A stretch of DNA of 33,231 nt, taken from NCBI GenBank assembly GCA_031279825.1, contig JAITHT010000038.1, forward strand, positions 1 to 33,231, read 5' to 3'. The notes beneath the pieces are model-generated. The model made no database searches, was not told the DNA's origin, and was given only the letters and a program-made list of their open reading frames with translations. A program made the position numbers and the translations under genes. The DNA comes from Desulfovibrio sp. GTDB taxonomy: Bacteria; Desulfobacterota; Desulfovibrionia; Desulfovibrionales; Desulfovibrionaceae. The first letter of the stretch is position 1; every line of letters begins with the position of its first letter. Shown one piece after another: positions 1-33,231 of this stretch.

Positions 1-3000
1 CAACGTAGGAGCCGGTCTTGACGGTCACTTCCGTGCCGGCCACTCCCTTGGCCGTGAAGGTGATGCTCAGATCCGCCTCGGCCTGCGTGGAGTCGTCCAC
101 CTGTATCTTGTAATAGGTCTTGCCGTCGCTGCCCGCATGGTCGTCCGCAACCAGGGAATAGCCCGTCGGCAAGCCGCCGAGTGTCCAGTCGGGACCGAGA
201 TTTTCCACCAAAACATAGTGGTCCTCGGAACCGTCGATATCCGGGAAGCTGGTCTTCAGGTTTAGGCTGAAACTATATTCCACGTCGCCATAGCCCAGAC
301 TGAAACTGTCGTTCTCCCAACCGTCCGAACCGTGTTCGGCCTTATCGTCCACATTTATCTGGGCCTGATCCGTGGCGCTTTGCGCGTCCTGGGCCGTCAG
401 CGTGGTCTCCACGTCTGTGGAGCGGTCGGCCACGGCGTCGATAATCACCACGGACGTGCCGCTGAAGGTATGGGTAGAAGTGCCGTTGGACACGGTCACC
501 TGATAACTCATCCCCACATCGGCGTCGTTGTAGCTCTCGGGGCCGCTCGTCGCCGGCACGAAGCGCACGCCGTCGATAGTCGCGCTGTCCACTCCGGAAA
601 GGGTGTAGCTTACCGTGCCGTCGGGGTTCGCCACCGGGCCGTTCAGCGTGCCGGGGCCGCTGTACGTCAACGCGCCGCGCTCGCCGTCAAAGGAGAAGAC
701 CACGTCCGTGATGACTTCCGCCGAACCCGCCTCGCCGGAAAGCCCGAAGGTGATGGGCGCGCCCGCGTTGGTCACGCCGTCCGCCTCGTTGCCGGTGGAA
801 CCGGCCTGCGCCCCGCCGTAGCTGTAGTCGGCGGAATCCCCGCTCTCCATGTGCTTGGCGTCGTTGTTACCCTCGGAAGCCCAGCCCGTCTTGACCGTAA
901 GCGTGGCATTGAGCACGTCCGCCGCGTAGGAGACGCTCGTGCCGTCCGTACGCACGGCCACGTTGTTCCCCAGGTCGTATTCCACGCCGGTCTTGCCCAC
1001 TTCCTCAACGTAGGAGCCGGTCGCCAGGGTGATGTCCACGTCCCCCGTAATGCCCGTGGCCTTCAGCGGGATAGTCAGGGAGACGTCCGCCAGCGTGGGG
1101 TCCTCCACCGCTATCCGGAAATAGGTCTTGCCGTCGCCGGCCGTATAACTGTCCACATAGTTGAAGCCGGTCGGCAAATCGCCGAGATTCCACTGACCGC
1201 CGGGTTGTTCCAACAGGATATAGTGCTTTTCGGAGCCGTCGACATCCGGGAAGCGAGCGCTGACATCCACGCTGAAGGTATATTCCACCCCGGAATAGTC
1301 CAGGCCGAATTGGTCGTTTTCCCAACCGTCCTGGCCGTGCGCATCCGCATCGCTCACGCTTTCGACAGCGGCGTCCGCATAGTCCTGGGCAGCCGCGCCG
1401 GAGGCGTCGGCAACCACATCCTCGGAACGATCCGCCACCGCGTCGATGATCACCACGGACGTGCCGCTGAACGTATGGGAAGCCCCGCCGTGGGATACGG
1501 TCACCTCGTAGCTCATGCCCACATCGGCATCGTTGTAACTCTCGGGGCCGCTCGTCGCCGGCACGAAACGCAGGCCGTCCAGGGATGCCGCGTTCACCGG
1601 AATCGCATCGCCGGAATGGTATTCCGCGCCATCCAACCAGAGGCTGCCGCGGCTGTCGTCAAAGGTAAAGGTCACGCTGTCGATACTGCCCGCTCCCCCG
1701 GCAAGGCTGAGGGTGATAGGCGCGCCCGTGTTGGTCAGGCCGTCGGCCTCATTACCCGTGGCACCGGCCTGCGCGCCCCCGTAGCCGTAAGCATCGGAAG
1801 TCCCGCCCAGGTGCTTGGCGTCGTTGTTGCCCTCGGAAGCCCATCCCGTCTTAACCGTGAGCGTGGCGTTGACGAGGTCTATCTCGTAAGAAACCGAGGT
1901 GCCGTCCGTACGTTCGGCCATGTTGTTCCCCATGTCATATTCCACTCCGGTCCTGCCCACCTCCTCAACATAGGAGCCGGTGCTGACGGGAACAGTCGTA
2001 CTGGAGGAAAGGCCCCTGACCGTAAAGGATATATCCAGCGACGCCGTCTCCTGGGTGGGGTCGTCCACCTGTATCTTGTAATAGGTCTTGCCGTCGCTGC
2101 CCGCATGATCGTCCGCAACCAGGGAATAGCCCGCCGGCAAATCGCCGAGGGTCCAATCGGGACCGAGATTCTCCACCAAAACATAGTGGTTTTCGGAACC
2201 GTCCGTATCCGGGAAGCTGGTCTCCACACGCAGGGTAAAGCCGAAGTCCACCTGGCTGTAATCCATGCCGAAGCTGTCGGTTTCCCAGCCGTCCGAGCCA
2301 TGATCGGCCTGATCATCCTCGCGTATTACGGCTTGTTCCGTATAATTCTGGGAGTCGGCGCCTGTCAGTGTGGTCTCCACGTCTGTGGAGCGGTCGGCCA
2401 CGGCGTCGATAATCACCACGGACGTGCCGCTGAAGGTATGGGTAGAGGCACCGTTGGACACGGTCACCTGATAGCTCATGGCCACATCGGCGTCGTTGTA
2501 GCTCTCGGGGCCGCTCGTCGCCGGCACGAAGCGCACGCCGTCGATAGTCGCGCTGTCCACTCCGGAAAGAGTGTAGCTTACCGTGCCGTCGGGGTTCGCC
2601 ACCGGGCCGCTCAGCGTGCCGGGGCCGCTGTACGTCAACGCGCCGCGCTCGCCGTCAAAGGTGAAGACCACGTCCGTGATGACTTCCGCCGAACCCGCCT
2701 CGCCGGAAAGCCCGAGGGTGATGGGCGCGCCCGCGTTAGTCACGCCGTCCGCCTCGTTGCCGGTGGAACCGGCCTGCGCCCCGCCGTGGCTGTAGTCGGC
2801 GGAATCCCCGCTCTCCATGTGCTTGGCGTCGTTGTTGCCCTCGGAAGCCCAGCCCGTCTTGACCGTAAGCGTGGCATTGAGCACGTCCGCCGCGTAGGAG
2901 ACGCTCGTGCCGTCCGTACGCACGGCCACGTTGTTCCCCATGTCGTATTCGACGCCGGTCTTGTCCGCCTCTTCAACATAGGAGCCGGTCGCCAGGGTGA

Positions 3001-4981
3001 TGTCCACGTCGCCGGCGATTCCCGTGGCCTTGAGGGGGATGGTCAGAGAGACGTCCGCCAGAGTGGGGTCCTCCACCTCTATCCGAAAATACACCTTGCC
3101 GCCGCTGGCCGTATAGTCGTCCACATACGCGAAGCCGGCCGGCAGATCGCCGAGGCTCCAGTTGCCGCCCGGCTGCTCCAGCAGGATGAAATGCCGCTCG
3201 GAGCCGTCCGTATCCGGAAAACTGGTGATGACCTCCACGCTGAAATTGTATTCCACCCCGGAGTAGTCCAGGCTGAACTGATCGTTTTCCCAGCCGTCCT
3301 GACCGTGCGCGTCCGCATCGCTCGCGCTTTCGACGGCGGCGTCCACATAGTCCTGGGCAGCCGCGCCGGAGGCGTCGGCAACCACCTCCCCGGAACGATC
3401 CGCCACCGCGTCGATGATCACCACGGATGTGCCGCTGAAGGTATGGGAAGAGGCGCCGTTGGACACGGTCACCTGGTAGCTCATGGCCACGTCCGCGTCG
3501 TTGTAGCTCTCGGGGCCGCTCGTCGCCGGCACGAAGCGCACGCCGCCGATAGTCGCGCTGTCCACTCCGGAAAGGGTGTAGCTTACCGTGCCGTCGGGGT
3601 TCGCCACCGGGCCGCTCAGCGTGCCGGGGCCGCTGTGCGTCAATGCGCCGCGCTCGCCGTCAAAGGTGAAGACCACGTCCGTGATGACTTCCGCCGAACC
3701 CGCGCCGCCGGCAAGGGAGAACAGGATAGGCGCGCCCGCGTTGGTCACGCCGTCCGCCTCGTTGCCGGTGGAACCGGCCTGCGCGCCGCTGTAGAGGTAC
3801 GCGTCGGAAGTCCCGCCCAGATGCTTGGCGTCGTTGTTGCCCTCGGATGCCCAGCCCGTCTTGATCGTGAGTGTGGCATTGAGGACGTCCACCTCATACG
3901 AGACGCTCGTGCCGTCCGTGCGCTCGGCGGTATTGTTCTCCACGTCGTATTCATAGCCGCTCGCCGGGTCCGTCTTTTCCTCGACGTAGGAGCCGGTCTT
4001 GACGTCCACCCGCGTGTCGCCGGCAATGCCCGTGGCCTTGAGGGTCAATTCCAGATCCGCTGTCGCCTGGGTCGGATCGTCCACCTGGATTTTAAAGTAG
4101 GTCTGGCCGTCGCTGCCGGTATGCTCGCCGGCCGAGGTATAGCCCGGCGGCAGATCGTCGAGGCTCCAGCCGGCGCCGGGCTTTTGCACCAGCACATAAT
4201 GGTTCTCGGAACCGTCCGTATCCGGAAAGCTTGTGGTCACGCTCAGGCTAAAGCTGTATTCCACGTTGGAATAGTCCATGCCGAACTGATCGTTTTCCCA
4301 GCCCTGTGCGTCGTGCGTTTGCGAATCGGCGACGATCTCCTGTCCGTTATCGGCGAAATGCTGGGCGTCCGAGCCGCCCGTCAGAGCGCTTTCCACCGCC
4401 GAGGACAAGTCCGCCACGGCGTCCACGACCACGGTAATGCCTCCGCTGTAGCTACCGGTGACTCCCGCGCCGTTTTCCACATTCACGCGGTATTGCAGGG
4501 GGACGTCCCTGTCGCTGAAACTGTCCTCATTGGGGCGATACTGCACGCCTTCAAGCTTGCCCGGATCGTTGAGGGGGGGGGCCAGGGCGCCCGCCTCAAT
4601 GAGCACATGGCCGCTGCCGGTCGGATCGAGATCCACGCCGTTGTAAAACAGGTGGCCTTCGCTCGCGTCATAGTCAAAGACGACGGAGGTAATGGCTTCG
4701 GGCTGACCCGTGCTGCCCACGCCCACTTCTATGACGATGGGCGCGCCCGTGTTGATCGCGCCACCCGGCGCGTTGTCTGTGCCCGCGCCCTGCGCCGTGC
4801 CGGAAGCATACGCGTCGGAAGTCCGGCCCAGATGCTTGGCGTCGTTGTCGCCCTCGGATGCCCAGCCCGCCGTCACCTTCAGGCCGCCGTCCACGACGTC
4901 AAGGGTGAAATCCTCGCCGCCTTCCTTCCAATCAAAGGAGACGTTGTTGTCCAGGGTCAATTCCCCGTCGCCGGGATGCTC
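1..4981 (-). repeat. Tandem ~1-kb coding repeats with a ~1.97-kb higher-order period
   Basis: The boundary motif GSYVEE recurs at about 1, 1006, 1966, 2974 and 3982, giving spacings of 1005, 960, 1008 and 1008 bp, all multiples of three. A diverged fifth unit ends near 4981 (GAMAEEH). Two unit types alternate. The unit at 1-1005 is very close to the one at 1966-2973. The unit at 1006-1965 shares its ADASGAAAQDY and HGQDGWENDQF segment with the one at 2974-3981. Stretches such as 615-821, 2583-2789 and 3588-3794 are nearly identical at DNA level, which points to recent duplication or gene conversion. Confidence 0.9.
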
Positions 4982-6385
4982 CTCGGCCATGGCGCCGACG
5001 TTGAGATGTATGGGGGTATCCTTCACCGTGGCCGAATCGCCCGTAACCGTCAAGGTCACATTCACCGTGATCTCGCCGCCGGCAGCCGCTATATCGGCGT
5101 TACCCACGGGCACCTGGAAGTATTCTTTGCCGTCCGGGCCGGTTATCGTGCCCGCAGGGTTGCCGGAGGCGTCCACGCAGCCCCAGTCGGCGCCCGCAGG
5201 CACATGGGGAACCTCGATCAGCACGTAGTGCGCTTCGCTGCCGTCCATGTAGTCCGCAAACCTGACGGTGGTCTCAAAGGGCACGGAGACCTCGACGCTC
5301 TCCTGCCCGCTCGCCGCCTGTTCGGTCAAATGATGCCCCAGGCCGTCGTAGTCGTGCTCATCCTCAACAACCGTTCTCTCAACCGTATCCACCTGCCCGA
5401 CAAGATGCATGTCGTCGAATGCGGCATCCCGCACAAAGGGCTGGTCGGCCACGGCGTCCACGATAATGACGCAAGTGCCGTTCACCACGCCGAGAACGCC
5501 CGAGGAGACGGCGCGAATATCCACGGAGATCGCGATGGTCATATCATGATCGGAGTTGGCGGGCGGCAGAACGTATACGCCGTCGGAAGCGAAATTATCG
5601 TGGGTGAAGGCAAAGGGCTGATTCGGACCGGAGACCACCACGCCGTTGAGCAGATTGCCGTCTGCGTCAAACCGCGGCGTACCGATAATGATGGTCGTGC
5701 CCGCGTCGAAGCCGGAAAGATGCACGGCGTCCACCACCGTGGAACCCATGGGAGTGAAGGTGAAATCCAGCTTGCCGAACAGTCTGGTGTCATAGTCGCC
5801 CGTATGCTGCTCGGGACGCCAGTCTTCATACATGCCGGCGGTAACGAAGAACCCGTCGCCGTCATAGCTGTTGCCCCCAAGATCAAAGGAGCCGCCGGGG
5901 GTTTCCCGGACCACGTATGTATCGGACGATTCGATGCCTCGGCCCCAGAAATCGGTGCCCAGCTTGCCGAAACGGTCGATGCCGCCGATGAGGTTGCCGG
6001 CGTCGTCAAGGTATTCGCCCGAGCCGCTGCTGGCGTTGTTGCCGCCGCCGGGACCGGCCGCGGTGGTCATATCAAGACCGCTGGCGGCGAAAAAGTCCGC
6101 GCTGGCGACGACGACGCCGTCAGGCATGCGCAAGGAGGGCAGGCTCTCATCGCCCACGACGAAGAAGTCTTTCACCATCACCTTGCCGCCGCCGTCAAGT
6201 TCAAAGGCCAAGTCGTTGCCGGAACGGGTTGTGGTGGCGGCGGAAGGGTCAAAAGCGAACTGGAGTTGCCCGCCGGCGGAAGAATTAACCACAAGTTCGG
6301 CGCCCGCATTCGGCACGGGCACGGTCACATTCTGACGCGAAGGAGCGGTAGCGGCAGGACGGGAAGCATTGGATTCAGGAGCCAT
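1..6385 (-). CDS. Giant type-I-secreted repeat adhesin, 5' part (runs off window)
   Basis: An uninterrupted minus-strand frame runs from ATG at 6385 to the left edge (2128 codons, no stop), preceded by AAGGGGG at 6390-6396. The N-terminus (residues about 20-100) has the layout of BapA-prefix/LapA-type retention modules: a VTVPVPNAGAELVV strand, then GGGKVMVKDFF and LPSLRMPDGVVV. A TAAG motif at residues 108-111 resembles LapG protease sites. After a linker come about five tandem units of 320-336 residues. Each contains DGSExHYVLxExxG, GWASEGNNDAKH, YNDADVxMSYxVTVSNG and SVVIIDAVADRS, acidic beta-sandwich-like repeats as in VCBS/RTX adhesins. The C-terminal secretion signal is outside the window. 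Likely role: cell-surface attachment and biofilm, as known for large type I adhesins of Desulfovibrio. No T1SS genes lie nearby. The coding strand is certain from the repeat structure, start and composition; the exact family is inferred. Confidence 0.9.
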   Translation of the reverse strand, partial: MAPESNASRPAATAPSRQNVTVPVPNAGAELVVNSSAGGQLQFAFDPSAATTTRSGNDLAFELDGGGKVMVKDFFVVGDESLPSLRMPDGVVVASADFFAASGLDMTTAAGPGGGNNASSGSGEYLDDAGNLIGGIDRFGKLGTDFWGRGIESSDTYVVRETPGGSFDLGGNSYDGDGFFVTAGMYEDWRPEQHTGDYDTRLFGKLDFTFTPMGSTVVDAVHLSGFDAGTTIIIGTPRFDADGNLLNGVVVSGPNQPFAFTHDNFASDGVYVLPPANSDHDMTIAISVDIRAVSSGVLGVVNGTCVIIVDAVADQPFVRDAAFDDMHLVGQVDTVERTVVEDEHDYDGLGHHLTEQAASGQESVEVSVPFETTVRFADYMDGSEAHYVLIEVPHVPAGADWGCVDASGNPAGTITGPDGKEYFQVPVGNADIAAAGGEITVNVTLTVTGDSATVKDTPIHLNVGAMAEEHPGDGELTLDNNVSFDWKEGGEDFTLDVVDGGLKVTAGWASEGDNDAKHLGRTSDAYASGTAQGAGTDNAPGGAINTGAPIVIEVGVGSTGQPEAITSVVFDYDASEGHLFYNGVDLDPTGSGHVLIEAGALAPPLNDPGKLEGVQYRPNEDSFSDRDVPLQYRVNVENGAGVTGSYSGGITVVVDAVADLSSAVESALTGGSDAQHFADNGQEIVADSQTHDAQGWENDQFGMDYSNVEYSFSLSVTTSFPDTDGSENHYVLVQKPGAGWSLDDLPPGYTSAGEHTGSDGQTYFKIQVDDPTQATADLELTLKATGIAGDTRVDVKTGSYVEEKTDPASGYEYDVENNTAERTDGTSVSYEVDVLNATLTIKTGWASEGNNDAKHLGGTSDAYLYSGAQAGSTGNEADGVTNAGAPILFSLAGGAGSAEVITDVVFTFDGERGALTHSGPGTLSGPVANPDGTVSYTLSGVDSATIGGVRFVPATSGPESYNDADVAMSYQVTVSNGASSHTFSGTSVVIIDAVADRSGEVVADASGAAAQDYVDAAVESASDADAHGQDGWENDQFSLDYSGVEYNFSVEVITSFPDTDGSERHFILLEQPGGNWSLGDLPAGFAYVDDYTASGGKVYFRIEVEDPTLADVSLTIPLKATGIAGDVDITLATGSYVEEADKTGVEYDMGNNVAVRTDGTSVSYAADVLNATLTVKTGWASEGNNDAKHMESGDSADYSHGGAQAGSTGNEADGVTNAGAPITLGLSGEAGSAEVITDVVFTFDGERGALTYSGPGTLSGPVANPDGTVSYTLSGVDSATIDGVRFVPATSGPESYNDADVAMSYQVTVSNGASTHTFSGTSVVIIDAVADRSTDVETTLTGADSQNYTEQAVIREDDQADHGSDGWETDSFGMDYSQVDFGFTLRVETSFPDTDGSENHYVLVENLGPDWTLGDLPAGYSLVADDHAGSDGKTYYKIQVDDPTQETASLDISFTVRGLSSSTTVPVSTGSYVEEVGRTGVEYDMGNNMAERTDGTSVSYEIDLVNATLTVKTGWASEGNNDAKHLGGTSDAYGYGGAQAGATGNEADGLTNTGAPITLSLAGGAGSIDSVTFTFDDSRGSLWLDGAEYHSGDAIPVNAASLDGLRFVPATSGPESYNDADVGMSYEVTVSHGGASHTFSGTSVVIIDAVADRSEDVVADASGAAAQDYADAAVESVSDADAHGQDGWENDQFGLDYSGVEYTFSVDVSARFPDVDGSEKHYILLEQPGGQWNLGDLPTGFNYVDSYTAGDGKTYFRIAVEDPTLADVSLTIPLKATGITGDVDITLATGSYVEEVGKTGVEYDLGNNVAVRTDGTSVSYAADVLNATLTVKTGWASEGNNDAKHMESGDSADYSYGGAQAGSTGNEADGVTNAGAPITFGLSGEAGSAEVITDVVFSFDGERGALTYSGPGTLNGPVANPDGTVSYTLSGVDSATIDGVRFVPATSGPESYNDADVGMSYQVTVSNGTSTHTFSGTSVVIIDAVADRSTDVETTLTAQDAQSATDQAQINVDDKAEHGSDGWENDSFSLGYGDVEYSFSLNLKTSFPDIDGSEDHYVLVENLGPDWTLGGLPTGYSLVADDHAGSDGKTYYKIQVDDSTQAEADLSITFTAKGVAGTEVTVKTGSYV
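6053..6064 (-). other. Candidate LapG-type cleavage motif (TAAG) in the adhesin
   Basis: Codons ACC GCG GCC GGT encode Thr-Ala-Ala-Gly at residues 108-111, directly after the retention-like N-terminal domain and before a Gly/Asn/Ser-rich linker (GPGGGNNASSGSG). LapG periplasmic proteases cut LapA-type adhesins between the two alanines of a (T/P/A)AA(G/V) motif in this position. Cleavage here is inferred from position and motif only. Confidence 0.5.
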
Positions 6386-7042
6386 ATATCCCCCTTAAAT
6401 GTAGTAATGTTGGACGTTGGACGCGGGGAAAGATCACAGGCGGCATAGGCAGAGAAACCCTGCAAGGCAATATATAGTAGGATTCCCGCTATTGTCGACA
6501 CTCCACAGCCTTATCAAGGCGCCCGCCATTTCCCCCGGCGGGTACGCCTTATTCCCATAAGAGCTTAGGAGCTTTCACCACGAGAGCGACTCCCCCGACA
6601 ATATTTCAGTTTTGAAAAAAATATACATTGTTGCAAGGAAATGTCAAGGGCCTTTGTCAAAAAAATACACGCCGGCTCGCGGGTGGCTTGTTCCGGATTC
6701 ATGATGGCGATTGCAGAGTCAAAATGCTTTAAGGGCGTGTTAACGCTACAGGATTTTTGCTCTCCGGCGCGGAAGCGTCTCTTCCGCGCTTATCGTACCG
6801 TCCGGATCAAAGATAAAACGCTTCATACGGCTCTCGGATGTTCCGGTATGTAGTCAGCGGCAAATTCGCCCGCATGCCCTCGGTGCGCCTTGAGCGCTTC
6901 TTCGTACAACAGCGCCTCTCTCCGCCCGTTTCCGTCTCGCCGCCGCATAGGAATGAGACGGCCCTGTTGCCATAACGTTGCAGCGGGTCGAGAGTTCTTC
7001 AAAGTTTGGAAATTTGCTCACATGCCTGCCCCGATGTGCGGA
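6386..7042. other. Intergenic region upstream of the adhesin; repeat fragment and hairpin
   Basis: This 657-bp stretch holds no convincing gene; short frames lack a ribosome site and recognisable sequence. At 6733-6766 is a fragment (GTGTTAACGCTA...GGATTTTTGCTCTCCGGC) matching both ends of the element at 25528-25670. It is directly preceded by a half palindrome, TCAAAATGCTTT. It runs into a strong hairpin, GCGCGGAAG (6767-6775) and CTTCCGCGC (6781-6789), with a five-base loop. The part near 6420-6640 is the adhesin leader. Confidence 0.5.
6471..6498 (-). promoter_or_regulatory. Possible sigma70-like promoter of the adhesin gene
   Basis: Read on the minus strand, TCGACA (6498-6493) is followed after 16 nt by TATATA (6476-6471), about 85 bp upstream of the ATG. 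Both hexamers are near-consensus, but the leader is long and no transcript data exist. Confidence 0.3.
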
Positions 7043-7684
7043 TTATCCGGCCACACGCGTTTTCAGCGTGTCGATAAAGCGTCTGGCCCATGGAGATTTC
7101 CGCCCGATCAACTCGGGATCGAGCAATTCGATAATGCCAAACGAGTGATCTCCTTTGTCATAGCGGCCCTTCGCACACTCCGCGGACGCTTTCTTCAGGG
7201 CTTTCTGTATGTCCGGTTTACGCACGGACTCAATATCGCTGTTTCCCGGGAGGGCGCTTTCCTGAAACGCGCCGCCGAAGTAAATTTTGAGTTTTTCCTT
7301 GTCCGCAAGAAACCAGTTTTCCATACATTCGACCATGAAATGGCAATGCGAACTGTCCGCGTTGCCCGGCTTTTTCCAGTGGGTATCACCCCTGCGAAGT
7401 TTAAGATGTTCCCAAGGCAGTCCTCCTCGTCCATCCGCATCGCACTCATGAACGCTTCTTAGCGCGGTTTCGCTGTCAATAAGCAGCAGACAATCGGCAT
7501 TTCTCACGAACGCCTTACGAAACATGGTAAACGTGGTCTCGCGGCCGAAACCGGGGATAAATTGAATTTTTCCTCCATCTATCCCGGCTTTACTGACAAA
7601 ACGTTTAAAACCTTTCCTGCAGGCAATATTCAAATCTTTTTGCCGCTTGGCGCCGCCTTCAACGTAAACATGCAGTTTTACCAT
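7043..7684 (-). CDS. DUF4276 (TOPRIM-like) protein, partner of the upstream ATPase
   Basis: A 213-aa protein. I chose ATG 7684 because it overlaps the ATPase stop (ATGGTAA), the usual arrangement for a coupled second gene; the ten codons upstream of it lie inside the ATPase. The N-terminal strand MVKLHVYVEGG carries an acidic residue (E9), and a second strand, CLLLIDSE, carries D70 and E72. This is the acidic pattern expected of a TOPRIM fold and of the DUF4276 family. The middle has HFMVECMENWFLAD, also typical of that family. DUF4276 proteins are usually encoded beside an AAA/SMC-like ATPase. By analogy with OLD and PARIS systems the pair may form an anti-phage effector complex in which this subunit is a nuclease or effector. 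Function is inferred; family recognition is fairly good. Confidence 0.75.
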   Translation of the reverse strand: MVKLHVYVEGGAKRQKDLNIACRKGFKRFVSKAGIDGGKIQFIPGFGRETTFTMFRKAFVRNADCLLLIDSETALRSVHECDADGRGGLPWEHLKLRRGDTHWKKPGNADSSHCHFMVECMENWFLADKEKLKIYFGGAFQESALPGNSDIESVRKPDIQKALKKASAECAKGRYDKGDHSFGIIELLDPELIGRKSPWARRFIDTLKTRVAG

Positions 7685-8856
7685 CGCGTTCCTCCCAATT
7701 CTCCGCTGAGCCAAAGCTGGCCGAGGCGATACCCTTCCAGAAAGGGAGCAATGGTCTCCTTGTTCAGACGTTTCATGTGCGTGCCCTGCTCGTGCCGTTC
7801 ACAAACGACAACGGAATCGGGAGTTTCCGTGAGCGCATCAATAAGGATGTCCGAGTGCGTTGTCGCTATAATCTGGGTACGGGTCGATGCCTCGCGCAGC
7901 AAATTCGCTATTGTCGGAAGTACATCAGGGTGCATGCCCAACTCCGGCTCTTCGATGCAAACCAACGGCGGCGGACTCGGATGCAGCAGGACAGCCAGCA
8001 GGCAAAGAAACCGCAGCGTGCCGTCCGATAGGCGCGTAGCCGGAATTCCCCTGCTCCTGCTTTTTTCATGAAAAAAGATTTGCACAGTGCCGCCTTCAAA
8101 CTGCACGTGGTAATCGACAAAGCCGGCGGAAAAATCATGAAGGGCCTGGACGATGGCGGATTTAATAATCGGGTCGCGCTGAAGATAGTTTAAGACCAAG
8201 GCAAGATTGGAGCAGTCAGTCAGCAGATGCGCGTTCGGCATGTCAGTGGACTGAGGCTTCCGGGGAGCGGTGTTTCGCCCGAGACTCCATTCCCTGTATA
8301 AGCGCATGGCGGCGAAAGCATCCCCCATATATGTAACGACGGGATATCGATCCGGATCTCGCCGCTGCGCCAAAATGGAACGTTCACAATCAAACCCTCC
8401 CGGCGTTACTTCCTTCGCTGTCGTCTTGTGCGGCCGCAGCAGGGGTTTGCCTCCGTTAAACTGATAGTAGCTCAGAGGAATGGCCTTTTCGCCATGGGGT
8501 TTTTCATTCTCTATACGCTCGTCAATCAACTCGAAACGTTGTCCCGTTGCCGTGAACGCCAGAGAATAGACAAGGCTTTGAACTCCCTTGGGATTACTGA
8601 GAGTCGCGGCAATTTTCGCGGTGGGCGTCTCGCTTGTGCCCTTCCACAGCCACTCCATTGTTCCCCCGCCTTCGCGGATCGGCTTCATAAAGTCATCCGG
8701 CGCTGCGCGAAGGAGGTCGAACGCCTCCAAAAAATTGGACTTCCCGGAGCCGTTCGGGCCAATCAGAACATTGAGAGGGCGCAATGCCAGCGTCTGCGCC
8801 TCCGCCCCGAAACTGAGAAAATTCTGAAGGCTGATTGATTTGATAAAAGGATGCAT
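7678..8856 (-). CDS. AAA/ABC-type ATPase (AAA_21, RecF/OLD-like)
   Basis: A 392-aa protein. ATG 8856 is preferred over the adjacent GTG 8859 because AGGAG (8866-8862) then sits five bases upstream. Visible motifs are Walker A GPNGSGKS (residues 33-40) in a RecF-like start (ISLQNFLSFG), an ABC signature around LSDGTLRF (276-283), Walker B with LVCIEEPELG (about 298-307) and an H-loop ATTHSD (331-336). There is no coiled coil long enough for an SMC protein and no fused TOPRIM domain; that role is probably taken by the overlapping downstream gene. Such ATPases sense or gate the effector in two-gene defence modules. They can also be chromosomal orphan ATPases, so defence is a hypothesis. Confidence 0.8.
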   Translation of the reverse strand: MHPFIKSISLQNFLSFGAEAQTLALRPLNVLIGPNGSGKSNFLEAFDLLRAAPDDFMKPIREGGGTMEWLWKGTSETPTAKIAATLSNPKGVQSLVYSLAFTATGQRFELIDERIENEKPHGEKAIPLSYYQFNGGKPLLRPHKTTAKEVTPGGFDCERSILAQRRDPDRYPVVTYMGDAFAAMRLYREWSLGRNTAPRKPQSTDMPNAHLLTDCSNLALVLNYLQRDPIIKSAIVQALHDFSAGFVDYHVQFEGGTVQIFFHEKSRSRGIPATRLSDGTLRFLCLLAVLLHPSPPPLVCIEEPELGMHPDVLPTIANLLREASTRTQIIATTHSDILIDALTETPDSVVVCERHEQGTHMKRLNKETIAPFLEGYRLGQLWLSGELGGTRW

Positions 8857-9235
8857 CACTTCTCCTGATTACCCGATTCCGTCGAGCGGCAAGGTAAGCG
8901 CCGACCCGCGCTCGAGGAGCAGGCGGCTACTTCCGCAGGACAGCCGCGGACGCTTGCCGGAACGCTTCAGCGCACCGGGCAAGGTACGACGGAAAAAGCA
9001 CAGAGACAAGCGTTTTATGCCGAACAGCGCCGGAGACGCCGGCGCATCGGGAACCATGCGGGCGCGGGCGTTGAGCATGTATCCCATGCATCTTCCCTCC
9101 CCCAGTTCGGGGTAGTCTATACCTCACCAAGGGGCTAAGCACTTTTTCTGGATATCTTCCGCGGTTGGATATATGGTACTGCCGTGGCGGAAGGGATCCT
9201 GACCCCCGCTCCGGGAGAAACGGCGAATATGAAGG
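8857..9235. other. Intergenic stretch, no gene recognised
   Basis: Frames on both strands are short, rich in Arg, Pro and Ser, and lack a ribosome site or a recognisable domain. The only visible structure is scattered GC-rich self-complementarity. The region separates the divergent ATPase gene and mnmA and should hold the promoter of the ATPase pair, but no clear -35/-10 boxes stand out. Confidence 0.4.
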
Positions 9236-9378
9236 CGATCGCACCCCTGGAGCGGATTAACTTTGAAACGTTGCATTCGTCGCCCTCGGCGAAAACACGT
9301 TTCGCCTACCCCTCGTGCACGAGAGCCGACGCTTACGCTGTCGGTTGACAGAGCATTTTCAAAGTGAAAATGTTCCGG
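9236..9378 (-). repeat. Dispersed palindromic repeat, long copy
   Basis: Read on the minus strand this begins with the near-perfect palindrome CATTTTCA-CTT-TGAAAATG, then TGTCAACCGACAGCGT, a 25-30-bp insertion absent from the other long copy, a small hairpin GGCGAAAC/GTTTTCGCC, and a tail with GGGCGACGAATGCAAC and CAAAGTTAATC. The same blocks in the same order occur at 18359-18470 on the plus strand. It lies 90 bp upstream of mnmA, pointing away from it. Confidence 0.8.
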
Positions 9379-9468
9379 AACTCCCGCATGTGTACGGGGA
9401 GCGACAAGCGCGGGGCTTTCCGCCCGCCTCGCATACCTACGATACCCTGCGTGGGCAATTGAGCGGCT

Positions 9469-10554
9469 ATGGCTTGCAGCAACGAAACACAGCGTCCGAC
9501 GGTTCTGGTCGGCCTGTCCGGCGGAGTGGATTCCGCCGTGACGGCCCTGCTCCTGCTGGAGCAGGGTTACCGGGTAATAGGCGTTACCATGGCCGTATAC
9601 GACGGTCCCTTCGCCCCTTCCCGGGGAAACTCCTGCTATGATTGCGGAGAGCGGGAAGACATCCGTCTTGCCTCCGATCTCGCCGGGATGCTGGGTATTC
9701 CCTTTCATGCGCTTGATTGCGCGGGCAGTTACCGGCGCGTGGTGCTCGATTACTTTCGGGAAAGCTATCTGGCCGGGAAGACCCCCAACCCCTGCGTGCG
9801 TTGCAATCAGATGCTCAAGTTCGGCCTGTTGCCTGTTCTGGCCGCCAAAAGCGGTCTTCGACACGAGTATTTCGCCACCGGTCACTATGCCCGCGTGGAG
9901 TTCTCCCGGCGCTTCAACCGGCACGTCCTGCGACGCGGGCTGGATGAGCGCAAAGACCAGTCCTACTTTCTGTACCGTCTCAGCCGGAGGCAACTGAGCC
10001 GAACCCTGCTTCCGCTGGGAGAGATGCGCAAGGTTGACGTGCGGGCCTTGGCCGCGCGGCGGGGCCTGCCGGTGCATGACAAGCCCGACAGCCAGGACTT
10101 TTATGCCGGCGACTATGCGGAACTGCTGGGCAGGCAGCCCATGCCGGGAAATATAGTGGATACGGAAGGCCGGGTGCTGGGCCGCCATATCGGATACTGG
10201 CATCACACTCCGGGGCAGAGGAAAGGGCTTGGCATCGCGGCGGCCGTTCCTTTATACGTGCTGAGGGTGGATGCCGAGCGCAACGAAGTGGTGGTCGGCC
10301 CGCTCGCGCAGAGTCTGCGCTCCTCGTGCCGTATCGGCGATGTGCGTTTGATGCTGCCGCCGGCTGAGACGGGATTTGCCATGGAGGCCCGCATACGTTC
10401 CTCGCAGCAACCCACGCCGGTGACGGTGCGGCCGGAGGAAGACAGCCGGCTGTTAACCGTGGATTTTGCCGAACTCCAACCCGGCGTGGCGCCGGGGCAG
10501 TCCCTGGTGCTGTCGTTGGGCGACATGATCGTGGGCGGGGGCGTCATTCAATAG
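9469..10554 (+). CDS. mnmA: tRNA-specific 2-thiouridylase MnmA (divergent cysteine set)
   Basis: A 361-aa protein of the usual MnmA length, which adenylates and thiolates U34 of Glu, Gln and Lys tRNAs. It shows the PP-loop SGGVDS (17-22), NPCVRCN (107-113, the catalytic Cys being C112 by alignment to E. coli C102), ATGHYAR, KDQSYFLYRL and HTPGQRKGLGI. The second catalytic cysteine, expected in the ICF segment after KxDS, is absent: the segment reads KPDSQDFYAGD, with Tyr212 in its place. Two extra cysteines (C56, C59 in SCYDCGERED) and C109 give four clustered cysteines, so this subtype may use a different sulfur route or an Fe-S cluster (inference). The start ATG 9469 has only a weak ribosome site (GAGCGG). 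The gene stands alone and converges on the next one. Confidence 0.9.
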   Translation: MACSNETQRPTVLVGLSGGVDSAVTALLLLEQGYRVIGVTMAVYDGPFAPSRGNSCYDCGEREDIRLASDLAGMLGIPFHALDCAGSYRRVVLDYFRESYLAGKTPNPCVRCNQMLKFGLLPVLAAKSGLRHEYFATGHYARVEFSRRFNRHVLRRGLDERKDQSYFLYRLSRRQLSRTLLPLGEMRKVDVRALAARRGLPVHDKPDSQDFYAGDYAELLGRQPMPGNIVDTEGRVLGRHIGYWHHTPGQRKGLGIAAAVPLYVLRVDAERNEVVVGPLAQSLRSSCRIGDVRLMLPPAETGFAMEARIRSSQQPTPVTVRPEEDSRLLTVDFAELQPGVAPGQSLVLSLGDMIVGGGVIQ

Positions 10555-10567
10555 GGGGCATTGCCCC
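10555..10567 (+). terminator. Short hairpin after mnmA
   Basis: GGGGC-ATT-GCCCC begins directly after the mnmA stop codon. It lacks a following T-run (ACTTTTG appears only 12 bp later), so it is at best a weak terminator between the convergent mnmA and metallopeptidase genes. Confidence 0.3.
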
Positions 10568-10620
10568 GGAGCATCGTACTTTTGAACCTCGCCATTCGGC
10601 GTAGCCTGCGAGAATAGATA

Positions 10621-11427
10621 TCAGATAAAAATCCAGGCGGGCACATGGCTCCAAGCATGGCGCATGGCCTTGTCGAGGGCAAGGGCGTCGGGTTCCACGG
10701 CGAAAAGCTGTTTCCAGAATGCCTGGGAGTGGTTAAGTTGGCGCGTGTGGCACAATTCATGGAGAAGAATATAACGCGCCAGCCTTTCCGGAAGAAAAAG
10801 CAGACAGGCGTTGAGGCTGATGCCGCCTTTTGCCGAGCAGCTTCCCCACCGGCTTCGCTGAAAACGGACGGCAAAGCCGGAATACGAAAAGCCGTGATTT
10901 TCGGCCAGTATTCGCAGCATATTGCCGAGATGGAGGCGCGCTTCCTCCCGAATCCATTCGCGTAGCCGGCACAAAAGACGCTCCGGGAGATCCTCCTCCA
11001 GGAGCAGGTTGCGGTGGGATGAGGGGGGAGACAGACGGGACGGCCGCGAATTACCGGGGCTTTCTTCGGAACTCGGACATGTTTCAATCCGGGGCGTCCC
11101 GGTTGGAAACACCCGCCGGATGTGCACCGTTTCCATCCCGCCTTTCAGCAGTATAGACTCCGGTACGGCGCAACCGGCATCCCGGCGGAGCGTCCGCTCA
11201 GGCACGCGCCTGAGGTGCTTTTCGATCCACAGGCGGTGACGTGCGAGCAGCATGGGCACGCAAGCCGGATCGACGTTTTGCGGCAGCACCACCTCAAGCC
11301 CTTTGCCCGGCAATACGCGCAAGCGGATGCGCCTTGCCCTGGCGCTTACGCGGACGCTATGCGCCGGTATAGGTGCCATGGACGAGTCGGCTGTGCCGGG
11401 CGGGATGCTCACGAAATCTCCCCTCAT
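10621..11427 (-). CDS. YgjP-like M48-family metallopeptidase (DUF45)
   Basis: A 268-aa cytoplasmic protein. The N-terminal half has SARARRIRLRVLPGKGLEVVLP, typical of the YgjP/DUF45 family. The C-terminal half carries RWGSCSAKGGISLN, then the zinc motif HELCH in LLHELCHTRQLNHSQAFW. The third ligand is probably the histidine in this NHSxxFW stretch. Substrates of this family are unknown; members often sit beside restriction or tRNA genes. ATG 11427 is given, but GTG 11412 has a better-spaced ribosome site (AGGGGAG, about five bases upstream) and could be the real start. A Ser/Pro-rich insertion of about 30 residues lies near residues 108-140. The gene is convergent with mnmA. Confidence 0.8.
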   Translation of the reverse strand: MRGDFVSIPPGTADSSMAPIPAHSVRVSARARRIRLRVLPGKGLEVVLPQNVDPACVPMLLARHRLWIEKHLRRVPERTLRRDAGCAVPESILLKGGMETVHIRRVFPTGTPRIETCPSSEESPGNSRPSRLSPPSSHRNLLLEEDLPERLLCRLREWIREEARLHLGNMLRILAENHGFSYSGFAVRFQRSRWGSCSAKGGISLNACLLFLPERLARYILLHELCHTRQLNHSQAFWKQLFAVEPDALALDKAMRHAWSHVPAWIFI

Positions 11428-11624
11428 AATTTTTTGTCCGCCTCCACAGGCATAACGTCCTTTACCTTATGCGGTATCTGCAATAAAAGAAAAAGCAAGA
11501 AAAATACCGCGAATTTGCCGGTATGCGTCAAGCTTCCGGAGTGAGGACTTGGCCGCGAACCGCGCCTGAACGTATGCTGTATGATACGCTTCATAGCGCG
11601 GCCGGCGTTGAGAAAGGAGTGTTC

Positions 11625-12782
11625 ATGTCCATACGCGCGCGAAGCAATGTCTATATCCCGTGGACCTCTCTGGTGTTTGCCCTGCTGGGGCTCGCCTGGT
11701 GCGGCTATATTCTTTTTCCCAGCAGCAATTCCGCCCCTTGCGCCACTTCCGGTTGCGCCCTGTTTCGCGACAGCCTCATCGCGGGCGTTTCTTTGTGGTG
11801 GGCGGGAGGTCTGTATTTTTTTCTGCTGGCAATAGCCTGTTTGCGCGGCAATCGCGAACTGGCCAGATTCATGGCGTTGGTGGCCCTATTTCTGGATACC
11901 GTTCTACTAGTCGTGATGCTGTTTACAGCGCCTTGTTTCGATTGCCTGGTGACGGCCGCTTTTCTGGGATTGACCTATTCCTGTCTATGTTACGGAGGCG
12001 ACGGCTGGTTCGTGTCGCGGCGGACTCCCTCCGTGCTGTTACCCATATGGTTCGGTTTTTTTCTGAGCAATGCCCTGCTCGCGGCCAATGAACAGATACC
12101 CCTGTACTCCATGGGGAACTCCCGCTCCACCGACGTGCGCATTTACTTTTCTCCTTCCTGCGAAGCCTGCCGTTCAGCCATTCTTATGTCGGGGAATGCG
12201 GCGGCGCTGTATCCTGTGGAAGAAAAAAACGGCGATATGGACTCCATTATTCGCCTGCAGGCTCTGCTCAGGGGTAACGTCCCCCTGCGCGAGGCTCTGG
12301 CCCGCAGCATTACCCCCGAAGAACCCGTGCCCCATCTGCCCTTTCACGAACGCCTGTTTCTTGCCGTGCAGCTTATGCGCAACAAAGCCGCCGTCCTGCG
12401 TCAGGGATTCCGGGCTTTGCCCCTGATCCAGATAAACGGCATGCCCGCCGATAAAACGGCGCCGATGGAAGGAATAAGAGAACGGCCCCCGCACACGAAA
12501 GACGAAAACGGGCATTCTCTGAAAGAGCCTGTCCATTCCCCGGCCGTATCTCGCGGCGAGGAGCATGGCGCAAGTGGAGGAGGAAAGCCGCAACAGGGTC
12601 CTGCACCCGAGAGTACGGACGGCCAGTCGCAACCGGAGATCGTCCGGCGGAGTTCCCCCGATGAACGGGGGCAGTCGGTTCCCGAAAGTCTTCCTGATTT
12701 TCTTCTGCAAAACAGCGACGAGCTCTCTCGCTGCTCCCGCACTTCAGGCGCGCCCTGCAACGAGCCGGCCATAAACAAATAA
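11625..12782 (+). CDS. VKOR-like membrane disulfide oxidoreductase with thioredoxin-like domain
   Basis: A 385-aa protein starting at ATG 11625 (AAGGAG at 11614-11619); the earlier in-frame ATG at 11523 lacks a ribosome site. The first 160 residues form about five hydrophobic segments with a cysteine pair C39/C44 (APCATSGC) in a loop and a CxxC (C104-FD-C107) in a later helix, the arrangement of bacterial vitamin K epoxide reductase homologues that reoxidise DsbA-like proteins. From about residue 168 a soluble domain begins with VRIYFSPSCEAC (C179/C182) and later LPLIQING, resembling a thioredoxin fold with its cis-Pro loop. The last 100 residues are a low-complexity hydrophilic tail with many Pro, Ser, Glu and Gly. 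Likely role: quinone-linked disulfide formation in the periplasm. Family assignment is by motif layout. Confidence 0.7.
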   Translation: MSIRARSNVYIPWTSLVFALLGLAWCGYILFPSSNSAPCATSGCALFRDSLIAGVSLWWAGGLYFFLLAIACLRGNRELARFMALVALFLDTVLLVVMLFTAPCFDCLVTAAFLGLTYSCLCYGGDGWFVSRRTPSVLLPIWFGFFLSNALLAANEQIPLYSMGNSRSTDVRIYFSPSCEACRSAILMSGNAAALYPVEEKNGDMDSIIRLQALLRGNVPLREALARSITPEEPVPHLPFHERLFLAVQLMRNKAAVLRQGFRALPLIQINGMPADKTAPMEGIRERPPHTKDENGHSLKEPVHSPAVSRGEEHGASGGGKPQQGPAPESTDGQSQPEIVRRSSPDERGQSVPESLPDFLLQNSDELSRCSRTSGAPCNEPAINK

Positions 12783-12888
12783 GCGTATGCGAAAGAGCGT
12801 CCTTTGTCCTGACCTTCATGCCGTTTCAGAATGAAATCGCTCTCGCGTCGATAAAACGGCGAGCCAGGATCGCCGTAAAGCAAAGGTC

Positions 12889-13431
12889 TCAAGCGCGACA
12901 TGTTCCAAAGGAGCGGGGTTTTCCCCAGCAATTGTGGTGTACCTTTGTCGCATCAAAACGACTTTTTCTTTCGGAAGACGCGGCGGGATGCCCGATCACT
13001 ATCAGCGCCAGGGGGATGATGCTTTCAGGCAACTGCAGCAGGCGTTGAAAGGCAAGGACGCGCTCTTCCACAGGGTATATGCCGGTCCACACCGTACCAA
13101 GGCCGAGGGCTGTGGCCGCGAGCAGCATGTTCTGGATGGCGGCGGAACAATCCTGCACCCAGAAGCCTTTATATTTTTCCGCGTTAAGATCCCCGCAAAC
13201 CACGATACTGACAGGCGCATTAGGCGCCATGCCCGCATATGGATTGATGACGGGCACCTGCCGCAGAACCGTGGGATCGTCTACGATAATGTATTGCCAG
13301 GGTTGGGCGTTGCCGGCGCTGGGAGCGATCATGGCGGCCTCCAGCAAGGTGAGGATAGCCTGTTCCGGGACGGCCTGATCCGTATAATTACGGATGCTGC
13401 GCCGGGTATGCAGGGCGGTGAGCGTTTCCAT
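12889..13431 (-). CDS. Nitroreductase-family FMN oxidoreductase
   Basis: A 180-aa protein with TRRSIRNYTDQAVP near the N-terminus (FMN phosphate contact), APSAGNAQPWQYIIV, and GLGTVWTGIYP with the usual glycine-rich turn. The C-terminus reads LALIVIGHPAASSERKSRFD. This is the compact form of the family, which uses NAD(P)H to reduce nitroaromatics, quinones or flavins; the natural substrate cannot be told from sequence. The gene stands alone, convergent with the VKOR-like gene and divergent from the ThyX-like gene. Confidence 0.88.
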   Translation of the reverse strand: METLTALHTRRSIRNYTDQAVPEQAILTLLEAAMIAPSAGNAQPWQYIIVDDPTVLRQVPVINPYAGMAPNAPVSIVVCGDLNAEKYKGFWVQDCSAAIQNMLLAATALGLGTVWTGIYPVEERVLAFQRLLQLPESIIPLALIVIGHPAASSERKSRFDATKVHHNCWGKPRSFGTCRA

Positions 13432-13679
13432 GGGCTTCTCCCGTTTTTCGGTTGTTTCCTTGATATGCCGGGCCGCCGGAGCAAAAGCAAAGCGACGTAC
13501 TCCCGGACGAAAGGCGGTTAGGCATCACGGACACGGTTGCCGTATCCAGACGGAAAAGTATATACCGATCCTTCGCCCGGAGGCAAGACGAGGGATACCT
13601 CGATCATGCCCTTGCGGCGTAAGGAGAGCATGTAGGGCGCGTTATTCCCTCTGTCGTGACTCGCAAGGAGCATAAGGCC

Positions 13680-14525
13680 ATGGTGATTGAAAAACGTACC
13701 GGAGAAGGAAAGGTCGTGCTTATTGCCGGCGGCGGAAAGATCTATACCGATATCGCGGCGAGATTCGTGCGTTCGGAGCGCTCGCTGGAAGACATTGTCG
13801 CCTCTCCGTATTCCAAGGCTATTGTTGACAATATTCTTGATTGCGGGCACAAGGCCGCCCTGGAGTTCGACTTCTTCCTGTTCGGGGTTGAAGGCTATTC
13901 CCGGGTAACGGAAACGCAGTTGGTCAGAAAACGGCTCGCCTCCTACCTGATTAAATCCGGGCGGGCCGAATTGACGGGAAAACGGCAATTTTCCCTCGTC
14001 TATCCCGAAAAAATCAATACGGTTGCCGTATCCGTCCCTGTGCCTATTTCCTTGCTGACGACCCGTGACGGCACCCCTTTGCCGGACAACGGTAAAGAAG
14101 GCGACATGCTGTCTTTGCGAGTAAATGCGGGCCTTTTGGCAACGCTTACGGAGCAATGGTACGATAAAGGCATGAAGATGGGGTTACCTGAAGAAGACCT
14201 GCGCTACATGAAACCTCAGGCAACGGAATTTAAAGCCATTATCGGCATGAACGCCCATGCCCTTTTGGATTGGTTCGCCATACGTTGCTGCAAAAACGCC
14301 CAGCATGAGATACGCGACTTGGCTGCCAAGATGCTGACGCTGTGCAGAAAAGCCGCTCCGGATCTCTTTCGCGACGCGGGAGCAAGCTGCGTTCAACTGG
14401 GGTATTGCCCTGAAAACAAGGCGAGGAACCCCCGCTGCGCCCATATCCCGACCAAACGGGAAGCGTTGCAAATTCTGGCGGAGCACGGCAAGGCGCGGGA
14501 GGAGTACAACAAAGGCCAGGACTAG
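13680..14525 (+). CDS. ThyX-family (FAD-dependent thymidylate synthase) homologue with altered signature
   Basis: A 281-aa protein. ATG 13680 is chosen because AAGGAG lies nine bases upstream; the frame is open further up. The block HKAALEFDFFLFGVEGYSR aligns with the ThyX core, and RKRLASYLIKSGR (83-95) sits where ThyX has its RHR...S.R signature. The central His is replaced by Lys and the Asn-Glu by Leu-Ile. The C-terminal helix MNAHALLDWFAIRCCKNAQHEIRDLA matches the ThyX FAD/dUMP helix, including the Arg and the AQxEIR motif. A cysteine-containing tail (C-x5-C ... C) follows. It may be a true but divergent thymidylate synthase of this clade or a paralogue with another flavin role. It is followed directly by a palindromic repeat. 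Confidence 0.75.
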   Translation: MVIEKRTGEGKVVLIAGGGKIYTDIAARFVRSERSLEDIVASPYSKAIVDNILDCGHKAALEFDFFLFGVEGYSRVTETQLVRKRLASYLIKSGRAELTGKRQFSLVYPEKINTVAVSVPVPISLLTTRDGTPLPDNGKEGDMLSLRVNAGLLATLTEQWYDKGMKMGLPEEDLRYMKPQATEFKAIIGMNAHALLDWFAIRCCKNAQHEIRDLAAKMLTLCRKAAPDLFRDAGASCVQLGYCPENKARNPRCAHIPTKREALQILAEHGKAREEYNKGQD

Positions 14526-14550
14526 AGCATTTTCACTTTGAAAACGCTCT
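14524..14550. repeat. Dispersed palindrome, core copy at the thyX-like stop
   Basis: Arms GAGCATTTTCA and TGAAAACGCTC around CTT start within the TAG stop codon of the ThyX-like gene (14523-14525). One mismatch separates it from a perfect 11-bp stem. It may act as a 3' end-stabilising hairpin. Confidence 0.8.
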
Positions 14551-14624
14551 CGAACGATTCACCGCCTTTGTTCATCTTGCCTTTTCCATGGTTTTACTCA
14601 GAAGAGTTATCAGGGAATCATGAA

Positions 14625-15401
14625 ATGACTTCTATGCGTACCAGCACGGCGCGCGCTCAGGCGACACGGCGCGGTCCGGCCCTGCTCAGTTGTCTGAAGA
14701 TACTGTTGCCGCCTGTGCTCATAGGGCTCGCATTGCTGACGGGAGCTTGCGTGAGGCAGGATTCTTCCGAACTTGTCAGCGATCAGCCCGTCTCTCCCGA
14801 CGGAATCGCGCGTATATCAAATGTCGTTGACGCGGTCCGCTCGAATATCGGGGTTCCCTACCGTTTTGGAGGAACTTCGCCTGCGACGGGTTTTGACTGT
14901 TCCGGCTTGGTATGCTGGTCCTATTCGCAGGTAGGCATCCAGCTTCCGCGAAGCGCCCGCGAGCAGCTTTTGTTTGGAGACGCCGTAGAAAAACGGAAAG
15001 ATCTTGAACCCGGCGATATTGTCGTATTCAAGGGAATGAGGAACCGCACCGGCTGGCATGCCGGCATCTACACCGGTGACGGCAAATTTGTGCATAGCCC
15101 GACGACAGGCAAGAGCGTCACGGAAAGCTCCCTGAATGAGGCTTACTATGCCAAACGTTACGCAGGCGCGCGCAGAATCCCCCTTGATGGAAGCGCCGCC
15201 GCAATGTACGCCGACTATAAAGCGCGGCAAAAAATGCACGCCCCGACGGAACAAGAGTCGAAAAAATCGCGAAAACAAAAGACAATCGTCTCCAAGGCTA
15301 AAAGAAACGAAAAAAAGAAGGCGCCCGCCGGTAAAAAAAATCCCGTACCCGGCGCCGCCGGACAAAAAGCCGGGAACAGCAGGGTTATTTCGGGGACATA
15401 A
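14625..15401 (+). CDS. NlpC/P60 cell-wall peptidase lipoprotein
   Basis: A 258-aa protein from ATG 14625 (AGGGA eight bases upstream). A basic N-terminus and hydrophobic stretch end in LLTGAC, a lipobox with Cys42 as the lipidated residue. The NlpC/P60 domain spans about residues 65-185, with the catalytic Cys92 in FDCSGLV and His145 in GWHAGIY, the usual C-H pair of gamma-D-glutamyl-diaminopimelate endopeptidases that cut peptidoglycan stem peptides. The C-terminal 70 residues are very Lys-rich (KKSRKQK, KRNEKKKAPAGKK), possibly for binding envelope polyanions. It probably acts in the periplasm, anchored to the membrane. The final codons abut the left end of the RAYT element, so the extreme C-terminus could have been altered by insertion. 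Confidence 0.88.
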   Translation: MTSMRTSTARAQATRRGPALLSCLKILLPPVLIGLALLTGACVRQDSSELVSDQPVSPDGIARISNVVDAVRSNIGVPYRFGGTSPATGFDCSGLVCWSYSQVGIQLPRSAREQLLFGDAVEKRKDLEPGDIVVFKGMRNRTGWHAGIYTGDGKFVHSPTTGKSVTESSLNEAYYAKRYAGARRIPLDGSAAAMYADYKARQKMHAPTEQESKKSRKQKTIVSKAKRNEKKKAPAGKKNPVPGAAGQKAGNSRVISGT

Positions 15402-16106
15402 TACTAATTATCAGCTTTACATTTTGGTCCCCGCTTTTGTGGAAGAAGCGTACGACCGCACTTGTCCTCAAGTTGCCGGATGAACTCCGTTCCGCCAAGC
15501 GGGCGGCCTGTCCGCTCGTGCCGGAGAAAGATCTCCGCTTCGGTTTCTTCAAGATACCCGCGCCAATCCGAGACATACACCTCCGGTACCGGAGAGAGCA
15601 GGGGATCCATCGCGCCGCTCAGGTGAGCCGCAGCGGAACTCCAGGGCCAATCCTGCGGGCGTCCGACCAGATTCGCACGGACCGGATTGAGTTCCACATA
15701 GCGAATCGCTTGCAGGCCGTGCTTTTCATCAAGGGGAAACGAAGCGAAACGGCCCTGCCAGAGATGCCCGCGCCAGCCTTCGCGCGTGTTTATGCGGCAT
15801 GAGTAGCGGCGATGGGTTTCTTTAATGGCCCTATGCAAAGATTCTTCTTTCTCCGGAACGCCGATGATGTGCGCATGATTCGGCATGAGGCAGTAGGCCC
15901 ATATGGCAAGGCCATCTCTGGCGCTCCACTCCCTCAGCAGTTCACGATAGGCGACATAGTCTTCGTCGGAAAAAAAGACCGTCTGGCGACGGTTTCCGCG
16001 TTGGGTGACGTGGTGGGCGACCCCGGCCGCCACTATACGTGCAAGTCTTGCCATGAGCGAAAAATATCAGCAGTTCGGGAGACAGTCAATTGAGTATTGC
16101 GTCCCT
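15391..16106 (-). mobile_element. RAYT (IS200-like) element with inverted ends
   Basis: The transposase gene is enclosed by related inverted ends. The left end starts CGGGGACATAATACTAATTA at 15391. The right end, read on the minus strand, starts GGGACGCAATACTCAATT near 16105. They share GGGAC..AATACT-AATT. Inside the left end a further perfect 7-bp repeat pairs CGGGGAC (15391-15397) with GTCCCCG (15427-15433) across the stop codon. Boundaries are approximate. Confidence 0.65.
15404..16054 (-). CDS. REP-associated tyrosine transposase (RAYT, Y1_Tnp)
   Basis: A 216-aa protein beginning MARLARIVAAGVAHHVTQRGNRR, typical of the bacterial RAYT family. The HUH motif is H60-A-H62 in LMPNHAHIIG. GHLWQGRF (97-104) and IRYVELNPVRA follow; Tyr119 in the latter aligns with the catalytic Tyr of E. 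coli TnpA-REP. The length is normal and there is no frameshift, so it is probably intact. RAYTs nick and rejoin single-stranded palindromic DNA and are usually single-copy domesticated enzymes tied to REP sequences. The gene is lodged between the NlpC/P60 gene and a methyltransferase. Confidence 0.92.
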   Translation of the reverse strand: MARLARIVAAGVAHHVTQRGNRRQTVFFSDEDYVAYRELLREWSARDGLAIWAYCLMPNHAHIIGVPEKEESLHRAIKETHRRYSCRINTREGWRGHLWQGRFASFPLDEKHGLQAIRYVELNPVRANLVGRPQDWPWSSAAAHLSGAMDPLLSPVPEVYVSDWRGYLEETEAEIFLRHERTGRPLGGTEFIRQLEDKCGRTLLPQKRGPKCKADN

Positions 16107-16134
16107 ATTTTTCCCGATTTTTCCCTATTTTTCA
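16101..16134. repeat. Three tandem ~11-bp repeats at the RAYT element right end
   Basis: CCCTATTTTT, CCCGATTTTT and CCCTATTTTT follow one another. The minus-strand TAG stop of the methyltransferase (16127-16125) lies in the last copy, so the methyltransferase 3' end may have been trimmed or extended by the insertion. Confidence 0.75.
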
Positions 16135-16847
16135 AGATATGCCAATACGTTTGCTAATCCGCATTTTTGCAATCCTTTGTAGATGGAAAGGTCGCTCCAT
16201 TTTCGGGATTCAAACCATTGTTCCAAGGGAATGTGATAATTGACGGGTGATACAAGGGCCGTGTGCGCTATGCCGAAGCGGACGGAAAACCCGGCATCAG
16301 ACGCTTGTCGCTGTAGGGCTGTAAAAGAAGGAAGGCCGATGTGCTCCTCCCGGTTTTGTTGACGAAGATTGGCACGGTGAGGAGCCCGGACGATGTACGT
16401 TCCGCCGGGCTTTAAAGCTTTCCAGACGGAACGCAGATGTTCCGGCTGGCTTGCATAGGGAAGGTGTTCATAGAAATCCGTGGATATCGCCATATCGAAT
16501 CCAGACGGCGAAATCGCGCAAGCGTCCATTTGCGTCATGCTGACGCCCTGGATGCCGAGAGTTTCGGCAAGCCTGGCACATGCCTCCAGTCCGTCCGGCT
16601 TCAGATCAATACCGGTCACGGACATTCCGTGCATGGCAAAAAAAATCGCCAAGGCTCCATAACCGCACCCTATATCCAGTATCCTGTCTGGTTTCATTTT
16701 CAGTGCGGTTTTAACCACCGGCGAGAGCTTGTTAGAACGCTTTTTAGTCAGAAGGGTGATGAGGGGGTCATAAAGGCCCTTCGCTTCTGAAGGGGGAGCT
16801 TCCTGCCGGAGTGCCTCCAATTTCAAAATATCGGCACGAGAAATCAT
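16125..16847 (-). CDS. Class I SAM-dependent methyltransferase
   Basis: A 240-aa protein with motif I ILDIGCGYG (56-64), motif II acidic residue in VTGIDLKPD, and a post-I segment DMAISTDFYEHLPY followed by LRSVWKALKPGGTYIVRAPHR. This is the Ubi/COQ5-like class of small-molecule methyltransferases. The C-terminal third (HIGLPSFTALQRQASDAGF, HIPLEQWFESRKW) suggests a sugar, lipid or glycan-linked substrate, but this cannot be settled. The gene is more AT-rich than its left neighbours and starts beside a long AT-rich spacer, which fits horizontal acquisition. Its last codons run into the RAYT-end repeats. The start ATG 16847 has a weak ribosome site. Confidence 0.82.
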   Translation of the reverse strand: MISRADILKLEALRQEAPPSEAKGLYDPLITLLTKKRSNKLSPVVKTALKMKPDRILDIGCGYGALAIFFAMHGMSVTGIDLKPDGLEACARLAETLGIQGVSMTQMDACAISPSGFDMAISTDFYEHLPYASQPEHLRSVWKALKPGGTYIVRAPHRANLRQQNREEHIGLPSFTALQRQASDAGFSVRFGIAHTALVSPVNYHIPLEQWFESRKWSDLSIYKGLQKCGLANVLAYLEK

Positions 16848-17212
16848 GCTGTTTTTTCGTCCTTGCTTGATGGTTACGCCTACTTATTTTTTTTACTGGG
16901 CAAAATAGCAATAACGAAGATTAAAAGTCAATATGTTAAGCTTACATACCGTTCCGGCAAAAGCCGAAGATCACGTTGCGGCGACCTCACCTCAAGTGAA
17001 AATACCCCTCACGTTGCAGTCCTCTTTTGTCCATAGAGCGTGCTAAGCATATAATATTGTAAAATTATTACATATATTTCTATAATAAAAATAAGTAAAA
17101 ATATATTGCCGTTTTGATAGAATAAAAATGAAATAAAGTTGACAAAAGTTATCCGTTGCGACTAAGAGTGACAGAAGGGAGTATAGATGAAGAGAAAAAG
17201 GCATTAAAGGAT
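16848..17212. promoter_or_regulatory. AT-rich divergent spacer with dyad and possible -35 box
   Basis: The part at 17043-17145 is strongly AT-rich. It contains the dyad TGTAAAATTATTACA (17058-17072), which is operator-like, and a perfect TTGACA at 17139-17144 in front of the HTH gene; the matching -10 is poor. No gene is seen; a 64-codon minus frame here is low-complexity and lacks a ribosome site. Confidence 0.4.
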
Positions 17213-17563
17213 ATGAGCGCGCTCTCCGGCAAGACAACTTTCACTTTGGCGCAAGCTGCGGAACTGCTTAACTGCCATAGGGAAACGTTACGCCGCGCCA
17301 TCCGAAACGGAGAATTGCGAGCGGCCAAGCTTGGGCGCGAATTCCGAATCTCCCGCTTTGATCTTGAGGCGTTTTGGATAAGCAGCGGCGGCGGCGAACT
17401 ATTTGGAGGCGTTGCGGAAGAAAACGCGCAAAGGGAGCCTCCTCAGCCGGGGGAACTTGAGACGGCAAAGAAAAAAAGAGGAAGAAAACCGGCGCGGGGA
17501 GATCAGGAGCAGTTCAGCCTTTTACATTCACCAGGGGCGGATGCAAAAAAGAAGAGAGGATGA
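17213..17563 (+). CDS. Small excisionase-type HTH protein with AT-hook core
   Basis: A 116-aa protein if started at ATG 17213; in-frame GTG 17168 or TTG 17156 would extend it, and the ribosome site (AAAGG) is close to the ATG, so the start is uncertain. Residues 9-55 (FTLAQAAELLNCHRETLRRAIRNGEL ... KLGREFRISRFDLEAFW) form the helix-turn-helix of the MerR-like HTH_17/excisionase family. The C-terminal part is charged and contains KKKRGRKPARG with the AT-hook core RGRKP (89-93) and a basic end (AKKKRG). It probably binds AT-rich DNA, perhaps the adjacent AT-rich spacer. It could be a relic of a mobile element or a domesticated regulator. Confidence 0.65.
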   Translation: MSALSGKTTFTLAQAAELLNCHRETLRRAIRNGELRAAKLGREFRISRFDLEAFWISSGGGELFGGVAEENAQREPPQPGELETAKKKRGRKPARGDQEQFSLLHSPGADAKKKRG

Positions 17564-17654
17564 AAGCGGCATTTCGCCACGACGGTTAACAATTTCAGGG
17601 TGCCGGTTGACCGGCGGACATGATCGCATTATATGCGGATCACGTGTACTCTAG

Positions 17655-17687
17655 AAGTCGTTTCATAATGCATCATGAAATTGACTT
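17655..17687. repeat. Imperfect inverted repeat
   Basis: AAGTCGTTTCAT (17655-17666) and ATGAAATTGACTT (17675-17687) are near-complementary around an 8-base loop. A GC-rich inverted sequence, GCGGCGGAGCCGCC, follows near 17710. It lies between the HTH gene and the unknown 129-aa gene; its role is unknown. Confidence 0.5.
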
Positions 17688-17823
17688 CCGGTGCCGTCCC
17701 TTGGGGCGGTGCGGCGGCGGAGCCGCCGGAGCGAGCCGGAAAGCGTATTTTGCGGCGGAGCGATCTTCATAAATCGGTCTTTGGCCGACTTATGACATAC
17801 GTTGCAGTCAGGAGTATTTAAGG

Positions 17824-18213
17824 ATGAGCAAAGTAACCACAGGAGCTGTAACGGAAAAATTTTTTCTGCGCAGCGATAACGGGACTGAGCTGTATTTTTG
17901 CGGACAACTGTATTCCGAAAGCTCGTACTATGATGAAGAAACGGCAATGCTCACCCGTTTGCGGCTGTTCGTAACCGATACGGGGGATCAGGTCTATTCC
18001 ATTGTTTCCGGATCGGGGACGCAGAAAAGCCGTCGGCATTATTTTGTTTCCTCCATAGGCAGGCATTGCCGGGTGAGTGACGGCATCCAGAGTTTGGTGC
18101 TGCCTGTGGATATGCTTTTTGCCGCGGTTTTCGGATTATGCGGGATTGATCCGGATCGTGCCGAAGAGCTCCGGCCGGCCTTTGAAGAAAATTTGCGCAT
18201 GATAATCGGTTAA
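17824..18213 (+). CDS. Unknown 129-aa protein
   Basis: ATG 17824 has AAGG just upstream (TATTTAAGG) and an AGGAG at 17812-17816. The product (MSKVTTGAVTEKFFLRSDNGTE...) is soluble and of ordinary composition, with a beta-rich first half (LYFCGQLYSESSYYDEETAML, LRLFVTDTGDQVYSIVSGSG) and a helical end (VDMLFAAVFGLCGIDPDRAEELRPAFEENLRMII). No signal peptide or membrane segment is seen and I recognise no family. Good start signals and normal amino-acid use argue that it is real. It may share the AT-rich island with the HTH gene. Confidence 0.6.
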   Translation: MSKVTTGAVTEKFFLRSDNGTELYFCGQLYSESSYYDEETAMLTRLRLFVTDTGDQVYSIVSGSGTQKSRRHYFVSSIGRHCRVSDGIQSLVLPVDMLFAAVFGLCGIDPDRAEELRPAFEENLRMIIG

Positions 18214-18358
18214 TCCTCTGCGTTGCTTTATGTCCCTTACGCAAAGGCTTATGATTGAGCGTCCGTTCCGCCGTGTATGCCCGTACGCTTTTAATTGCCC
18301 ATGTGGATGATTGTGAATCGTTGCGCCAAAAAATACGCTGCCCTGGAACTCTTTTTTT

Positions 18359-18470
18359 AGAGCATTTTCACTTTGAAAATGCTTTGTCAACCGGCAGCGT
18401 GGGCGAAACCTGTTTTCGCCGGGGGCGGCGAGTGCAAGCTTGCAAAGGTAATCAGCTCACATTCGTTCAC
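18359..18470 (+). repeat. Dispersed palindromic repeat, long copy
   Basis: Arms AGAGCATTTTCA and TGAAAATGCTTT around CTT, then TGTCAACCGGCAGCGT, the hairpin GGCGAAAC/GTTTTCGCC, and GGGCGGCGAGTGCAAG with CAAAGGTAATCAGCTC. The blocks and order match the minus-strand copy at 9236-9378, without its internal insertion. It ends within about 5 bp of the stop codon of the radical SAM gene. Confidence 0.8.
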
Positions 18471-18474
18471 AGCG

Positions 18475-19689
18475 TCAGTAGCCCATAAGACCGCAGCAGC
18501 GGGTGCATGCGGGCATCAGCCCTTCGCGCGCGAGGCTGGAGCGAAAGCGCGTATAGGCGGCGTTGTTCCAAAGCGCGGTAATGCTTTCTTCCCGTACGTT
18601 GCCCACTACATAATCATGGTAGTCCCGGCAGGGAGACATGTTGCCGTTGGCGTCAAGTTCCACCGCCTGAAAAATGGAAATGCACCGATCAAAGCCGAAA
18701 GTGGCCGAATGGTCGGTGTAGTAGCGTTCCAAATCGTCCCGGTCGCTGAGGTTGGGGATGATGTTCACGGCCGGTGCCGCAAGAGAGGAAGAACGGCGCC
18801 TGACCTCGCGTAGTTGTTCCGCCAGAACGGCTCTGTCTTTAATCACCCAGTCGCCGACCCAGCCCCGGTGCAAGACGGGGGAAAAGCCGAAACGCCGGGT
18901 AAAATCCCTGTCGTGCGCTTCGGCGCGGCGCTCGTCAATCCACCAGGACAGGTACAGGACAAAGATGTCCACGTCCTTGGCGAACGCTTCGTAAATATCC
19001 ACAATGTGCCGCATATTGGCTTCGGAAAGCGTGGTCAGGGCGGCGACCAGAGGCAACCGGCTCTTGTGCCGGGCCTTTGCTTCCTTTATGGCGGCAAGGC
19101 CCTCCCGTATGTCCCGGAAGTTATCTCCGCCTCCGGCGGCGGGCCGGGCGGCGTTATGGACCCCGGCGTTATGCCCGTCAATGGACACCTGCAACAGAAA
19201 CATGGGCGCGGCGGCCAGCCGGGCCGCCGCGTCTTGCAACCCCGTACCGTTGGTGGCGAACGCCGCGGGCATATGCAGCCTTGTCGCATGCTCCACAATG
19301 TCCAGAGCGCCCGGGTACAGCATGGGTTCCCCACCCCAAAGATACACGGTGGGGCGATGCCCGTGCGCGGCCAAATCGTCCAGAAGCTCCCGGTAGCGTT
19401 CCGGAGGCAGTTCCTGCTTCTTCAACTCGCGCAGGTTCCTGCCGCGCAAAAAACCTTTATCCCCCCACTGGCCGCAGGTATGGCAGCGCAAGTTGCACGC
19501 GTCGGTTATCCGGATGGAAAGCTGCCGTATGCTCCGCGCCATCCCCTCTTCAGGCTTTTTATTGAGGAAATCAAAGAGGAATTTTTCCTTCTCCAGGCAT
19601 ATGAGGCTGGAGGCCATCCACGGTTTGGCGAGCACCTTGAGCGCGCTTTTCAGGAAGACGCCCGGCGACACGCTTGCTTTTCTGGACAT
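18475..19689 (-). CDS. Radical SAM protein with SPASM-like C-terminus
   Basis: A 404-aa protein from ATG 19689 (AGGAG five bases upstream); a longer frame to 19779 has no ribosome site and would run into the neighbouring gene. C65-x3-C69-x2-C72 (ACNLRCHTC) is the 4Fe-4S/SAM site, followed by YLWGGEPMLYP, the usual GGEP strand. The C-terminus has several cysteines (FDRCISIFQ, MSPCRDYHDYVVGNV, ACTRCCG) in the layout of an auxiliary-cluster SPASM or Twitch domain, with the ...G.v.PC...DYVVGN motif. Such proteins modify peptides or, in surface-polysaccharide loci, sugars or lipids. It lies 67 bp downstream of the glycosyltransferase on the same strand, so a glycan-related substrate is plausible but unproven. 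Confidence 0.85.
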   Translation of the reverse strand: MSRKASVSPGVFLKSALKVLAKPWMASSLICLEKEKFLFDFLNKKPEEGMARSIRQLSIRITDACNLRCHTCGQWGDKGFLRGRNLRELKKQELPPERYRELLDDLAAHGHRPTVYLWGGEPMLYPGALDIVEHATRLHMPAAFATNGTGLQDAAARLAAAPMFLLQVSIDGHNAGVHNAARPAAGGGDNFRDIREGLAAIKEAKARHKSRLPLVAALTTLSEANMRHIVDIYEAFAKDVDIFVLYLSWWIDERRAEAHDRDFTRRFGFSPVLHRGWVGDWVIKDRAVLAEQLREVRRRSSSLAAPAVNIIPNLSDRDDLERYYTDHSATFGFDRCISIFQAVELDANGNMSPCRDYHDYVVGNVREESITALWNNAAYTRFRSSLAREGLMPACTRCCGLMGY

Positions 19690-19756
19690 ACTTGCTCCTA
19701 TGGCATTGTGCGGCGCGCCTCGGCGTGACGATGCGCGCGCATGCGGCGGCGCCCGC

Positions 19757-20791
19757 TCAACTTGCGAGCAGTCCGGCAATGCAGGCTCTCAGGTCTTCGC
19801 GCCCGTCAAAATTGTGCGCGGCTATACGGGTTTTGTACGCGTCCAACGATGCCTCGAAACCGTCCATGGCATCCGGCGGAAGGTCAAAACGCATAAAGCA
19901 GCGCCCGTAGCCGTTATGCTGGACAAAATAGCCGTTCCAGTACTGTTCGTACAGCAGACGGCGAGGAAAACACAGACAGGGCTTACGCAAGTACAGGGCT
20001 TCCGTCAACAACCCGTGTCCGCCGCAAGAAACGACATACGCGCAGGAAGCCAAATCGTCGAGAAACTGCTCCCGTCCCGGCTCCCTGAAGATGATATTGC
20101 CCTGCCTTGACCGTTTCCCCTGGCCATAGACACGGTATTCCCGGCGGCGGCCCCCAAAGAGCGCCGTGATTTTGCGCAGGTCGCAATCCGGCAGATAGGC
20201 GACGGCGTGGTCTCCGTCGCCGGCCTGCAACGCCGGTACGTCGGAACGGGGTAGCGTGCCGAACATCCGGTCGCGCGCCGGATCCACGAGGGGCGGCTGG
20301 TGAAAGGAACTTATCAGGCAGCCGCTCACATTGGGCAGAAGCGCGCGCATAGCCGTGAGCAGCATGTACCTGGCAGGGATCTGCCCAGGCGGTCGGTGCG
20401 CGGTTCTTGAAACGACATGCTGGTGATCAAGGCTCACACAGGTTCTGCCGAGACGGGCGGCGGCGCGGGGCGTGAAATATTCGTAGTCCGTGATAATCAC
20501 CTTTGGGTCAAAGGCGGTGATGATTTCGGCCAGTCTGCGCACATGCCCCGCCTGCGCGCCCAGCATGCGGGCAAAGTCCCGCAGGGTAGCCCCTATCCGG
20601 AGTTCCCCGTTATGTACCCGCGTGCCAACGACAGGCAAAGGAACGCAGTCGTAGCCGGCGCTGCGGACGCGCTCCGCCATGCCGCCGCCGGCAAAGAGCA
20701 ATTCATGCCCGCGCAACAGTTCCGCCACAGCCATGGCCCTGTTGACGTGCCCGCCGGCATCCCCCTGAATTCCATACAATATCCTCGCCAT
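19757..20791 (-). CDS. MJ1255/MurG-like glycosyltransferase (GT-B)
   Basis: A 344-aa protein with MARILYGIQGDAGGHVNRA at the N-terminus (residues 10-19, the glycine loop of GT28-like enzymes), a central SLDHQHVVS and a C-terminal donor-binding motif CGGHGLLTEAL (256-266) followed by KPCLCFP and EQYWNG. This pattern fits the MJ1255/VC2487-type family of putative UDP-sugar transferases (TIGR00661), with no membrane segment. The start ATG 20791 follows GGGGGTG. It probably forms one transcript with the radical SAM gene and diverges from the acyltransferase operon across a 193-bp spacer that should hold both promoters. Confidence 0.82.
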   Translation of the reverse strand: MARILYGIQGDAGGHVNRAMAVAELLRGHELLFAGGGMAERVRSAGYDCVPLPVVGTRVHNGELRIGATLRDFARMLGAQAGHVRRLAEIITAFDPKVIITDYEYFTPRAAARLGRTCVSLDHQHVVSRTAHRPPGQIPARYMLLTAMRALLPNVSGCLISSFHQPPLVDPARDRMFGTLPRSDVPALQAGDGDHAVAYLPDCDLRKITALFGGRRREYRVYGQGKRSRQGNIIFREPGREQFLDDLASCAYVVSCGGHGLLTEALYLRKPCLCFPRRLLYEQYWNGYFVQHNGYGRCFMRFDLPPDAMDGFEASLDAYKTRIAAHNFDGREDLRACIAGLLAS

Positions 20792-20984
20792 ATCACCCCC
20801 ACCACCGGCGGTGGCCGCGCTTTTCCGGAACCGCCCCCGGCGCGGCGCCGGCGATACTCCTGCCTCGCCGCCCGTCTTTCACTGCGTATTGACGGGACGC
20901 AGCCCGGCATGTATTTAAAGTTTTATCTTTACTGTATCGCGTAATGACCTTCATCCGTAACGTCCGCAATACAAAGGCTCCGCA

Positions 20985-22178
20985 ATGATGTCAAACGCCG
21001 CAACCCCAATCTCCGGCCAAGCTATGAACATATCCCGCGCGACGGGCATATCCGTCGAACCCGTACGTTCACATCGCGACATGCGGCTGTTCCTGGAAAC
21101 TCCCCTGCTCCTGCACGGGGATGAGCCCTTGTATGTCCCCCTGCCCATGTTCATGGAAAAGGACCAACTCGCTCCGGCGCGCAATCCTTTTTGGAAACAC
21201 GCGGAACGCGGGCTTTTCGTCGCGCTGCGCGCAAACCGTCCCGTGGGGCGCATAGCCGCCGTTATCGACCATCATCTGGACGCCGCCGCCGGGCAGCGCG
21301 TGGGCGTCTGGGGCTATTTCGCCTGCGAGGACAATGCCGATGTCGCCCAAGCCCTGTTTCATGCCGTCGAGGATTGGCACGGCGCACGGTCGGAAGGCGG
21401 AGCGGTCTTTTTGCGGGGGCCGCTTAATCCCTCCCTCAATTACACCGCCGGCATGCTTGTGGAAGGTTTCGAGCACTTTCCGCCGTTCATGAACCCCTGG
21501 AATCCTCCTTATTATCCCGCGCTTGCCGAGGCCTGCGGCATGGAAAAGGAACAGGATCTGTTTTTTTACCGCTTTTCCCGCCTGGACAATGTTTCCGTCT
21601 GCCATCAGGAACTGGATAAGGACTTTACCCGAAATACCGGCTTTCGTCTGCGCCGTTCAACCAAGGCGACCTATGACGACGACATGCGCCTGCTCGCCGA
21701 TTTATATACCCGTTGCTGGTCGGGCAATTGGGGTTTTACCCCCATAAGCGCGGAAGAAATGAGGTATTCCTGGCTTGTCATGCGCCACCTGCCCACCGTG
21801 GCGGAGCTTATTTTTCTCGAACAGCGGGGAGAGGCCGTGGGCATGATACTCTTCGGCGCGGATCTCGGCCAGATATTGAAGCGCCTGAACGGTCGGCTTT
21901 CCCTGGCCGCGCTCTGGCACTTCATGCGCGGTCTGCGCAGCATCCGAAGGGTACGTATGTTCATGTTCGGGATCGCTCCGGAATGCCGGCGGGGCATCGC
22001 CACCTTCCAACTGCTGTACGGCGCCGTCAAGCTGTTCGCGGATACGGCCCAGCTTGACTATATGGACGCAGGGTGGATCCTTGAGGAAAACGCCAACATC
22101 AACCATATATGCGAACGCTTGCAGGGCGAACGGCTGACCCGTGCGCGCGTTTATCGCCGGACCTGTTCGCGCGCCTGA
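20985..22178 (+). CDS. GNAT-fold acyltransferase of the YghO / bacterial ceramide-synthase-like family
   Basis: A 397-aa protein. Residues about 30-190 carry the signature of the YghO-type family: LFLETPLLLHGDEPLYVPL, ARNPFWKHAERGLFVAL, RPVGRIAAVIDHHL, GVWGYFACEDNADVA, LRGPLNPSLNYTAGMLVEGF and NPWNPPYYPALAEACGMEK. The C-terminal half is a second GNAT-like lobe (ADLYTRCWSGNWGFTPIS, FGIAPECRRGIATFQLLYGAVK, MDAGWILEENANINHICE). The characterised relative I know is the Caulobacter bacterial ceramide synthase, which N-acylates a sphingoid base. By inference this enzyme N-acylates an amino lipid. Only four bases separate its stop from the next ATG. ATG 20985 and ATG 20988 are both possible. Family match is from memory, not a search. 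Confidence 0.65.
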   Translation: MMSNAATPISGQAMNISRATGISVEPVRSHRDMRLFLETPLLLHGDEPLYVPLPMFMEKDQLAPARNPFWKHAERGLFVALRANRPVGRIAAVIDHHLDAAAGQRVGVWGYFACEDNADVAQALFHAVEDWHGARSEGGAVFLRGPLNPSLNYTAGMLVEGFEHFPPFMNPWNPPYYPALAEACGMEKEQDLFFYRFSRLDNVSVCHQELDKDFTRNTGFRLRRSTKATYDDDMRLLADLYTRCWSGNWGFTPISAEEMRYSWLVMRHLPTVAELIFLEQRGEAVGMILFGADLGQILKRLNGRLSLAALWHFMRGLRSIRRVRMFMFGIAPECRRGIATFQLLYGAVKLFADTAQLDYMDAGWILEENANINHICERLQGERLTRARVYRRTCSRA

Positions 22179-22182
22179 CGCC

Positions 22183-23172
22183 ATGCGGATATTCGTCACC
22201 GGAGGCGCCGGCTTTGTGGGCCGCCATATCGTCCGCCGTCTGCGCGCGGCAGGGGCGGAGGTTTCGGTGCTCGTCCGCGCCGGATCGGATCGTTCCGTGC
22301 TGCCGGCGGACGTGCGCCGCGTCACGGGAGAACTCGGCGCGCGCGGCGCGGTTCCTGCGCAGTTGCGCGACAGTCTGGGCAACGCCGACGCCGTTATCCA
22401 CTGCGCCGCCCGCCTCTTTGCCTCGGACTGGCGGGAGTATCTGCGCGACAACAGCCTCGGGGCGGAGCATTTGGCGACAATGATTGCCGCTCACGGGCGC
22501 AATGTCCAACGAGTCATCATGTTGTCAAGCCTTGCCGCCGCCGGCCCCTGCGGCGATGTTCCGGGAATCGCCGAGGCCTCCCCCCCGGCTCCCGTTTCCG
22601 CCTACGGCTGGTCCAAGCTTATGGCCGAGTGGGCGATGGAAAAACACGTGAGGGACGACCGCCTGACCATCCTGCGCCCGCCCATCGTTTACGGCCCGGA
22701 AGACAAAGCACTGGCCCCGCTGTTCGGGCTTGCCGCGCGCGGGCTGGTGTTGCAGGCTGGGCGCGGGGAGACGCCGTATTCTTTTCTGTATGTGGAGGAT
22801 TTGGTGGATGCCGCGCTGCTGTGCCTGTATGCGCCGCGCGCTGCCGGAACATACCATCTTGAGGACGGACGGCCTTCCTCCCTGCGGGAATTCGGGGAGA
22901 TCATCGCCCGCGCGGTCGGTCGCCATCCCCGGCGCGTCGTCCTACCGCATGCCCTGATCCGGCTGGCGGCGCAAGGAAGCGCTTTCGCCGCGCGCCGCCT
23001 GCCGGGGCGCTTCTTTCCCCTGACTCCGGACAAAGCCCTGGAAGGCCGTCAGAAGGGCTGGCTGGCCGATGGCGCGAAATTCCGCCGGGAGTTCTCCTTT
23101 ACGGCCACAACCGCTCTGGAACAAGGCGTTGCCGCCACCCTGCGCTGGCGGGAAAACACGAAGAAAAACTGA
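22183..23172 (+). CDS. NAD(P)-dependent epimerase/dehydratase-type reductase (SDR)
   Basis: A 329-aa extended SDR. TGGAGFVG (6-13) binds the nucleotide, the catalytic Tyr and Lys are in YGWSK (141-145), and SSLAAAG supplies the Ser. Then come LRPPIVYGPED, SFLYVEDLVDAALLC and a C-terminal RQKGWLAD helix. The Caulobacter ceramide reductase belongs to the same broad family, as do hopanoid-associated HpnA and many sugar epimerases. The direct coupling to the ceramide-synthase-like gene (4-bp gap upstream, 2-bp gap downstream) makes a lipid-reductase role attractive. A nucleotide-sugar epimerase is the main alternative. ATG 22183 was chosen over an upstream GTG that overlaps the acyltransferase. 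Confidence 0.75.
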   Translation: MRIFVTGGAGFVGRHIVRRLRAAGAEVSVLVRAGSDRSVLPADVRRVTGELGARGAVPAQLRDSLGNADAVIHCAARLFASDWREYLRDNSLGAEHLATMIAAHGRNVQRVIMLSSLAAAGPCGDVPGIAEASPPAPVSAYGWSKLMAEWAMEKHVRDDRLTILRPPIVYGPEDKALAPLFGLAARGLVLQAGRGETPYSFLYVEDLVDAALLCLYAPRAAGTYHLEDGRPSSLREFGEIIARAVGRHPRRVVLPHALIRLAAQGSAFAARRLPGRFFPLTPDKALEGRQKGWLADGAKFRREFSFTATTALEQGVAATLRWRENTKKN

Positions 23173-23174
23173 CG

Positions 23175-24446
23175 ATGCACACACGGCAAACTTGCGTCCC
23201 TGTAGTGGCCTATATCTCTCATTGGTTTCCCAAGGCATCGGAAACTTTTGTTTTTTATGAGGCGGAAGGGTTATTCCTTCGAGGGCTCCCTATTTCGGTA
23301 TACTCGTTGTACGGATGGCGGGGAGGCAATCTCAGCCCGCATATGCGGCGAAGCCCCATCCCTGTGGAACGCCTCGGCCTTCGCGCCCTGCCGCGTATCG
23401 CGGCCGCCCTGTGGCGGGCCTTGCGAAGCGATCCGCAAAAAAGCGCGGCTATTCTGCGGGATATTTTCTTCCGCCCGTGGAGAACCCTTGAACTGCGACT
23501 GGAAAATGCCTGGGCCGGGCTCTGCGCGTTTTACCTGGCCGAGAGTTTCCGCGCGCGCGGAGTGGAACATATACACGCGGCCTGGGGCAACGGCCCGGCG
23601 ACAGCGGCCTGGATCGTTCACCGTCTTACAAAAATTCCCTTTTCCATTTCCGTCCATTCCGGCGACGTGCGCCCTTCCGACGGCGCCCTGGCCGAAAAGC
23701 TGAAAAGCGCCCGCTTCGCCAGAGCCAACGTCTCCTGCAACATGCCCTGCCTTGCGGCGCTGGAGCCGGGCACGGACAAGCATCACTTGATTTACAACGT
23801 GTGCACCCTTGCCGCCGCTTCTCCCGCCGAGGTCCGCATGCTCCCCCCTCTTCGCCTGCTCTGCGTGGGAAGATTATTGTGGCTTAAGGGCTTTCAGTAT
23901 GCCGTGGAGGCCGTGCACCTGCTGCGGAAACGCGGCCTTGAGGCGGAATTGACCCTGGTCGGTTCCGCCGGCTGGGCCGATATGTCGGCGGGCTCCTGCG
24001 AACGGAAACTGAAAAGGATGGTCCGGGATCTGCATCTGGACAAGCAGGTGCTGTTTCGCGGATTCGTTACGCACGACAATGTGGGGGCGCTCATGGCGGC
24101 TTCGGACATGCTGCTCATGCCTTCCATCGTCCTGCCGGGCAGCGGCCGGTCGGACAGCCTGCCCAACGTGATTATGGAAGCCTCCCTTCACGGCCTGCCC
24201 GTTATCGCCACCGACGTCGCCGGTATCGGAGACGTCGTCCGCCACGGCGAGACCGGCCTGCTGGTGCCCGAACGCGACGCTTCCGCCCTGGCCTCGGCGA
24301 TTGAACGTCTCGCGCGGGATCGAGAAGAGGCGCTACGCATGGCCGCAAACGCCAGAGATCTGGTGACGGCCATGTTTGATCCCGACGTTACGCTCGGCAG
24401 TTTGACGGCGCTCTTCTCGCGACATGCCGGGACGGCCGGAACATAA
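23175..24446 (+). CDS. GT4-family glycosyltransferase
   Basis: A 423-aa retaining GT-B enzyme. The N-terminal domain starts VAYISHWFPKASETFVFYEA, typical of exopolysaccharide glycosyltransferases, with HIHAAWGNGPATAAW and the acceptor-side SVHSGDVRP. The donor domain has LLCVGRLLWLKGFQYAVEA, FRGFVTHDNV, LMPSIV, and the nucleotide-sugar motif EASLHGLPV ... GIGDVV. No membrane helix is seen; it would work at the cytoplasmic face on a lipid-linked acceptor. ATG 23175 follows the reductase stop by two bases, indicating translational coupling, and its own stop is followed by AAGGA for the deacetylase gene. Confidence 0.88.
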   Translation: MHTRQTCVPVVAYISHWFPKASETFVFYEAEGLFLRGLPISVYSLYGWRGGNLSPHMRRSPIPVERLGLRALPRIAAALWRALRSDPQKSAAILRDIFFRPWRTLELRLENAWAGLCAFYLAESFRARGVEHIHAAWGNGPATAAWIVHRLTKIPFSISVHSGDVRPSDGALAEKLKSARFARANVSCNMPCLAALEPGTDKHHLIYNVCTLAAASPAEVRMLPPLRLLCVGRLLWLKGFQYAVEAVHLLRKRGLEAELTLVGSAGWADMSAGSCERKLKRMVRDLHLDKQVLFRGFVTHDNVGALMAASDMLLMPSIVLPGSGRSDSLPNVIMEASLHGLPVIATDVAGIGDVVRHGETGLLVPERDASALASAIERLARDREEALRMAANARDLVTAMFDPDVTLGSLTALFSRHAGTAGT

Positions 24447-24456
24447 GGAAACACGC

Positions 24457-25527
24457 ATGCTCGACGCGGACGACGCTTCTTCGCTCTCCCCGGCATCTTT
24501 CGGAAAGGTGCGCCTGCTGTTCTCCATTGACGTGGAAGAAGAGGGCCTCTTTTGCGGGCGCTACGCACGCACTGGCGCCACCGTCAACAATGTACCGCAT
24601 CTTACGCGCCTTGCGCCTGCGCTCGCCCGCTTCTCCCTGCCCGTGACCCTGCTCTGCACACATCGCGTTTTCAACGACAAGACGGCCCTTGACGCGCTCG
24701 ACGCCATGCGCAAGGCAGTGCGCGTGGAAATCGGCGCTCACCTGCACCACTGGGATACGCCGCCTTTTGAGGAAAACATCCGCCGGGACGACACCCGCTA
24801 TATTTGCCCCGGCGGCCTGTCTCCCCATCTTTTCCGGCAGCGTCTGGAATCTCTCTTCACAGCGGGGAAAGCTTATAACGGCGCGCCGCTCACCAGCTTC
24901 CGCATGGGAAGATGGCACCTGCACCGGTGGCACTGGCCCTATCTTGCCGACACCGGGGCGCTTGTGGATTCTTCCGTCCGCCCGCTGCATTACGCCGCGC
25001 GCGGCCCGGATTTTTTCGCGGCTCCGGCCGAACCCTATTATGTGCCTGTCAGCGGCGCCCTGCTTATTGAATCGCCCATGACCTGCCTGCCGCTTTACAG
25101 GGCTCTGCCCTCTCATTTCCGCGCCCTGGAACAGATCGCGGGGAAAGGACCGGCGGCCGGGGCGGCACAGGCGCTGAAAAGCGCCGCGCGCGCATGGGGA
25201 GTTCTCGGACTCACGCCCGTCTATCATCCCTTATGGGCTATGAAACGCATCACCAAACTGCATCTGGCCAGAGGAGGCCGCTTTCTCTCCATGACCTGCC
25301 ACTCTTCGGAACTCATGCCCGGCGGCGCGCCGCATATGCCGGACGAAGCCGCCGTCAACGCCCTGATCGGACGCATGGAAGGCTATCTTTCCTGGCTGCA
25401 CGGCTTTTGCCCGGTGCAGGGTATGACGCTTGACGATCTGCGGCGCTGCGACGGCATCCGGCACATGGATGAAACGGATGCGGACGGAGATTGGCTATGG
25501 CGTCCGCAACCCTCTGGAGCAGACTAG
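24457..25527 (+). CDS. NodB-like polysaccharide deacetylase
   Basis: A 356-aa protein from ATG 24457 (AAGGA six bases upstream), ten bases after the GT4 stop. SIDVEEEG (23-30) supplies the metal-binding Asp of motif 1, GAHLHHWDTPP (93-103) the His pair of motif 2, and FRMGRWHLH the later Arg/Trp motif. No signal peptide is evident, so it probably acts on a cytoplasmic lipid-linked sugar or N-acyl group rather than on exported polymer. In a locus with an N-acyltransferase and two glycosyltransferases it may remove an N-acetyl group from an added amino sugar. This family also contains inactive members, but the key residues appear present. Confidence 0.78.
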   Translation: MLDADDASSLSPASFGKVRLLFSIDVEEEGLFCGRYARTGATVNNVPHLTRLAPALARFSLPVTLLCTHRVFNDKTALDALDAMRKAVRVEIGAHLHHWDTPPFEENIRRDDTRYICPGGLSPHLFRQRLESLFTAGKAYNGAPLTSFRMGRWHLHRWHWPYLADTGALVDSSVRPLHYAARGPDFFAAPAEPYYVPVSGALLIESPMTCLPLYRALPSHFRALEQIAGKGPAAGAAQALKSAARAWGVLGLTPVYHPLWAMKRITKLHLARGGRFLSMTCHSSELMPGGAPHMPDEAAVNALIGRMEGYLSWLHGFCPVQGMTLDDLRRCDGIRHMDETDADGDWLWRPQPSGAD

Positions 25528-25701
25528 GGAATGTTAACGCTATGCCTTTTTGCCCTCCGGCTGCGTCGGATTGTGTCCGCCATCCCGGTCAAATACCGTA
25601 AGAGTATATTCCTCACGGCAGACTCATCTTCCTTGCCGGAGAATAAAAATTCTATAATGTTAACACGTCCTGGAGTATCTTCAAAGTGAAAATGCTCTAA
25701 C
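25528..25701. mobile_element. MITE-like repeat element inside the glycolipid operon
   Basis: Inverted ends of about 35 bp bound 25529-25670. The left end reads ATGTTAACGCTATGCCTTTT then TGCCCTCCGGC. The right end on the minus strand reads GACGTGTTAACATTATAGAA then TTTTTATTCTCCGGC. A degenerate copy of the dispersed palindrome (ACTTTGAA core, TGAAAATGCTC arm) follows at 25675-25698. No coding sequence. It fills the only large gap in the operon, between the deacetylase and GT2 genes. Confidence 0.6.
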
Positions 25702-25803
25702 ATATGGAAAAAAGGCGCGGCGTCAACCAAGCAGGCGGCATGGACCGAGAAATCCATGTCTCCTGCGCTTGATCGGGATTTCAAACCGCAAAGGAGCTGG
25801 CGG

Positions 25804-26997
25804 ATGAACCTGTTTCTTCTGCTTGCATGGGCGGTTTCAGCCGGACTGCAAACCGGCGTTCTCGCCCTGGCGTGGTGTGTCGGGACCTCCCCTTCCGACG
25901 AAGCGGACGAGGCGGAAGCCGAGCCCGTTCCATCCTCCCCTCCCCTGGTGACCCTGATTATCCCCTGTTCCGGCCGCTCCCCGGACATGGAAGCGGCCCT
26001 GCATTCTCTGCTGCGGCAGGATTATCCCGCCCTCGCCGTGCTGCTTGTCACCCACGGCGTCGAGGATCCGGCCCGGCAACTGGCCCAGACTCTGGCGGCG
26101 CGGTACGCCCACACGCGCCATGTCGACGCCGGAACGGCGGAGTTCTGCGGACAGAAAAACCGTAATCTGCTCGACGCCTTACGGGAAGCGGCTCCCGCAA
26201 CGGCGGCATATGTCTTTTGCGATGCCAACCACCTGGCGAAACCGGATTTCATCCGCCGTCTGACGGAACCCATCCTTCTCGGCCGGGAAACATTCTGTTC
26301 CGGCTACAGGCGCACGCGCCTGCTTGCCGCCGAACCTAATGCCGTGGCCTGTCATATTCTTGTCCGGCATCTCGGCCTGCTGCAAAGCCTGCCCGCATTC
26401 ACGCAACCATGGGGAGGCGCGTTCGCGGCCGATGCCGCCGCTTTTCGGGAATTGAACGTGGCGGCGCTCTGGGAAAAGACCGTGGTGGACGACGTTTCCC
26501 TGGCCGGTTTACTTATGCGCGAAGGAATCCGGGTGAGCTATCGCCAGCAGGCCATACTGGACAGTCCGTTACGGGCAATGAGCGAACAGCAGTTGCAGGA
26601 CTGGTTTTTCCGCCAACTCTTCTACCCGAAATTTTATACCTTCGCCGTTTGGATAACGCTGGGAATCTCCCTTGCCTGGTTTGCGGCAATCGCCTGCGCC
26701 GATCTGCTCTTGCTCGCCGTCTGGGCGTCCGGTAACGGGCTTCCGGCCGCAACGGGACCTCTGGCCCTTGCCCATCTGGGACTGCCCCTTGTCTTTCAGG
26801 AACGCCTGCGCCGCCGTGCCGCCCCGGACTGCCCGCCCCCCCTCTGGCGGCGGGGTTTGCGCCTCGCGCTACAAACCCTGTGTACCGCCTTCTGCCGGAC
26901 CGTCTTCTCCCGCGGCCTTGTCTGGCGCGGCATACGCTACCGTCTGGCGGCGAACGGACTGGTAATCAAGGTGGAGCATCCCGGGCCGAAAGGCTGA
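25804..26997 (+). CDS. GT2/GT21-like membrane glycosyltransferase
   Basis: A 397-aa protein; ATG 25804 has AAAGGAG at good distance and is preferred to the upstream ATG at 25756. An N-terminal hydrophobic helix (residues 2-27) is followed by a GT-A domain with VTLIIPCSG, GQKNRNLL (117-122, as in ceramide glucosyltransferases), FCDANHL (D140), a glycine patch QPWGGAF, and the acidic VVDDVSLAGLL (D229, D230). QDWFFRQLFYP stands where QxxRW is usual. Two or more C-terminal membrane helices follow. The layout resembles ceramide glucosyltransferase and HpnI more than ordinary GT2 enzymes. The likely job is to add a sugar to a membrane lipid. It is separated from the operon upstream by a repeat element. 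Confidence 0.7.
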   Translation: MNLFLLLAWAVSAGLQTGVLALAWCVGTSPSDEADEAEAEPVPSSPPLVTLIIPCSGRSPDMEAALHSLLRQDYPALAVLLVTHGVEDPARQLAQTLAARYAHTRHVDAGTAEFCGQKNRNLLDALREAAPATAAYVFCDANHLAKPDFIRRLTEPILLGRETFCSGYRRTRLLAAEPNAVACHILVRHLGLLQSLPAFTQPWGGAFAADAAAFRELNVAALWEKTVVDDVSLAGLLMREGIRVSYRQQAILDSPLRAMSEQQLQDWFFRQLFYPKFYTFAVWITLGISLAWFAAIACADLLLLAVWASGNGLPAATGPLALAHLGLPLVFQERLRRRAAPDCPPPLWRRGLRLALQTLCTAFCRTVFSRGLVWRGIRYRLAANGLVIKVEHPGPKG

Positions 26998-27009
26998 ACA
27001 CAGCGCACA

Positions 27010-27081
27010 GCGTTGCGGCGGAGGCTTGGGCTGGGACCAAACCCCGCCCGGGAGATCTCCCGGCCCACGCTACCGCAACGC
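27010..27081. terminator. Nested hairpins between convergent genes
   Basis: Perfect outer arms GCGTTGCGG (27010-27018) and CCGCAACGC (27073-27081) enclose a 16-bp perfect palindrome CCGGGAGATCTCCCGG (27048-27063). The structure fills the spacer between the GT2 stop and the flippase stop and overlaps the latter. There is no T-run on either strand, so any termination would be atypical or bidirectional. Confidence 0.4.
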
Positions 27082-28428
27082 CCTGACGTTGCGCAGGAAA
27101 ATCAGCGCCAGCCCCACCGTGCAGGCGGCCATCCATATCTTGGTGCCGGAAATGGCCCAGGCCGCCCCCAACGCCCCCTGATCGGGTATAAGCAGCGCGC
27201 AGAGCGCGATATTGCACAAAAGACCGCTTGCGTAGGCCAGCAGTAAGGGCCTGTACTGTTGCATGCAGATCAGCATGGAGGCCGCGAGGTTATGCAGCGA
27301 AGAGGCCAGCAGGCAGGGCAACTGTGCGCGGAGCAAAGGCGCGGAAGCGGCGTAGGCCTGCCCGTACAGCAACGGCAGCAGACGTTCGCCGGTCGCGGCA
27401 AGAATAAAGGAAAGCGCCAGTCCGAACAGCAGCAAGCCCGCGCCGATGACGCCGCAGGTACGTGCGAAGGACCTTATGTCTTTCTGCCACCGGCCTGCCA
27501 GATGGGGAAAAATCACCTTGGCCAGAAAAGCGCCGGAAACCAACACGCTGAGTCCGTCCACGATTTCCCATGGCGCGTTGTACAGGCCAAGGGAATATTC
27601 GCCGCCGTGCCGGTCCAGAACGTACATGTTCAGCTTGTTGTATAAAAGGGCGCACACGGCGATGCCCGTGAAGGAAAGCCCATGGCGCCACTCGCCGATC
27701 CATCTCCCGCACCCGGTGGGGAACCCGCCCAGCCGCCAGCGCAAGGCTCTGCCGATCAGAACGCAGGCAACCGACGATTCCACAAGCTTGAAACAGGCGA
27801 GAAACGCCGGCGGGAATCCCGACAACAGGCAGGCGATGCCGAAAAGACTGCCCGCCAGACTTGCCGGAACGGTGATGCGCATTTCCGTATCCTGGCGCCC
27901 CCGTATCCGGCAAAGCACGAAGAACGATTGGACAGCCGTATTCAGACCCATACCGGCGGCGACAATCAGATTGACCGCGCTTTTTTGCGGGCCGTAGCCC
28001 AAAAGCAGGCAGAGCAGAGCAAGAAGGGCGAGCGAGAGAAGCAGCAGACCCGTCTGCAAAAACATGGCCTGCGCCAGAATGCGGCGTACGGGCGCGCGCC
28101 GTCGCGTCATCAGGGGGACAAGATAATCCTTGAGGCCGGCGTCTGTCGCCATGTTCACCAACGCGCCCAGAGCCATGGCCAAAGTGAAAAAGCCGTACAA
28201 TTCAGGGCCGGAACGGGCCAGCAGGATCAAAAGAACGCCCGTCAGGAGGCTGCTGCCCCACTGCGCGCAAAACACATAGCCGAAACGGCCGGCCAGGACG
28301 CGGGCCGTACCGCCGCCCCGCAATCCGCTCTTTTCCCTTTGCGGCGTCGGCACGGAACAGCTCTTTTCGCCGCCGGACGCGCCCGTGATCGTGTGTAAAA
28401 AAAACAAGAACAGCTCTCCCGGCAACAA
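27070..28428 (-). CDS. Wzx-like polysaccharide/lipid flippase (MOP superfamily)
   Basis: A 452-aa protein if started at TTG 28428. No in-frame ATG lies near the start, and GTG 28350 or a later TTG are also possible, so the first 30-40 residues are uncertain. About twelve hydrophobic segments follow (for example SSLLTGVLLILLARSGPELYGFFTLAMAL and LLLLSLALLALLCLLLGY), with conserved polar turns such as ATDAGLKDYLVPLM near the end of the second helix. This matches O-antigen or capsule flippases that move undecaprenyl-linked or other glycolipids across the inner membrane. Convergent with the glycosyltransferase operon, it is the obvious export partner for its product. Confidence 0.82.
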   Translation of the reverse strand: MLPGELFLFFLHTITGASGGEKSCSVPTPQREKSGLRGGGTARVLAGRFGYVFCAQWGSSLLTGVLLILLARSGPELYGFFTLAMALGALVNMATDAGLKDYLVPLMTRRRAPVRRILAQAMFLQTGLLLLSLALLALLCLLLGYGPQKSAVNLIVAAGMGLNTAVQSFFVLCRIRGRQDTEMRITVPASLAGSLFGIACLLSGFPPAFLACFKLVESSVACVLIGRALRWRLGGFPTGCGRWIGEWRHGLSFTGIAVCALLYNKLNMYVLDRHGGEYSLGLYNAPWEIVDGLSVLVSGAFLAKVIFPHLAGRWQKDIRSFARTCGVIGAGLLLFGLALSFILAATGERLLPLLYGQAYAASAPLLRAQLPCLLASSLHNLAASMLICMQQYRPLLLAYASGLLCNIALCALLIPDQGALGAAWAISGTKIWMAACTVGLALIFLRNVRALR

Positions 28429-28581
28429 CCTTACATGCCCGTTAAGAATTCCGGACGGCAGACCGCCTCAAAATTTCGGACGCGCACGAGTATACGTCTA
28501 AAGATTTTGGGAGGCAATTCCGGTTGTTGCAACATAGACGGCTGGTGAACAATCTGTTGGAACATGACACTTGCCGGACAA

Positions 28582-29613
28582 TTACACGTTACCCAGGACT
28601 TGACGGACTACAGCGAGCGTTTTGAAACCATGCCGTTCGTCGGGTTCCAGGTGGCAGCCCTCACCCCATTCATTCCATGCATTGATGAATATATACTGCA
28701 AATTCTGCGGGAGAGTCTTCCGCGTGTGGTCCACGGCGTGCTCCAGCGCATATTTGAATGCCCCCAGGGTGCAGTTGTTGAAAATCGTGGCTACATTTTT
28801 ATAACGGGGACTGTTGTCCCACCCGGGAAAAACGCACCGGAGTCTGGTATACGAAGGCGCGGGCTTGCTGATCATATTCGCGATAACTGTCTGATAATCA
28901 ATAACTCTTGGAGAATATGCATTTTTTGCAAATTCCGTCGCGCAATACCAGTCGGGCGCGAATTCCACTGTGGCGTCAAAACCATAGACGGACGGAGCAG
29001 GTCTGTACCTCAGCGCTTCCACGCTTGCCAGAAACAATCCCGCAAAGCCCTCCTTATGGGCAAGGTGCCGCCATATGGCGATGTATTCTCCCATAAGGGG
29101 ATTGCTTATGGGATCATAGATCAAAAAAAAAGGCTTTTGATCAATGGTTATATATCGCTCATGGGCAAGGTATGACTTGACATCGTAAAAAAACTTTACC
29201 GCATTTTCCCGACTGTATTCCTGCTTGATGAGTATTTCCTTATTTTGGCCGTACCATGCTCGTGTCCAGTCATGATTCGCCCAGCAAAGACAAAATGCGT
29301 TAGTAATGCCGGTATGGCGAGCGATAATGCGAAGAGGCTCTTCCAAAAGAGTTTTGCCTGCAAAGTTGTAATAGTAGTAGCAGAACGCCGATACGCCATA
29401 GCGCAATGCCATTTTGTGCTGTTTCTCTATCCAATTTTCATCCAGCAGATTGTAATATCCAATGCTTTTATGAGGAATATGCGGCTGATAATGACCTTCA
29501 TAATAAGGAACGGCGGCTCTAACATTGTGCCATTCCGTGAAACCCTCTCCCCACCACTCATTATTCTCGCTAATGATATGATATTGGGGCAGGTATATGG
29601 CGATCGCTTTCAT
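28582..29613 (-). CDS. WbsX / GH99-like glycan-locus protein
   Basis: A 343-aa protein from ATG 29613 with GAAGG about seven bases upstream. Hallmarks of the Glyco_tran_WbsX (GH99-like) family are visible: AIYLPQYH at the start, WWGEGFTEW (20-28), YYEGHYQPHIPHKSIGYYNL, FCLCWANHDWTRAW, and FINAWNEWGEGCHLEPD near the end. Such proteins are encoded in O-antigen and capsule clusters, and they may cleave or transfer alpha-mannose-type glycans (the true activity is unsettled). The gene is visibly more AT-rich than the operon opposite, suggesting separate acquisition. It precedes the flippase by 153 bp on the same strand. Confidence 0.85.
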   Translation of the reverse strand: MKAIAIYLPQYHIISENNEWWGEGFTEWHNVRAAVPYYEGHYQPHIPHKSIGYYNLLDENWIEKQHKMALRYGVSAFCYYYYNFAGKTLLEEPLRIIARHTGITNAFCLCWANHDWTRAWYGQNKEILIKQEYSRENAVKFFYDVKSYLAHERYITIDQKPFFLIYDPISNPLMGEYIAIWRHLAHKEGFAGLFLASVEALRYRPAPSVYGFDATVEFAPDWYCATEFAKNAYSPRVIDYQTVIANMISKPAPSYTRLRCVFPGWDNSPRYKNVATIFNNCTLGAFKYALEHAVDHTRKTLPQNLQYIFINAWNEWGEGCHLEPDERHGFKTLAVVRQVLGNV

Positions 29614-29710
29614 GTTTTTTCCTTCGCTGAGGCGATGGCGTGTTGGGTGTGCGACATATACGACCTGTTTATAAAAATCATTTTATTACAGCATCTTGTG
29701 CGTAAGACGC

Positions 29711-31090
29711 CTACTTTACACGCGCGGGCGCTTTGCTGAAGATGACGGCCGTTATCAGGTTGATCAGACCAATCCAGAGAAAGGCGCTGTGAAATATCCG
29801 GGTGAGGCGTTCCTCCGGAGGCAGCGGGGAGTAGGCCAGGGTGAAGGTGTCAAGCAGAGCCGCCGCTATGGCCACGCCGCCGCAGGATGACAACTGCATG
29901 GTAACGGAGAGAAGGGTATTGCCGCCGCTCGCATGCCGGTCCTCAAGTTCAATAAGGGTAATGGCATTCATGGCGGTAAACTGCATGGAGTTGACCGTTC
30001 CGAAAAGCCCGAGCAGCAGAAGAAGAGCCGCATACGGCGTTTCTTTGCCCACAAGGGAAAACGCGGCCATCAGCCCTCCCAGCAGGAGAGTGTTGATGGT
30101 GAGGAAGCAACGGAATCCCACTCTCCTGAGCAGGGCGGCAATCATCTGTTTGCCGGCAATGCCGGCCAGGGCTGTGGGGATCATGGTCATGCCGGCGGCA
30201 AAGGGCGAATAGCCCAGAACAAGCTGAAGAAACAGGGGTGTCAGAAAGGGCATGGCGCCGGAGCCGAGGCGGGAGACGGTATTGCCCAGTATGCCCACGG
30301 CAAAGCTGCGGGTATGAAAAAGAGACGGGCTGAACAAAGGCAGGGGCACGCGCGCGCCGCGTAGCCAATACATCGCCATAAGCGAAATCCCGGCAATGCC
30401 GGAAAGAGAGGATATGAGGAGGGGCAGGCGCAATTCTCCCAGGCCTTCCACAGCCAGGGTGAGAAGCACGAGAGAGGCGCTGAAAAAGGCAAAGCCCTTA
30501 CTGTCGAAACTGCCGATAACGCGTTCTTTGAATTCCGGCATGCAGCGAAAAGCGAGTAGCGCGCCGACAAGGCCCACAGGGAGGTTAATCAGGAAAATCC
30601 AGTGCCAGGAGGCGTATTCGACGAGAAAACCGCCGACGGCGGGTCCCGCCAGCGGTCCGATCAGGCCGGGTATGGTAACAAAACTGAGCACCCGCACGAG
30701 TTCCTTGCGCGGGTAGGCTTTGAGTATGGCCAATCGCCCCACCGGCACCATGATTGCCCCTCCCATGCCCTGGATGACGCGCGAAATGACCAGAGTTTCC
30801 AAGGATGGCGACAGGGCGCAGAACAGGGAACCCGCGGTGAACAGGCATATGGCGGAACAAAAGGTGTTTCTGGCGCCGAAGCGGTCAGCCAGCCAGCCTG
30901 ATGCCGGAATAATCAGGGCGGTGGTCAGCATGTAGGCGATAATCGCCGCGTGCATGCGCACGGCTGAGATTCCCAGTTCGCGCGCCATGCCGGGCAGGGC
31001 CGTGTTGAGAACAGTGCTGTCCAGCAGTTGCATGAAGAGTGCAACGGCCACAATCCACAGCAGTATGCGATCTCTTCGGGGGGCAGGCAT
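29711..31090 (-). CDS. DHA2-type MFS multidrug exporter (EmrB/QacA-like)
   Basis: A 459-aa membrane protein from ATG 31090, 32 bp after the cstA stop; GTG 31102 is an alternative and a longer upstream frame overlaps cstA. Helix 1 has FMQLLDSTVLNTALPGMARELG, the family's motif D1, then SGWLADRFGAR (motif A) and VISRVIQGMGGA (motif B), and GPLAGPAVGGFLVEYASWHWIFLINLPVG (motif C region), as in 14-helix drug-proton antiporters. The substrate cannot be inferred. It probably forms an operon with cstA. Confidence 0.88.
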   Translation of the reverse strand: MPAPRRDRILLWIVAVALFMQLLDSTVLNTALPGMARELGISAVRMHAAIIAYMLTTALIIPASGWLADRFGARNTFCSAICLFTAGSLFCALSPSLETLVISRVIQGMGGAIMVPVGRLAILKAYPRKELVRVLSFVTIPGLIGPLAGPAVGGFLVEYASWHWIFLINLPVGLVGALLAFRCMPEFKERVIGSFDSKGFAFFSASLVLLTLAVEGLGELRLPLLISSLSGIAGISLMAMYWLRGARVPLPLFSPSLFHTRSFAVGILGNTVSRLGSGAMPFLTPLFLQLVLGYSPFAAGMTMIPTALAGIAGKQMIAALLRRVGFRCFLTINTLLLGGLMAAFSLVGKETPYAALLLLLGLFGTVNSMQFTAMNAITLIELEDRHASGGNTLLSVTMQLSSCGGVAIAAALLDTFTLAYSPLPPEERLTRIFHSAFLWIGLINLITAVIFSKAPARVK

Positions 31091-31122
31091 ATCGGCGATC
31101 ACGCGCTTTTCATCGCCGGGGA

Positions 31123-32874
31123 TTACGTCTGAGTTTTGAGCTTTTTGAACACGAGGCAGATCAGGCTTACGGCAAGGCACAGACAGAGCGCTTCCATGGT
31201 AATCAGCGTCAAGGGGCCGGAAAGGGGCGCCCCGCGTTGGATGTCCGCGACGCCCGCGCGCATGAGCAGAAGAAGGGCGGCAATAGTGGTCGCCAGCATG
31301 AAGGCGGCCGGCATGATGGTGAACCATGCCGGACGGCGGCGCGCAAGCAGCCATGAGGCGACCGCCAGCAGGGTCAGGGCGGCCAAAAGTTGGTTGATGG
31401 TGGCGAACATCGGCCAAAGCGCGGTAAAGGCGTTGTTCCAGGCCAGCCACAGCATCAGCAATACCGACAGGCAGGAATTGAACCAGGCGGTCCGCATGAT
31501 CGCCGGGACGGCGTTTTTAAAAAGCGCGTTCCAGAGTTCTTCAAACAGATAGCGGTTGAGGCGCACGGCCGCGTCCAGGGTCGTCACCACAAAACCCTCC
31601 ACCATCAGTATACCGAATATTGTTCCGTAATACGCGGGAATATTTAAAATTATATGCGACATTATCCCCATGCTCAGCGCAAAGGCCAGTATGGGATTGG
31701 ATGCTCCGCTTTCCGCCTGGGGCCAGACAAGGCGCATATAGTCGTGCTGCGGCAGAGCGGCGCAGACAATCAAAACAGCGCATGTTGCCAGGATTCCCTC
31801 TAAGATCATAGCGTTATAGCCGATTTTTCTTGCCTGGCCCTCCCGCGCAAGCTGTTTTGAGGTAGTGCCGGTGCACAGCAGAGAATGAAAGCCCGATACC
31901 GCGCCGCAAGCCACTGTGATGAACAGAAAAGGCCAGAGACCGCCGAGTCCGGCGTTACCCGCTTCCATGGCCAGGGCAGGGGCCTGCACGGTGATCCCCT
32001 GGAGGCCGCCCGCGATGACGAGGATGAAGATGGCGGCAATGCCCGCGTACAGTATCTGCACGTTGATGAAATCGCGCGGCTGCAGTATCAGCCAGACCGG
32101 CAGCCCTGAGGCCAGGATGACATACAGGGACAGGATAATCATCCATAGTTGGGGCTCAACCACCACTGGCAGGAGCATGCCTGCCCGGATGGAGGCGAAG
32201 GCCAGGGCGGCGGCGACAAGATAGCCGATACTGACGCGCATGTTGCGCTTATAAATGGCGTAGCCCAGAAAGGGGGCGAAAAGGGTGATGATAATGACGG
32301 AGGTCGAGGCGATGCCGCCGATAAGGCCATGGGTGACGCCGTGTATTTCTCGCGTTTGCAACAAGGTCTGATCCGCCGGCAGACCCAGCAGATGCAAGGG
32401 CACGGTACTCGTCAGAGATTGCACGGTCATGGAGAGAAAAGCGGAGGTCACCAGGGTCAGCAGCAGGATGGCGAAACAGACGAACAGAAAAAATCCGGTA
32501 TCACCCAGTGTGGAGCGGGTCACATCCGCGATGGATCTCCCTTTTTCCCGGATGCTGACAAACAGGGCGGCAAAGTCGTGCACCGCGCCGATGAGGACGG
32601 AACCGACCAGAATCCACAGCCATACCGGCAGGTACCCGTACAGGACGGCCATGGTCGGTCCCACTATAGGGCCTGCCCCGGCAATGGCGGAAAAATGGTG
32701 GCCGAACAGAATGCCGAACTTTGTGGGCACATAGTCCTTGCCGTCGTGAAGGGTTTCAGCCGGCGTAGGTCTGCCGGGCTCCACCCCCATCCATTTCGCG
32801 GCCAGCCGTCCGTAAAACCTGCTCCCGACGGCGAAAACAGCCAGTGACAATGCCAGCATGAACAAAATATTCAT
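31123..32874 (-). CDS. cstA: CstA-family peptide/pyruvate transporter
   Basis: A 583-aa polytopic inner-membrane protein, shorter than E. coli CstA (about 700 aa) but within the family range. ATG 32874 follows AAAGGAAG. Diagnostic stretches include DYVPTKFGILFGHHFSAIAGAGPIVGP (the conserved HHF..IAGAGPIxGP), WILVGSVLIGAVHDFAALFVSIREKGRS, CGAVSGFHSLLCTGTTSKQL and NQLLAALTLLAVASWLL. CstA homologues import peptides or pyruvate, often under carbon limitation. The region upstream contains two hairpins instead of an obvious promoter. Confidence 0.92.
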   Translation of the reverse strand: MNILFMLALSLAVFAVGSRFYGRLAAKWMGVEPGRPTPAETLHDGKDYVPTKFGILFGHHFSAIAGAGPIVGPTMAVLYGYLPVWLWILVGSVLIGAVHDFAALFVSIREKGRSIADVTRSTLGDTGFFLFVCFAILLLTLVTSAFLSMTVQSLTSTVPLHLLGLPADQTLLQTREIHGVTHGLIGGIASTSVIIITLFAPFLGYAIYKRNMRVSIGYLVAAALAFASIRAGMLLPVVVEPQLWMIILSLYVILASGLPVWLILQPRDFINVQILYAGIAAIFILVIAGGLQGITVQAPALAMEAGNAGLGGLWPFLFITVACGAVSGFHSLLCTGTTSKQLAREGQARKIGYNAMILEGILATCAVLIVCAALPQHDYMRLVWPQAESGASNPILAFALSMGIMSHIILNIPAYYGTIFGILMVEGFVVTTLDAAVRLNRYLFEELWNALFKNAVPAIMRTAWFNSCLSVLLMLWLAWNNAFTALWPMFATINQLLAALTLLAVASWLLARRRPAWFTIMPAAFMLATTIAALLLLMRAGVADIQRGAPLSGPLTLITMEALCLCLAVSLICLVFKKLKTQT

Positions 32875-32900
32875 CAGAACTTCCTTTGTGGTCTGAAACC

Positions 32901-32955
32901 CCGGCCTTCATGCCGGATATAGCCCCGACCCCGCCATGAAGGGCGGGGTTTCTTT
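32901..32955 (+). terminator. Tandem hairpins upstream of cstA
   Basis: CCGGC-CTTCAT-GCCGG (32901-32916) is followed by CCCCGCC-ATGAAG-GGCGGGG (32929-32948) and TTTCTTT, a good intrinsic-terminator shape on the plus strand. No plus-strand gene ends here. It could instead be an IS200/IS605-type subterminal hairpin or a structure in the cstA leader. Confidence 0.45.
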
Positions 32956-32979
32956 CCGGGGCGGAAAGCTCGGCCTTAT

Positions 32980-33045
32980 TCTGACATCCTCCTCCGCCTG
33001 AAGTCTGGGAATTTCAGCAGAGAACGCTTACGCGGCTTGCCCGGC
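32980..33045 (-). mobile_element. Possible IS200/IS605 (tnpB-type) right-end remnant
   Basis: Read on the minus strand, GAAATTCCCAGACTTCAGGC is followed by GGAGGAGGATGTCAGAA, closely like the conserved 3' ends of IS605/IS1341-type elements, where the omega RNA overlaps the right end. No tnpB reading frame is visible between here and the window edge. Recognition is from memory of such ends. Confidence 0.35.
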
Positions 33046-33150
33046 CGCCGAGGAGAGTTTGGAACAGGCAAGGCAGAAAGGCAAGAAAATTCTTGAGGCG
33101 CGTTTGATACTGCGATAACGTACGATATTTTTCGCACAATGAAAAAATGA

Positions 33151-33218
33151 CGTAGCCCGCCAAGTTGGTTAGGTTTTGGTGAACCACCATCAAAACTTTA
33201 GCCACAAGGAAGGCTACG
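33151..33218 (+). promoter_or_regulatory. Long hairpin around the ribosome site of the truncated gene
   Basis: CGTAGCC (33151-33157) pairs with GGCTACG (33212-33218), with an inner hairpin GTTTTG (33173-33178)/CAAAAC (33191-33196). The ribosome-site sequence AAGGAAGG overlaps the right arm, so folding of a read-through transcript could hide it, a common trait of transposase genes. Confidence 0.4.
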
Positions 33219-33220
33219 AA

Positions 33221-33231
33221 ATGGAAGCTAT
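33221..33231 (+). CDS. Start of a truncated gene (MEA...), edge of window
   Basis: ATG 33221 follows AAGGAAGG at good distance and continues to the window edge as Met-Glu-Ala. Too little is visible to name it. The hairpin just upstream and the IS-like sequences nearby make a transposase possible, which is a guess. Confidence 0.3.

Follow-up and report, generated by a model that had tools for sequence, protein, structure and literature searches.

A ceramide pathway described in Caulobacter and Escherichia coli comprises Spt, AcpR, AasR, CerR and CerS, i.e. CC_1154/YghO (PMC9386255, PMC11324152). YghO is listed alongside CC_1154, the ceramide N-acyltransferase of Caulobacter (PMC9386255). In the Caulobacter glycosphingolipid GSL-2 the ceramide is glycosylated by the dedicated glycosyltransferases (GTs) Sgt1 and Sgt2 (PMC6445935). 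Pseudomonas fluorescens MYb115 makes sphinganines by SgaAB, a polyketide synthase (PKS) and alpha-oxoamine synthase (AOS) layout, and a PG-sphingolipid is formed with the KDSR-type SgaC (PMC12134224). Bacteroidota are the known sphingolipid makers of the gut, with effects of these lipids on the host (PMC11334938). For Desulfobacterota a sphingolipid potential at phylum level is already in print: Spt-like proteins and a tentative production of 1-deoxyceramides were described for Black Sea metagenome-assembled genomes (PMC11334938).

Here we analyse 33,231 nt of contig JAITHT010000038.1 from Desulfovibrio sp. (assembly GCA_031279825.1), referred to as the window. The region 18475-28428 likely serves tailoring and export in a bacterial sphingo-glycolipid pathway, whereby a PKS-AOS pair on contig C27 of the same genome would supply the base.

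Gene content of the locus and its flanks

A sequence-only reading of the DNA had proposed five genes on the plus strand, and the respective ORFs are all found in the ORF listing of the window. Gene 1 (20985..22178), gene 2 (22183..23172), gene 3 (23175..24446) and gene 4 (24457..25527) are separated by gaps of 4, 2 and 10 bp as claimed, while gene 5 (25756..26997) follows after 228 bp. Upstream alternative starts are listed for gene 2 (GTG at 22141) and gene 4 (ATG at 24424); the starts used here for both genes, taken from that reading, are plausible alternatives to those of the ORF list.

Gene 1 had been labelled YghO-type. This agrees with 28% identity to E. coli YghO over 380 aa (E 5e-43), a full-length homology to a listed member of the bacterial ceramide synthases (CerS/YghO), and the tie to the Caulobacter enzyme runs via YghO as listed in PMC9386255. 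In E. coli, yghO adjoins spt, ACP, epimerase and acyl-AMP ligase genes. Among Pfam families only GNAT is hit, below threshold (16.9 vs 20.7 bits), and the profile scan gave no match to an NCBIfam family. The predicted model of gene 1 shows a tandem-GNAT fold, i.e. the GNAT-type fold of CerS/YghO. We infer that gene 1 is a ceramide-synthase-family N-acyltransferase acting on a sphingoid base.

Gene 2, previously called an extended SDR, is indeed of the epimerase type (Pfam Epimerase PF01370, E 1.6e-33). It shares 29% identity with the SDR of the E. coli spt locus and 33% with the SDR of a Rubrobacter cluster that combines AOS, YghO-family gene and SDR. All 25 NCBIfam matches shown, with HpnA and OleD first, are under their cutoffs. 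As an epimerase-type SDR within a ceramide gene context gene 2 is CerR-like, suggesting a putative 3-oxo-ceramide reductase. SDRs are a broad superfamily, which counts against a firm reductase call. Gene 2 immediately follows gene 1 in 5/5 close relatives from the family and in 16/16 named Desulfovibrionaceae loci, with one genome (G003 = G059) common to both sets; hence the pairing goes beyond chance. The first two genes match the family of bacterial ceramide N-acyltransferases and an epimerase-type SDR, respectively, so that the outcome refuting the sequence-only reading, best matches to non-lipid families, did not arise.

The assignment of gene 3 as GT4 holds (Glyco_trans_1_4, E 5.4e-33), and GT4 homologs are present in 14 of the 20 regions retrieved around PKS-clade AOS genes. 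The NodB-like assignment of gene 4 is based on hhalign (probability 95.5 to DUF3473-type proteins) and not on Pfam, since the gene itself has no match at E 0.01 in either Pfam or NCBIfam. DUF3473 is weakly detected in 6/16 gene 4 homologs (best E 0.0053), and Asp/Glu/His columns are invariant in 16/16. The single-sequence structure model (pLDDT 43.7) is too poor for use. Judged from these profiles, gene 4 is a likely candidate for a NodB-like (DUF3473-related) sugar N-deacetylase.

Most of the gap between genes 4 and 5 is covered by a dispersed repeat (25523..25727, no strand). For its part at ~25523-25698, at least 17 matches (87-95% DNA identity) are spread over 16 further contigs of this genome, and among the matches listed weaker copies occur in genus mates too. 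A 22-nt inverted repeat, 77% complementary, is located at 25533-25554 / 25706-25727.

Gene 5 was read as a GT2 resembling ceramide glucosyltransferases. The GT2 assignment stands (Glyco_tranf_2_3, 45.1 bits) and the motifs GQKNRNLL, CDANHL and VVDDVSLAG are present in the translation, but the match to GT21 (PF13506) is sub-threshold (17.9 vs 21.7 bits). The best NCBIfam match is HpnI, partial, with 47.7 bits vs a cutoff of 310. DD, QxWGGA and RQ positions are invariant in 9/9 aligned sequences. We propose gene 5 to be a ceramide glycosyltransferase.

Three further genes on the minus strand are likely pathway members. An MJ1255-type GT (19757..20791; PF13528, E 1.2e-49) has homologs in 9/143 other loci searched, 7 of which lie within the 20 regions retrieved for gene 4 or 5. 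A radical SAM/SPASM (rSAM) protein (18475..19779; PF04055 + SPASM), whose true start is probably internal to the ORF, has homologs with 52-67% identity in 8/143 other loci, 7 of them again within these 20 regions. Downstream, a Wzx-type flippase (27070..28428; Polysacc_synt_3) is a likely glycolipid exporter; homologs with 30-40% identity occur in 16/143 other loci, including 10 in the family's PKS-clade AOS clusters. Since the upstream rSAM and GT genes and the downstream flippase recur in clusters of relatives, the pathway unit is probably larger than five genes and extends to about 18475-28428. In the Pfam scan of the window proteins a WbsX-type gene also neighbours the locus.

The PKS-AOS pair on C27 and its distribution in relatives

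In agreement with the earlier statement that the window holds no serine palmitoyltransferase (SPT), no AOS is seen therein. The only two found in the genome, which is 83.5% complete, are located on C27 and C61, namely the C27 AOS and a BioF-like gene. The search of the genome for an SPT or AOS gene with an ACP, as suggested by the sequence-only reading, was successful in part: an AOS overlapping a PKS is present, but it belongs to the PKS clade rather than being a canonical SPT accompanied by a stand-alone ACP. The genome does possess a synthase of the sphingoid-base type.

C27 encodes a type I PKS with the domains KS-AT-DH-ER-KR-ACP, and its gene overlaps the downstream AOS gene. A monomodular reducing PKS with an AOS from the PKS-linked clade directly behind it, as here, corresponds to the SgaAB layout. 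The C27 AOS falls into the PKS-AOS clade, apart from the SPTs linked to YghO-family genes (SH-aLRT 100), in a tree where PKS-linked AOS from plasmids of Pseudomonas, Paraburkholderia and Caballeronia stand in for SgaB and define the placement. When the C27 AOS is compared with the PDB, chains labelled BioF/KBL (230.6 bits) score slightly above SPT (214.5), which counts against the pathway proposed here.

PKS-clade AOS with 55-63% identity are present in 16/16 named genomes carrying genes 1-2, among them the type strain D. piger ATCC 29098. A short AOS is found in 15/16, in 14/16 without a complete PKS adjoining it, and only 5/16 possess a PKS-adjoined AOS. Homologs of the GT4, gene 4 and the flippase are clustered with many of the short AOS, and 13/16 named genomes hold a gene-4 homolog in the same cluster as a PKS-clade AOS.

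Across 59 family genomes, which are not independent of each other, any sphingoid synthase is found in 16/17 genomes with gene 1 vs 3/42 without (p 1.4e-10). Counted by genus the numbers are 12/13 vs 3/31 (p 2.6e-7). Gene 5 (match >120 bits) occurs in 16/17 gene-1 genomes vs 1/42 others and gene 4 in 13/17 vs 0/42. The association of PKS-clade AOS alone with gene 1 is modest (6/17 vs 2/42, p 0.005).

Ceramide chemistry might be correct with C27 not being the source of the base, which would come from a synthase missing from the assembly or be acquired from the gut. The incompleteness of the genome is consistent with such a source, as is the short AOS of the other named carriers, whose cluster was not found here by PF00155, SPT or AT-ACP searches. 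Moreover, within the own genus gene 1 is found in 1/15 genomes (the others being 65-96% complete) and PKS-AOS in at least 7/15; G011 and G017 likewise have PKS-AOS but no gene 1. Because genus mates keep PKS-AOS in the absence of gene 1, the product of PKS-AOS is independent of it, which also counts against the proposed pathway. However, no AOS besides that on C27 and the BioF-like gene was found, and the short AOS nests within the PKS-AOS clade. We regard another source as somewhat unlikely; the C27 pair probably makes the base for the window locus.

A quick tree places gene 1 outside the clade of YghO and most SPT-linked relatives (SH-aLRT 100). It sits on a long branch within clade I, which has 43 rows (the window gene, 17 Desulfovibrio-type rows, L070 and 24 others). 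Clade I might be a separate acyltransferase subfamily that transfers an acyl chain made by a megasynthase to some other amine or alcohol, giving a non-ceramide amino-lipid. Apart from the tree, this would fit the 24 other rows, of which 22 have no SPT in view and 14 a PKS-like sequence nearby. A megasynthase gene of 2333-2693 residues follows the clade I gene in L107, L120 and L123, and L116 and L118 hold a second homolog, which belongs to the other clade. On the other hand, PKS-clade AOS accompany the Desulfovibrio clade I gene in all named genomes, and L070, the row nearest to the Desulfovibrio group, is accompanied by canonical SPT and SDR. In this relative (G020) megasynthase, genes 1, 2 and 5, SPT and exporter genes lie within one 20-kb region. 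Furthermore, gene 5 goes with both close (5/6 genomes, own included) and distant (11/11) gene 1 relatives, likewise gene 4 (6/6, own included, and 7/11). A non-ceramide acceptor is thus unlikely.

The flippase, several GTs and the WbsX-type neighbour would also suit a surface polysaccharide (capsule, O-antigen-like or exopolysaccharide), with the lipid genes being anchor supply or incidental neighbours. PKS-AOS pairs adjoin polysaccharide export genes, e.g. in Caballeronia. The capsule PKSs WcbR and RkpA have AOS partners. The occurrence of such PKSs in the Rkp/Wcb capsule systems is described (PMC3908369). Yet genes 1 and 2 resemble ceramide genes, and over the 59 genomes the occurrence of gene 1 follows that of sphingoid synthases and of gene 5. 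We consider a polysaccharide locus quite unlikely; if its polysaccharide were sphingolipid-anchored, both readings would merge.

Proposed pathway and comparison with described systems

The earlier notion that the operon builds and glycosylates an N-acylated long-chain base is supported by the homologies, the PKS-AOS of the genome and the profiles of genes 1, 4 and 5. We infer the chemical steps, their order, the sugar identity and the supply of the locus by C27 as follows. The type I PKS on C27 would build the acyl chain, which the AOS would condense with serine, or alanine or glycine, to a 3-oxo-sphingoid base. Gene 1 would N-acylate the base and gene 2 reduce the 3-oxo group, resulting in dihydroceramide. 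Gene 5 may attach the first sugar, possibly GlcNAc, from which gene 4 would remove the acetyl group. Gene 3 and the MJ1255-type enzyme could lengthen the glycan, the radical SAM protein could modify glycan or lipid, and the flippase would carry the glycolipid across the inner membrane.

Tentatively, intestinal Desulfovibrio including D. piger might even possess an unrecognised class of amino-sugar ceramides, for which a PKS-clade AOS provides the base and a separate ceramide synthase clade acylates it. Its assembly would then fall to a set of loci (acyltransferase-SDR; AOS-GT-deacetylase-flippase; GT2-ABC exporter; rSAM-GT), partly fused into one in the window genome. Already with the pathway proposed above, gut-type sulfate reducers would be an unrecognised source of sphingolipid-like molecules. 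Should Desulfovibrio make ceramide-type glycolipids from a base supplied by a PKS-clade synthase, they could escape surveys for canonical SPT because the AOS lies outside the clade of YghO-linked SPTs. The question of sphingolipids in gut sulfate reducers becomes directly testable in a culturable strain with a candidate gene for each step.

In the hopanoid glucosamine pathway HpnI and HpnK, a GT2 and a sugar deacetylase, act on a lipid. The Desulfovibrio locus likewise combines a GT2 with a putative sugar deacetylase and HpnI is the best NCBIfam match of gene 5; however, the acceptor there is a hopanoid and the match is far under its cutoff. Compared to GSL-2 of Caulobacter, whose Sgt1/2 are of the GT-4 type, the locus holds GT2 + GT4, an MJ1255-type GT and a deacetylase. 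The Black Sea study is based on Spt-like clades, and the terms 'desulfovibrio' and 'polyketide' are absent from its main text (PMC11334938).

With the Caulobacter/E. coli pathway the locus shares the homologous N-acyltransferase, the epimerase-type SDR and a sphingoid-base synthase in the genome. In contrast, the Desulfovibrio acyltransferase belongs to another clade and a PKS-clade AOS stands in place of Spt + AcpR + AasR. GT, deacetylase, rSAM and flippase genes are added, and no LptF/LptG match was found among the window proteins scanned. The PKS-AOS pairs on plasmids of Paraburkholderia, Pseudomonas and Caballeronia, some near capsule-type genes, are of the same PKS and AOS types as C27; no YghO-family match (E 1e-3) was found in four such regions (L090-L093). 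SgaAB and C27 share the order of a monomodular type I PKS and a subsequent AOS (PMC12134224), whereas Desulfovibrio adds a member of the ceramide synthase family, a CerR-like SDR and genes for glycosylation.

Operon layout and family assignments

An ORF check of the window bore out the five plus-strand frames that the sequence-only reading had proposed at 20985..26997, with gaps of 4, 2, 10 and 228 bp. Pfam and NCBIfam likewise support its calls of gene 2 as an epimerase-type SDR, gene 3 as a GT4 and gene 5 as a GT2. In the same libraries the sole match of gene 1, the proposed YghO-family acyltransferase, is to GNAT and falls below threshold, and gene 4 has zero family matches. Most of the gap before gene 5 is filled by a dispersed repeat: among the DNA matches listed, 25523-25698 hits 16 further contigs of this genome at least 17 times, and imperfect 22-nt inverted repeats form the two ends of 25533-25727. 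Genes 4 and 5 may therefore have been closer originally, the repeat being inserted later.

Elsewhere in the window an IS200-type Y1 transposase gene is located at 15404-16054, and contig C80 of this genome carries a match to 15793-16106 at 94% identity. At their ends, contigs C16 and C30 repeat all or most of the window's final 118 bases (33114-33231), so a repeat probably interrupted the assembly at this point. A repetitive minus-strand open frame of 2128 residues (2-6385), adhesin-like by eye, leaves the window start. On the plus strand, the 2038-residue ORF at 332-6448 is probably spurious, being antisense to this frame.

The link of gene 1 to the Caulobacter enzyme CCNA_01212 was made through YghO, and a PDB sequence search with gene 1 returned chance-level matches only. 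A conserved stretch is absent from 17 diverse gene 1 homologs, and a 6-row alignment served instead as query against genome contigs, where the best 80 of at least 550 confirmed relatives were read. The gene 2 SDR lies directly 3’ of gene 1 in 5/5 close family relatives and in 16/16 named Desulfovibrionaceae loci, two sets overlapping by one genome. A Rubrobacter plasmid shows the order alpha-oxoamine synthase (AOS), YghO-family gene, SDR. Genes of clade I, the YghO-family clade holding gene 1, are also found upstream of megasynthases in Deltaproteobacteria and others (L099, L107, L116, L118, L120, L123), which we take to be PUFA-synthase-like. L116 and L118, and probably L123, carry a second YghO-family homolog, which belongs to the other of the two clades.

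A candidate PKS-linked base synthase on another contig

The sequence-only reading had looked to the rest of the genome for a serine palmitoyltransferase (SPT) or AOS gene with an adjacent acyl carrier protein, an expectation borne out for the AOS. The genome comprises 2.2 Mb in 94 contigs and is 83.5% complete. PF00155 gave 12 matches, of which two are alpha-oxoamine synthases, one BioF-like (contig C61) and one on contig C27; a canonical SPT was not found across this genome. The C27 AOS gene overlaps the end of a gene for a 2584-residue PKS with KS, AT, DH, ER, KR and ACP domains. In a PDB comparison the AOS reaches 230.6 bits against a BioF/KBL-labelled chain and 214.5 bits against SPT, so its substrate is not settled by sequence alone. 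In a 70-row tree (all trees being quick trees with midpoint roots) it falls inside a PKS-linked AOS clade apart from the SPT clade, and the short Desulfovibrio AOS is nested within the same clade. SgaAB, a PKS and AOS pair of this layout, makes sphinganines according to PMC12134224. Work on Nostoc (PMC8895605) shows that an AOS gene by itself is no proof of sphingolipids.

Such pairs also occur on plasmids of Paraburkholderia (L090), Pseudomonas (L091) and Caballeronia (L093), with LTA synthase and SDR genes alongside. A GNAT gene is nearby in L090 and L091 and an LpxC-type deacetylase gene in L090 and L093; the Caballeronia pair adjoins polysaccharide export genes.

The PKS-AOS pair was counted in 7 of 15 genomes of the genus, a lower bound, whereas gene 1 occurs in 1/15, so that most carriers of the pair in the genus are without gene 1 and the notion that gene 1 is common there was rejected. 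It was either gained in the window's genome or lost in its genus mates. Mis-binning of the window contig is unlikely: genes on both operon sides match same-genus genomes (within 13300-33231), the C27 flanks do so too, with DNA identity reaching 81%, and each of the two contigs has dispersed repeats that are shared with many contigs of their own genome, some of them found in genus mates.

Co-occurrence and clusters in relatives

Among 59 family genomes, an even draw from a larger group, homologs of gene 1 are found in 17, of gene 4 in 13 and of gene 5 in 17 (>120 bits, nine further genomes with E 2.6e-8 to 1e-3 being scored absent). Gene 4 occurs in 13/17 gene-1 genomes vs 0/42 others and gene 5 in 16/17 vs 1/42. 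A sphingoid synthase, defined as an AOS hit placed in the SPT or PKS clade on trees, is present in 16/17 vs 3/42 (p 1.4e-10), and in 15/16 vs 3/42 with the window's genome removed. By genus it is 12/13 vs 3/31 (p 2.6e-7; final tally, another having first dropped G000). The exceptions are G030 (64% complete), where gene 1 is present and a synthase was not found, and G011, G014 and G017, with a synthase and no gene 1. The link is weaker for the PKS-clade AOS alone (6/17 vs 2/42, p 0.005). All 16 named genomes with genes 1-2, 15 of them new (G059 equals sample G003), carry a PKS-clade AOS of 55-63% identity. Fifteen have the short form; a PKS-adjoining AOS is found in five, namely G059 and, as second copy, G066, G069, G071 and G072.

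A gene-4 homolog lies within the AOS cluster in 13/16 named genomes. Twenty regions around the PKS-clade AOS, several on short contigs, contain a gene-3-like GT4 in 14 cases and flippase, HlyD and outer-membrane efflux genes in 8; genes 1, 2 and 5 are absent from them. The D. piger region (L196) has AOS, GT4, acyltransferase-ACP protein, exporter and flippase genes, and a gene-4 match was not found in the 20 kb read. Searched against the window's own genome, the relatives' AT-ACP protein gave two matches to its acyltransferase part only, one being the C27 PKS.

Short-AOS Desulfovibrio clusters encode a protein of 1088-1170 residues divergent from the AOS (L085:5384-8896, L086:7311-10577; matches in L196, L201, L206, L208, L211, L213 and L214). 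Pfam finds AT and ACP in the L085 copy, with ketosynthase absent; by eye the C-terminal part resembles degenerate KR and DH.

In seven family loci of the distant type (L075-L079, L081, L082) SPT, ABC permease, HlyD and a YghO-family gene are consecutive, with OEP in 6/7, and G020 holds a megasynthase, genes 1, 2 and 5, SPT and exporters inside 20 kb. Homologs of the upstream radical SAM gene (52-67% identical) occur in 8 and of the MJ1255-type GT in 9 of 143 partly overlapping other loci, in each case 7 among the 20 regions L247-L266, whose choice for holding gene 4 or 5 conditions this co-location; flippase homologs occur in 16/143. From this recurrence, the unit probably extends over about 18475-28428.

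Another radical SAM family, with 66-68% identity to its L251 copy, is found no more than a few kb from gene 5 homologs in L251, L262 and L070 (G020), and near SPT in L070 and L251.

Putative glycosylation and comparison with known systems

Gene 4 had been read as a NodB-like deacetylase. It failed the Pfam deacetylase test, although its homolog profile matches DUF3473-type proteins (probability 95.5). Residues D25, E27, E28, H95, H97, R149, D171 and H282 are invariant in 16/16 homologs and resemble polysaccharide-deacetylase motifs. PDB sequence searches with gene 4 and its profile gave chance-level matches only, and folded alone it reached a pLDDT of 43.7. For gene 5 the GT2 assignment stands, but the suggested likeness to ceramide glucosyltransferases failed the GT21 test. 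Its closest curated NCBIfam family, far under the cutoff, is HpnI, which adds GlcNAc to a hopanoid before a deacetylase acts. By analogy, we speculate that gene 5 may add GlcNAc to ceramide and that gene 4 would then deacetylate it. Homologs of both genes are linked in G040 and G030.

Taken together, the proposal of a glycosylated N-acyl long-chain-base operon holds at the level of genomic evidence, on which the putative ceramide-type product stands. The ceramide claim is limited because gene 1 sits in clade I on a long branch, genus mates keep the PKS-AOS pair without it, most other carriers have the short AOS, and genes 4 and 5 fail their respective family tests.

Desulfobacterota have already been proposed as sphingolipid producers in a Black Sea study (PMC11334938), and a subset of Deltaproteobacteria is counted among the known producers in PMC12134224. 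Among the titles and abstract starts that searches of open-licence papers gave, none dealt with how Desulfovibrio might make sphingolipids. What is new is the combination in Desulfovibrionaceae, predicted here from genomes, of ceramide-type chemistry with a base synthase of the PKS clade and with genes dedicated to glycosylation and export.
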